A DNA stretch of 64,000 nt from Semisulcospira habei (Eukaryota; Mollusca; Gastropoda; Semisulcospiridae): NCBI GenBank assembly GCA_036245525.1, contig BTPG01000004.1:229680153-229744152 (forward strand). Reading direction: 5' to 3'. Of this stretch, positions 1 to 64,000 are shown piece after piece. Numbering within the stretch: the stretch's first letter is position 1; each line of letters starts with the position of its first letter. Made by a program: the position numbers and the translations under genes. The notes beneath the pieces were generated by a model that was given only the letters and a program-made list of their open reading frames with translations, was not told the origin of the DNA and did no database searches.

Positions 1-492
1 GTATCGGGGTGGGGGGGGGTCCCTCCCCTAGACCGACTGTCGTTCAGGACTGCCGCTGAGCTCGGTCTGCCCACCAATGAGTAACAACACAAGCGTTAAA
101 TAATCTCAGTTCTCACGGTCCAACTACAATGGAACCTGTTTAAAGTGACCATTTTCAGGCCATCAAATTACGATCACCCTTGACAGAAGATCTGCCGACA
201 CGGGGATCTAATACTAATATTTTATTTATGACCGAGGACTGGAGGTCATTGTGTTATACACATACAAGCAAAATACGCCACAGGCATGCGATCAGAACGT
301 CACTTTCAAGATACTGTGTTACGTTTGTGGTTGTGTTATTCTTTTGAGAGCATATGTGTGTGTTAATAATAGAAAAGATCCGATATTCATTTGAGTTATT
401 TTGGATAAGAATTACATACCTTTTTGGTAGGATTCATTTCTTTTGCTTGGAGAATTGCGATCCGGATTTCTGTTTTGTAGCTAAAATGACAC

Positions 493-885
493 TCCCCCAC
501 CCGGGTCTGCCCTGGGGGACATGGGTGGGGTTAACTACTTTTTAGTTCCCAGGGTCACCTTGGTCAGCCCCACAGGTTGGGTTTCTCCCTCTATTCTGGG
601 GCATGTGTTTCTGTCTACCCTTGGTCCATTCACCTGTATTTTTTTTTTTTAAACTCTCCCTACTGTCTGCGCTGCCTGTAGCTCTTGATATTGGATGTGT
701 GTTGTTAAATGGTCTTAGCTTTATTTAGGCCCAATGTCGTAGGTTTATTTAACGTGTTGGACCGGCTGGCGACATACATTCAATATTCTGTTTAGTTGTT
801 TTTTTTTTCTTCTTCTCACAAGCAGTGCAGGCACGTCCTGAGAAAGTCTTGTTGCTGTCGGGACGTTAGGCAATGTACAATCAAT
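493..885 (+). repeat. Dispersed SINE-like retroposon R1, copy 1
   Basis: This ~390-bp repeat starts CCCCCACCCGGGTCTGCC and ends with a TACAATCAAT tail. Five more copies lie in the window (6543-6578, 23005-23389, 23563-23936, 36209-36593, 47895-48328), all in the opposite orientation. Four of the others are flanked by 12-14-bp direct repeats, and one is reduced to its last 36 bp. That combination indicates target-primed retroposition with 5' truncation, so the TACAATCAAT end is the 3' end. I see no tRNA-like A/B box, so the promoter type is unknown; it could be a SINE or the 3' end of a LINE. Confidence 0.7.
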
Positions 886-1866
886 CTACGGACGCGTCTT
901 TTCGTTACATTGTTGCTATAGTCCGACCTCGTTTGACCTAGAACGTTCTCGAAACGGCGCGATCATTCTAGTGACCTCAAATATAAATGTCAGAGTTGTT
1001 GGGAATATTTCGTAACATTGTTTTGAATTCGCCTAGACGTTAGTGGAAACTTCTGGATTTACGTTGATCTGCATTGTTCTTTTATATTGAACTGATATTA
1101 ATAGGTTTGGGTTTTTTTTTTCTGACTGGTTGTGTTGTGTGAATTTGCTGGATTATTCTGGAAATCTGTAATAGTATAAAAGATGGTGTTAGGAATGATA
1201 TGTGTGTACATTGTATGAGAGGCGCAGTGTGTCGAAAGTGTTGATGCATTGTAGAGGAGACAGTGCATCAGTGAGTGGAAGCATTTGTGGATGCATTGTG
1301 CTGAGATAGCATCGCTGCAATAAAATACTGTCGGAACTGTTACTCCAGTGTGGTCTACAAACTTGTGCCACGTGTGACGAGTTGCAGCCGCTCGAGTGAA
1401 GTTTCTTTACAAAAACCCTACGTGCGTGCGTCTCAACTGGTGTGTTTACATCATACTACGACTACCACATAACATTGGGCAAAAGATTAAACAAAGGATT
1501 TTGTTTTCCTCCCTAGGTCACACGACCAGTCACCGTTTAGCGCAAACCGTACCATGTGACCATGATATAAAAACCCCTGTAGCGAAAAATGGCGGACGTT
1601 GTGTAGCCTTCTCGATAACGCATCTTGGATGCCAGTTTTGTTCTATAAAAGATCGCCAAACGTTCTAAAGTACAAAGTTACTTAGTGTTGTTCGAAACAA
1701 CAAGCACACTCAGTACTGGAGACGGCAACGTCATGAGTATTACTTCATAAGTCTGTTATGTATAAATGTATATTCCTTTGACGTCAGTCATGTCTGGCGT
1801 GATCCAGATCGCAAGATGTCTTCTTGATTTCTTTTACGAAAATACTGGAGGAATGAAAACAAATAC
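886..1866. other. Intergenic stretch, nothing recognised
   Basis: AT-rich sequence with only short open frames that have no coding character. I see no splice-flanked exon or repeat that recurs in this window. Confidence 0.4.
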
Positions 1867-2020
1867 GTTATTGGTCGGAGGGGTTCGCTGCATGGACCCT
1901 TGTAGGCCTACGGGAGGTCAAAGGAATCATTGTACCCCTCAGGCCTTCGGGGTACAATGATTCCTATGACCTCCCTCAGGCCTACAAAGGTCCGTGTAGC
2001 GAACCCCTCCGACCAATAAC
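1867..2020. repeat. Long inverted repeat (foldback hairpin)
   Basis: Two ~73-bp arms (about 1867-1939 and 1949-2020) are near-perfect reverse complements around a loop containing CAGGCCTTC. The arms start GTTATTGGTCGGAGGGGTTC and end in its complement. The hairpin differs in sequence from the two other hairpin families in the window. It is probably a foldback or MITE-type element; no flanking duplication is evident. Confidence 0.75.
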
Positions 2021-2169
2021 TCATAATGTGTCATTTTTACAGTTACAACTACATTGACAAACATCCGGTGCTGAGGTCGTCAAACTCTCCACTTGGTTTT
2101 CTTTCCCTGTGCCACCTGTGAGGCTGTTAGGAAGCATGACGGAATAACCCCTTCACTGCCGGGACAAAA

Positions 2170-3020
2170 TCCAACTGCACGAGACATAGATCCTCATCAG
2201 GGGGAGAATAAGTTTGCACGCATCAGCAAGGCGTTATCATCGGCTACCTTTATGCCACATAGGATTGAAAAGTTTGCAAACAACTTTAATTGAAAACTAC
2301 AGTTCTATCAAAAATTGACATTTTTTCACACTTGCTGACCTCCTGTGACCTTGACCTTTCCGAGGGGTCATCTAAATTAGTATGAATAGGAAGGCCTTAT
2401 CATCAGGTATCTTTATGCCAAGTTTGGGCTTGAAGCTTGAAAATAGTATTTGAGAGAAAACAACAACAACCCAGTTTTTGTGAAAATATGGCTATTTTGG
2501 ACCTATTCCTGGACCCCACCCCCCAACCCCCACCTCGACCCTTGTTAGGGGACCTCTAAATTAGTATGCATAGAAAGATCTTATCATCAGCTATCTTTGT
2601 GTCAAATCGGACTGAAAAGTTTGCAAAAACCTTTTTCACACATTTGCCGACCTTCTCTGACCCTTGAACTCTCCGAGGGGTAATCCAGATTTTGCATAAA
2701 AAGGTCTTGCCATCGGGCATCTCTGCACCAAGTTTGGGTTTGAAGTTGAAAATAGTATTTGAGGAAAAACAATTTGTGTCAAAATATATATATTTCTGAC
2801 CCCTTTCTGGACCCCTTGACCTTGACCCCTGTGGTCTTGACCTTTGCAAGAGGTCACTCAAATTGGTATGTTTAGAAAGGTTTTACCACAAAGTACTCTT
2901 CGGCCAAGTTTGAGGTCTGAGGCTTGAATAGTCTCTGAGAAAACGCCAGTGTTAAAGTGACCACAGACAGACGTCCATTACATAGACCGGCCACTTTTGC
3001 TATCACACATGAGCCAAACA
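2170..3020. repeat. Diverged tandem repeat with TGACCTTGACC motifs
   Basis: At least three diverged units share, in order, a (t)gaccttgacctt motif, an aggggtcat motif, 'cttatcatc', 'ccaagtttggg' and 'aaaatagtatttgag'. The right end (gtgaccacagacagacgtcc, then ttgctatcacacatgagcc) recurs diverged at 7140-7290. Short ORFs across this region are not coding. The piggyBac element begins just to its right. Confidence 0.55.
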
Positions 3021-3613
3021 AAGTACATAGAGTGGCCGGGAAGGGGTTAAAACTCTTCGACGCACGGCTGCGAACCCCCTAAGCACACAGAGTCAAATTT
3101 TGTCGACTTCTAATAAGAGCACGAAGGCAAACAACCTTGCCCGCTACAATGTAGCTCATCACTACTCGTACTCTTGTTTGTAGCCAGAGTGGTGGGTTCA
3201 GTTATAGTGTGTAGCTGTCAGGCGTGATAAGTGGGGCTAACCATTGGTTCAGGCCAAGTGGTTCAGGCGGATGGTATTGCCACTGGTGGAGGGGGGGGGG
3301 GGGGTGAAGAGTGATACGTCCGGACTGCTAGGGGATGAAGAATCGCACATCTGTGTCGTATTTACTATTCTAAATGCTCCCTCATGTACCTCTTCCTTTT
3401 ATATTCAGGGATGAATGGGAAAGTTAACTTTTAGATGAAGAAATACGGTATCGCTGAAATTGGTCCCCACAGTAGCCCTGGGAAATAGAATTTGACACTT
3501 TTCTCCCCCCCCCCCCCCCCCCCTTTTATCCCCTTTCTTCCTTGGAATTTTTCTTTGGGTAATATAAGAAAGAGTTAGAGACACAGAGCCGCACATTACA
3601 TCTTTGATTCGCC

Positions 3614-6171
3614 ATGGCTTCGAATCGGCCGCTAAACCTTCAGCAAGCAGTGCAAATGCTCTTTATGCGTGACGGTGAGAGAGAGGGTGATATTGATCCC
3701 GAGGTGGAGTTAGAACAGGTAAACATCAATGGTCCTGATGATGATGATGATTTAGTGGATGTTGTTAATCAAAATGATTTAGACGAAGAGACCGCTGCCA
3801 CTTTCCAGTTTGTGGACACAAACTTGTGGGTTCCTATGGATGAGTTTGAAGGAGAAACTTGGGAATCGCCACTCAAACTTGATTTCCAAACACAACCAGA
3901 TGCAAAAGTGGACACTACAGGTTGGGATCGATTTTTTTCTAGCATTTTTTCCTGAGCAGTTATTTGAACTGACTGTAGAGGAGACTAATAGATACGCAGA
4001 AGCCACGATTCTAGCCGCTAATGCTGTGCGCCGCCCTGGACAAAACCCACTCACCTTTCGCCCTACCTGTGTGGAGGAGATGAAAGCATACCTGGCGAAT
4101 GAAATTGCGATGGGTCTTGTGTTCAAGCCAAATCAACGTGATTACTGGGACAAGAAGACGGGCATAACATCGACACCGGGATTTGGACAGTACATGTCTG
4201 GGAAACGTTTCCGACAATTACGATCGTGCCTCCATTTCAACAACAATGCAAACCGACAGCCACGTGGACATCTAGACTATGACCCGCTCTTCAAGGAGAG
4301 ACCACTAATTGACGGTGTGATGGACACATACCTGAACAATTATGAACCCAACCGGCAGATTTCTGTGGATGAGTGTATGGGAAGATTCCGTGGCACAGTG
4401 CATTTCCGCATGTACGTACCGAGTAAGCCAACGAAGTGGGGAATAAAAGTGTGGTGCCCGTGTGATTCAGTGACAAGCTTCTGTATCAACTGGAAGGTGT
4501 ATACAGATGCGAAGGCAAATAATGCTGCCACCGGGCTTGGCCAGGAGGTTGTCGTAGACTTATTACGGCCTCTGTTCCGAGTCAACAGTGGTAGAGTCTG
4601 CTATCACTGGACAATTACTTCACTTCGCGGCCCAGTCTCGCTGCTGCATTGGCGAAAAGGCAGATTGGTTGCTGTGGGACAGTGAGACATGACCGCACAG
4701 GCATGCCTGAGGCGATCAAAGGAAACCACCTGAAGCTTCAAAAAGGTGATGATCCTAAAATTTTTGGGGCACTCAGACACGGGGATCCTTGTTTCTTCGT
4801 GGCATGATACGAAAAGAGTGAATGTACTGTCGACAGTTCATGGAAACACTGTACATCGAGGACGAATTAGAAGCCGGCATGAACCGACAGGTTACCGTCC
4901 TGTCAACAAGCCAAGCATGTGCCATGATTACAATAAGTTCATGTCAGGTGTGGATCGAATGGACCAGCACATGTCTTACTACCAGTTTCGCGTCATCGTC
5001 TCATCAAGCATTACATGGTGATATACCACTTCATCAAAGAGGTTGCTTTGCACAACGGCCGGGTTATGGGCAAACATCAGCTATCGATCACATCAAAGAG
5101 GTTGCTTTGCACAACGGCTGGGTTATGGGCAAACATCAGCTATCGATCACATCAAAGAGGTTGCTTTGCACAACGGCTGGGTTATGGGCAAACATCAGCT
5201 ATCGATCACATCAAAGAGGTTGCTTTGCACAACGGCTGGGTTATGGGCAAACATCAGCTATCGATCACATCAAAGAGGTTGCTTTGCACAACGGCTGGGT
5301 TATGGGCAAACATCAGCTATCGATCACATCAAGGAGGTTGCTTTGCACAACGGCTGGGTTATGGGCAAACATCAGCTATCGATCACATCAAGGAGGTTGC
5401 TTTGCACAACGGCTGGGTTATGGGCAAACATCAGCTATCGATCACATCAAGGAGGTTGCTTTGCACAACGGCTGGGTTATGGGCAAACATCAGCTATCGA
5501 TCACATCAAGGAGGTTGCTTTGCACAACGGCTGGGTTATGGGCAAACATCAGCTATCGATCACATCAAAGAGGTTGCTTTGCACAACGGCTGGGTTATGG
5601 GCAAACATCAGCTATCGATCACATCAAAGAGGTTGCTTTGCACAACGGCTGGGTTATGGGCAAACATCAGCTATCGATCACATCAAAGAGGTTGCTTTGC
5701 ACAACGGCTGGGTTATGGGCAAACATCAGCTATCGATCACATCAAAGAGGTTGCTTTGCACAACGGCTGGGTTATGGGCAAACATCAGCTATCGATCACA
5801 TCAAAGAGGTTGCTTTGCACAACGGCTGGGTTATGGGCAAACATCAGCTATCGATCACATCAAAGCAGTTTCGCGCGAATGTCGCAGATGTGTTTTTGAA
5901 TCAGTACAAAGCTTGTGACAAATTTGTGGACCACACTGGGTGCCGAGTGTCTGTCCCTTCGGACCGCATTGCAAGACTCCCAGGGATGTCCTTGGCGGCC
6001 AGAACCGCGAAATATGGTGACTGTGCTGTGTGTTCGAACAGAAGCCGGAAGGCTAGAAAGACTACTGATTTTGTGTGTCGCACCTGTGGCCCTAGAATAC
6101 ACCTGTGTTTTGGATCTGTCGACGATGGAGACTGCTTCCAGATATATCACACAGTGCAGAATTACAATTAG
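3614..6171 (+). pseudogene. piggyBac transposase pseudogene
   Basis: The N-terminus (3614-3955) is acidic, with DDDDD and DEE runs, as in piggyBac proteins. The reading frame shifts near the T/A-rich run at ~3935-3950 into a second ORF (to 4685). That ORF contains the conserved SVDECMGRFRG segment with the first catalytic Asp. The second Asp region (DNYFTS) lies in yet another frame at ~4611. The frame changes again around 4805, before the segment with VLSTVHG and the GVDRMDQ motif. The core is then interrupted by a 59-bp minisatellite. The C-terminus (to 6171) has a cysteine-rich domain (CAVC...CRTC), typical of the family. At least three frame breaks make this a relic of a DDE transposase. 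Confidence 0.88.
5031..5865 (+). repeat. 59-bp minisatellite inside the transposase gene
   Basis: About 14 near-identical copies of a 59-bp unit containing GGTTGCTTTGCACAACGG and GGGCAAACATCAGCTATCG. Copies differ only at a/g in 'aaagagg/aaggagg' and a few single bases. Because 59 is not a multiple of three, the array cycles through all frames every 177 bp. All three plus-strand frames are open through it. The unit is a tandem expansion of one piece of the piggyBac coding sequence; the single-copy continuation resumes at ~5866. Confidence 0.95.
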
Positions 6172-6542
6172 AGGTCAGTCAGAATGGTTCTACCTTAAAA
6201 ATGTTACTAATATTCACATGACCGTCTTGCATGAATAAAAATAATCACACTAATCACTTTGCACGCATCTAAATTGATTACAAATACGCATTTTTCAGGT
6301 AATTATGCACATGAAAATAACATTTGATGTACCCAAATGTTTTTTGAAGTAATGCCCAACCACTACTGAATAAGACAAATATACATACTTTTGTACAAAC
6401 GTCAATGGTTAGCTGCAAAAAAAATAATATTTAGAACCTATCACTTTAGTCTCCGCCATCTCTTAAAACTGCCGTGCTTTTAGGGGGTACGCTGGTGTGC
6501 GCTTAATAGAAGCAATTTTTTTCTGCCTGCGTGCGTCGAAGA

Positions 6543-6578
6543 TTGATTGTACATTGCTTAACGTCCCGACAGCAACAA
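6543..6578 (-). repeat. 36-bp 5'-truncated R1 retroposon in piggyBac right TIR
   Basis: This is only the 3'-terminal 36 bp of R1 (minus orientation), flanked by perfect 12-bp direct repeats GTGCGTCGAAGA at 6531-6542 and 6579-6590. The duplicated target is the piggyBac terminal repeat, so the transposon now has two partial right ends. Confidence 0.85.
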
Positions 6579-6730
6579 GTGCGTCGAAGAGTTAATTCAA
6601 AGTCATCATTTTAGGCTTATGTGCCACAGCAAAAGTGAGTGTATGTAATGGGCCAGTTGTTGTCCGCTGTCGTCCATGGTAAACTGTAATGTTGCCCTCA
6701 CTCGTCAAAGTATGGCTTTTTTTTTTTTTT

Positions 6731-7130
6731 TTAACTCTTTCGAGATGTACTTACTTACGCCTGTCACCCCTCCCCGGGTATAGGCCGTCGACGAGAGACC
6801 TCCAGCGACTCCTGCCCTGTGCTTCTCCTTCGATTTTACTCCAGGTGGTTCCCAGTCTCTTGATGTCTGCTTGGAGGTCTCGACGCCAGGAGTTTCTCGG
6901 CCTACCTCTTTTCCTCTTTCCCTGGGGGTTCCATGACAATGCCTGCCTAGTGATGCTGGAAGCAGGCTTTCTCAGACTGTGACCAATCCATCCCCGTCTT
7001 CTTCGCCCAATTTCATTCTCTGCTGTTATCTGCTCTGTTCTCTCCCAGAGTCTGACGTTGCTGATCTTCTCTGGCCAGTGGATTTTCAAAATTCCGCGAA
7101 TCCGGATGCGGCACATTTCGAAAGAGTTAA
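6731..7130. mobile_element. TTAA-flanked piggyBac-like MITE carrying a LINE fragment
   Basis: TTAA is at both ends, with ~20-bp inverted repeats matching at about 17 positions: left begins TTAACTCTTTCGAGATGT, right (reverse complement) begins TTAACTCTTTCGAAATGT. The TIR resembles the CTCTTCGACGCAC end of the neighbouring piggyBac. The interior is almost entirely a minus-strand LINE reverse-transcriptase C-terminus. Confidence 0.6.
6751..7108 (-). pseudogene. Non-LTR retrotransposon RT C-terminal fragment
   Basis: The minus-strand ORF encodes a ~118-residue segment typical of the C-terminal part of endonuclease/reverse-transcriptase polyproteins. It has RRRRGWIGHSLRKP, then a basic GKRKRGRPRNSWRRDL stretch, and ends in ...GRGDRRK and a stop. 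No RT catalytic core is present. The fragment is enclosed by the TTAA-type inverted repeats of the surrounding MITE. Confidence 0.7.
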
Positions 7131-7139
7131 AACCTATTC

Positions 7140-7290
7140 CTCGATCCCCTGTGACCTTGAAGTTTGAAGACATGTTTGAATAGTCTCTGAGAATATACCA
7201 GCGTTAAAGTTTACCATGACACTGGACTGACGACCAGCACTGGGCCGTTACATAGATTCACTTTTACTGTCGGACATGAGCCAAAAATAG
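7140..7290. repeat. Dispersed repeat related to 2860-3015
   Basis: Shares 'cctgtgaccttga', 'gaatagtctctgagaa', 'gttaaagt' and 'gacatgagccaaa' with the right end of the repeat left of the piggyBac. The two copies flank the piggyBac/MITE region. Confidence 0.5.
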
Positions 7291-7672
7291 CGACATTTTG
7301 ACAAGGTTTATTGTTTCCTCAAAAACTATTCCGAAAAATGTATGTCACTCGTTGAGCTTTTTGATTTCTTGAAGTGTTTGGCGGTTGTTTCAGAATGGGT
7401 TCGGCCGTACTGTGTTAAAAAAAATACTTTATTTATTATTATTTTTTTTAAATCTGCCCCAGGACCAAAATCATCAAAATTAATTTTGAAGTTGTCCTCT
7501 GAAGGACTGTATTACAATTCTAGAACATTGAACAATGAACCTTTATTTTATAACGGTAAAAGTATTTGGTAACAGGGCCATTTTTCAAACTTGCCGTTAC
7601 CACCATTAAGCTGAGAACTACCATTGAACACTGTCACAAACAAAACAACAGTTTCACACGAAAGACAGTTCG

Positions 7673-7738
7673 AGCATGATAGTTAAGGGTGGTGCCAAGC
7701 TATTCTAGCACCACCCTTGAACTATCATGGTTGATCCA
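7673..7738. repeat. Hairpin MITE core, family H1
   Basis: Arms ATGATAGTT(c)AAGGGTGGTG and CACCACCCTTGAACTATCAT surround a short loop with AAGCTATTCTAG. It is one of more than a dozen members of this hairpin family in the window. Confidence 0.7.
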
Positions 7739-8037
7739 TGTCTTGCTGTGGTGTGGTGTCGGGGCTGAATGAGTTAAAGAGTTGAACGAGTGACAGACAT
7801 TCTTGGAAATGTTTGTTTTGGATTCCTCAGTGTGATTTCATCATTCTTGTGTATGAGAAAAAGCAGTTTTGGCCATTGTGTTACATGGTCGTTTGGATAT
7901 CATTGTTTATTGTTTCATGCATTTGACTGACTGGTGTGTGTGTGTTTGCATGTGTGTGTGTTAAAGAGAGACAGACAGAGTGACTCACATATACGGCTAT
8001 GTCTGTCGGTTTGGTGTACTGTACTGAGAGAGACCCC

Positions 8038-8668
8038 TGCTGCCTTGCAGGCCTGGCCGCTTGGCTGCGGAAAGGCTAAGGGAGGAAACCCCTGACATCA
8101 AAGCCCCCGTGTCTCCGGGGAAGGCTTTTGAGCCAGAGACTAAGACAATCTGATATAAAACCTACGACCCGAGGACCTCGATGCCACCGTCCCAGCTTGC
8201 TAGGCCATGGCAAACGAACCAAGGGTTTAAAGGGTGGGGCCAGTACTGTGCACACTGCACTCCACCAAAAAGCGCCACCGCGCAGGCTTTAGGAAACGCC
8301 CACGGACTATGACACTGAACTTTCCAAGTCCTGTAGCGATGGGCAAGGGGCAAAACGGCAGGTGAAAGATGTCACTGGAAGCCGCAGTCTCAAACCTGCA
8401 TGCAGGCGGTTCAGGATATTGGTCGCCTGATGTTGACCTGGGGATGACAACGTCACTCGGCACACCCTGAACGACCAAGCAGCCTTCTCTAGGGACAGCA
8501 CTGCTTGCTCCACACGCAGAGGGGCCTAGAAAAGGTGGCCTAACCAAAGCTCATCCCCTCGTAACCCCAGTTGGCTAGCCGCGGTCAACGGGCATCTTCT
8601 CATGCGGTCAGAAAACAAGAAAAAAACAATGGATCCACTCTCATGACGACCACGACCGGACTCAACGT
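8038..8668 (+). mobile_element. LINE 5'-end-only copy (5' UTR plus first codons)
   Basis: Nearly identical to 13583-14217, the 5' untranslated region and first codons of the full-length LINE at 13.6 kb. It starts at the same base (TGCTGCCTTGCAGGCCTGG) and stops abruptly after 'ggactcaacgtagc'. It therefore keeps the 5' end and lacks everything downstream, the reverse of normal 5' truncation. An 11-bp indel near 8147 separates the copies. Sequence after the break is the right flank of an H1 hairpin. Confidence 0.85.
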
Positions 8669-8850
8669 AGCTATCATGGTCGATCTTTATCTTGCTGTGG
8701 TGTGTCTGGTGTAGTAGAATGAGTTAATATTCATAATAATAATAATAAAGAGCATTTATATCGCCCTGAACCCCCAGGAGCAGTGAGCTCTAAACGCGTT
8801 ATAAAATAATGTGTGTTTGCACAATCTCACTACCTTTAAACAAATGTAAT

Positions 8851-8854
8851 CTAT

Positions 8855-8893
<39 letters not shown>
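8851..8893. repeat. (CA)n microsatellite
   Basis: About 21 uninterrupted CA dinucleotides. Confidence 0.97.
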
Positions 8894-8895
<2 letters not shown>

Positions 8896-9203
8896 AGAAA
8901 ACCATCCCAAAGTTCCAAGTCATTTTGATGATGCTGATGCGCCACGATGGTGCCACTGACGGTCAACAAAGGGAAGACCTGTGATCATCCAAGCCAAGTT
9001 TACTGTTTGATTTATTGACTGCTGTAAGTATAACAGGGTACATATTAAAAAGTTGATCACTACCACCAAAAGAATGGGCTGGGCAGCATCACTATTGTTG
9101 CCATTGTTTCTCATATCTGTGATTTGATTTATGGACTTTCCTTGGTGAATCAAGACAGATGCATTATAGCTACAACAAAGGTATTGTTTATATTTACATG
9201 TCA

Positions 9204-11239
<2,036 letters not shown>

Positions 11240-11680
11240 AGTAAACTTGTTTGTTCACTCTTTTGCGTCTCATACGTAGTATCAACGCAAAAGCTAGTGA
11301 ACGGTTCTAGGAGAAAATTAGCCAAGCGAGGGGAAAAAAAACTTCGAAAACCGACGCTTAATTTAAATTTGAAACCTGTTGAACACCACATCAACTCTAC
11401 CTTATGAAGACACTCAGTGATAGCCCAGAACCACAGTAAACAATCCAGCAAAGCCATTGAACTCTAAAAAGTATGGTGTACGGTTCTAAGAAACTCGGGT
11501 GTACAGTTCTCGTTGAACGTTTTTGGGCATTGCGTCTGGACCGTACCGCTAGCGATGATGCGCCCTCCGTGTTATAGGCCTGCTCAGCCAGGGCCCCGAT
11601 AAATCTGCCATATTTCGGAGCCAATCCATACCGGCAGAGGCACGCCCCTTGGTGCCCGCACTCCCAGACCCTTCTATCTG
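11240..11680. other. Region upstream of zinc-finger locus 1
   Basis: No repeat or convincing exon was recognised. Upstream exons of locus 1 might lie here, but I could not place a splice-flanked one. Confidence 0.3.
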
Positions 11681-11746
11681 CAAGAGGTATAGATTCTCAT
11701 GAGCCCCTGCGGCCGCAGGGGCTCATGAGAATCTATGCCTCTTGTC
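11681..11746. repeat. Hairpin, family H2
   Basis: Near-perfect palindrome GCAAGAGGTATAGATTCTC.../...GAGAATCTATGCCTCTTG centred on GCGGCCGC. Related hairpins are at 12236-12278, 12974-13041 and 13139-13207, with degenerate ones at 36000-36055 and 37690-37757. Confidence 0.8.
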
Positions 11747-12192
11747 GTAACGATCCACCCTACTTTTGTACACCCATGTTCCTTGATCAGACACAACCTC
11801 GGTTAAAAAAAAAAAAAAAGGCCAACTCAACCTCCCCAAAAAGGGCCCAACGATAAAGATGAAATGGTCATTTTCTTGATCCCCGGACTTTAAGTTATGG
11901 ATCACATGCACAAAGGACTCGGAAGCACCTTTCATGCCGGCGTGGTCGTCCCTATGATTTTCAGTCGCCAAACTTTGGCATGATGCCACACATACTCTCT
12001 AGAAATCGCGCGCTAAGCACTACTTCCAAACTACAACAAGCACACAACAACAAACCACACGGTACACCAAGAACAGACGTCAACACAAGTCCATTAAAAA
12101 AAAAAAAAAACAAACAACATCTCAGCAGTGTGACAAGTCCGACTTGTAGAAGGAATCACTTTTCTGTTCGCAAACTCTCGTTCTATGAAATG

Positions 12193-12383
12193 TTAACCCG
12201 TTCAGTGCCGAGAAAATCTGAACACCACGCAGCTGCAAGAGGTAAAGATTGTCATGAGGATCCATGCCTCTTGCTGACACCACTTTGAATCCATGTTCCT
12301 GGGACAGCTAGGATTTTGTGGCGTGGAGTAAGCGAAGATTGCAGAAACACGCAGTCTGCGACAACTGGCACTGAACGGGTTAA
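12193..12383. mobile_element. TTAA-flanked MITE with H2 hairpin remnant
   Basis: Inverted ends TTAACCCGTTCAGTGCC (left) and GGCACTGAACGGGTTAA (right) enclose 191 bp. The middle holds a shortened H2 hairpin (GCAAGAGGTAAAGATTGTC...CATGCCTCTTGC). TTAA ends suggest mobilisation by a piggyBac or other TTAA-specific transposase. The copy shows what the intact H2 element looks like. Confidence 0.75.
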
Positions 12384-12413
12384 CGCATTAGCCTCCTACA
12401 GCAGCAAATGGAT

Positions 12414-12516
12414 CTACCATGATAATTCAAGGTAGTGCCAGATTAGCTTGGCGCCATTAGGTGCCATGCTAATCTGGCACAACCCTTCAGTTATCGTGGT
12501 TGATCCATCACCTGCA
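12414..12516. repeat. Hairpin MITE core, family H1
   Basis: Arms TGGATCTACCATGATAATTC and its near complement (GTTATCGTGGTTGATCCA), with AGATTAGCTTGGCGCC beside the loop. It directly follows the H2 MITE. Confidence 0.7.
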
Positions 12517-12973
12517 AGTGGTAAATAGTATTTAGGTGAGTCTTTCAAAATTATTAAATGCGGCCATGGGGTTAAATAGGTTAGGTTATCGAGAACTCTA
12601 GAATTCTTCCTTTCCCAGCAGATACAATTTCCCGCAACCAGAATACGAGTTCTCGAGCACTTTGTATCTGCAAATAAGACCTCGAGAACACTTGTCTCTT
12701 TCATAGGATAAGATCATGTCTTCTGCGCGAGACTCCAGAAACCTTTTTTTTCAGGGGGATAAAGTTATGTCTCGTGGAAATCAGGATTTATCGTTTTAAT
12801 GAGAGGTGAGGCAGGGTGACGGCCCGACAGCGCCAGATCTTTTGGTTTGATGTACGGCCGCGAGGCAAGCCCCCCGATCCCTGTTTATGACGCTCACAGA
12901 CGACAGCCATACGCTCGCGGGAAGTTGAAGATATTTTCCTTATTTTGAGGAGGTCTGTACGGCTGATCGCTGC

Positions 12974-13041
12974 CAGCAAGAGACGTAGATTGTCATGAGC
13001 TCCTGCGGCTGCAGGAGCTCATGAGAATCTATTCCTCTTGC
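12974..13041. repeat. Hairpin, family H2
   Basis: GCAAGAGACGTAGATTGTC paired with GAATCTATTCCTCTTGC around GCTCCTGCGGCTGCAGGAGC. Confidence 0.75.
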
Positions 13042-13138
13042 AGATGAACCAAGGGCTCGGTCGCATTATGACGATCACGAAAGTTTCGCGAGAAGTTGTA
13101 GATCCAGTGACTCAAATTGAGGATGCTTGGCCTCTGGC

Positions 13139-13207
13139 AGGAAGAGGCATAGATTCTCATGAGCCCATGCGGTAGCAGGGGCTTATGAGAATCTATGCCT
13201 CTTGCAG
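13139..13207. repeat. Hairpin, family H2
   Basis: GGAAGAGGCATAGATTCTC paired with GAGAATCTATGCCTCTTGC. It lies ~100 bp from the preceding copy in the same orientation. Confidence 0.75.
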
Positions 13208-13582
13208 GTGGAACGGAGCTGTCTGTTTTATGACGCTCTCAGAAGACAGCCATTACTTCTGGATCAGCAAATTATGCGGGCATGGCTTCAATGACGAGCG
13301 CCATCTTTTTGGTGAAAGGATTATTGACGAAAATGTTCTCTGATAAAACACTGGAGAAATCGAATCCTTTTGGCGATTTCCTCCTTAGAATGGGCTTTTG
13401 ATGCGAACCTTCTCTGATCAAATACCAAAGTAGACAATTTTTAGTGAAAGGAGTAGTGATGCAACGCTGATCGATTTTCCTACATGAACGCGAGTTTCTT
13501 ATATTTTACTCGATAGAATTTGGGCAGTGGGCAGATGTTCACATCTGCACGGGACATAGACGACCCCGCCCTCCACGAGTCG

Positions 13583-16500
13583 CCTGCTGCCTTGCAGGCC
13601 TGGCCGCTTGGCTGCGGAAAGGCTAAGGGAGGAAACCCCTGACATCAAAGCCCCCGTGTCTCCGGGGAAGGCTTTTGAGCCAGAGACTAGGACAAGGACA
13701 GTCTGATATAAAACCTACGACCCGAGGACCTCGATGCCATCGTCCCAGCTTGCTAGGCCATGGCAGATGAACCAAGGGTTTAAAGGGTGGGGCCAGTACT
13801 GCGCACACTGCACTCCACCAAAAAGCTCCACCGCGCAGGCTTTAGGAAACGTCCACGGACCATGACACTGACCATTCCAAGTCCTGTAGCGACGGGCGAG
13901 GGGCGAAACGGCAGGTGAAAGATGTCACTGGAAGCCGCAGTCTCAAACCTGCATGCAGGCGGTTCAGGATATTGGTCGCCTGATGTTGACCTGGGGATGA
14001 CAACATCACTCGGCACACCCTGAACGACCAAGCAGCCTTCTCTAGGGACAGCACTGCTTGCTCCACACGGAGAGGGGCCTAGAAAAGGTGGCCTAACCAA
14101 AGCTCGTCCCCTCGCAACCCCAGTTGGCTAGCCGCGGTCAACGGGCATCTTCTCCTGCGGTCAAAAAACAAGAAAGAATAACGGATCCACTCTCATGACG
14201 ACCACGACCGGACTCAACGTAGCATGCTGGAACGTCCGAACCATGCTCGACAAAGCAGACAGCGGACGCCCTGAACGTCGCTCCGCCCTCATTGCCCATG
14301 AATTGCGGAGGTTAAACATCGACATCGCCGCGCTCAGCGAAGTACGCCTTCCGGACGAAGGCAGCCTCCAAGAACTTGGTGCTGGGTACACCCTCTACTG
14401 GTCAGGCAGGCCTGCATCAGAAAGACGGCTTTCAGGCGTGGGTTTCATGGTCAAGACATCCATTGCGACTAAGCTGGAAAACCTACCAACGGGCCACTCA
14501 GACCGCATCATGTCCATGCGCCTCCCACTGAGACACCAGCAGCACGTCACCCTTCTCAGTGTGTACTCCCCAACCCTCCTGGCAGAGCCTGCTGAAAAGG
14601 ACAAGTTTTACACTGACCTGCGCAGCCTCCTACAAAGTACCCCTGCAGACGACAAAGTCATCATCCTTGGCGACTTCAACGCCAGAGTAGGCCAAGACTC
14701 TGAAGCCTGGAAAGGAGTCCTCGGCAAGCATGGCGTGGGGAACTGCAATGACAATGGCCGCCTACTATTGGAGTTCTGTGCGGAGCAGCAACTGGTCATC
14801 ACCAACAGTACTTTTCAGCAAAAGGACAGTCGAAAGACCACCTGGATGCATCCTCGCTCCAAGCACTGGCACCTTATCGACTATGTCCTAGTGCGTCAGA
14901 GGGACCGCAGTGACGTCCTCCTCACCAGAGTGATGCCCAGCGCAGAGTGCCACACTGACCACCGCCTTGTCCGCTGCAAACTCAGGCTCCACTTCAAGCC
15001 AAAACCCAAGAAATGGGGGCCCCCCAAGAAAAAGCTTGATGTTGCCAGCCTTCAGCGTGACGATGTGAAAGCTGCCTTTCAGACAGATTTACAGCGCAGG
15101 CTCAAAGACACAGCGGACCCAGTAGACTCCTCCCCTGAAACACTTTGGGAACAACTGAAAACTGCTATTGCAAAATCCTCTGCAGAAGTCTTGGGTTTCG
15201 CCAGAAAGAAGAACAAAGACTGGTTTGACGAAAACGATGTAGAGATCCAGGAACACCTAGCAAAAAAAAGAGCCGCCCATCAGGCCCACCTAGCCCAGCC
15301 TTCCTGCCCTGTGAAGAAGTCTGCCTTCCGCCTCGTCTGCAGCAGTCTCCAGCGCAAGCTCAGAGATCTCCAGAATGAGTGGTGGACCAGACTTGCACAG
15401 AGGACCCAGCTTTGTGCTGACAATGGTGACTACAGGGGCTTCTACGAAGCACTGAAAGCAGTGTATGGCCCCAGGCACCTGGTACAAAGTCCCCTGCGAA
15501 GCGCGAATGGCCAGGCACTCCTCACAGATAATACCTCCATCTTGAACCGCTGGTCGGAATACTTTCAGAGCCTCTTCAGCGCTGAGCGCACTGTTCAAGA
15601 AGCAGTCGTCCTACAAATCCCACACCTCCCAGTAAAGGTTGAATTGGACGAACCGCCCACCGCTGAAGAGACCCTCACAGCCATCCACCAGCTCAAGAGT
15701 GGCAAAGCAGCAGGCATTGATGGAATACCGCCAGAGATCTGGAAACATGGAGGCACAGCACTGCACAACAAGCTCCATGACCTCTTTCTCTGCTGCTGGG
15801 AGGAAGGAACACTACCAAAAGATCTCCGTGACGCAGTCGTTATCACCCTGTACAAGAACAAAGGCGAGAAGTCTGACTGTTCCAACTATCGGGGAATTAC
15901 CCTGCTGTCCATTGCTGGGAAAATCCTTGCAAGGCTGCTCCTGAATCGGCTGGTACCTGCCATCGCTGAAGACCAACTCCCAGAGGGCCAGTGTGGCTTC
16001 AGAGCAAACAGGAGCACCACCGATATGGTCTTTGTGCTGAGACAGCTACAGGAGAAGTGCCGCGAGCAGAACAAAGGGCTGTACGTAACATTTGTCGACC
16101 TAACAAAAGCGTTCGACACTGTGAGCAGGCAAGGCATGTGGCAGATCCTGGAGCGACTTGGCTGTCCCCCAAAGTTCCTCAACATGATTGTCCAGCTACA
16201 CGAGGACCAGCAAGGCCAGGTCAGACTCAACAATGACCTCTCAGAACCATTCCCTATTCTCAACGGCGTAAAGCAGGGCTGCGTGCTGGCACCGACCCTC
16301 TTCACCATCTTTTTTAGCATGATGTTGAAGCAGGCCACAGTGGACCTCGATGATGACGATGCAGTGTACATCAGGTATCGTCTCGATGGCAGCCTGTTCA
16401 ACCTCAGACGACTGCAGGCCCACACGAAAACCCTAGACCAACTGATTCGTGAGCTGCTTTTTGCTGATGATGCTGCCCTCGTTGCACACACAGAGAGAGC

Positions 16501-17440
16501 CCTGCAGCGCATCACGTCTTGCTTCGCAGATGCTGCCCAGCTCTTTGGACTCGAGGTCAGTCTGAAAAAGACAGAGGTCCTCCATCAGCCGGCACCCAAG
16601 ACAGTGTATCGCCCTCCTCACATCACCATTGGCGAGTCTGAACTAAAGTCAGTGCACCAGTTTACTTACCTTGGCTGCATTATCACGTCGGACGCCAAGC
16701 TGGACAAGGAGCTTGACAGCAGGCTGGCAAAAGCGAACAGTGCTTTCGGGCGACTTTTCAAGCGGGTGTGGCACAATCAACAGCTGAAAACAGGCACCAA
16801 GATCAGCGTGTACAGAGCTGTGGTCCTCACCACCCTGCTGTATGGTTCCGAGTCCTGGGCCCTCTACCGCAGCCAACTACGACTCCTCGAACGCTTCCAC
16901 CAGCGCTGCCTGCGTACCATCCTGGGCATTCACTGGAGTGACTATGTCACCAACGTCGAGGTCCTTGAACAGGCTGAAACTGTGAGCATCGAGGCTTTGC
17001 TGCTGCGGACACAGCTCCGCTGGGCGGGGCATGTCTCCAGGATGGAGGATCATCGCCTACCAAAGATCACCCTGTTCGGCGAGCTTGCTACTGGACACCG
17101 TGACAGAGGGGCACCAAAGAAGAGATACAAAGACTGTCTCAAGAAGTCACTTAGTGCCTGCCAAATCGACCACCACCAGTGGTCTTCGCTTGCTGCGGAC
17201 CGTGACACCTGGCGCTCCACCATTTACAAGGCAGCTGTCTCCTTTGAGGACTCTCGCAGAGCTAGCCTTAAGGACAAGAGGCTCAGGAGAAAAAACAGAG
17301 ATGCCGCAGCTCAGAACCCTGACCAGACCTTCCCCTGCAGCCACTGCGGTCGAACCTGCCTGTCTCGGATTGGCCTCCGCAGCCACGAACAAGCCTGCAG
17401 ACGTCGTGGGCAACTCCTATAAAATCTTCGTTCGCGAAGT
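13583..17440 (+). mobile_element. Full-length APE-type non-LTR retrotransposon (LINE)
   Basis: The ~612-bp 5' UTR starts at the base where the 8038 copy also starts and leads into one long intact ORF. The 3' boundary is uncertain, because no poly-A or simple repeat tail and no clear target-site duplication was found between 17423 and 17620. Fragments of the same family lie at 8038-8668 and 56143-56871, almost identical in sequence, so the family amplified recently. Confidence 0.85.
14195..17422 (+). CDS. LINE endonuclease-reverse transcriptase polyprotein
   Basis: The 1075-residue ORF is open from ATG (14195) to TAA. It nicks target DNA and reverse-transcribes the element's own RNA. Residues ~5-270 form an APE-like endonuclease: VACWNVRTM near the start, then LSEVRLPDEG, ILGDFNARVG and a terminal HTDHRLV motif. 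The central reverse transcriptase has NYRGITLLS, FVDLTKAFDTV, NGVKQGCVLAPTLF and the catalytic FADDAALV. The C-terminus has a zinc knuckle-like motif CSHCGRTCLSRIGLRSHEQAC. No stop or frameshift is visible, so the enzyme could be functional. The clade is not certain from sequence alone (RTE/Ingi/Nimb-like possible). Endonuclease, RT and terminal zinc motif together match a full-length single-ORF LINE. Confidence 0.93.
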   Translation: MTTTTGLNVACWNVRTMLDKADSGRPERRSALIAHELRRLNIDIAALSEVRLPDEGSLQELGAGYTLYWSGRPASERRLSGVGFMVKTSIATKLENLPTGHSDRIMSMRLPLRHQQHVTLLSVYSPTLLAEPAEKDKFYTDLRSLLQSTPADDKVIILGDFNARVGQDSEAWKGVLGKHGVGNCNDNGRLLLEFCAEQQLVITNSTFQQKDSRKTTWMHPRSKHWHLIDYVLVRQRDRSDVLLTRVMPSAECHTDHRLVRCKLRLHFKPKPKKWGPPKKKLDVASLQRDDVKAAFQTDLQRRLKDTADPVDSSPETLWEQLKTAIAKSSAEVLGFARKKNKDWFDENDVEIQEHLAKKRAAHQAHLAQPSCPVKKSAFRLVCSSLQRKLRDLQNEWWTRLAQRTQLCADNGDYRGFYEALKAVYGPRHLVQSPLRSANGQALLTDNTSILNRWSEYFQSLFSAERTVQEAVVLQIPHLPVKVELDEPPTAEETLTAIHQLKSGKAAGIDGIPPEIWKHGGTALHNKLHDLFLCCWEEGTLPKDLRDAVVITLYKNKGEKSDCSNYRGITLLSIAGKILARLLLNRLVPAIAEDQLPEGQCGFRANRSTTDMVFVLRQLQEKCREQNKGLYVTFVDLTKAFDTVSRQGMWQILERLGCPPKFLNMIVQLHEDQQGQVRLNNDLSEPFPILNGVKQGCVLAPTLFTIFFSMMLKQATVDLDDDDAVYIRYRLDGSLFNLRRLQAHTKTLDQLIRELLFADDAALVAHTERALQRITSCFADAAQLFGLEVSLKKTEVLHQPAPKTVYRPPHITIGESELKSVHQFTYLGCIITSDAKLDKELDSRLAKANSAFGRLFKRVWHNQQLKTGTKISVYRAVVLTTLLYGSESWALYRSQLRLLERFHQRCLRTILGIHWSDYVTNVEVLEQAETVSIEALLLRTQLRWAGHVSRMEDHRLPKITLFGELATGHRDRGAPKKRYKDCLKKSLSACQIDHHQWSSLAADRDTWRSTIYKAAVSFEDSRRASLKDKRLRRKNRDAAAQNPDQTFPCSHCGRTCLSRIGLRSHEQACRRRGQLL

Positions 17441-17656
17441 CAAGCCAAGATGTCTGTGTCTTCACCAGCAGTGTTGTCTCTGTCTTCACCGGGCATCATA
17501 TTCCTCAAACAGTGGTGTTTCTGTGTCTGTGTACCCTGTACACAAAATTCACCAAATAGAAAAAACAATGTTAAATGTTTAGGGCTTAAAGTCTTTTGTC
17601 CACCACAAAGGTGATCTCAAAGACGGGCACCGAAAAGAGGTATGTACAAATTTTGA

Positions 17657-17690
17657 CCTGAGCTGGGTTCAAACCCAGGACCTTTTGTCT
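17657..17690. other. tRNA T-arm-like palindrome at edge of block A
   Basis: CTGGGTTCAAACCCAG resembles a tRNA T-arm/B box and forms a perfect short stem. No A box or cloverleaf is present. The stop codon of the neighbouring 17669-17974 ORF lies within it, so that ORF's last residues may come from an inserted SINE remnant. Confidence 0.3.
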
Positions 17691-17974
17691 TCGCCAGTAA
17701 CAAGAAAGTATTCTTTGATCGCGTCATCGACATTTGAAAATGTATGCTGTGCGTGACCCTCAAGCCTGAGTTTTTCATTGATGAAATCAAGTTTCTCAAT
17801 TCTTTGCTTCTCATAATCTTGTTGGGCTTGTGCCAGTTTTTCAGATGCCTCATTGTGACGCTTCATTTCTTCTGCAGATTCCTCTCTACCCATTTTTGAA
17901 AAAAGATAGTTCGATCCACTGAAAGCCAATGCGTTAACAACGGCCCCACCAATCATAATAGCTATAGTTGCCAT
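17669..17974 (-). CDS. Virus-like cluster A, small membrane protein (101 aa)
   Basis: Start ATG at 17974. An N-terminal hydrophobic segment (residues ~2-26, with GGAVVNALAF) is followed by a charged, probably helical stretch (~28-75, EE/KR/Q-rich). Function is unknown. Membrane-tethered helical proteins of this layout fit a virion or membrane-remodelling role, but that is inference. It is the last gene of a minus-strand run of eight closely spaced ORFs, only 9 bp from the next. The C-terminus ends in a tRNA-like palindrome and may be replaced by inserted sequence. Confidence 0.6.
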   Translation of the reverse strand: MATIAIMIGGAVVNALAFSGSNYLFSKMGREESAEEMKRHNEASEKLAQAQQDYEKQRIEKLDFINEKLRLEGHAQHTFSNVDDAIKEYFLVTGEDKRSWV

Positions 17975-17983
17975 ACTTTTTAT

Positions 17984-18214
17984 TTACATAGAAACATTTT
18001 CTGGAATAATTCCTTGCTTGACGAGAAGGTCTTTTGTGGCAATCGATGCTGTGACAACTGCTACTAGCTTAGCACTGTCTTCAAAGTCTAATCTACTAAA
18101 GTCTGCCGATTTCATTTTGAGAAGACTTTCCCCCAGCATAGAATAAGCAACTGTTAGCCCGCTTATTACGGCAGAGTGATAGACGAGGTTCATTATGTTC
18201 TTTGTGTCGCTCAT
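17984..18214 (-). CDS. Virus-like cluster A, 76-aa hydrophobic protein
   Basis: Start ATG at 18214. It has hydrophobic stretches at residues ~12-28 (VISGLTVAYSMLG) and ~48-60 (KLVAVVTASIA) linked by a charged segment. It is not recognised. Its compact position between two ORFs in the same strand supports a real gene. Confidence 0.55.
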   Translation of the reverse strand: MSDTKNIMNLVYHSAVISGLTVAYSMLGESLLKMKSADFSRLDFEDSAKLVAVVTASIATKDLLVKQGIIPENVSM

Positions 18215-18250
18215 TTTCTTATGCTACAAAAATTAAAATAATAAATTTAT

Positions 18251-18673
18251 TTACTGCATGTAAAATGGGTCTAAAGGTTTTGACACTGCTGGTAATGTGG
18301 AGACTTCTTCTTTTATTTTTGGAGTGTTTGATTTTTTGGACACTGTTCGAGTGTTTGGTTTGTATTTTTTGTATAATTGGTAACCTACGTAACCAAATCC
18401 GAGAACAAATCCAGCAACTATATATTTTGTTGTTTTGGGTTTAGACTCAGTTGTTTGTCTCTTACTTTGTTGGGGGTGTGTTGGTCATGACACCGGTGCT
18501 GTTGATGGTGTGTCAGTCTTTTGTGTTAATGTCTGAAGCTGTAATTTTTTTGGTCTGTTATATTCAGCTAATCTTTTTCCAGCCTCTATTCGACCTGGAC
18601 TTTTAGTCTTAGTCACCGTTTGAACTTGTGTCAAGACAGGACTCTGATGTGGAGTCGTCTGGGTCTCGTCCAT
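18251..18673 (-). pseudogene. Virus-like cluster A, single-TM protein with internal TGA
   Basis: Start ATG at 18673; TAA at 18251-18253. The N-terminal ~60 residues are polar and T/Q/K-rich. An in-frame TGA at 18485-18487 interrupts the frame. Downstream, the same frame stays open through a hydrophobic segment (AGFVLGFGYVGYQLY) and a basic tail. The start overlaps the end of the upstream ORF by 65 bp in another frame. Function unknown. Confidence 0.55.
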
Positions 18674-19130
18674 TTTCTTCTAATTTAAAATTTATTTTAG
18701 AAAAATCGATATGACTCCCAGTTACAAGCAAGGTTACCACAGGTGCAAGGTAACTGCCAAACTTGTAAAACATAAGGCATGCTAATTTGCCTATTGAACT
18801 TAAAACTATGGGGTTGCTTTCTAGATCATGTGAAAGGCTGTCAGTATCTACAGGTAGGAAGTGACTCACAGCTTTTGTGTATAGGCAGACAAGAGATCGA
18901 CTCAAATCACGTGTCATTAGTGAAGCAATGTGATTTTCATATTTAGCATGAAGTTTGATTAGCTCGTCAGCGGTGAGGGATTCTATGTCTTCTGTCATGT
19001 ATTGTTTACCGAGAAAAGCTTTTGATTTTCCACAAACAACTACAGAGAGAAGACGTTGTTTTTTAGACTCTAAGTCTTTGTTTTCTACAGCGCAGATATC
19101 GCTTAGAAGAAGTAATTTGTCTTGGTTCAT
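18609..19130 (-). CDS. Virus-like cluster A, 173-aa protein, unknown
   Basis: Start ATG at 19130. The N-terminal two thirds are mixed charged/hydrophobic. A hydrophobic stretch at ~residues 112-140 (KLACLMFYKFG...APVVTLLVTG) may be a membrane or buried helix pair. The C-terminus is acidic and Ser-rich. No motif is recognised. The 278-bp gap upstream (19131-19408) contains short direct repeats of GTTAACTTT and 'cttataagttctt' that may be regulatory or slippage products. Confidence 0.55.
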   Translation of the reverse strand: MNQDKLLLLSDICAVENKDLESKKQRLLSVVVCGKSKAFLGKQYMTEDIESLTADELIKLHAKYENHIASLMTRDLSRSLVCLYTKAVSHFLPVDTDSLSHDLESNPIVLSSIGKLACLMFYKFGSYLAPVVTLLVTGSHIDFSKINFKLEENGRDPDDSTSESCLDTSSNGD

Positions 19131-19408
19131 TTTATAAATGACACAGCCTTGCTTGGACCTGTGAATAACTTATGAAGTTACTGTTCATGTAACTTTCTAG
19201 AATAACGTGATCTTACTTGATAACTAATTTCAAAGTTACCTACAACTTACAAGTAACTTTGACGTTAACTTTGACGTTAACTTTAAAGTTAGTTGTCACA
19301 AGTTCTTATAAGTGACTTAAAATAAGTTCTTATAAGTTCTTGACTCCAGGCAATAAGACACTCAGACAGATTTCTCAAGTTACAAGGACAACAAGAAAAC
19401 TTTTTTTC
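19131..19408. repeat. Spacer with short direct repeats inside cluster A
   Basis: Repeated gacgttaacttt/aagttac and 'ttcttataagt' words occupy the only sizeable non-coding gap of the cluster. A promoter or origin role is possible but nothing in the sequence proves it. Confidence 0.4.
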
Positions 19409-20149
19409 TCAGTAGTACTCTGGTGGTGGAGCTGATGGCGTCAAATGAGCAGGCATAAAAGGCATGACATCTCTTTGCGAAGAGTATGACAAATTTAATG
19501 AACAATTGATTTTTACTTGCTTAAAAGTCCTTGAACTTTTTTCATAGTTTCTTCCACCCCTATTTTTTTTTCTTTCCTCTAAAAAAGATTGCTTTAGCTC
19601 TTCAACATTCACGGGTTGACTACGCATCTTATTCTGTATTTCAGATTTCTGTTGTTTGTAATTGGCCAAATCATCCTGCACTCTTTTAAATTCGTGATCA
19701 TCAATTTTATTATCGTCTAAAGCCTTACTGATAATAAGTTTCATACTGCTCAGCTTAGCTCCAGCAAGCGTACTCAATGCTTCATGCTTCTGCAACTTTG
19801 TATGAAATCTTTTGTTAAGGGCTTCCATACCAAAGCATGCCAGGCCTGTGGCAGCGCCGACACCTTCAATAGCAATTCCTATGACACTTCCAAATCCAGT
19901 GGCAAACAGAGCTAAACCAGTGACAGATAATCCAGCTGAAACCACACCCACGGCCATTGATGTGTTGTGTACAGAATTGAAAACCGTTTTGTAACGTCGT
20001 TTACACCTTGAGTATTTTGCTTGTTCTCCTTCCAAATACTTCAACGCTTCTGTAATATTCATTAAACGGAATGAGTCTGCCTGTAATGTTTTATCTGGAA
20101 CAATAGGATCAAGCGGCTCAGGTGGTATTTGTGGATACAGTGGTGGCAT
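19409..20149 (-). CDS. Virus-like cluster A, membrane protein with PSAP/PPEY tail
   Basis: The first ATG in frame is at 20149 (246 aa); upstream codons are non-ATG. The order is: Pro-rich start (PPLYPQIPPEP), charged segment, long Ala/Gly-rich hydrophobic region (~residues 63-108, with two likely membrane helices), coiled-coil-like charged region (~120-195), basic KKNRGG patch, and a C-terminus ending PSAPPPEYY. PSAP and PPxY are known ESCRT/NEDD4-recruiting late-domain motifs in many viral and cellular proteins. Their function here is inference. The gene is intact. Confidence 0.65.
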   Translation of the reverse strand: MPPLYPQIPPEPLDPIVPDKTLQADSFRLMNITEALKYLEGEQAKYSRCKRRYKTVFNSVHNTSMAVGVVSAGLSVTGLALFATGFGSVIGIAIEGVGAATGLACFGMEALNKRFHTKLQKHEALSTLAGAKLSSMKLIISKALDDNKIDDHEFKRVQDDLANYKQQKSEIQNKMRSQPVNVEELKQSFLEERKKNRGGRNYEKSSRTFKQVKINCSLNLSYSSQRDVMPFMPAHLTPSAPPPEYY

Positions 20150-20178
20150 TTTTTTGGACAAATATTTTTTTATTTTAT

Positions 20179-20729
20179 TTAATCTTCTAATTTATTTTGC
20201 AACTCTTCAAAGGTATACAATTTGCTAGCGTAATAAAATGAAACAAGATCTATGTGCTCCAGGTTTATGAAACTTAGATAAACTAGAGTTGTTTTATCAA
20301 TCACTACCTTAACAGCAGGGACACTACTCGAAACTTCAAAATCTGTATTGATTTTTCTAATAGCAATAACAACCATTGTTGACTCTGCTACTGAGCTATC
20401 CCACGTAAGTTTGATTCCCTGTGCGATATTTGCTTCTTTCACAGCTTCCACAGATCTCATGAGAATTTCAAAAACTATTGTCGCTTCTCTATCTATGGTA
20501 CATTTGCTGGTACGAACGAAATAGAAGTATCTGTTCTACCCTTTCTATTTGTAAGAAAATACCTTCGTTTCCCATACTCTTGAAGTTTTAGTTTTTCTCT
20601 GCTATTGGTTTCGGAATAGCTTGGCACAAGACTTACAAGCATTGGCTCAGAGTTAACAACTTTTCTAAATACTAAGGCACCTTCATCAGTAAAATAAACA
20701 TAAGGACTGATAAAAACAAACTTTACATC
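20179..20729 (-). pseudogene. Virus-like cluster A, ~180-aa protein with frameshift
   Basis: A downstream ORF (20179-20460 and upstream to ~20510) and an upstream open stretch (~20520-20725) are in different frames and read as one gene broken near 20515. I could not find a clean ATG at the 5' end, next to the stop of the preceding ORF. No motif is recognised. The composition, alternating hydrophobic/polar, suggests a beta-rich soluble protein. Confidence 0.5.
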
Positions 20730-21026
20730 CTATATAATGGGAATAGGTGCAAGCGGAACAGGGGTAGGAATAATTACCCACTTATTACCCACATGTTTTA
20801 AGCTGTAGAGCACATTACTTACAGGAGTAGGAACAGTAACATCACGAAGTTGACCAAGTTTAGGAAACTGTCTCTCAGCGCCATCTTTTACATCATCAAT
20901 TACCTTTCGTTTGTACAATCCAACAGAAACAAGTTCAAGGCCGTACACCTCTCCTACCTCACCTTCTTTATCAAAATCTTGCACGTCAGCCAAATCTTTC
21001 AACTCTATTGACGGACATTGGACCAA
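20730..21026 (-). CDS. Virus-like cluster A, 98-aa protein, start uncertain
   Basis: The open frame begins at a TTG; the nearest ATG (~21037) is in another frame, so the 5' end may be frameshifted. The C-terminus is Pro/Val/Ile-rich. Function unknown. It ends directly at the start of the next gene and lies 32 bp from the 248-aa ORF. Confidence 0.45.
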   Translation of the reverse strand: MVQCPSIELKDLADVQDFDKEGEVGEVYGLELVSVGLYKRKVIDDVKDGAERQFPKLGQLRDVTVPTPVSNVLYSLKHVGNKWVIIPTPVPLAPIPII

Positions 21027-21058
21027 GACCGCTCATTTTTATAAAACAAAAATAAAAT

Positions 21059-21805
21059 TTATTTCACTTCCAACACAACAGTAAAATCATGCATCTGAAC
21101 TGGTTTACCATCCTGATTAGTTACAGATAAACACAGTGATTCAAAGAAACTGGAACCTAATTTTTTAAACTGCAAATTAGGAAATCTAGCAACCACACTT
21201 TTACAATATGGGGCAGTTCCAGTCGGAAAGCATCTTAACAAAGTTGAAGGCTTTCCATTGTGTACATTTTCAGTCGTGTTTAGTTCCTTTAAATAAACAT
21301 TTAGCAATGTGTGTACTGACAAATGAACAGGGTATCTTCCAGTTATTTTATCTCCAACTGTCGTAGGTAACCAACCCTCAATATTAGCAGTTCCAAAACC
21401 AAATGCCCAATTCTCATCCTTAGAAGTTATATGTTTGCCTATTAAACCAAGCAAATATGCAAGTTCACGTGAAATTATAGGGTGACTACCTACAGGAAAT
21501 TTTAATGTAACACGTAAGTTGGCCGGATTTAAAGTTGCTTTAATTTTTAATTTAGTTTGAAACCATTCAGCTAAAGTACAAAAGTCATAATACCCAGATG
21601 GTATAAAGTGTGTTTTAGTGCCCAAGCCACTATTACCAGCATTGCTATAACTTACATGAAAACTTGTATCATCTGTTACATTAAACCACTTTACAGTGTA
21701 GAACATTTCATGGATAGCTACAGCTTTGCTACCATCATGATTATCTATTCCATTAGTTAACCACACTGGTTTGCTTGTGTCAAGATTTGTTAAGGTAATA
21801 AACAT
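21059..21805 (-). CDS. Virus-like cluster A, candidate minor capsid (penton-like) protein
   Basis: Start ATG at 21805 (248 aa, intact). The sequence is beta-strand rich with few charged helices. A conserved-looking centre (SRELAYLLGL) and a C-terminal sheet-like stretch (LCLSVTNQDGKPV followed by a V-rich strand) resemble the single-jelly-roll minor capsid proteins that accompany double-jelly-roll capsids in Polinton-like elements. This is a pattern judgement, not a demonstrated homology. It is transcribed divergently from the 21832 ORF, with only 26 bp between start codons, so a compact bidirectional promoter must lie there. Confidence 0.5.
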   Translation of the reverse strand: MFITLTNLDTSKPVWLTNGIDNHDGSKAVAIHEMFYTVKWFNVTDDTSFHVSYSNAGNSGLGTKTHFIPSGYYDFCTLAEWFQTKLKIKATLNPANLRVTLKFPVGSHPIISRELAYLLGLIGKHITSKDENWAFGFGTANIEGWLPTTVGDKITGRYPVHLSVHTLLNVYLKELNTTENVHNGKPSTLLRCFPTGTAPYCKSVVARFPNLQFKKLGSSFFESLCLSVTNQDGKPVQMHDFTVVLEVK

Positions 21806-21831
21806 TTTTTATTATCACATAAAAAAGCATA

Positions 21832-23489
21832 ATGGAATTTAAATCACCAACAATTACCACTGTAAATGCATTTCAATTTAACGTGGATGCCAAGTACAAT
21901 GTTGTGCCTACTTATGACCAGAAAATAATTCAACTAAATCAGCTCGATATAGCTTTGTCCGAAGGAGATTTATTTCAAGTAAAAGTACCCAACCCTTATG
22001 ATCATTATCTAAACCCTCCAATAACAGATGATGCAACTGCAAGAAAGTGGTCCTCAAGCCCACTACAGAGGTTTCAAAACCAACTTAACTTTGCTATACT
22101 ATGCTCAACTACAGGCTGTGGCGTTTCTTTTACAGACCATTTGAATCACCCAAACAAACTGATTAAGTCTGTCTATCGTTTCCACACGTATTACCAGCTT
22201 AGAAGAATACTGTCAGAACTCCATACACCACTGCCCACTGAATCCAGTTTTAACCAGTTTAACAATCCCATGGATTTGAAAGCATTTGAACGGATCTGTA
22301 ATGAATTTAACATCAGTACAAAGTATGACTTTACACAAAAACTTGATGATCACAAAGGCATGGGTACATTGTATTATGCTATGAGTCACAGACAATACCC
22401 TCAAGATTACTGGCCTCCCTACTCTTCAGTCTCATCAAAATCTGAAGTGTGGTTAGGCTCAATTGAACAGAAACAGTCTAATGCCTGGACCACATTTGTC
22501 TTAGACAGGAGTGACGGGTTTACTCAAGCAGGAGTCGAACGCATTAATGAGTCTATCAGAACATATGTGTGGTGTATTCTAGGAGCACAAGCTCAAACAA
22601 AATCAAACATCTTAAACGGTAGTGGGAAATTTGAAGCACAAAAGCAGTTTCTGGCAAACCTGGAAGATTCAATCAACTCAACAGTTGATCTCCCGTCAAG
22701 CATACAACACTACCAAGACGTTCTCAGATATGCGAGATCGAAAGTTGACTTTGTAGTTGGCATTGGGTTATACATGTTACCATCTGACCTTCAACTCCAA
22801 ATGGGAACAATAACAAATTATAACAACGAAATAATTGTTGCTGGTGTTGGTCAGAAATTAGGACTCAATCAATCTGTAAACTTGGGGGCCACAACCACGC
22901 ATGTACAGTCATTAAAACCATTAATAACACCAACACCAGCCACAGTAACATCATCACCTGTGCCTGTACAGACAGTAACAGCCCTGGCCCCGGATCCAAC
23001 ACCATATTGATTGATTGTACATTGCTTAACGTCCCGACAGCAACAAGGCCCTCTCAGGACGTGCCTCCACCGCTTGTGAAAAAAAACCAAAACAGAACAT
23101 TGAATGTATGTCGCCAGCCGGTCAAATACGTTAAATAAACCTAACACATGGGGCCTAAATAAAGCTAAGACCATTTAGCAACACACATCCAATATCAAGA
23201 GCTACAGGCAGTGCAGACAGTAGGGAGAGTTTTAAAAAGGCAAATACAGGTGAATGGACAAAGGGTAGACAGAAACACATGCCCCAGAATAGAGAGAAAA
23301 ACCCACCCTGTGGGGCTGACCAGGGTGACCCTGGGAACTAAAAAATACCTAACCCCACCCAAGTCCCCCAGGGCAGACCCGGGTGGGGAGGATCCAACAC
23401 CAACCCTTGACACACATGAGTCAGAGAGAACAGCATTGGTAATAGGCTTAACGGGATTAGGGGTTTTACTTCTTTACCTGTTTCATTAA
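21832..23489 (+). pseudogene. Virus-like cluster A, ~400-aa protein split by R1 insertion
   Basis: Start ATG at 21832. Codons run open to 23004, where an R1 retroposon (23005-23389) interrupts the gene; the interrupted ORF ends in the repeat at 23010. The target GGATCCAACACCA is duplicated at 22992-23004 and 23390-23402. The same frame continues after the insertion to TAA at 23487-23489. That last part holds a C-terminal hydrophobic anchor (ALVIGLTGLGVLLLYLF). The main body is polar and soluble, with a Pro/Thr/Val-rich linker before the break. It is therefore a probable type-II/tail-anchored protein of unknown function. The existing copy would lose its anchor. Confidence 0.7.
23005..23389 (-). 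repeat. R1 retroposon inside cluster A gene
   Basis: Near full-length R1 with a perfect 13-bp target duplication (22992-23004, 23390-23402). The target lies inside coding sequence. Confidence 0.85.
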
Positions 23490-23562
23490 ATATCCCTCCT
23501 ACTGTCACCAAAAAGACCCATACATGCTCCGCCATAAACCCTACTACCTTTGCTGCTGTACT

Positions 23563-23936
23563 ATTGATTGTACATTGCTTAACGTCCCGACAGCAACAAG
23601 GCTTTCTCAGGACGTGCCTGCACTGCTTGTGAAAAAAAAACAGAACATTGAATGTATGTCGCCAGCCGGTCAAATACGTTAAATAAACCTAACACATGGG
23701 GCTAAATAAAGCTAAGACCATTTAGCAACACACATCCAATATCAAGAGCTACAGGCAGTGCAGACAGTAGGGAGAGTTTTAAAAAGGCAAATACAGGTGA
23801 ATGGACCTCGGGTAGACAGAAACACATGCCCCAGAATAGAGAGAAAAACCCACCCTGTGGGGCTGACCAGGGTGACCCTGGGAACTAAAAAATACCTAAC
23901 CCCACCCAAGTCCCCCAGGGCAGACCCGGGTGGGGT
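23563..23936 (-). repeat. R1 retroposon, adjacent second insertion
   Basis: Perfect 14-bp target duplication TTTGCTGCTGTACT at 23549-23562 and 23937-23950. It inserted independently of the copy 170 bp away, because each has its own target duplication. Confidence 0.85.
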
Positions 23937-23950
23937 TTTGCTGCTGTACT

Positions 23951-24690
23951 GATCAGCCAACTGACAACACAGTTCAGCGACTAAGTCCTAGCCAGCGACT
24001 CATGGCAAGTTGGAGCACAGCTGTTAAATCTCACCCGAGTGAGGCACGCAGCTAAAACCTAACCATGCCATATACCCTGACACTGTTGGAGTAGGCAGTC
24101 TGAGAACAGCCCCTCCCATTTGGCCAGAGGGCATACAGCAAACGTAGGAAGGGTCATGCACTCGTGGCGTTATCTATGCATGCTAATGTAACAGAGAAGC
24201 AGAGTTCGCCATTGATGTGTGATGTGAGTGGTACTGACAGTTCGTAATCACAGTCTATAGAAGAGCGTCCCCCTTCCTGGTTATCTACATAAATAACGAA
24301 AAGTATAAGCAGGATTTCAAGGGCTTAAGGAAATATTTAGAAGTAAATATACTGCCATTTACGTCTGTATTCCTGAAGCTGAAATATGCCGACGGCGGTT
24401 TCAAATACACTTGTCTGTTAAATCTCAAGACCCAGGTACCGTTATGTTTCACAACTGCATAACCTTTTAGTCTGAAACATCGTACTGTACAATGAATTCC
24501 AAGGTCTCCATGTAAATCAAAGATTGTATGAAAGTCATAGTTAGCATTTAAATTTTGCTGTCGTATGGATTAAATCGTAGGTTGCTATGTTTTGTCATTG
24601 ATTAGTTACTGTTGTTTTTCTGGTGTGCAACAAACTCAAGTTTTCACTTTAAACGGTCCATTGCTGACCATTTCGTGATCCGTGCCGGAG
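23951..24690. other. Intergenic region upstream of spliced gene
   Basis: No repeat or coding exon recognised. A promoter for the spliced gene probably lies toward the right end. Confidence 0.3.
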
Positions 24691-26604
24691 AGTGATCACG
24701 TGGTGATTCTTGAACCGCTGGGAGCGAAAGCCCGCACAGTCTTCGTCCACTTACCTGCCTCACTGACCTCGTAATTATTTATCACTTCGTACCGGCTGTG
24801 TCTTCAATCCAAACTTCGCTGGGACAACCGTAAGTTTGAATTTTTTAGTATTTAAAAGGTCTCGCTTATGTAGTGGTCTTGATGCTTTTGTTGTTTTGAT
24901 TGCATGCTTATTTCACGCTTTTCTTGCAATTCCCTGCCATAACGTTGCATACTGTGGTAAATCATGGGAATCTGTGATGCTCTACAATAATGTTCTTTTG
25001 TTATTGTTTGATTTTTCTTCTTAATTTAGTTGATGCTTCAGCGTTTGTTGTTATATGAAGGTTGCTAAATGATACTGTTTGTATGAAGTAAAATGTTACC
25101 CACAATTTCTAATAATGTACTCACTACGCTTTCAACTATTGTCTTATCTGCAAAAGGGATTGTGTTCACTCATTTGCACACTGCACACGTCACGTTATTT
25201 CTTCACTGAGTTCTAATGCAGGTATTTTGCAATTTGTGTGTGTGCAAAAATCACAATTCAGTTTTTAAATATCTGAACGATTTTTACAAAGTAAAAAAAG
25301 TATTTAATGACTTTATAAAATTGTTATATTTGTCATACCAAAAGTATCTGTGATACCAAGCCCTCTTCTTCTCTTTTTTTTTCAGGGCATCATCACGTGC
25401 TTCGATGTCTTTAAAGAGCTTACCAACTATTTCACACCTTAACGTCTACGAAGATGGAGATGATGTTTGGCTTTCGTTTGAGGAATTTTTACAGTTTCTT
25501 AGAGATAACATAAAAAAATCGGACACTGCCACAAATTTAATAAGAAGAGACAATCTTGTTCGAAAATTCAAGAAAGCGTCAGAATTCAGAGATGGCGTGG
25601 GTCTGGAATGCAAGAAAATAACTGTGGAGGCAGCTTTGAAATTTATTTTCAATAATTCTGAGGCACTCGCAATTTGCAGCATAGTTGCCAGGGAGGTGAG
25701 GAACTGCATTCTGAACCCGGCAGCTGCATCAGTGCCCCCCGAAGTGTTGTCTGGTGTGAAAACGATCAAAGATCTATATGACACTATCGCTGCCAGTTGT
25801 TTGCATGACAAGAAACTCGACGATTTTTTTTCTCTGCACTCCGCAACAGATATATCAGAGCTGAAGACAATAATACAAACTACAAAGAGTGCTTTTCGTC
25901 CTTACAATGGGAAAAGATCGCTCTGTTTGAGTATCACTTTCACAAAGAGAACGAGAACTGCGTCACCTTTCAGGGACGTAGCGGGCCACTCCGGCGCTCC
26001 GGCGACCGCCGGAGTACTTTTTGGACAAAAAAAAAAAAAAAAAAGAGCGCGAGAGAGAGAGAGAGCAAACCTGTCGTGGTGTCAATACTTTGCAAGTGTA
26101 TTCATGTTTACCAAAAATGGCATGTTTGCGCCAATAGCTCAGTGCACCACTTAACAGTGGCTGGTAAACAGAAAAGTGTCAATTTAATCGCCGGTCCAAG
26201 AACAAAAGCTACTGGCCGAAGTGCATCAACACAACAGACTTCTGCACCACTAGCTCCACCAAGTTAGCAGTGGTAAAAACAGAAATAAGAAGGACATGAG
26301 GCACCACTCGCAAAAGCCGCACGCCGACTCCACTGAAACGGTAAAAGCCTCACAAGTCATGACACATTAAACGAAGCAGAACGACCTCCCAATAAGAACT
26401 TGAACCAACTGGCATTGGAAATATCTTATTCCTACGCGTATACGCGCCACACCGCAACCAATACAAGGTTCCCCCCACCCCCACCCCCCAAACAACGGGG
26501 AAAAGAAAACGGAATAAACCAGAAAAACCGCCAGACTCAGTTTTGAACTATGAAATCATCATAGGACCAGCACACAAATGGGCGGGGGAAACTAAAGAAA
26601 ATAC

Positions 26605-26895
26605 ATGAGGACAAGAAACCTCCCACACTTTCAAACAATCCTACTAGCCGCATTCATCTTCTCCAATGGACTGAATCCTACGATATTCTTTGAATGGGTC
26701 GACTTCATGGGCCTTTGCAGAGACAAGGGAGCAAGGAAACAACTAGAATACCTCTTCGTATACTTTAATGAGGGCAGATACAGCAAAGCTTTGTACGCCT
26801 ACGACATCATTGATCAACGGGCGCTCGAATACTTAGACGGAACCCCGAAACACCACAGACAACCACGGAATTGTCCCACCAACAATCAAAACTAA
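26605..26895 (+). other. Unidentified open frame inside hAT-like element
   Basis: The 96-codon ORF from ATG has a coherent composition (hydrophobic LLAAFIF, then charged helices and YLDG). I do not recognise it. It may be a fragment of another mobile element. Confidence 0.3.
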
Positions 26896-27399
26896 GGGCA
26901 CGACATGAAAAGAACACACCACCACTCTCCACTAGCCTTTCCAAGTTATAGTGTGAGCGAACAATACAAAATAAACCACAAAATAAACTACCATAAAGCC
27001 TAACAACAAAGGTTTACTCAGTCAACAAAAACAAAAGGGTCAGCACGCTGATGAAGGCAGCCCTTAGCCAATAAAGGCTTAAACATGCCCGAAATACACC
27101 TGACAGCTAACTCAAAACGTGACTGATTTGTGAATTGTCATATGGGTATACGGCTGGTCACATCAAGCCATCACACAGTGGTGTGCGATGTACCAAAACA
27201 AAAAAGATCACTTATGCACGAGGCTCGATTGAACCACGTCCACAAGTCTAAAACTGACTCACTCCACTTGATTCGTGTTGCCAACAACTTTAATTGTGGC
27301 TTCTGCAGCACTCAGAGAAAACGTTTGTAGGACATTTTCTGAGCTGGATGTGTCAAGAAACCAATCATAAAATCATAAATCAGTCCCTCGAGTGAGGTG

Positions 27400-28955
27400 T
27401 TTTTCTGTCAGAATTCAAATCAGCCGTTGTCAAACCTCTCCTGAAAAAGTCGAATCTTGACCCCAACCAGCTAAAGAACTATCGCCCCGTTTCAAACCTA
27501 CCCTTTCTTTCTGTCCAAAGTTCTTGAGAGAGTCGTTCTGACATAGCTCACTAAATATCTACAGTCAAACAATCTCGTCCATCCGCTTCAGTCTGCTTAA
27601 CGTGCTGGGCACAGTACTGAAACTGCTCTCCTCTGTGTCGTTAATGGCCTCCTAAGTGCCCATGATGAAAACCTGATCTCAGTTCTTGCCCTGTTAAACC
27701 TATCATCTGCGTTTGACACCATTGACTACTCCATCTTGCTCCAGCGTCTAGAAAACTACTTTGGTATTTCTGGTAAGTTCTACTCTTATCTGTCTTCCCG
27801 TCAGATTAACGTCTCTGTCAAGAACGCTCTTTCTGAAGCTGCTGCGCTAGAGTTTGGGGTCCCCCAGGGCTCTGTCCTGGGCCCCATTCTATTTACGCTG
27901 TACACTCAGCCTCTCTCTCAGGTTATCGCATCGCATTCAAACGATCATCACATGTATGCAGATGATACACAACTTCCGAAATCTGCACCTCCAAACAGCT
28001 CCAGTCAGGCTATTTTAGATGTTCATAACTGTATCTCAGATATGATTAAGTCCTGGATGTGTGAAAATAAACTCCAGTTAAACGAGGGCAAGACAGAAGC
28101 TCTTCTTATCGGTGCCTCTCGACTGCTGCCCAATTCTCCTGACTCTATGCACATTTGTGACGCACCTATTCCATTTTCTGATTCAGTTCGCAATCTTGGC
28201 GTTTTTCTTGATAAAGATCTTCAAATGAAGGACCATGTAAATCATGTCTGCAAAATTGCTTTTCTGGAATTAAGACGTATCAGTTCTATCCGTCATTACC
28301 TCACCACTGAATCTGCCACCAAACTGGTCGTCTTTTTAGTCTTGTTCCGCATTGATTACTGCAATTGATTACTTAGCTGGCCTCCCTCGGTCTCTCATTC
28401 AGAAATTGCAGTGAGTTCAGAATTGTGCTGCACGTCTTATCGTCCACGCTTGACAGCATCAGCCCATCACTCCTATCCTGAGACAACTTTATTGGCTGCC
28501 AGTCAAACAACGAGTCTCGTACAAAATCGCCTGTCTGTGCTACAAAACTATTAACTACTCTGCCCCTGTCTATCTCCCTGATCTTCTTCAACTATACACT
28601 CCCTCCCACTCCCTCCGTTCAAGTAGTGACACGGCGCGCCTTCTCGGAGTCCTGCTCTGCAAACAGAGGTGACCGTTGTTTTGCGCACGTTGGACCTCAG
28701 TGTTGTCTGGAACTCTCTCCATAGATATTAGACATTCTCCCTCATTCACTGCCCTTAAGACCCACCTATTCGATACCCCAATGTAGCTCGCGCGCAGTTC
28801 TTCGTCAGTGGCCGTTATGTACCTGTGTGTTTGTCTGTGCGTGTGTATTGCAGAATCCTTTGTTCCTCTGGCTCTACTCCCACTCTTTATTTGTAAAGCG
28901 CTAAGAGCTTATTTTAGTATAAGCGCTATATAAGTAGCCATTATTATTATTATTA
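27400..28955 (+). mobile_element. 5'-truncated CR1/L2-type LINE
   Basis: RT signatures in order: [10 protein letters not shown] (~27470), then an ORF 27736-28368 with FGVPQGSVLGPILF and the catalytic YADDTQ, then LGVFLDKDLQ. Frameshifts and stops lie before and after. The 3' end has 'taaagcgctaagagctt...ataagcgctatataa' followed by (ATT)n, a typical LINE tail. It is nested inside the hAT-like element and is non-functional. Confidence 0.8.
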
Positions 28956-29549
28956 AGAACCAATGTGCTTCAAAAATCCCGTGCAACACAAACGTCTGCT
29001 GTCAAAGTTGATTCAGGAGACCCAAAGCTTTTGTGATGAACATTTCTTCATGTATTATATCTCTTTTTTAATTTTGTTTCGCAAGTCTCATATACAACAA
29101 ACGATCTTCAACTCTGACTTGTAATCTTCTAACTACAGAAAGGCGAGTTTGTTTACTAATTCATTGGTTTCCCCATGACCACATGAAGGATTTCAACAAT
29201 TGTGACATTTCCCAATTCTTGATTCCAAGCCAGCATATCATAGGTAAGTCTGTCTTTGGATGTGAATGTTGTTTCTTAGTAAAATAGAGTTAACATTTTA
29301 GTATCAATAAATAAGCGTCTGGTCGCCATCGTCCCTCAAATAGTTTTCGACTTTCCAAAACCGCCGGACTACTTTTCTCATGCCCGCTACGTCCCTGCCT
29401 TTGAATATGAGGAACTGTGTCGAAAAAAATGGCTATACTGGGAGACTTGTCAAACATTCAAAGGTGACTATTTGGCAGAGATGGGCACCAGGTCCATCAG
29501 GACCGAGAATAAACGCCAGTCTGTTGGACGTGTTGTGCATGGCTTGTGT

Positions 29550-29697
29550 TTTTTTTTTTACGTACAGTGTGTGAGTGAATGCGTGTGATTCACGTGAGCG
29601 TGCTTGTTGGGCTCAGTTCGCGGCTACATTCTGCGCATTGAGTTATATTATAAATATGAGAAATGCGCCATATAAATACCATGTAATAATAAATAAT
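29550..29697 (+). repeat. SINE R2, 3' part
   Basis: Shares 'cgtgagcgtgcttgttggg', 'cagttcgcggc' and 'gcgccatataaatacc' with the full-length tRNA-SINE at 62420-62825, and ends in an AATAATAA tail. It is inserted in the coding exon of the spliced gene. Confidence 0.6.
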
Positions 29698-30083
29698 GTG
29701 GACATGGTTTTGCTCCGGACGTCAGCAGAGGAATCAACACAGCTGTCCAATTTCGCGACGAGCATGGTCTTTGGTCTGTCTGCAATTTGGCAAGAAGTGA
29801 ATGTCGAAATGGGCGGAATCATTCAGAGAGCAGTTGATCATGACCCCAGCGTCATCGGCGTTGCGAGTACACAAAGGGGAGAACTGAAGGGTACGTAAAC
29901 TGTTGCCTCTGTATTCCTCTCCGTGACAGTTATTGTAGCTTGTACATGATCATACAAGAAGATTTTGTTCGAGCTAATGACTGCCTTTGTTCTTATGTTT
30001 GAACTTTTATAATTGCAGAAACAGTAACAAGTAGAACAGATGGAGCTGTCAGGAGACAGGGAGTTCTTCAGACGCAACACTGA

Positions 30084-31158
30084 ACTATGGACTTTTGTGA
30101 ATATAACACTGAAGATACTGAATTAGTAACAAACGTTGCACTCATACACCGATATGGCGGTTTACGGCATAATGGTGGTCACCTTTCATCATAACCTTGG
30201 ACCGAAGCACTCAAGACATTTTGAAACTGTTGTTCATAGTTGAGTTAAAGTGTTAATTATGTATTAATGCGTTAGTTCATGTATTGGTTTTCTTACTTCT
30301 TTCTCGGCGGTTTTATTGCGCTACCATAGTGCGTCGGATCCACAGCGGTTTGTGTCGGGCATTATGTCATATTATCGGCACATAACAACGATGTACATCA
30401 ACATTGTATTGTATTGTGCTCCCGCTTATGCTATAAAGTCGCTAGGTGTGAACTTTGTGATGAAGGGGTTACCGCCCAAATGACGCTAATGAAAGTTTAA
30501 GTTATATATGACCTCTACTAATTGGTCATAGTCGTGCCCGCTTTTCAAGGAATTGATACCAGATATAATAGTGTTGATATTTGCTGTAATTTCACGACAT
30601 GTCGCTTTGAAAAGTATTGCAACTTGAAATGGTTTCTTTAACATAATATTTATGCTGTAGACCGCTGGTGCTCATGCACGATACTTTAAGCACGCTTACT
30701 TGTGTGAGTGTGTGCGTGTGTACTTTCATTAACGTCATTGGAAAGCATGATCAAGTACTCTGATCAGTTTTATACATCAGAGAACAAACTGTGTGCACGG
30801 CGAGGTTTTCGTTTTTTGGCTGGAGAGGACCGATCGCCGGGTTCTGTTGGTCTCTCTTCAACTCTAACGCTGTCTTCAGCAGTACTGAAGTGAGGAACAC
30901 AGCTGCATATTTCAAGATGCAATTACTGTGAAATAAACTGAACCCTCATGAGAATTACTCATGTGCCTCGTTCATATCAGAAAGCTTTGCTGCAGACGCA
31001 GATTCACCAGCAATGATTCTCTCACTATAGTGAGCACAGATGTAAATCCTGGCACAAATGTAACAAACGCCTCCTCTATAAATTAATTATCTGCTTATGA
31101 GAATCTATGCTGTTTAAATGCGGAAGGTGGTGGCTGCCCGGTACTAGCACGCCTTAGT
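30084..31158. other. 3' UTR of spliced gene and spacer
   Basis: AT-rich. AATAAA near 30932 is a likely polyadenylation signal. A short H2-like word (ttatgagaatctatgctg) is near 31095. No other gene seen. Confidence 0.35.
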
Positions 31159-32341
31159 TTACTGATTAAACTCGACGGGCTTGCGGCTGGTGTTTATGTT
31201 AGCTGTCAAGTGTTGCGGAGACGCGTGTAGGGGAGGAGGGGATGCGTTTCCCCACTCATCCAGCTGCAGTACTTTGTCGCTAGACTGAACACTCCCTATT
31301 ATGCCAGGCAAAGCATCCATTGCTTTTACAGCTAATTTCTGAAGCAAGTCTGATATATGAGACAGCTGTTTTTTTACCCATGTCTGTAAATCTTTTGGGT
31401 CTGATGGAACTGGAGGAGATGGGGGGGCAGGTGGAGCTGGACTGCTACCACCACCCGTTACAGCTAACACTACAGTACTGATAATAAATCCAAGAGCAGT
31501 AATTAAACTTGCAATAGTGATACCCTGCGCTCAGTGTTTTCAATCTCTCAGCCAAAGTTGTGTCTTCGTGAAGTATTTTCTGAATAGTTTCTCTAATCCT
31601 GTTGTTCTGTGTTTTCAGTTTTTCTTTCCCAATTTCAACTACTTCTAACCGCGCTGATCTTTCTATCTGCAAATCATTTAATCTGTGTTGTATTCTTTCT
31701 TTCATTTCTGTGTCATAATTCTCATCATCAGCTTTAGCTAATTTTTCTTTTTCTATGTGATTATCAAGCTCGCCTAGTTTGGCTACATTATTCACAAGCT
31801 CACCTCTGATTGACTGCAGTGTTTTATCCAAGCCCACTAACTCCCGCATTGTCAAAGGAGAGTCTTCTATTGTTTTCATAGCCTCATTTATTTGCCCTTC
31901 TGTAAATGAAGTTTCTTGTATTACTGTGTTTGCTAATTCTGGCAGTCTTGTTACTTCAGTCATTTCAATTTCTTGTCCAGTTGGCAACCTTGTTTGCGCA
32001 TCATGAAGAGCACTAGCAAGACGAGGTGGTAACTGTTTATCTCCAATACCAAGTTGACGCAAGGTGCCAACACCACCTTCATTTTTTATTGTACTTAAAG
32101 CTCTAAACTTACCAGGGTCTCCTTTGTTAGTCAATTGTACTTTTCCTCCGTCAACAGTGTTTAAATATAAATGACCTTTTTCATATTCAAACTGATTAGG
32201 ATCTATTTCATCTGGGCGGTCACCAACACTATCATAAAATGAGTTCACTTTGTCTTTTAACAGTTTGTGATACATACTAGAAGTATTTACCATTCCAGTC
32301 ATATCTGTTGCACCAGTATCATAGTCATTCATGTCATCCAT
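31159..32341 (-). pseudogene. Virus-like cluster B, ~390-aa coiled-coil/TM protein with frameshift
   Basis: Start ATG at 32341. The N-terminus is acidic; residues ~150-270 are strongly heptad-like (E/K/L-rich), suggesting a coiled coil. A frame change near 31527 shifts into a second ORF (31159-31470 extended upstream). That ORF opens with a hydrophobic segment (TIASLITALGFIISTVVLAV), then a Pro-rich linker (PAPPAPPSPPVP) and an amphipathic helix region. The layout (soluble coiled coil, membrane helix, Pro-rich region) suits a virion-associated membrane protein, but function is unknown. It is divergent from the capsid gene, 75 bp between start codons. Confidence 0.6.
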
Positions 32342-32416
32342 TTCAAATCTTCATGGTTAAATCCTCCCGCTGCCATTGTTTTTATTAATTAATTTTTTTG
32401 ATTTTTGCATAATAAA

Positions 32417-33701
32417 ATGACACAGTCAAACGGATTGAAGTTAGACCCATACAGAAAACTATGTGAACCTCTTGGTGTTAAGGGCATTCGGCAATCAATT
32501 GTCGTCACTAACAATCCTAGCTCCATAGACCAAAACCAAACTCTTACAGTCAAGTTTCCAAACCTAGGTCCCAGTGACGTTATTGTTCCTGGTACTGCAC
32601 GCCTTGCATTTAATATCGAACTTTCATCAGACACAGACGTAAACAGAACACTAGTTAACAATCTTGGCAGAGCAATTATAAAAACTATTAAAGTAAAACT
32701 TGAAGGACAGGAAGTGTTTAGTCTTGACGATGCTGATGTATTCTATTGTTACAAAGATTTGTGGCTTACACGGGAAGAACGAGAGGATCGTATTTATCAA
32801 GGCATACAGTCAGATAGCATTATGAAAATTTGAATCAATGCACGTGATAAATCAACCACAGCAGCCAAGGACGTTATAATGGCAGAAACATATGGAAATA
32901 GGTTTTGCATTCCACTTGAGTTTGAAATCCTAACAGCGCATTTGCCTTATTACCAAGGAGCACTGAATGATCGCCTGAGCTTTGAACTAATCTTTAATGA
33001 CTACTCCAAAGTTATCAAATCAACGGATCTCAATGCATCATATAAGATCTCTAACATTTCCTTGGAATATGAGATTGTCACACATGCTCATCTAGCTACT
33101 CTCATACAAAATCAGTACCGGTCAAGACTGCCGATTTATTATGACCGTGTGATAAGACACAGTTTAATTAATAAAAACAAAAGCAACCAGATTTGGAATA
33201 TCAACCTAAACACGCCTGCTAGGTCACTGAAAGGCATTCTTATGTTGTTTTGTTGAACCAGGAAGTCCATACCAATGAGATTCAGAAAAATTCTATAATC
33301 CGAAAATTACACATTTATCCTGTACAATCGAAGGACGCCCAAATCAAGTCTTCGCGTCGGGAATGATGGGATACCAGCATTACAACGAGATCACAAAGTA
33401 TTTTGCAGGGGGGAGACTTAGAGATAAACCAGCAAACATAGCATGCAAGGATCTGCATCTGTATGATGTAAGAATCGGCGAATACCTGACAAACAAGTAT
33501 GCACTGTGGCTAGATCTTCGCAGTACGGACGATGACTTTCTTCATGGGTCTGGCCGTACTATCGAAAACGGCAGTGACGGGATTACAATTCAGATACAGA
33601 AAAAGACTGAAAAAGCCGAAGCAATAAATATATATCTATATCTGATTTATGATGCTCAACTGAACATTTCTGAGAGCAGGCTAAGCGCTCACGTGTATTA
33701 A
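32417..33701 (+). pseudogene. Virus-like cluster B, DJR-type major capsid protein, degraded
   Basis: First ATG in frame at 32417 (an upstream TTG is not a credible start). Total coding length is ~430 codons. Strand-rich text with FPNLGPSDVIVPGT, NNLGRAIIKTIKVKLEGQEV and YCYKDLW matches my knowledge of double-jelly-roll capsid proteins of Polinton-like/adintovirus-like elements, where such blocks form the first jelly roll; the LPYYQGALNDRLSFEL block fits the interior. Breaks: in-frame TGA at 32831-32833, a frame change near 33250, and a second TGA at 33276-33278. The last open part is 33363-33701. This copy cannot make a full capsid protein. Confidence 0.72.
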
Positions 33702-33711
33702 AAAAAATCAC

Positions 33712-34410
33712 TTAGCTTTTCAGTTGTTTTGGTTTTAATCCTTCACAGCCCATTTTGAATAAGAAATGCACCAAATCACGATAAAATCCGAACGTGTTAG
33801 CAGGCACGTCACGCTTGTGCGGTAAACTCAGACTAAACTGGGCATAAAAGGCGTATAGAACAGCGTCGTCCCCACTGAGCATAAACAGGTATCCGTTTCA
33901 CTACCGATTTCAAGCATGCCTTTCTGGTCATGAAAGGGATGCAATCTAATAAACTCACACACACGGCAGGTGTTATATTGACTACACAAAAGCTTGTCTG
34001 GCTTGATTCTCTTCCTGCTCTGGTCCAGGTGTTTATCCCTGCTAAGATCCGGTTTCAATTCAGTACAATACAGGCACCCGATTTTATCGTTATACTGTTC
34101 ACTGAAAAAGTATCCAACCTTTTTGTAACTGGATTATCGTGTGCCTGTAAATCAAACTACGCATTTGTGTCGTGAAATACGAAACCACTCACACCCAATT
34201 TTCTCCTCGCGTGATTTGTTGATCTAAAACACTCGTAAACAGTGTGGGTGTATAGTGACTTTGAATTAGGTCTCTCTGGGAGTAGAGTGATGGGTTTTGT
34301 CTTTCAATTTCAAATGCGTCGTAGGTTGGTCTGTCCGGATGTGTGCTTGGAATGAAAACAACAACATTTTCTCCACACTTTGTCAGAAAAACAAAATTCT
34401 TTTTCTCCAT
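33712..34410 (-). pseudogene. Virus-like cluster B, ~230-aa Cys-containing protein, frameshifted
   Basis: Start ATG at 34410. Three open stretches in different frames (34190-34410, ~33900-34120, 33712-33905) read as one protein with at least two frame breaks. The middle part has Cys pairs (CLYC; CRVCEF), possibly metal-binding. The gene is convergent with the capsid gene: stop codons are 10 bp apart, which supports both being real and from one compact element. Function not recognised. Confidence 0.5.
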
Positions 34411-34559
34411 TCTACTACTAACTTGGCGCGTCCTAATTATTCAGGAATGACCTGGTGATCTATATTTGGAGAAAAACCTATATTCAAGATTTGTCCCACA
34501 TATAAAATGTTCTAGTGCCCTAGTGACATAAATTTGAAGCGTTGACACAGAACGGAATA

Positions 34560-34850
34560 ATTTGGCCTGATATGTCTGTGTGTGCGAAGTTGGTGGCTTT
34601 GTGGGGGGTGGGGTGGTGAAGTGTGAGTGTGTGGGGCTTTGTGGGGTGGGGTGTTGGGGGGGGGGGGGGTGTATAGGGTGTGGGTGTGTGTGTGGGGGGG
34701 GGGTGTAATATGGTAAGGGGTGGGTGGTGGGGTGGCGTGTACAGGATGTGGGGGGTGGGGGGGGGGGGGAGTGTATAGGGTAAGGGGTGGGTGGTGAGAC
34801 GGCGTGTATAGGATGTGTGTGGAGGGGGGGGAGAGGTGTGGGGTGTGTGT
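34560..34850. repeat. G/T-rich low-complexity region
   Basis: Imperfect ~90-bp repeats of (tg)n, gggg and 'gtgtataggg(t)gtg'. The minus-strand Pro/His/Thr-rich ORF here is a compositional artefact. Confidence 0.85.
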
Positions 34851-34985
34851 TCTAACCGTTTCAAGTCAATGACGCAGTTAAACAAGCCGGAAGCTTTTGC
34901 GCATTTAGCCGACATATAATATTACCTGGAGTTAATCAGTTTGCACTGAAAATAGTGTAGTCGCAATTTCTCAGGAACGCCAACT
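34850..34985. repeat. Dispersed repeat shared with 53180-53310
   Basis: Shares 'gtttcaagtcaatg(a/g)cgcagtta', 'gcgca(t/c)ttagccgacat' and 'tttctcagg/tttctgag' with the 53.2-kb copy. Both sit next to G-rich tracts. Confidence 0.55.
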
Positions 34986-35990
34986 GTGATAACGGGAGAT
35001 TGGAAATTCTGGACCGTAACGTAATTACGTACGTAATTTACCGTGATTTAGAACAGGGTGAGTAGCCAAAAGGCATCACAAAATTTTCACAAACTTTCAA
35101 GACCATTTTTGCATTTTTCCCAAGCCTTCACCGTGGCCCAAAAAGGTACACTATATGCCTACTGTTCAACAGACTGCTTACCTTTGTTATGACTCATAGC
35201 TTGCCACATCAATAGATTTTTGACAAGCGGCACAAAAAGCTGACCGCTTGTTTGATACTACTTTCGGAGCCAGCTTTTATATAGCGGATTTTCCAGCCAT
35301 AGATTAGCGAAAACACATGAACCCGGCATTTTGATATTTTGATTTTTTGCGTGGAGACCCCGGATGTCTTCAAAGGGAGGTAATTCGCAGATCTCATTTA
35401 TGGTTAGAAATCGAAAGTCGTTGATCGGAATGCCTGCTCTTATTCACTCGCTTTTGTATTTATTTATTTTCATTTTTATATTGAATAAACATGGCTGTGA
35501 GTGATGTACAATGTGGATTCCATGTAGCTGTAGCAATCATTCAAAATTCCCAAAAACTTTCACAAACCATACTCACATTTTTCATTTTCAAAGACTTTCC
35601 AGGGCCTGGAAAATGAAATCCATTTTCCCCAAACTTTCCCAAATCTTCCCAAATGCTACGAACCCTGTTAGAACTATCGATATGGCATTATTGATTTAGG
35701 TGTCGCAGTGCTCTCTATATTGCACATCTCTGGGGTTGGGGTGTTTGTATGTGGACATTGTCGCTTTTCAGCACATTATTGCCAGTGGATGAACATCATG
35801 TTTGTACTTTTCTAAAAATTCATTTGATAACGAAGAATCTCAGTTCATGTTTTACGGGTAAATAAAACATTTGGCGAGACAGTAAAACAGACATTATCCA
35901 AGTGGGTGTGTTTGAATCCCAATAAAAGCTTGTGGCGACCTGTGACCTATAATGTATCCTTAACCCCTTGACTGCTGAGAAAACTGGACA
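34986..35990. other. AT-rich intergenic region
   Basis: Nothing recognised apart from short 'cttcccaaa'-type words near 35550-35660. Confidence 0.35.
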
Positions 35991-35999
35991 CAACACTAG

Positions 36000-36055
36000 C
36001 ACAAGAGGTCTACATCCCGACTGGGGGCTCATGAGGATCTATGCGTCTTGCTGAA
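36000..36055. repeat. Degenerate H2 hairpin MITE
   Basis: 'accccttgactgctgagaaaa' (35962) matches the left end of the 12193 MITE, followed by GCACAAGAGG...CTCATGAGGATCTATGCGTC. Arms are eroded. Confidence 0.5.
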
Positions 36056-36208
36056 AGCACTTTGTATCCAGTGTTGCAGCTTTTTCACGTTGAAGTGACA
36101 CAAAGATGCACAATGTACACACAATGGGAGTGAAGTGGTTAAGGGGCAAATCATCCACACAAATCACTGTTCCTGGTAAATGCTCACCGGTCCTACCCAG
36201 CAATAGGA

Positions 36209-36593
36209 TTGATTGATTGTACATTGCTTAACGTCCCGACAGCAACAAGACTTTCTCAGGACGTGCCTGCACTGCTTATGAAAAAAACAACTAAACAGGA
36301 CATTGAATGTATGTCGCCAAGCGGTCCAATAAGTTAAATAAACCTACAACATGGGGCCTAAATAAAGCTAAGATCATTTAGCAACACACATCCAATATCA
36401 AGAGCTAGAAGCAGTGCAGACAGTAGGGAGAGTTTTAAAAAGGAAAATACAGGTGAATGGACCAAGGGTAGACAGAAACACATGCCCCAGAATAGAGGGA
36501 AAACCCCACCCTGTAGGGCTCACAAGGGTGACCCTGGGAACTAAAAAGTAGTTAACCCCACCCAAGTCCCCCAGGGCAGACCCAGGTGGGGAG
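36209..36593 (-). repeat. R1 retroposon copy
   Basis: Full-length R1. Imperfect 13-bp target duplication CCCAGCAATAGGA (36196-36208) and CCCAGGAAGAGGA (36594-36606), two mismatches, so it is older than the 23-kb copies. Confidence 0.8.
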
Positions 36594-36639
36594 CCCAGGA
36601 AGAGGATATTCTGCACACACACATATACAAAGGTCTGCG

Positions 36640-37655
36640 TGGCTTTTTCAAGTGCACTTTCATACTGCCATGCCACTACTGGGCACATGTTACACGTCTG
36701 CCTGGCCATTCTTGTGTACACTAACCCAAGTGCACTTTCAGACTGACATGCCACTACTGGGTGCATGTTACACGTCTGCCTGGCCATTCTTGTGTACTCT
36801 AACCCAAGTGCACTTTCAGACTGCCATGCCACTACTGGTGCATGTTACACGTCTGCCTGGCCATTCTTGTGTACTTAATAACCCAAGTGCACTTTCAGAC
36901 TGCCATGCCACTACTGGGTGCATGTTACACGTCTGCCTGGCCATTCTTGTGTACTCTAACCCAAGTGCACTTTCAGACTGCCATGCCACTACTGGTGCGT
37001 GTTACACGTCTGCCTGGCCATTCTTGTGTACTCTAACCCAAGTGCACTTTCAGACTGCCATGCCACTACTGGTGCATGTTACACGTCTGCCTGGCCATTC
37101 TTGTGTACTCTAACCCAAGTGCACTTTCAGACTGCCATGCCACTACTGGTGCATGTTACATGTCTGCCTGGCCATTCTTGTGTACTCTAACCCAAGTGCA
37201 CTTTCAAACCGACAGGCCACTACTGGTGCATGTTACACGTCTGCCTGGCCATTCTTGTGTACTCTAACCCAAGTGCACTTTCAGACTGCCATGCCACTAC
37301 TGGTGCATGTTACACGTCTGCCTGGCCATTCTTGTGTACTCTAACCCAAGTGCACTTTCAGACTGCCATGCCACTATTGGTGCATGTTACACGTCTGCCT
37401 GGCCATTCTTGTGTACTTAATAACCCAAGTGCACTTTCAGACTGCCATGCCACTACTGGGTGCATGTTACACATCTGCCTGGCCATTCTTGTGTACTCTA
37501 ACCCAAGTGCACTTTCAGACTGCCATGCCACTACTGGTGCATGTTACACGTCTGCCTGCCATTGTGTACTCTAACCCAAGTGCACTTTCAGACTGCCATG
37601 CCACTACTGGTCCATGTTACACGTCTGCCTGGCCATTCTTGTGTACTCTAACCCT
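36640..37655 (+). repeat. 77-bp minisatellite
   Basis: About 13 copies of a 77-bp unit containing GTGCACTTTCAGACTGCC and ACACGTCTGCCTGGCC. A few units carry 1-3-bp length changes. The right end abuts a degenerate H2 MITE end (taaccctgtcactgcc). Confidence 0.95.
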
Positions 37656-37766
37656 GTCACTGCCAAGAAAAGAGTCAACATAATCATGTGGCCAGACACA
37701 GATCCCCATGAACCCCAGCAGTTGTGGGGGCTGGTGAGGATCCATTCCTCTCGATCAAACTACTGT

Positions 37767-38137
37767 GTAGCCATTATCCTGTGATGTATGGAGATCTCTG
37801 ACGCTGGATTTAGTACGATTTTAAATGATCTTCATCCACTGTAGCCATTATCCTGTGATGTATGGACATCTCTGACACTGGAGTTAGTACGATTTCAAAT
37901 GATCTTCATGCACTGTAGCCATTATCCTGTGATGTTTGGAGATCTCTGACACTGGATTTAGTACGATTTTAAATGATCTTCATCCACTGTAGCCATTATC
38001 CTGTGATGTATGGAGATCTCTGACACTGGATTTAGTACGATTTCAAATGATCTTCATCCACTGTAGCCATTATCCTGTGATGTATGGAGATCTCTGACAC
38101 TGGATTTAGTACGATTTCAAATGATTTTCATTCACTG
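37767..38137 (+). repeat. 74-bp minisatellite
   Basis: About five copies of a 74-bp unit with GTAGCCATTATCCTGTGATG and ACTGGATTTAGTACG. It directly follows a degenerate H2 hairpin (37690-37757). Confidence 0.93.
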
Positions 38138-38176
38138 CTAGTACAGGGATTGACCCATTTAACCATGACACGCTAC

Positions 38177-38322
38177 AATAGGAGATGGATTGACCATGAT
38201 AACACCTAATGGCGCCAAGCTGATCTGGCGCTACGCTTGAATTATCATGGTCAATCCATCCCCTGTGACTGGTACAGTCGCTTGGTGGCACCTCAAACAT
38301 TTGGGGTAAAAGGGGTTAAGTC
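38177..38322. mobile_element. H1 hairpin MITE with right TTAA end
   Basis: Hairpin arms AGGAGATGGATTGACCATG and complement around ggcgccaagctgatctggcg. The right part 'ggtacagtcgcttggtggcacctcaaac...ggggttaa' matches other H1 copies. Confidence 0.7.
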
Positions 38323-38708
38323 GACAGTCCTGTACGTACTACTGGTCTGTGTGACTTTTCATGTGCGCTTTGAGGTTGACAGTCCTGTACGTACTACTGG
38401 TCTGTGTGACTTTTCATGTGCGCTTTGAGGTTGACAGTCCTGTACGTACTACTGGTCTGTGTGACTTTTCATGTGCGCTTTGAGGTTGACAGTCCTGTAC
38501 GTACTACTGGTCTGTGTGACTTTTCATGTGCGCTTTGAGGTTGACAGTCCTGTACGTACTACTGGTCTGTGTGACTTTTCATGTGCGCTTTGAGGTCGAC
38601 AGTCCTGTACGTACTACTGGTCTGTGTGACCTTTCATGTGCGCTTTGAGGTTGACAGTCCTGTACGTACTACTGGTCTGTGTGACTTTTCATGTGCGTTT
38701 TGAGGTTG
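38313..38708 (+). repeat. 55-bp minisatellite derived from zinc-finger coding tail
   Basis: Seven copies of a 55-bp unit containing ACAGTCCTGTACGTACTACT and TTTTCATGTGCGCTTTGAGG. Read on the minus strand, each unit encodes part of the final finger (LKAHMKSHTDQ) plus the stop of locus 2. The array is therefore an expansion of the 3' end of that coding sequence. Confidence 0.9.
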
Positions 38709-41700
38709 ACAAGCCATCTGAAACGAGCGTCGCAGCGTTTGCATTCGTAGGGCATCTTGGCCGAGTGAAGAACCATGTGGGACGCCAAGCTGCTGGCCTG
38801 GGTGAAGCTAGCACCGCATTCAGCACACTTGTGTGGTTTCTGGCCTGTGTGAATGGCCATGTGCTGTTTCAGGTTTATGGCACGTTTGAAGGAGGCTGTA
38901 CAGTGGCAGCACTTGTGTGGGTGTGCGTCTGTGTGAACACTCTTGTGTTTCGTCAAGTGGCTGGCCTGGGTGAAGTCAGCCCCACACTCCGTACATTTGA
39001 ACCCAGAGTGAATATCATATGTTTTTTCAACATCAAATCAATTCGAAAAAACGCACAGCACTGTTGTCATTTGTATGGTTTGTAGCCGCTGTGAATCGTC
39101 ATGTGCTTGCTCAGAGATGGCTTCGTTAGATAAACGCCACCGCAATCTGGACACTGGAACTGCTTGCGCACTGTGTGGATACGCTTGTGTACTTTCAATT
39201 CACTGCTCATTGGGAAAGTGGCACCACATACATCACATTTGCCAGAGTGCTTCATCATGTGAGCTCTCAAGCCAGAATGGCCGCGATAAGTAGCATCACA
39301 CTGCTTACATTTAAAAGTCTTTATGCCTGTGTGGATGAACACGTGACTTGTCAACGCTTTACCTGTACAAAAGCCTTCTCCACAGTGTTCACACACATAT
39401 CTTCTTTCGCCAGTGTGTTTCTTGGCCATGTGCAACTTTAATGATATTTCCCTAAGAAAAGAAGCACCGCACAGTGCACACAGTTTAGGTTGCTTGTCTG
39501 CGTGTCCCCTCATGTGGTATGTCAAAGAGTAAGGACTAGTGAAAGCTGAATCACACTGTGAGCACTTGCATGTCTTTACGCCAGAGTGTTTCAGCATGTG
39601 GTCCTGTAGTTTACCCGGACGATTAAAACTGGCACTGCAAACACCACATCTTAATATGATTTCAGATTTATACCGGCACTTTCCGTGCACACTATACATG
39701 TGCTTTCTCAGCTCACAAGCCAGCTTGAAAGACACTCCTCAAATGTCAGCACAGACATAAAACTTGCAAGGTATAAGTGTGCCCATGTGCTGTTCCAAGC
39801 CATAGGCGTTGTCAAACTTAACATCACAGCCCGTGCACCAGTGAGATTTTTTGCACATGTGCGTTTCCCAGTGAGACGTTTTTGTAAACCTGCGATCACA
39901 ATCGGCACACTCGCGCAGCTCAGCTCTTTGCCTCTGTGGGAAGATGCATGTTCTTGCAGGATTTTGTGATTGCCAAATCTAGCAGCACAGTGGGCGCACT
40001 TAAATCGTTTCTTGCACACATGTGAAAACAAGAGCTCAGACAGTTGAAAGGATTCTCTGCAGAACTCGCACGCCAGTGGTCTTGCGTTTGTCTCTTTGCT
40101 CGCTCTTTGCTCGTCTGTGCTGTCAAAAGAACCCTCAGGCTGACGTTGGATGCAGTGGGCCTGCGCACAGCCATGAACGGACCCACTGCGGTCGACATCA
40201 GCATGAAGACTAGCGCTTACGCATTCTGCCCTGCCCTTCTGTCTGCTTGTCAGCGCTGTCTACTGCCATTCTGCCCTGCACTGCTGTCTGCTTGTCAGCG
40301 CTGTCTACTGCCATTCTGCCCTGCCCTTCTGTCTGCTTGTCAGCGCTGTCTACTGCCATTCTGCCCTGCCCTTCTGTCTGCTTGTCAGCGCTGTCTACTG
40401 CCATTCTGCCCTGCTGTCTGCTTGTCAGCGCTGTCTACTGCCATTCTGCCCTGCCCTTCTGTCTGCTTGTCAGCGCTGTCTACTGCCATTCTGCCCTGCA
40501 CTGCTGTCTGCTTGCCTGTTGTTTATTTGTCCATGCTGTCAACAGGTCTTCTGCTCTGCCCTGCAGTCTGCTTGTCTGTTGTTTGTTTGTCCATGCTGCC
40601 AACAGGTCTTCTGCTCTGCGCTGCAGTCTGCTTGTCTGCTGTTTGTTTGTCCATGCTGTCAACAGGTCTTATGTTCTGCCCGGCTTGCTCTTTGCCTGTA
40701 GTGTCCAGTGCTGTGTCCTGCCCCAGTGCTTGTAGGACCACAGTGTCAAATGTCTTATGCTCTGCTGTTTGTTCCTCCACAATACCCAATGCTGTGTTGC
40801 TTGCTGGAATTTGTTCGTCCCCAACGTCAAATGATGTGTTCTGTCACACTGTTTGTTGGCCCACAGCATCTAAAGCTGTGTTGTCCACAACGTCAAATGA
40901 TGTGTTCTGTGGTGCCGTTTTCTCATCCATATGGTTACTGACAGGAGTAGTTGACATCTGCTCTGTGGTACACGTGTCAGGCGTCTGCTCTGCGTGAGCG
41001 GACAAACCTCGCATCAACTGACAGGGCGACTGAAAACGTATATCACACAAAAGAACAAATGGCTGCATTCTCTGCTCGGCTTTGGAACACTGTCCTCCAG
41101 TGGAAGTCTTCTGGTCTGTAGTGGAAGACACACATTGCTTTGCTGGTCCAAAACATTCATTACGCAACAGTACAAATGGCTGCATTCTCTGTCGGGGTTT
41201 CCAGGACTCCCTACTTTTCCTGCCACACATAGCAGCGCCAGGCTTTAGTCCTGAGTGAGTCAAGATGTGTTGCTTGAGTTGTCTGGCCGAGTGAAAACAT
41301 ACACCGCACAGTTCACAAAGCATTTCCCCTGGCTTTCGCAGATCTGACCTTTTCAACCCGGTATATTGTGGTTGTTGCTGGATGAGGCTTACACACTCCT
41401 GTGAGGCGGATTCCATCCCAGCAGGCGACGCCGTCCCATTATTAATGTCACCAACATGCCCACATTCCACATCACTGTAAACACTCCTGACCGAGTCTGA
41501 CTCTAATTTAACATCATCTACGTCACACTTCATGTCATCCTGGACGGATTCCAATGAGCAAAAGGCTAGCTGGATGGCGTCGGCTGCCATTGGACCCCGC
41601 TCAGCCGCTCGCAGACTGATGGCGGCTGACGTCAGCCCGATGGCCTTTGTGCACTGGGATGAGCTGGGCTCCAGTTTGACATCATGCTTAATGTCACAGT

Positions 41701-41865
41701 CTGTGTCACTGTAAACACTGGGCACCGAGTCCGACTCTAGTTTAACAACATGTATGTCACAGTCCATTTCACCGATTCCACTGGGTGCTAACTTGGCCGC
41801 ATTTTCTGCATCGTCACCGGCAGTGTTGCTTGTGTCTTTGCCAGCAGAGTCATGGTGCTGTCCAT
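38669..41865 (-). pseudogene. C2H2 zinc-finger locus 2, terminal exon, multiply disrupted
   Basis: Splice acceptor TTTCTTTCAACAG ends at 41866, and the exon starts 41865 with a 2-nt lead. An acidic N-part repeats the VKLESDSV..VYSD module of locus 1, followed by isolated fingers (CELCGVCF...H). A linker of 60-bp and 45-bp minisatellites (40219-40690) precedes a C-terminal array of ~14-15 fingers ending at a TAG (38669). Breaks: TGA 40844-40846, TAA 40523-40525, a 5-bp loss near 40410, several frame changes at 39.7-40.2 kb, TGA in place of a finger Cys near 39071, and a frameshift near 39018. If once functional it would be a nuclear DNA-binding regulator. It now reads as a pseudogene unless the assembly is faulty. 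Confidence 0.75.
40219..40690 (-). repeat. 45-bp and 60-bp coding minisatellites in locus 2
   Basis: About six 45-bp units (minus strand RMAVDSADKQTEGQG) and then three 60-bp units (SMDKQTTDKQTAGQSRRPVD). Both are multiples of three, preserving frame except for one 5-bp deletion. Confidence 0.9.
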
Positions 41866-41884
41866 CTGTTGAAAGAAATCAAAC

Positions 41885-42440
41885 CCAATAAATACACTTT
41901 GTAAACAGTGAAATGAATGAATTATTTTTAGGATGAGAAGAAAACTGGATTCTTTTTGTACCCAATAACTACACTTTGTAAACAGTGAAATGAATGAATT
42001 ATTTTTAGGATGAGAAGAAAACTGGATTCTTTCTTTTTGTACCCAATAAATACACTTTGTAAACAGTGAAATGAATGAATTACTTTTAGGATGAGAAGAA
42101 AATTGGATTCTTTCTTTTTGTACCCAATAAATACTCTTTGTAAACAGTGAAATGAATGAATTACTTTTAGGATGAGAAGAAAACTGGATTCTTTCTTTTT
42201 GTACCCAATAAATACACTTTGTAAACAGTGAAATGAATGAATTATTTTTAGGATGAGAAGAAAACTGGATTCTTTCTTTTTGTACCCAATAAATACACTT
42301 TGTAAACAGTGAAATGAATGAATTATGTTTAGGATGAGAAGAAAACTGGATTCTTTCTTTTTGTACCCAATAAATACACTTTGTAAACAGTGAAATGAAT
42401 GAATTATGTTTAGGATGAGAAGAAAACTGGATTCTTTCTT
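41885..42440. repeat. 81-bp intronic minisatellite
   Basis: About seven copies of an 81-bp unit (GATTCTTTCTTTTTGTACCC and CAGTGAAATGAATGAATTA). It lies immediately upstream of the locus 2 acceptor, in the intron. Confidence 0.93.
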
Positions 42441-42943
42441 GAAATCTGGGTTAACCTATTTACCCCCACAGTCACATTGCCCACGGTGTGAGGCGCCACC
42501 TAGTGACCAGGTACACAGCCACATTGCCCACGGTGTGAGGTGCCACCTAGTGACCAGGTACACAGCCACATTGCCCACGGTGCGAGATGCCACCTAGTGA
42601 CCAGGTACACAGTCACATTGCCCACGGTGTGAGGCGCCACCTAGTGACCAGGTACACAGCCACATTGCCCACGGTGTGAGGTGCCACCTAGTGACCAGGT
42701 ACACAGCCACATTGCCCACGGTGTGAGGTGCCACCTAGTGACCAGGTACACAGCCACATTGCCCACGGTGTGAGGTGCCACCTAGTGACCAGGTACACAG
42801 CCACATTGCCCACGGTGTGGAGGTGCCACCTAGTGACCACGTACACAGCCACATTGCCCATGGTGTGGAGGTGCCACCTAGTGACCAGGTACACAGTCAC
42901 ATTGCCCGCGGTGTGAGGTGCTGCCTAGTGACCAGGTACACAG

Positions 42944-44165
42944 CAGACTTGCCTACCTGAAAAAACTGTCGTCAGTACTCCAGGCAGTAAAAAAACAGAT
43001 TATGGCAGTTTTGACCATATTTATTTGTAAACCAGTAAAGATACTACTACTGCTACTATGCATTTTGCTATAAAAGGCCATGTATTTTTACAACATGCCA
43101 GCCATAAATGAGAAAAAAAATCATTTTCATGTTCATTTAATTCAATTGCGTTTATATGTAGGCCTACTTTGTGGTTTTTTTTTTCTTTCCTCTTTTCTTT
43201 TTCGCCTTTTTTGTTGTTGTTTTTTTGTTAATATAATTAGAATGACATTGACACTTGCCGACTTGGTCACTTTACTGAAGATCGTTTGTTTTTTTTTACA
43301 AACAGTCGATTCATGGTGAATAAAATGCTGCTTAAACCAACCTTGTGCTGTCTGACCTGCATCGATGCTGAACCTTTGGCAGCATTTTCAATCTTGGCAT
43401 GGGCTTTGGAGGAAACATGTCTCTCACAATCATTTTGACCACCATGTGCCACCGTGAAATCTGTTTGGCACAATATGCATCGCGTAAAATCCTGATCTTT
43501 TGACGATACAGTCAAACAAGGCCACTTTTTATTGTATGCTTCCAAAAAGCTGTGCTTTAGAGCAACTTGCTTGGCAGTTCGTCAGAAGAATGATCAGCAT
43601 CACGGCTTTGTTTCATTTTTGGCTACTATGAATAACTATCGGATTCTATTCTTTTTCACTGGTGTAAATCAAATGGCATCGAAAGCTGAACTATCCAAGG
43701 GAAGCAGTCACTTTCATAGCGCACCCCCCCCCCCCCCCTTTCCTATTTTGTGTGCCAAAATAGACCCATGATCACTGGTCGATCATGCACAATTCTCTCC
43801 CCTGACAGTCCTTTTAACTACTTTACTTTGTAATCTTCCTAAAATATTAGCACTGGCAGTCTCCTTTTTCTTTTCATTTATTACTACAATATCGACTGCA
43901 ACCCCTTCCCCCTTTTTAGTAGGTTCTCTCTTAGGGTGCATGGAAATTTAGCTCCAAGTGGAGGAATGGAATGTATGCCCATGAAGACACCACAATAAAA
44001 TGTCTTTATCCAAGGGAAGTAACAACAAACTGAGCGTCTTTTAATAGAAAAAAAAAAAAACCCAAAAACGTTGTGACCGTATTTTTAACGACCTGACCAG
44101 ATGATCGTATTCTCAGGCTAAAATCCATATGAATACGGCCAACTACCGTATAGTAGGCAAGTCTG
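42944..44165. mobile_element. hAT-like transposon A
   Basis: 13-bp inverted ends CAGACTTGCCTAC/GTAGGCAAGTCTG with 6-bp direct repeats ACACAG (42938-42943, 44166-44171). It contains one zinc-finger exon on the minus strand; no DDE core is seen, so it is non-autonomous. Confidence 0.8.
43358..43560 (-). pseudogene. Transposase-type zinc-finger exon in hAT-like element A
   Basis: The minus-strand open stretch has a CxxC (RCILCQTDF) followed by HGGQNDCERHVSSKAH, a BED/TTF-like zinc module found near the N-terminus of hAT-type transposases and their domesticated relatives. It ends at a donor-like CAG|GTCAGA in phase 0, which does not match the phase-1 introns of zinc-finger locus 2. It therefore belongs to the transposon. 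The remainder of the transposase is missing. Confidence 0.55.
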
Positions 44166-44265
44166 ACACAGCCACATTGCCCATGGTGTGAGGTGCCGCC
44201 TAGTGACCAGGTACCTGTTGCAGCAGATGGAGGTGCCACCTAGTGACCAGGTACACAGCTACATT

Positions 44266-44621
44266 CAGGGATGGGAATTGGCCATGGCAAAAAACTCTGA
44301 AAACTTCGGCACCATCCACTGACTAACGTCAACTTTGCGAATGCTTGTGCCTGCGCGTTTTTTCAAAGTCTGAACTTTCTCACCCACTACAGTCTTAGCC
44401 GCTCCAACGCCACCCGAGTCCCTGAAATTTCAGGGAAATCCGATACCCCCTGACCGCAGGGTGAAGTCACAAAACTCATCAAACTGGTGCCAACAGCCCA
44501 ATGTTTATCTTGTGCAGTTGACTGTCACCCATACAACACTTCACTTTTCTGTCCCCTCTAGGGTTCATTTTGCCTGGAAACAGTGTCCAGATCAGTACAA
44601 CTGCAATTGACACAGATCATG

Positions 44622-44654
<33 letters not shown>

Positions 44655-45447
44655 AGATTGTGGATGCATACCTAGCTTTTATTACCCTACCAGCCTCGTT
44701 TGTATCTTAAAGTTAGGATGTTATTCAGTACTGGTTAAAGTGTGGACTAAAACTAAAAGATGTAGTTTCACATACTATATGAAACCCAGTGTGTGGGCAG
44801 ATAAATTTGGAGTTCTGATAGGTATGTAGTGTACATATTAAATTCCACGATCTCTCGAAATATTGTTCAATGTTTCAAAATTTAGCCTGAATTTTTCATT
44901 AAAAAAAGTGGTGCTAAGAGGGGAAAAGGAGGGTCCTGAACAAACACGATGCCGTCATCGGCAAGCACTGGGCAGCCAGAAACTAGCGGTTTTTCGGACA
45001 GCTTGGCCGCACTCACCCACCCACCACACCACCCCTTGGCGTTGGACCTACGACTGTTTAACTTTACTTCGGCCGATATCCAGTCCAATTTCCACTTCTT
45101 ACGACTGCTTGAATCGTCAAATTTACCGCCACGATTCACAAGACGAGTCACGCCGCCGCAAGCCATGTTGATCAACACAATGAAAGTACGTACTACACCG
45201 CAAGAATGGCTTCTTTCTGAGCGCGTCTGCCCGCCTAGGTTACTGCGCAGCGCGCGGCGCACTGAGCGGTGACCAATGAGTGCCGCGAACGCAGCCTGCC
45301 GCGTCATAGCCTGCCCGCGGAGGAAAACCGGTGCTTTGCTCGTTTTGCTACCCACGATATTTTTTCGCGGAGACGCCTTTTCAATTTCGCGGACAAATTT
45401 CCTTCCCCCGCGGAATCCCGCGTTTTCGCGGACAATTCCCATCCCTG
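44266..45447. mobile_element. hAT-like transposon B
   Basis: 15-bp inverted ends CAGGGATGGGAATTG/CAATTCCCATCCCTG with 6-bp direct repeats TACATT (44260-44265, 45448-45453). It contains a ~29-bp poly-C run (44625-44653) and a minus-strand open frame (~44880-45430) with a basic KFDDSSSRKKWKLDW segment of unknown nature. No transposase catalytic core found. Confidence 0.8.
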
Positions 45448-46280
45448 TACATTGCCCAGGTACACAGCCACATTGCTCACGGTGTGAGGTGCCACCTAGT
45501 GACCAGGTACACAGCCACATTGCCCAAGGTGTGAGGTGCCACCTAGTGACCAGGTACACAGCCACATTGCCCAAGGTGTGGAGGTGCCACCTAGTGACCA
45601 GGTACACAGCCACATTGCCCAAGGTGTGGAGGTGCCACTTAGTGACCAGGTACACAGTCACATTGCCCACAGTGTGAGGTGCCACCTAGTGACCAGCCAC
45701 ACAGCCACATTGCCCACAGTGTGGAGGTGTCACCTAGTGACCAGGTACACAGCCACATTGCCCACGGTGTGAGGTGCCACCTAGTGACCAGGTACACAGC
45801 CATACTGCCCATGGTGTGAGGTGCCACCTAGTGACCAGGTACACAGCCACATTGCCCAAGGTGTGGAGGTGCCACCTAGTGACCAGGTACACAGCCACAT
45901 TGCCCACGGTGTGAGGTGCCACCTAGTGACCAGGTACACAGCCATATTGCTCATGGTGTGAGGTGCCACCTAGTGACCAGGTACACAGCCACATTGCCCA
46001 CGGTGTGAGGTGCCACCTAGTGACCAGGCACACAGCCACATTGCCCACGGTGTGGAGGTGCCACCTAGTGACCAGGTACACAGCCACATTGCCCAAGGTG
46101 TGGAGGTGCCACCTAGTGACCAGGTACACAGCCACATTGCCCAAGGTGTGGAGGTGCCACCTAGTGACCAGGTACACCGCCACATTGCCTAAGGTGTGGA
46201 GGTGCCATCGAGTCACCAGGTACACAGCCACATTGCCCAAGGTGTGGAGGTGCCACCTAGTGACCAAGTACCTGTTGCAG

Positions 46281-46640
46281 CAGATGGAGTCACCATGATA
46301 ATTCATGGGTAGTGCCATATTGCCCGAAGTGTGGAGGGGCCACATAGTGACCAGGTACCTGCTGCAGCAGATGGAGGTGCCGCCTAGTGACCGTGTACCT
46401 GTTGCAGCAGATGGAGGTGCCACCTAATGACCGTGTACCTGATGCAGCAGATGGAGGTGCCACCTAATGACCGTCTACCTGTTGCAGCAGATGGAGGTGC
46501 CACCTAATGACCGTGTACCTGTTGCAGCAGATGGAGGTGCCACCTAATGACCGTGTACCTGTTGGAGCAGATGGAGGTGCCACCTAATGACCGTGTACCT
46601 GTTGCAGCAGATGGAGTCACCATGATAATTCACAGATAGT
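46281..46640. repeat. 40-bp minisatellite with H1 fragments
   Basis: About six copies of GCAGCAGATGGAGGTGCCAC + ctaatgaccgtgtacctgtt, flanked by broken H1 arms (accatgataattca at 46291 and 46619). It is again derived from the H1 flank. Confidence 0.88.
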
Positions 46641-46897
46641 GCCTGATTAGTTGAGGAAAGGAGGCGTGCCAAGAGTCTTCCACTTCTCACCAAAATATGA
46701 AAAAGAGGTGGGGGTAGGGCAAAACCCTTGAAACTGCCCACCCCCCACCCCCACCTTCCCCCCAAGATCTTCCCCTGTTGGACTATACCCCCAAATCTGT
46801 GGCCAGCAAGACAGATATCGGTAGTAGGGATCTGTGAAAAAGTGGAGTTTTATCTGCGTTTTGTTGTATCCAGCTGTCGTTACTGTGACTACGTTAC

Positions 46898-47548
46898 CTC
46901 GTGTGATGGTGCACCGACAACTGGCGAGCTGTGCGCGTAGATTCTCCACCATTCTCTTCAGTGTCATCACCTCCACCTCATCTGTGATGGTGCACCGCCA
47001 ACTGGCGAGCTGTGTGCATAGATTCTCCACCATTCTCTTCAGTGTCGTCACCTCCACCTCATCTGTGATGGTGCGCTGACAACTAGCAAGCTGTGCGCGT
47101 AGATTCTCCACCATTCTCTTCAGTGTCGTCACCTCCACCTCATCTGTGATGGTGCACTGACAACTGGCGAGCTGTGCGCATATATTCTCCACCATTCTCT
47201 TCAGTGTCTTCACCTCCACCTCATCTGTGATGGTGCGCCGACAACTGGCGAGCTGTGTGCGTAGATTCTCCACCATTCTCTTCAATGTCCTCACCTCCAC
47301 CTCATCTGTGATTGTGCGCTGACAACTGGCGAGCTGTGTGCGTAGATTCTCCACCATTCTCTTCAGTGTCCTCACCTCCACCTCATCTGTGATGGTGCGC
47401 TGACAACTGGCGAGCTGTGCGCGTAGATTCTCCACCGTTCTCTTCAGTGTCGTCACCTCCACGTCATCTGTGATGGTGCGCTGACAACTGGTGAGCTGTG
47501 CACGTAGATTTTCAACCATTCTCTTAAGTGTCTTCACCTCCACCTCAT
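46898..47548 (-). CDS. Coiled-coil repeat exon (8 x 81 bp)
   Basis: An open exon between acceptor (ATATGTTGCAG, exon starts 47548) and donor (G|GTAACG, exon ends 46898). It contains exactly eight 81-bp units of 27 residues, consensus EVEVTTLKRMVENLRAQLAS + CQRTITD. Heptad-spaced Leu/Val/Met indicate a coiled coil. It has a 2-nt lead and a 1-nt tail (phase 1), compatible with splicing straight into the locus 2 zinc-finger exon at 41865. I infer it is an upstream exon of that gene. No disruption is seen. Confidence 0.6.
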
Positions 47549-47627
47549 CTGCAACATATCATGTGGCTGTCACACACTGCACTAGTAACCCATAAAACCC
47601 TGAAATGCTACGATTGCATGTTGATCA

Positions 47628-47722
47628 ACAGTGATAGTTCAAGAGTTGTGTCAGAATTGCTTGGCGCCTGTAGGTGCCAAGCTGTTCTGACACCACCCTT
47701 GAACTATCGTGGTCAATTTGTC
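47628..47722. repeat. Hairpin, family H1
   Basis: AGTGATAGTTCAAGAGTTGTG paired with CACCCTTGAACTATCGT around TTGGCGCCTGTAGGTGCCAA. Confidence 0.75.
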
Positions 47723-47894
47723 TCAAGAACTGTGATGTAGACCTCAAAGTCTTGCAGACATCAAGTTGCCATCAGTTCCTAGAAGTAAGCATCATTAATT
47801 TCTGATGGTTTCTTTTTCTCTCTCAAATATTGTATAGTATTGAAAACAATTGCTAGGACACACATGTCAAGATGCTCAAGGCACTGCAGGGTTG

Positions 47895-48328
47895 TACATT
47901 GCTTAACATCCCGACAGCAACAAGGCTTTTTTAGGACGTGCCTGCACTGCTTGTGAAAAAAACAAACAGAATATTGAATGTATGTCGCCAGCCGATCCAA
48001 TACGTTAAATAAACCAACGACATGGGGCCTAAATAAAGCTAAGACTATTTAGCAACACACATCCAAAATCAAGAGCTACAGGCAGCGCAGACAGTAGGGA
48101 GAGTTTAAAAAAGGAACATACAGGTGAATGGACCAAGGGTAGACAGAAACACATAATAATAATACATAGTATTTGTATGGCGTATTTCTCATAATTTATA
48201 ATATAACTCAATGTGATGCCCTAGAATAGAGTGGAAAACCCATCCTGTGGGGCTGACCAGGGTGACCCTGAGAACTAAAAAGTAGTTAACCCCACCCAAG
48301 TCTCCCAGGGCAGACCTGGGTGGGGGAG
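47895..48328 (-). repeat. R1 retroposon with nested SINE R2 tail
   Basis: The target duplication GCAC(T/A)GCAGGGTTG at 47881-47894 and 48329-48342 has one mismatch. A ~70-bp insert at about 48152-48222 is the reverse complement of the R2 SINE tail seen at 29635-29697, a nested younger insertion. Confidence 0.8.
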
Positions 48329-48426
48329 GCACAGCAGGGTTGGAAGCTGGAGCTATGAAAGCCTGCTGCCATGAAGCTCTACTTTATGTGCCAACCTTAT
48401 ATATTTCTGACACACCACAGCAAGAT

Positions 48427-48515
48427 ATGAATCAACCATGATAGTTCAAGGGCTGTGCCAGAATAGCTTGCACCAAGCTATTCTGGCATCACCCTTGAAC
48501 TATCCTGGTGGATAT
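48427..48515. repeat. Hairpin, family H1
   Basis: ATCAACCATGATAGTTCAAGG paired with CACCCTTGAACTATCCTGGT; loop 'agcttgcaccaagct'. Confidence 0.75.
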
Positions 48516-48754
48516 ATCTTCTACATTATACAATCTTTACAGGACAACTGCAAAATTTGACAATTTGACTCATGAACCCATTACATCCTGAAGCTGATTT
48601 TTGTAATAAATTTGCTCACTGTCTTATGAAGGCAGCATTACAGGCACCGACCTATTTTGGCACCACAATTGAACTATCGCAGTCAAACTGAGTTCAAGAA
48701 GTACAAAACTCACCATTTGGAACGCCCAAAATGTGGATCATCGCGGCCACTCAT

Positions 48755-48958
48755 GCTTATCCTCACCGGCGCATTTCCCAAATGTTGGAAGTGTTACTTA
48801 ATGACTGTGTACTATTAGCAGGAGATGGATTGACCATGATAATTCAAGGGTAGTGCCAGATTAGCTTGGCACCTGAACATGGGCAGCCAATCTGACACTA
48901 CCCTTGAATTATCATGGTCAATCCATCTCCTGCTGTAGGGGGTTGTGGCTAAATGGGA
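48755..48958. mobile_element. H1 hairpin MITE, well-preserved copy
   Basis: ~50-bp arms start GCAGGAGATGGATTGACCAT (48828) and end in its complement (48937). The left flank 'gcatttcccaaatgttggaagtgttacttaatgactgtgtac' is recognisably the ancestor or relative of the 47-bp satellite unit. Confidence 0.75.
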
Positions 48959-49139
48959 TTAATGTGCTGGGTAGGGACTGTCAGGTTGATTGAAAAGTTA
49001 TTTTCTGATAAAATTCATAATATATTCAGCGTGATTTTAATCAATGAGCTTGGAGGGGGGGGGGGGGTGGAGCGGGGAGGAGGGGGGGGGTCATTGACAT
49101 CACTCTGTGTCACCTTGAACACTGTAATAATAACAAGAG

Positions 49140-49372
49140 CTTTTTATTCCCTAGTCCATCCTCCCACACCCTGGTCACAGCCACTCTTTCCCTAGTCCAT
49201 CCTCCCACACCCTGGTCACAGCCACTCTTTCCCTAGTCCATCCTCCCACACCCTGGTCACAGCCACCTATTCCCTAGTCCATCCTCCCACACCCTGGTCA
49301 CAGACACTTTTTCCCTAGACCATCCTCCCACACCCTGATCACAGACACTTTTCCTCCCACACCTTGGTCACA
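49140..49372 (+). repeat. 41-bp minisatellite
   Basis: Five to six copies of TTCCCTAGTCCATCCTCCCA + caccctggtcacagccactct. Confidence 0.9.
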
Positions 49373-49519
49373 GAACTCGTCTGGGTTTACACGATGAGCT
49401 GCCAGTCACTACATTGTTTTATACGTGTGAATGGAGTCTGAGTGTTTCTACAAGCTCAGACTGTCATTACTGACCCTCCGCTATGCCTTCTATATGATAA
49501 TTTGTTGGACAAGGGCAAA

Positions 49520-49550
49520 TCGGGGGGGGGGGGGGGGGGGGGGGGGGGGA
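49520..49550. repeat. poly-G tract
   Basis: About 29 consecutive G. Similar homopolymer runs occur at 3291-3305, 3507-3523, 43725-43738, 44625-44653 (C), 52838-52858, 53541-53563, 60079-60103 (C) and 60944-60961 (C). Confidence 0.9.
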
Positions 49551-49732
49551 TAACAAGACATCCCTCCTCCCTCGGCTTTTTGAAAGTTTGTTGTTGAGAA
49601 GGCGCGAGAGGCATGTCATAATCTCCCTCCTTCCCTCCCCCCAACCACCACCACCACCAGTGAAATAAAAGCCCAGACAAACATGTGATTCTGCATGTTT
49701 GTCCGGGCTTTTTAACCCAGCTTTTGATCCAA

Positions 49733-50575
49733 ATGTGTGCAGTATGGACCCACATCTGATGTCTGGAAATCATGTGTTGTCTTTCTGTGTGCAGTATGGA
49801 CCCACATCTGATGTCTGGAAATCATGTGTTGTCTTTCTGTGTGCAATATGGACCCACTGCTGATGTCTAGAAATCATGTGTTGTCTTTCTGTGTGCAGTA
49901 TGGACCCACTGCTGATGTCTAGAAATCATGTGTTGTCTTTCTGTGTGCAGTATGGACCCACTGCTGATGTCTAGAAATCATGTGTTGTCTTTCTGTGTGC
50001 AGTATGGACCCACTGCTGATGTCTAGAAATCATGTGTTGTCTTTCTGTGTGCAGTATGGACCCACTGTTGATGTCTAGAAATCATGTGTTGTCTTTCTGT
50101 GTGCAGTATGGACCCACTGCTGATGTCTAGAAATCATGTGTTGTCTTTCTGTGTGCAGTATAGACCCACTGCTGATGTCTAGAAATCATGTGTTGTCTTT
50201 CTGTGTGCAGTATGGACCCACTGTTGATGTCTAGAAATCATGTGTTGTCTTTCTGTGTGCAGTATGGACCCACTGTTGATGTCTAGAAATCATGTGTTGT
50301 CTTTCTGTGTGCAGTATGGACCCACTGCTGATGTCTAGAAATCATGATTGTGTTGTCTTTCTGTGTGCAGTATGGACCCACTGCTGATATCTAGAAATCA
50401 TGTGTTGGTCTTTCTGTGTGCAGTATGGACCCACTGCTGATGTCTAAAAATCATGTGTTGTCTTTCTGTGTGCAGTATGGACCCACTGCTGATGTCTAGA
50501 AATCATGTGTTGTCTTTCTGTGTGCAGTATGGACTCACTGCTGATGTCTAGAAATCATGTGTTGTCTTTCTGTAT
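49733..50575 (+). repeat. 52-bp minisatellite
   Basis: About 16 copies of a 52-bp unit with GTGTGCAGTATGGACCCACT and AGAAATCATGTGTTGTCTTT. Confidence 0.95.
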
Positions 50576-50613
50576 CAAAGAATATTGACTGCAGTCACAG
50601 GGGCCCCACTTAC

Positions 50614-50822
50614 GCTGTGTTTGCATGGAAGCAATAGTAGATCTCAAGGATGCAATCGTATCTGCATCACGCTTCAGTTGTGCCGCCACGAGTTCTACTT
50701 GCAGGAAGCTGTGCTGCTCTGTGTGGTGAAGTCCATCTGTCTTTCCAACGTCCATCCTTGTGTCCGCAGCTGTGACCTGAATCCTGGTCTGTTCACGAGC
50801 CAACACAATCTGAATACATGTA
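50614..50822 (-). CDS. Putative coiled-coil exon
   Basis: Flanked by acceptor-like TTTGTTCACAG (ends 50823; alternative AG at 50810) and donor GTAAGTGG (exon end 50614, 1-nt tail). It encodes a Gln/Thr-rich stretch, then LQVELVAAQLKRDADTIASL, heptad-like and resembling the 27-residue unit of the 46.9-kb exon. It is probably an upstream exon of the same minus-strand gene; the 1-nt tail fits the 2-nt lead of that exon. Confidence 0.4.
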
Positions 50823-50984
50823 CTGTGAACAAAGGGAAAAGAAAAGCAAAAGTATACCGGCATATGTATGTATTCCTCCACAGGCATGCAGCACCGATAT
50901 TGTGTGTTTTACAGCTGACTGCATGCACAAGGGGATTAATTAACCCTATTCACCCTGATACGCCCATCACTTGAAATGAATTTG

Positions 50985-51760
50985 ACTGATAGTTCATGGG
51001 TGGTGCCAGAATAGCTTGGCGCCGCACGGCACCACACTTTTGTGGCACCACCTTTGAACTAAAGCAGTTGATCTATGTCCTAATGTGTACTGCAGCCTTC
51101 ACAGGACAAGAAGCGAGTTCTACCCAATCAGCCTCAGGATGTCATGGGTTAACTCACTACAGCCTCAGGATGTTTGTGGCACCACCCTTGAACTAAAGCA
51201 GTTGATCTATGTCCTAATGTGTACTGCTGCCTTCACAGGACAAGAAGCGAGTTCTATCCAATCAGCCTCAGGATGTCATTATGGCACCACCCTTGAACTA
51301 CAGCAGTTGATCTATCTCCTAATGTGTACTGCAGCATTCACAGGACAAGAAGCAAGTTCTACCCAATCAGCCTCAGGATGTCATGGGTTAACTCACTACA
51401 GCCTCAGGATGTTTGTGGCACCACCCTTGAACTACAGCAGTTGATCTATGTCCTAATGTGTACTGCAGCCTTCACAGGACAAGAAGCGAGTTCTACCCAA
51501 TCAGCCTCAGGATGTTTGTGGCACCACCCTTGAACTACAGCAGTTGATCTATCTCCTAATGTGTACTGCAGCCTTCACAGGACAAGAAGCAAGTTCTACC
51601 CAATCAGCCTCAGGATGTTTGTGGCACCACCCTTGAACTACAGCAGTTGATCTATGTCCTAATGTGTACTGCAGCCTTCACAGGACAAGAAACGAGTTCT
51701 ACCCAATCAGCCTCAGGATGTCATGGGTTAACTCACTACAGCCTCAGGATATTAGACTGT
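50985..51760. repeat. H1 hairpin plus ~100/130-bp tandem array from its right arm
   Basis: A hairpin (50985-51075) is followed by about six units. Each begins with the hairpin right arm (TGGCACCACCCTTGAACTA) and runs through 'gcagttgatctatgtcctaatgtg', 'cttcacaggacaagaagc' and 'caatcagcctcagga'. Some units add 'tgtcatgggttaactcactacagcctcagga'. ORFs here are repeat artefacts. Confidence 0.88.
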
Positions 51761-51966
51761 GATGATGTGGTCTTTTAGTCACTGTGTTTGTTTATTCATG
51801 TATCATTTTTTTTTATATTTTTTTGGCGTTTAATAATCATTCATGGTACTGTGCCCTAGTCTTTACTGTCTAAGGGAACTGCTAGATTGTTTCACCTTGA
51901 TCTGGTGACTACCTTAGGGGTCAGCAGGGGGCACTGCTAGTTCGACCAATCAACCCGGTATGTGTG

Positions 51967-51968
<2 letters not shown>

Positions 51969-52000
<32 letters not shown>

Positions 52001-52015
52001 TGGGGGGGGGGGGTC
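51969..52015. repeat. (GT)n and poly-G low complexity
   Basis: A (GT)n run followed by a G run, then (AGT)n at 52024-52043. Confidence 0.9.
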
Positions 52016-52129
52016 TGTGTGTAGCAGTAGTAGTAGTAGTAGTGCGAGGACAAAATAGGCTGTGAGGCCTTTGTAAATGTCCTTTCTTTCTTTATTTTCT
52101 TTATGGGTCTGCTATTCATGCAATTTTCC

Positions 52130-52802
52130 TATAAATCATTCATCATAGGAATAGAAAATCTCTTTAAATTTTGGTAATTCGTCCAGCTGGTTTTTAAAAG
52201 AATTTATGTTAGGTGCTTTTTTTTAATGAAACTGGTAACTCATTCCAAACAATGGCAACTCTGTTAGAAAAACAGAACTTCCGCAGGTTAGTGTTGCAGT
52301 GCCTTACAAAGATTTTACCTTCAGAGTTTCGGGTTCTGTCACAAACTGGTGCTGCAAAAAAGTCATTCCAATTTAGGTCGTCGATGCCATTATAAATTTT
52401 TAAAACTTGTATTAAGTCACCACGTATTCTACGTCCACGTAAGGAGTGTAGTCCAAAGTATTTGAGTCTGTCTAAGTAAGTCATATTTCTACATTCTTTA
52501 ACCAGCTTTGTTGCTCGTCTCTGTACCCTTTCGAGTGCAACTGATTGTCTCTTTAAACCTGGGTACCATACAGTGTTTGCGTATTCTAAATGTGGTCTGA
52601 CTAGTGATTTATACAGTTTACTAAAAATATCCTTATCCAAATAATTAAAGGCTCTCTTAATTACTCCAACCATTTTGTTGGATTTATTGATACAGTTCTG
52701 AATGTGGGGGTCAAAGGATAGAGCTTTATCAAAAACAACACCTAAGTCTCTTTCCTCCTCACAAGATACCACCTTTCTAATGTCGCTGTTAACTTTCATC
52801 AA
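52130..52802 (-). mobile_element. CR1-type LINE 3' fragment
   Basis: The minus-strand ORF (197 codons) carries the RT C-terminal region: EERDLGVVFDKALSF, LYKSLVRPHLEYANTVWYPG, ALERVQRRATKLV and RRIRGDLIQVLKIYNG, ending NELPVSLKKST. These are typical of CR1-clade polyproteins. The 5' part, including the catalytic YADD, is missing, as in ordinary 5' truncation. The left edge has a short 3' UTR. Confidence 0.85.
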
Positions 52803-52924
52803 GTAATCATGTGTGTGTGTGTGTTTGTGTGTAGTGGGGGGGGGGGGGGGGGGGGGGGAGGCAGGTAATTTTAGTCCTAAAGGAAAAAGGGAACAGTATA
52901 TTGGTGTTTTGTGTAGGTGGCTAT

Positions 52925-53205
52925 GAGGTGTTTATGCCCACTTAGCTGTCTGCAAAACGGGAACAGTATACCTGTGCTGAAATCTGACCACCCCCAGTGT
53001 GTTACACAACCTGTTTCAAGTCAATGGCGCAGTTAACAGGGAACAGTATGCCTCTCCTGAAATCTGACCACCCCCAGTGTGTTACACGACCTGTTTCAAG
53101 TCAATGTCGCAGTTAACAGGGAACAGTATGCCTCTCCTGAAATCTGACCACCCCCAGTGTGTTACACGACCTGTTTCAAGTCAATGGCGCAGTTAACAGG
53201 GAAGT
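52925..53205. repeat. 80-bp minisatellite
   Basis: About three copies of GGGAACAGTATGCCTCTCCT...GTTTCAAGTCAATGGCGCAG. The last unit runs into the dispersed repeat shared with 34.85 kb. Confidence 0.88.
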
Positions 53206-53517
53206 TTTTATGCGCACTTAGCCGACATGTTAATTTACCTTGAGTGAATCGTGCAAACCTACCGTGTGCACTGGAAATTGTCTCGTCATGATTTCTGAGA
53301 AACTCTCACTCAGATATAATAATTAGATTTAGCGAAATCAGTTAGCGCGAGTGATGTGGGGTTATGTTAGATTGATGGTGTACGTTATTAAAATATAATA
53401 GATTGGGAGTATTTGTTAGGCAATAATTAGGTAGGAGTCTCCCGGGCCCCAGTATCTCAATCTCTCTGTTGAAGCCAAAATGGTGGTATTAAGAGTATGG
53501 CTTGGCCAGTCACGGTT

Positions 53518-53642
53518 CTTGTCGCCTCGTGGGTCCGGTCAGGGGGGGGGGGGGGGGGGGGGGGTCTATATCAGGGGCAAGAGTCCGGGGCTTTAGCCTC
53601 CGATATTGACTCCCCTGATCGGACCCCAGAAGCGACAAAAAA
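53518..53642. repeat. Imperfect foldback with poly-G arm
   Basis: TTGTCGCCTCGTGGGTCCGG on the left and GGACCCCAGAAGCGACAA on the right are inverted repeats (~22/27 matches), followed by an A28 run. Confidence 0.6.
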
Positions 53643-54148
53643 AAAAAAAAAAAAAAAAAAAAAACACTGGCAAAGCTCAACTCGTAACACAACTAGTAAT
53701 AAGTACCGCTTGTCGCCGAGAAACGTTTAACACAAATAACAGATCGACTCACCCGGCCTGCGGAAGCGTCTTTGACACCGGTTTGTAGACGGAATGTCGG
53801 GCAGTTACCACTGGCGGCACTGAAACTAATAACTACAGAATGAGTAGTGTACCTCTCTCGCTCTCTATCCGCCTACCGCTGCGCACCCCTGGCCAATGAC
53901 AGTAAATACAGGCTCAAACCCTTGACGACTGGTCGTCACCTGCTGGAGACGTAACCAAACCCCGGTTCACCTACACAGACTAGGTGACACTTTTTGACGC
54001 TGGAGAAGAGATCTTTCACATGACGTCATCAATTTGCGCGTACCGGAGGGTGGAGGACAAGCGAACGGCGGGAGTAGTAGCGGCAACGTGAACGAGCGCA
54101 CGTACTCGTGCTGTTTTCGGCGTTCTAGTTGAATCAGTTTGCATCAAA

Positions 54149-56037
54149 ATGGTAAATTTCTGTTGTATTTTCAACTGCCACAACCGCAGTGATAGGGAGA
54201 CCGATAGGACATTTCACAGAATCCCGAATGTGTTGAAAATAAACGAGGAACAGAGAGGGCTGTCGGAGCGGAGAAGACGAGAATGGGTGCGTCAGGTTAA
54301 CCGCAAAAAACATCACGTTTGATTCGGCGAAATGCTGGCATCGAGTCTGCTCGGACCACTTTGTCACTGGTAAGTTAAAATAATACAATTTTAAGCTTTA
54401 TTTCACTACGTTACGACTGACAACACGGGTGGAAGCGAGCAGGGAAGTGTTGTGCAGACAGGGAGTGGAGGGGGCGGGCCCTGGAGGAGAGGTGTGCTGC
54501 TGTTAAATATGAAACAATGGTAAATTTGCCTCTGTGTGTGTGAGTGTGTGTGTGCTTGTTTCTTTCTCAGTGTGAATTTCTGTACTTGCAGATGCGTGCA
54601 TGTTTTTGTTTGTTTTGTGTTTGTATCATTTAGTTAATCACTGCATTTATTTAGTGCAAAGTGTACATGCACTCATTACCATTTAACAGTGTAATTCACA
54701 TTACTGTTAACTTTTGTTTAATATCTGCTAGTATTAAAAACAATATTGTATGTTTACATTAAGTAATGTACAATCTTATTTCAGGTCAGCCAGCAGACAT
54801 GCATGATGTTACACACCCAGACTGGATTCCGACCCTCAGATTAGGTCACTCTAAAGGGATGACCTCGAAGCCAGAACTGTATGAGAGAACTGCAAAACGA
54901 AACATGACAACAGCAGTGAGGGAGCAGGAGCAGACGTTGCAATGCAGCAAGTCAGGCGAGAGCAGCATGCAAGAGTCAGCAGACAGCATCACCACAGTAG
55001 AATGCTCCGACCATGTTTCAAATGAAGCACACGCAGGCATTGACCAAGGTACACAGACAGATTTGACCATATGAATACATTTCACAGCTTGAAAATGTTG
55101 TGAATGATCAGAATGTGGAGATACAAAATCTTAGGGAAAAGTTAAATGGAAAAGACTTCACTGAGGAGGCTTTTCGTGATAAAGATGACAGGGTGAAGTA
55201 TTACACTGCATTGCCAAATTTCATCATTTTGCTTGCAACATTTAATTTGATTTCACCATGCGTGAGCACAGATGCTAAGGCTCGGCTCTCCAAGTTCCAG
55301 CAGTTTCTTCTTGTTTTGATGAAATTGAGGCTGAACCTTCCAATTCAGGTGCTTGCTGACATGTTCAGTGTGTCATACAGCACAGCCAGGCGGATCTTTT
55401 ACAATGTGTTAGATGTTTTGTATGTGAGACTGCATCCCCTTGTTATCTGGCCAGAGAGAGAGAACATAAAGAGAACTATGCCTGCAACATTCATATATGC
55501 ATTTGGACGGAAGGTGGCTGTAATCATTGACTGTTTTGAAGTTAAGCTTGAAAAGGCATCCAATCTCCAGGCTCGAAACCAGACCTACTACAAGTATGGA
55601 AACACAACAAAGTTTCTAGTGGGAATCACTCCACAGGGTGTTATCTCATACATTTCCAAATCATGGGGAGGAAGGACAAGTGACAGGCATATCACTGAAC
55701 AGAGTGGCTTTCTAGACAAAATGTTGCCTGGAGATTTGATTCTTGCTGACAGAGGCTTGAACATTCATGACTCTGCAGGACTAAGGTGTGCTGAAGTGAA
55801 GGTTCCTGCGTACACCAGAGGCAAAAAGCAACTATCTGCCTTTGAAGTGGAGTCAACCAGAAAGCTTGCAAATGTTAGAATCCATGTTGAGTGATAGGGT
55901 CACTACGCCAGAAATACACAATTTTAGATTGTGTGTTGCCCCTTGCTTACATGAGCAGTTGTTCTGATCAAAATATGACTGTGTTAGACAAAATTGCTCA
56001 TGTCTGCAGTGCACTTGTGAACTGTTGTACTTACTGA
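54149..56037 (+). pseudogene. THAP-domain DDE transposase, disrupted
   Basis: Exon 1 (54149-54369) encodes a THAP C2CH zinc finger: CCIFNC near the start, then C..H after a frame change at an A6 run (~54304). Donor G|GTAAGT and acceptor TTATTTCAG (exon 2 starts 54785) join in matching phase. Exon 2 has a polar linker and a frame change at ~55075-55100. A short coiled-coil (VEIQNLREKL), an HTH-like region and a DDE_Tnp_4-type core follow: IIDCFEV, GGRTSDRHITE, ILADRGL and the terminal RIHVE with the likely catalytic Glu. Directly after that Glu the frame breaks again (TGA ~55892), and the C-terminal ~45 codons continue in another frame to ~56037. Non-functional copy. Confidence 0.82.
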
Positions 56038-56142
56038 TGAACCCGAGTGCCTGCCCGAGTAGGCGAGTGTTGTCAGAAACTGCCCAGGGTGATGTTTCAG
56101 ATACTGTTTCAACACTGTTGTATGTGGAGCCAGTGGTACTGA

Positions 56143-56871
56143 AAGCTCAGAGATCTCCAGAATGAGTGGTGGACCAGACTTGCACAGAGGACCCAGCTTT
56201 GTGCTGACAATGGTGACTACAGGGGCTTCTACGAAGCACTGAAAGCAGTGTATGGCCCCAGGCACCTGGTACAAAGTCCCCTGCGAAGCGCGAATGGCCT
56301 GGCACTCCTCACAGATAATACCTCCATCTTGAACCGCTGGTCGGAATACTTTCAGAGCCTCTTCAGCGCTGAGCGCATTGTTCAAGAAGCAGTCGTCCTA
56401 CAAATCCCACACCTCCCAGTAAAGGTTGAATTGGATGAACCGCCCACCGCTGAAGAGACCCTCACAGCCATCCACCAGCTCAAGAGTGGCAAAGCAGCAG
56501 GCATTGATGGAATACCGCCAGAGATCTGGAAACATGGAGGCACAGCACTGCACAACAAGCTCCATGACCTCTTTCTCTGCTGCTGGGAGGAAGGAACACT
56601 ACCAAAAGATCTCCGTGATGCAGTCGTTATCACCCTGTACAAGAACAAAGGCGAGAAGTCTGACTGTTCCAACTATCGGGGAATTACCCTGCTGTCCATT
56701 GCTGGGAAAATCCTTGCAAGGCTGCACCTGAATCGGCTGGTACCTGCCATCGCTGAAGACCAACTCCCAGAGGGCCAGTGTGGCTTCAGAGCAAACAGGA
56801 GCACCACCGATATGGTCTTTGTGCTGAGACAGCTACAGGAGAAGTGCCGCGAGCAGAACAAAGGACTGTAA
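56143..56871 (+). mobile_element. Internal LINE segment inserted between ISL2EU genes
   Basis: ~99% identical by eye to 15358-16083 of the full-length LINE (from 'aagctcagagatctcc' to 'caaagg(g/a)ctgta'). It lacks both the endonuclease and the RT catalytic part, and has neither LINE end. No target duplication is evident. The ORF across it (56248-56871) is open but has no function of its own. Confidence 0.9.
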
Positions 56872-58786
56872 AAACTGCTGTGCCTTGGGGACAGCTTCTT
56901 CCCAGAAGCCGACATCGGGTAGGACACGTTCAACAAACAGTTCCTTTTGTGTCCAAATGACAAAGTCACAGTAAACTGGCATTGAACTTGGCTGTAGTAC
57001 GCATGTTCAAGTTTTAGGCAGATGTGTGTACCAACACAGTGTAGAGGGAAATTTGGAAGAGACGGGGCCTCCTCAATTGTGATTTGGCGAGCGGTAAATG
57101 GGCACTTCACTTCAACGCAACCTTCGCCGCAACATTTGCACGAACAATATGCATCCGGTGAAGCAGCCATGAAAGGTATCTCAGTATCAATGATCAGGCC
57201 ACAGCTGTATGGCTGTTCTTCTGGTTTTTTTTTCATATTCGGCTCTTCCTTGATCTTCATGATCAATTCCCCATTGCATGGCCTCAGTTGTCTTTGTGCT
57301 GCATGAGTTTGTATAGCATATGCTGCTGATCAAGGAGTGGGTAGGTTGTGAAAGGTTAGTGTGACACACAGAGTGCAGCTTGGATGCCGTTACTCGACCA
57401 GCACGCAGTCTGGACCAAAGGGGTGACTTTACTTGTAAGCGTGTATGCTGCTCCACCAGATTGCATTCCTCATGTGTGAATGACAGGGAGCCTGAGGCAA
57501 TTACTTTCAAGCACTCCTGGTGGAGTTCCATGAAATTAAGTGTCATGAAGTGATCCTCTCTTAGACCTGTCAAGAGAGGAGGCATTCTTGTCGACTTAAA
57601 TTCATAGTCTTCCGCATACTCGCTCTGCACCGACAGGAGAGCTGGCTTGATACCTGAGGCTGCAAATTTAATCTGTTCATAAAATGACTTTAACTCATTT
57701 TCAGTGACGTCTTTGATTTCTCTTGTCCGCTTTGGGGCCTTTGGCGATGCAGTCTTACTTTCCACGGAGGCATCCAGCATTCTCTTTCTACTTGGTGCTG
57801 ATGTAAAGTCAATGGACGCATTTTCCAAGTAAGCCACGGACTTGAAAGAAGGCTGGTTCCAGTAGCACGCAACGTCAGTCACTGTCTTGTTGTCAATAAT
57901 GCGTTTGGCTGTGTCGACCATAAACATTACAGTCGCTACATGGGAACATGTCTCTCCAAGGCCTGCAACACACGTGCAGTGAGCAGACAAAACTTCCCCT
58001 TCGCCAGAGGTGATGAGCCAGGGCTGAGTGGGTTTTTCATTCATAGTGCCCTGGGAATGGTACACCTGCAAATAAACAAGACGTAATCATTAACTTGTCC
58101 CACAAGGTAATAAGGAAAAACTGACAGCTGACAAACTGTAGCCAGTGGAATGTAGTGCAATTATTACTATTCAGATGGCCTCATTATTCATACAAATTTT
58201 AGACATGTTTCACGTTAATAATTTGGGTGATGCTCCAAATATTTTCTGAATCAAACCAAAGCTGGATAAATATCAAACCACAGAATCCCACTGCTGGATA
58301 CATGATACACCATACAGAATCCTACAACTTGATACACACTACAGAATCCTAGAGTTGGGTACATCAGACTCAAAGTATCCAAGCACAGAATCCTACAGCT
58401 GAATATAAATGAAACCAACAGAGGAAACAAGGTAACTAAACACCCATCACCCGCCACATCCTCGTGCATCTAGATGAGATAAAGTAGACACATTAAGATC
58501 AGTGAAATAACATCGTGTAGACAACACACAGAAACCATCGACTGAACACTTACCTTCGCAGCAACAAGAACGTTCGGTGAATTTGGTGACCGGTAGGAAC
58601 GCAGATTACGCACCCAGCCTGATGTCAGTTGGTTGTGTGCCTGCAGACTCTTCATTGCTTTGAATTCAGCCATTGTGTATGCACTTTTTCCAAATATTAA
58701 ATATTGAACTGCATCTTCGTTTCGAAGAGGCGGCAGTGCATCATGGTCCGGAGTCCAGGCCGAGTCCGGCAACTCGTACGGGTCCT
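56872..58786 (-). pseudogene. SWIM-YqaJ nuclease gene of ISL2EU element, disrupted
   Basis: Exon 1 (~58786-58554; 5' start uncertain, upstream of PDSAWTPDHDAL) ends at donor G|GTAAGTGT. The intron runs 58553-58066, acceptor TTTATTTGCAG. Exon 2 encodes a SWIM zinc finger (CTCVAGLGETCSHV), then a YqaJ-type nuclease: LRAGRVTASKLH, GIDHEDQGRAEYE, then a frame change at an A8 run (~57235), AASPDAY, a Cys cluster, VEVKCPF and YYSQVQCQ. A second frame change near 56980 precedes the C-terminal segment (DFVIWTQKELFVERV). YqaJ proteins are lambda-exonuclease-like. Its partner in transposition here is the convergent transposase. The 3' end is truncated by the LINE segment. Confidence 0.8.
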
Positions 58787-58862
58787 CACCTCCAATGGTT
58801 GCAATTTTCTCCAGGCGTGACTCTTTGTGTGTACGTCACGTGATTCGCATGTGAAAGATCTC

Positions 58863-59446
58863 GCCTAGGTGACATCTCACATCCAAAAGATTTTACTGCA
58901 TATAAATGTATTTTGGAAGCTTGGTGGAAAAATATCTGCAGTCAAGCTCAGTCAGTGACATGAAAAGAGTGGTAACATCTGTATGCTCTGTTTAGTATAT
59001 CAACATATATATGTCTACATGCCCACTCACAATAGGTGTGCTTGTAAGGGGAAATAATCTGTGCTGGTTTTATTTGTTCAGATTTTATGTCCTATGGCAT
59101 AACTGAATGTTTTCGTTAGCCTAACTCTTTTATCAACAGAGCCTTTTTCATGACCGTGGCTGTCCAGACTTTCGCCCCACTTTCCTGCCGACTACAGGCC
59201 CGGTACACGCTGAAGTAGGGAGGCTTCGGGGTCAGTTGGCCTAGGTAAATCCCCTGGTAGCTCCAAGCCAGCCCAACTGGCCCAAACAAACAAAGGGGAC
59301 ACACAAGACGAAGAGAGAGGTACACTGCTCATTTTCACGTGTCTTAACCCAGATCATACTCAGGCCGCTAAAAGCTTCGAAATTTGTACACTGCCATATG
59401 CACGCTACATTATAGTACTTACAGATACAGATATAGACCAATGGCT
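58863..59446. other. Intergenic region right of ISL2EU
   Basis: No gene or window-internal repeat seen. Confidence 0.35.
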
Positions 59447-60030
59447 TTAGTTCAAGGGTGGTGCCAGAATAGCTTGGCACCTAGAGACGCCAAGCTATTC
59501 TGGACCTATCATTGAACTATTTTAGTGAAACTTATTTCACACACTCATAGTGGTGTATCCCCAATGATGTAGTCGTAACCCATATCATACTGAGCCTAAA
59601 AGTTTCAAATTTGTACACCACCATATGCAAGGTACAGGGCGCCTAGAGACGCCAAGCTATTCTGGCACTACCCTTGAACTATTTTAGTGAAACTTATTTT
59701 ACACACTCATAGTGGTGTATCCCCAATGATGTAGTCGTAACCCATATCATACTGAGCCTAAAAGTTTCAAATTTGTACACCACCATATGCAAGGTACAGG
59801 GCGCCTAGAGACGCCAAGCTATTCTGGCACTACCCTTGAACTATTTTAGTGAAACTTATTTTACACACTCATAGTGGTGTATCCCCAATGATGTAGTCGT
59901 AACCCATATCATACCGAGCCTAAAAGTTTCAAATTTGTACACCACCATATGCAAGGTACAGGGCGCCTAGAGACGCCTAGCTATTCTGGCACTACCCTTC
60001 AACTATTTTAGTGAAACTTATTTCACACTA
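59447..60030. repeat. H1 hairpin plus 162-bp tandem array
   Basis: One H1 hairpin (left arm 59447-59478) is followed by 3.4 copies of a 162-bp unit (starting ~59479, 59641, 59803, 59965). Each contains the hairpin right arm (GCCAAGCTATTCTGGCACTA) plus its flank. Only the right half of the hairpin was amplified. Confidence 0.92.
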
Positions 60031-60524
60031 AATCTTAAGACAACTGAAAATGAGCAATGTACCTCTCTCTTCGTTCCCCCCCCCCCCCCCCCCCCCCCCC
60101 CCCCGCCCCAACCCCCCTCCCCCTTTTTTGCACTACTGCTGCACACACCCATTCTATGACGTTAATGATTACACCTTTGATCGCTGGTCATTACCTAAAG
60201 AAGATGGAGATGCCAGAAGTCTGGCTCTGTGACGCAAGCCCTGGGCATTTCTGAGACCAGGAGTATGATAAAGGTACCAAGTCTGTTACAGTTATCTCAT
60301 TAACTGAGAGTTATGGTTATTTAATTAATCGACTGGTTGCCGAGTGGTGGAATGATTGAGTGTTGAATAGTCTTTGTGTGTTTTTATTTTGGTGTGCTTT
60401 GCCGTGTGTTGTATTGGCAGACTGAGAATTTTCCCATCAGGGATTACATCCTGTGGCTGATTAAAAAAAAAAGCTTTTTGTCTCATGAAGATTACAAATA
60501 GATTACATTACAGATAGATCAACC

Positions 60525-60600
60525 ATTTTAGGTCAAGGGGCCTGAGGCGCCAAGCTATTCCGGCACCACCCTTGAACTATCATAATCAAATGTATTTCAA
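60525..60600. repeat. Hairpin, family H1, asymmetric
   Basis: Right arm intact (ccaagctattccggcaccacccttgaactatcat); left arm shortened. Confidence 0.6.
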
Positions 60601-60971
60601 TGGGTGTATCCATAAGTATGCAACACGTCAGCCACAGATGTAGTAACATGTAACTTTAGTCTAAGCGTAATGTTCGATCGCCCTAGCTTGAAGGTTCCGT
60701 TGTGAGGTATAAAACAAGTACGCAAACTTCAAAGAACAAAATTCAGGCCGGCATGATGGGAAGGTTGCGTAGAAATTCCTGATACTACTTCATTTTCTCA
60801 TGAAAGGCAATGTAATTATATAGTATGCAACATCGTGATGAGGATCTATGTGTCAAAGGTACATGGACGGTTACATATGTGCGGGGACAGAAAAAAAAAA
60901 AAAAAAAATCATACCCATTCCTTTTGTCACAGCCATTTCCCCTCCCCCCCCCCCCCCCCCCCACCCCCTGC

Positions 60972-61123
60972 AGCAGGAGAATGGATTGATCATGATAATT
61001 CAAGGGTAGTGCCAGATGAGCTTGACGCCTGAATGATCAATCCATCTCCTACAACAGGTACAGTCGTTAGGCAACACCACCAAAATGTGAGAAATGGGAC
61101 CTTGGGGCTGAAAGGGTTAACCC
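60972..61123. mobile_element. H1 hairpin MITE with collapsed right arm
   Basis: The left arm ATGGATTGATCATGATAATT and the terminal stem (gatcaatccatctcct) are present, but most of the right arm is deleted. The right flank ends gaaagggTTAA. Confidence 0.65.
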
Positions 61124-61133
61124 ATTTAACCCC

Positions 61134-62045
61134 ATGGCCAGTGCCAGTGGCTACATCAACACGAGGGTGAAGTTATTCTGGTCTGTTTCTGTGGTCAGTG
61201 CCAGTGGCTACATCAACACGAGGGTGAAGTTATTCTGGTCTGTTTCTGTGGCCAGTGCCAGTGGCTACATCAACACGAGGGTGAAGTTATTCTGGTCTGT
61301 TTCTGTGGCCAGTGCCAGTGGCTACATCAACACGAGGGTGAAGTTATTCTGGTCTGTTTCTGTGGTCAGTGCCAGTGGCTACATCAACAAGAGGGTGAAG
61401 TTATTCTGGTCTGTTTCTGTGGCCAGTGCCAGTGGCTACATCAACACGAGGGTGAAGTTATTCTGGTCTGTTTCTGTGGCCAGTGCCAGTGGCTACATCA
61501 ACACGAGGGTGAAGTTATTCTGGTCTGTTTCTGTGGCCAGTGCCAGTGGCTACATCAACACGAGGGTGAAGTTATTCTGGTCTGTTTCTGTGGCCAGTGC
61601 CAGTGGCTACATCAACACGAGGGTGAAGTTATTCTGGTCTGTTTCTGTGGCCAGTGCCAGTGGCTACATCAACACGAGGGTGAAGTTATTCTGGTCTGTT
61701 TCTGTGGCCAGTGCCAGTGGCTACATCAACACGAGGGTGAAGTTATTCTGGTCTGTTTCTGTGGCCAGTGCCAGTGGCTACATCAACACGAGGGTGAAGT
61801 TATTCTGGTCTGTTTCTGTGGCCAGTGCCAGTGGCTACATCAACACGAGGGTGAAGTTATTCTGGTCTGTTTCTGTGGCCAGTGCCAGTGGCTACATCAA
61901 CACGAGGGTGAAGTTATTCTGGTCTGTTTCTGTGGCCAGTGCCAGTGGCTACATCAACAAGAGGGTGAAGTTATTCTGGTCTGTTTCTGTGGCCAGTGCC
62001 AGTGGCTACATCAACACGAGGGTGAAGTTATTCTTGTCTGTTTCT
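61134..62045 (+). repeat. 57-bp minisatellite, open reading frame throughout
   Basis: Sixteen near-identical 57-bp units starting GTGGCCAGTGCCAGTGGCTA. The unit is a multiple of three and has no stop in one frame, giving a 323-codon ORF from ATG 61134 made of a 19-residue repeat (ASASGYINTRVKLFWSVSV). It begins directly after the TTAA end of an H1 MITE. I see no promoter or splice evidence; it is listed as a repeat, with protein expression unproven. Confidence 0.85.
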
Positions 62046-62056
62046 GTGGTCAGCAG

Positions 62057-62274
62057 CCTCAACCTACTGCGGCATCCTCTACACCACAAGCACAGAACTC
62101 TGTGAAGAGGCAGCATTTGATGCAGTGTGGCGTTACTTTCAAAATAAGGACGCTCGTATTCAGTCGTCTGCCACCACCACCAACACTGACAGTCAAGATT
62201 CCCACAGCATCTGGGCAAAGAGTTTAGTACAAGATCTGAAGGATGTCAAACAAGAGGAAAATACTGAAAATTAA
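62057..62274 (+). CDS. Possible terminal exon of an unknown gene
   Basis: After the T-rich acceptor-like TCTGTTTCTGTGGTCAGCAG, one frame is open for ~72 codons. It has a coherent composition (TELCEEAAFDAVWRYFQNKD, then Ser/Thr/Asp-rich, then SLVQDLKDVKQEE) and ends in TAA at 62272-62274. It is preceded by the 57-bp array. No upstream exon could be identified in the window, and the family is unknown. Confidence 0.35.
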
Positions 62275-62419
62275 AATAAGCAGTCTTGTTCACAATGAAA
62301 TATTGAAGCAGACAGCCCAGGAGTCTGCTGAACAGGAATCGAGCCCAGGAGTCTGGCGAACAGGAATCGAGCGAGGATTTGGACTCTTAACTCATTCCAG
62401 ACCAGCTGCATCCGCATAT

Positions 62420-62825
62420 TTGGCGCGTTCCGTGGCGCAGTGGTTAAGGCGCCTGCCACCAATGTCAAAGGTGCGAGGTTCGAAAACGGGTTCCGGCGTC
62501 GGACTTTTCTCCTCTGGTAAGTGTCACCGTTACTTCGGGCGGACCGTCGGGGGTTCTTTCTCCGGGTACTCCGGTTCTTCCACCCCCCACACTTTGGTAC
62601 CGGTTTCAGGCCACTTTACAAATTTCAGATACAAGCGATCAAAAATCTCTGTAACTTCAGTAGCTGAACTGGCCCTTCGTCTGTCTTGTACTGTGTTCGT
62701 CTTAAATGGCGTAAATCCGGGGCTGTTACGTGAGTGTGCGTGTTGGGTTTCAGTTCGCGGCGCTTTGAGTCGATTCGCCCAAAAATTGAGAAAAAGCGCC
62801 TATATAATAACGGTATTATTATTAT
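62420..62825 (+). repeat. Full-length tRNA-derived SINE R2
   Basis: A tRNA-like head has an A box (TGGCGCAGTGG) and a B box (GGTTCGAAAAC). A central conserved-looking block (TCCGGGTACTCCGGTTCTTC) follows, then a LINE-like tail (gcgctttgag...aagcgcctatataa) ending in (ATT)n. Tail-only copies lie at 29550-29697 and 48152-48222. The tail resembles the 3' end of the CR1/L2-type LINE at 28890-28950, its likely mobilising partner. Confidence 0.82.
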
Positions 62826-62949
62826 GTGGCTAAACCCGCCGCATGCAGTTGGTCTCGAATGATTCGATGCCTCATGAAATTTGTTGTGAAGAGAAAATCA
62901 AAGCATTCTGCCTCGGAATTACCCCAAGCCGGAGTCATCCTCTGCTGTC

Positions 62950-63030
62950 AAGTGCAAGGGTGGTGCCAGAATAGCTTGGTGCCCAGAGGGGTAAAGCTAA
63001 TTCTGGCACTATGCTTGAACTGCCATGAAC
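62950..63030. repeat. Hairpin, family H1
   Basis: AAGGGTGGTGCCAGAATAGC paired with GCTAATTCTGGCACTATGCTT. Confidence 0.65.
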
Positions 63031-63091
63031 ACACTTTGCACCAAGGCGGCATTGCTGTCATTTTGCAGGTGCTACCTAACAATTATGTGCC

Positions 63092-63208
63092 AGTTGCAGG
63101 AGATGGATCATCCATAATAATTCAAGTGTAGTGCTTGGCACCATCAGGTGTCAAGGTAGTCTGGCACTGCCCTTGAATTATCCTGGTCGATCCATCTCCT
63201 GCAACCGG
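63092..63208. repeat. Hairpin, family H1
   Basis: Arms TTGCAGGAGATGGATCATCC and its near complement; the left arm has an internal deletion ('gtgtagtgcttggcacc'). Confidence 0.7.
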
Positions 63209-63256
63209 TACCGTCGTTGGTCACACTTGTGAAACTTGGGAAATGCAGCTGTGGGG

Positions 63257-63461
63257 TTAACCCTTTTAGCCCCGGCAGCAGACGGATTGATCAGGATAAT
63301 TCAAGGGTAGTGCCAGATGAGCTTGGGTACCTGAAGGTGCCAAGCTCATCTGGCACTACCCTTGAATTATCATGATCAATCCATCTCCTACAACCGGTAC
63401 ACATTCGTCTGGCAACACCTCCACAATGTGAGAAATGGGACGTTGGGTGTGAAAGGGTTAA
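63257..63461. mobile_element. H1 hairpin MITE with both TTAA ends
   Basis: TTAACCCTTTTAGCCCC at 63257 and ...GGGTGTGAAAGGGTTAA ending 63461 define a 205-bp unit. It has ~45-bp hairpin arms (AAGGGTAGTGCCAGATGAGC) and an asymmetric right flank. It is the best-delimited H1 copy. TTAA ends place H1 with TTAA-specific (piggyBac-like) transposons. Confidence 0.78.
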
Positions 63462-64000
63462 AGTACTAAGTGCAGAGCGTTAACCCCTGGGCTGTTGGTC
63501 GCCTGTTTTGTGAAGGTATTTTCTGCAGATTTGACCTCAACAAAATACGCCACCAGCAGCCGAACGGTGAAGACAGTTCAGTCGATCTTTGCGTTTGCGG
63601 CCTCGCGTCACCAACAGCAGACCAGTGTGTGCAGTTTTAACCCTTCGGCTTTCGGTGGTGCTTTTTCTCAAGGGCACACGCATAGGAATCGCTTTGACAA
63701 AAAAACGCTACTGACTGCTGGCGGGTTACGACGAACCGTCCTCTGCAGGTCACACACCCCTGCCAGTTTCGGCTGTAAGGACCAACTTGTGATGGCGTAA
63801 AGATGTGAAGATTGATGCTTGGTAGCCACTGGTTAGTAGAACCGACGCCTCACAGAAGCATGCTGAAAAGGAAAATAAATTCGCTGCAACGATTGACAAA
63901 GTCAAAATCTAGTCACTTGAGCAATAAACTGAGAATTGAAGCCGTAATGGATTGTCCTCTGCACAATACATTACAAATATGGAGGCAGATTGACTGTGAT
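63462..64000. other. Terminal stretch, nothing recognised
   Basis: A 101-codon frame (63495-63800) has no recognisable features. Two ttaacccc/tttaaccctt words may be eroded MITE ends. Confidence 0.3.

What the first reader, a model, noticed from the sequence alone, without database searches (positions are those of the whole stretch)
17669..34410. Compact virus-like gene cluster in two blocks around a spliced gene
Seen: twelve ORFs in two blocks (17.7-23.5 and 31.2-34.4 kb) with gaps mostly under 50 bp, two divergent start pairs (26 and 75 bp apart) and a convergent pair with stops 10 bp apart. This is unlike the sparse, intron-containing surroundings. Known: LGRAIIKTIKVKLEGQEV- and YCYKDLW-type blocks fit double-jelly-roll capsid proteins of Polinton-like/adintovirus-like elements. 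Inference: both blocks derive from one endogenous DNA-virus-like element, now split. No polymerase, integrase or ATPase is in the window, so it may be a poorly described lineage or a partial copy.
Basis: partly seen in the sequence, partly recalled or inferred. Interest (0 to 1): 0.88.

Follow-up and report, generated by a model that had tools for sequence, protein, structure and literature searches.

The report
Broken Polinton copy split by insertions
The two gene blocks are the right-hand part of one decayed copy of a virus-like mobile DNA element (a Polinton, or Maverick) that later insertions pulled apart, and sister copies in the same genome look like mixtures of each other's genes.

Summary
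The two blocks belong to one element. In ten sister copies fetched from the same ~2 Gb genome they adjoin in 9; in the tenth a 4.3-kb insertion separates them. In the window they are parted by a 385-bp repeat with a 13-bp target duplication and a 7.7-kb insertion, whose longest frame is a repeat with 39 other scored copies. A sister copy carries the missing ~7 kb: A32-type ATPase, polymerase-like frames, rve integrase. Long terminal inverted repeats begin AGAGATG; of 61 terminus sites 38 form 19 inverted pairs; 12 of 12 copies checked have 5-6-bp target duplications. This is a Polinton (Maverick); the window copy is partial and decayed, its right terminus at 35731. The jelly-roll fold was not shown. 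Among copies 11 of 12 genes tested, capsid included, show purifying selection. Copies look mosaic: gene g has allele groups up to ~20% apart, neighbouring f is nearly uniform, and capsid trees reject g's groupings. I read this as a recombining, probably virus-like population; gene conversion is not excluded. New member of a known kind.

The parts
17686..17974 (-). gene a, 3' part lost at the left break; in sister copies it carries on with a C-terminal hydrophobic segment
   Evidence: sister frames of 145-148 aa from ATG or stop; 7 of 7 copies compared go on left of 17686 with shared sequence of 418 bp or more
17984..18214 (-). gene b, 76 aa, open in the window
   Evidence: dN/dS 0.17 among 7 copies
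18251..18679 (-). gene c, broken by a stop in the window
   Evidence: open in 3 of the stretches listed
18609..19130 (-). gene d, 173 aa, open
19409..20149 (-). gene e, 246 aa, two hydrophobic segments, C-terminus PSAPPPEYY (late-domain-like; label recalled)
   Evidence: PSAPPPEY encoded in 7 of 8 copies searched in all frames; in c1, c2 and c5 it lies outside the open e frame
20179..21050 (-). gene f, about 290 aa in copies, broken in the window by a stop and frame changes; nearly uniform among copies
21059..21805 (-). gene g, 248 aa, open; three allele groups among copies
21832..23004 (+). gene h up to the insertion; stop-to-stop frames of 419-431 aa in four copies
23403..23489 (+). remainder of gene h beyond the insertion: hydrophobic C-terminal tail
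23005..23389 (.). SINE-like repeat inserted in gene h; target duplication 22992-23004 / 23390-23402 (13 bp)
23563..31262 (.). composite insertion parting the blocks; holds a second copy of the repeat, a LINE reverse-transcriptase piece and a repeated frame; 11-mers at its edges agree at 10 of 11
31263..32341 (-). gene i, stop-to-stop frames of up to 421 aa in copies, frame change in the window; C-terminal hydrophobic segments
32417..33701 (+). predicted major capsid protein gene (427 aa in copies), broken in the window by a stop and a frame change
33839..35054 (+). right terminal inverted repeat, inner part
   Evidence: matches the left end of copy c9 in inverted orientation
35055..35667 (.). 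further insertion in the terminal repeat, TTAGAAC present on both sides (35048-35054, 35668-35674)
35675..35731 (+). right terminus of the element, ending CATCTCT
14195..17685 (+). LINE ORF (to 17422) and other sequence up to the left break; the integrase, polymerase and ATPase part is not found in the window

Best explanation
The locus is the right-hand ~9.3 kb of a decayed Polinton (Maverick). The whole element is about 16.5-19 kb with long terminal inverted repeats starting AGAGATG. It carries an A32-type packaging ATPase, a polymerase with PolB-like motifs, an rve integrase, a predicted major capsid protein and nine further proteins a-i, four of which (a, e, h, i) have strongly hydrophobic segments. 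Mechanism: the integrase inserts the linear DNA and makes a 5-6-bp duplication (duplication shown, enzyme inferred). The polymerase copies the DNA from its ends (inferred). The ATPase packages it into capsids (inferred). Purifying selection on the capsid gene, similar to that on the integrase, says that capsid function mattered for spread (selection shown, virion inferred). Element lineages recombined: gene f is almost uniform while its neighbour g has allele groups up to 20% apart (pattern shown; sweep and coinfection inferred). The window copy lacks the left ~7 kb, carries three insertions, and has several genes with stops or frame changes.
For: Blocks adjoin in 9 of 10 sister copies. ATPase Pox_A32 E 1.1e-15 and rve E 1.8e-11 in copy c9; rve E 8.8e-9 in copy c5. 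Inverted terminal repeat 94% identical over 671 columns in c9. Terminus pattern at 61 places, 31 forward and 30 reverse, backwards control 0; 19 inverted pairs, 9 of them spanning 16.5-20.6 kb. Target duplications of 6 bp in 6 and 5 bp in 6 of 12 copies (counted by eye). dN/dS: polymerase piece 0.07, h 0.13, integrase 0.15, capsid 0.15. The published Maverick layout fits: 12.7-24.6 kb, terminal repeats 46-1447 bp, AG-type ends, 6-bp duplications (PMC8097293, passages).
Against: No Pfam DNA_pol_B_2 match to this polymerase (none of the 10 places is a copy studied here); the PolB label rests on recalled motifs. No adenovirus-type protease found in the frames scanned; the genome-wide search for it was uninformative. 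No penton identified. Jelly roll not shown. Half of the duplications are 5 bp, not 6. dN/dS of gene c (0.83, interval 0.42-1.88) does not differ from neutrality.
Confidence: 0.93

Rival explanations
1. The mosaic pattern comes from gene conversion between copies already in chromosomes, not from recombination of free element DNA during infection.
For: Many similar copies exist. In the closest pair, c7-c8, gene f differs by 0.013 against 0.025-0.031 in g, h and the capsid gene, so some homogenising may be recent. One search lists frame-changing length differences shared by several copies in e, f, g, i and the capsid gene; some mirror changes of the window itself, alignment alternatives or allele differences, but copies c1, c2 and c5, which g separates, share a different end of the open e frame, and c3 and c9 share one in i.
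Against: The window's own stops are private: seen in 0 of 10 (capsid), 0 of 9 (f) and 0 of 7 (c) copies, and its frame change in gene i in 0 of 10. The shared change in e lies at a single-base run, where shifts recur easily.
Confidence: 0.35
2. Gene f is uniform because its nucleotides are constrained (overlapping gene or cis-acting element), not because of a sweep.
For: f is less divergent than the intergenic region: 0.030 against 0.082. dS is 0.050 against 0.15-0.31 in the other genes except c (0.07).
Against: dN/dS of f is 0.47 (0.27-0.86), nearer neutral than its neighbours, as expected of mutations after insertion. I did not test systematically for a conserved overlapping frame.
Confidence: 0.25
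3. A separate, integrase-free virus lineage with only the right-hand genes.
For: No polymerase, integrase or ATPase sequence is found in the window outside the terminal repeat.
Against: 7 of 7 copies whose left flank was compared continue past 17686 with shared sequence, and copy c9 holds these genes between its two termini.
Confidence: 0.02

Closest known systems
Polintons / Mavericks of animals (Krupovic et al. 2014, PMC4028283; Barreat and Katzourakis 2021, PMC8097293)
   Same: Size, long terminal inverted repeats with AG-type ends, 5-6-bp duplications, rve integrase, packaging ATPase, capsid-like gene, purifying selection on virion genes
   Different: No adenovirus-type protease or penton recognised here; polymerase not matched by Pfam DNA_pol_B_2; proteins a-i have no convincing family; copies look like gene-by-gene mosaics
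Polinton of the coral Stylophora pistillata (mentioned in PMC11071308, section read)
   Same: Cited there as an animal Polinton with an unusual polymerase layout; kinship with the present family is a guess
   Different: Could not be compared; no sequence at hand
Adintoviruses / meldviruses (PMC11071296, passages)
   Same: Animal-associated, rve integrase and capsid-like gene
   Different: BLASTp-recognisable Hexon and PolB could not be tested; no chromodomain match on the integrase

Membership tests
Polinton (Maverick) | rve-type integrase | tested here: met
   PF00665 E 1.8e-11 in copy c9 and 8.8e-9 in copy c5, both over the cut-off
[quoted passage not shown]
   Exonuclease- and palm-like motifs incl. 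YTDTDS read in the frames (motif labels recalled); no Pfam, PHROGs or PDB polymerase match; only an endonuclease-VII-like stretch
Polinton (Maverick) | FtsK/A32-type packaging ATPase | tested here: met
   Pox_A32 E 1.1e-15 in copy c9
Polinton (Maverick) | double-jelly-roll major capsid protein | tested here: inconclusive
   Capsid_N E 0.021-0.022 on the window fragment only, below cut-off; none on a full sister frame; no PDB match; this protein was not modelled
Polinton (Maverick) | single-jelly-roll minor capsid (penton) | tested here: inconclusive
   No family match; models of g and h failed
Polinton (Maverick) | adenovirus-type cysteine protease | tested here: inconclusive
   No match in the frames scanned; Peptidase_C5 rang neither in this genome nor in the 14 controls
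Polinton (Maverick) | terminal inverted repeats and 15-25 kb length | tested here: met
Polinton (Maverick) | 6-bp target duplication | tested here: met
   6 bp in 6 and 5 bp in 6 of 12 copies
Adintovirus | Hexon and PolB recognisable by BLASTp against adintoviruses | not testable with these tools
   protein database off; no adintovirus sequences used
Adintovirus | integrase with C-terminal chromodomain | tested here: inconclusive
   only rve reaches its Pfam cut-off in the two integrase frames scanned; a divergent chromodomain could be missed

The most novel reading that the evidence does not exclude
The copies are a fossil sample of a recombining virus population: lineages coinfected cells and exchanged genes, one gene (f) swept through the lineages shortly before a burst of insertions, and the neighbouring gene g was kept as three allele groups with a divergent core, as expected of a surface or recognition protein under balancing selection. 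The insertion record then lets the population genetics of an unseen animal DNA virus be read from one host genome.
Probability: 0.28. Interest if true: 0.72.

Novelty: new member of a known kind. Interest (0 to 1): 0.5.

Why it matters
Maverick virus particles have not been observed, according to the abstract of PMC8097293. A family with many mosaic copies in one genome is indirect evidence for a phase in which lineages meet and recombine, and it points at two genes (f and g) whose roles can be tested. It also adds several conserved genes without a known family, one of which encodes a C-terminal PSAPPPEY motif.

Tried and rejected
Relatives in IMG/VR: three protein queries gave none. A DNA pattern gave 14 stretches; none aligned to the capsid pieces, only chance-level matches (E 0.25-0.84) to other pieces were seen. 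An earlier pattern scan was void because its spacing was one base off. INPHARED phages: no match for two proteins. PDB by sequence, 5 searches: one 25-residue match to a designed repeat protein (E 0.00036) that I take for chance, the rest E 0.7 or none. AlphaFold2 without an alignment: two failures, so no fold search was run. Rfam and tRNA scans were empty. Gene-by-gene copy counts did not complete, so no total copy number is given; 5895 and 508 are first-look candidates, not copies. A separate integrase-free lineage was rejected.

Weak points. The ten copies are the ten best matches to the capsid stretch after the window, so the sample leans to similar copies; not all reach across every gene (c2 and c10 only in part, c9 with deletions). 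dN/dS used chosen long open frames (3-7 per gene) and dropped codons in stretches under 70% identity; without that filter, and with somewhat different sets, values were higher (g 0.52, f 0.65, e 0.39, capsid 0.25 with L038). AU tests with g's groups: the capsid data reject two (p 0.00066, 0.0022), h rejects one (0.0034) but not the other (0.055), f cannot decide (0.27; c7+c8 0.17); g and h do not conflict on c7+c8. f's small distances do follow those of d, e and i (r 0.72, 0.53, 0.52). On re-checking I lowered the novel case from 0.30 to 0.28 and raised gene conversion from 0.30 to 0.35, because of the frame end in e shared by c1, c2 and c5.
Full report
Observation. The window holds two compact ORF blocks as described. 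ORFs of 200 aa or more number 3 and 1, against means of 0.000 and 0.005 in 200 Markov resamplings of each block. Several listed ORFs are fragments of broken genes (capsid, f, c, i), and the last two lie in the terminal repeat region.

One element, split. The genome (G000, 1.98 Gb, 507 contigs) gave 40 scored matches to the capsid stretch 32400-33400, the window and 39 others at 92-94% identity, from 5895 first-look candidates. I fetched ten of these copies (c1-c10). Window 17686-23004, 23390-23562 and 31263-35054 lie in the same order in them as far as each copy reaches. The junction 23562/31263 is direct or within 25 bp in 9 of 10; c2 has a 4.3-kb insertion there. c9 has deletions in block 1, and the stretches of c2 and c10 cover block 1 only in part. 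The window's inserts are a 385-bp repeat with a 13-bp duplication, a 7.7-kb composite whose edge 11-mers agree at 10 of 11, and 613 bp at 35055 with TTAGAAC on both sides. The longest frame between the blocks, 25354-26154, is a repeat over its first 617 bases: 39 other places scored, 95-98% identical. The forward frames of the inserted stretch show only a LINE reverse transcriptase; the reverse frames were not scanned.

What the element is. Left of 17686, 7 of 7 copies compared share further sequence, from 418 bp to over 3 kb. In c9 this side holds an rve integrase, polymerase-like frames and an A32-type ATPase, then a terminal repeat 94% identical, inverted, to its right end. Outside the terminal repeat the window shows none of this. 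The terminus pattern, up to 3 mismatches, occurs at 61 places, 0 for the backwards control. Nineteen inverted pairs span 1.2-36.5 kb, nine of them 16.5-20.6 kb. Twelve copies with both ends read have a target duplication each: 6 bp in six, 5 bp in six (counted by eye). These match the Maverick features in PMC8097293 (passages) and PMC4028283 (first of four parts of the text).

How it works. Shown: insertion with a 5-6-bp duplication, a linear unit with inverted repeats, and selection. Inferred from the named families: integration by the rve enzyme, end-primed copying, packaging by the ATPase into a capsid. Pairwise dN/dS (500 bootstraps): polymerase piece 0.07 (0.04-0.12), a 0.12, h 0.13, capsid 0.15 (0.10-0.20), integrase 0.15 (0.10-0.22), b 0.17, d 0.18, e 0.22, i 0.26, g 0.30, f 0.47 (0.27-0.86), c 0.83 (0.42-1.88); the upper bound is under 1 for 11 of these 12. 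The capsid gene was thus kept about as strictly as the integrase. PMC8097293 draws the same conclusion, from purifying selection on virion genes of fish Mavericks, that they spread through particles and reinfection (passage).

Gene e. PSAPPPEY is encoded at its 3' end in 7 of 8 copies searched in all frames, and in the window. Of the five copies whose open e frame was printed, c4 ends with it; in c1, c2 and c5 the open frame ends in a different shared tail and the motif lies in another frame, and c7's frame stops short. That is either a frame change at a single-base run or a programmed shift; I did not test which. Such motifs recruit ESCRT and Nedd4 factors in other viruses (abstracts), so a role in membrane passage is a guess. 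The two papers that hold both 'Polinton' and 'ESCRT' (listing only) were not read.

Mosaic copies. Mean pairwise distance is 0.030 in f (36 pairs, maximum 0.045), 0.138 in g (28 pairs, up to 0.209), and 0.052-0.092 in the other regions. g falls into {window, c3, c5, c6}, {c1, c2, c4} and {c7, c8}. Distances in g do not follow those in f, h or the capsid gene (r 0.12, 0.17, 0.06), while d, e and i follow each other (r 0.67-0.86) and f follows them in part (0.52-0.72). With g's groups taken to other genes, the capsid data reject both tested (p 0.00066, 0.0022), h rejects one (0.0034) and not the other (0.055), f does not decide. The window copy is close to c3 in e, f and g (0.022-0.030) but not in the capsid gene (0.076), and close to c4 in e and i (0.032, 0.034) but 0.198 away in g. 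In six g proteins aligned, the variable part is the core, about residues 44-155, between conserved ends. The window's stops are private, but some frame-changing differences are shared among copies. I conclude that element lineages recombined; free element DNA before insertion is my preferred setting, conversion between insertions is not excluded. Of 106 papers found, 15 were listed; of 14 found, 10 were listed, none holding 'Polinton'; no title listed reports this pattern. In PMC8097293 the recombination passages seen concern ectopic recombination.

Limits. The PolB, late-domain and capsid labels rest partly on recall. No fold was obtained. The sample is ten copies chosen by capsid similarity. 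Host identity and total copy number are unknown.

Noticed in passing
G000, 10 places, e.g. C4:3166149-3167450: Pfam DNA_pol_B_2 finds 10 polymerase stretches elsewhere in this genome, none at the copies studied, so a second Polinton-like or plasmid-like lineage is probably present.
   Followed up: no
window 19409-20149; L024, L025, L031: In copies c1, c2 and c5 the open frame of gene e ends in a shared tail other than PSAPPPEY, which lies in another frame just beyond: a shared frame change or a programmed shift.
   Followed up: partly
window 36649-38711: Three tandem arrays (77-, 74- and 55-bp units) next to each other, right of the element.
   Followed up: no
window 34593-34849: G-rich degenerate repeat inside the terminal inverted repeat, reading as Pro/His/Thr-rich frames on the other strand.
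   Followed up: no
G000:C8:72205370-72206527 and C3:252946867-252948187: Two very short pairs of termini (1.2 and 1.3 kb apart), perhaps non-autonomous derivatives; their interiors were not read.
   Followed up: no
window 14195-17422; L041; L043:2802-6096: A LINE with long open frames; a 99%-identical stretch interrupts the element in copy c10, and a similar LINE lies about 3 kb left of copy c9.
   Followed up: partly
L037:5121-6599: In copy c8 a LINE with a reverse-transcriptase domain (RVT_1 E 1.4e-36) interrupts gene f.
   Followed up: no
window 23010, 23563, 36212: Three copies of a ~380-bp SINE-like repeat, two of them in the insertions of this element.
   Followed up: partly
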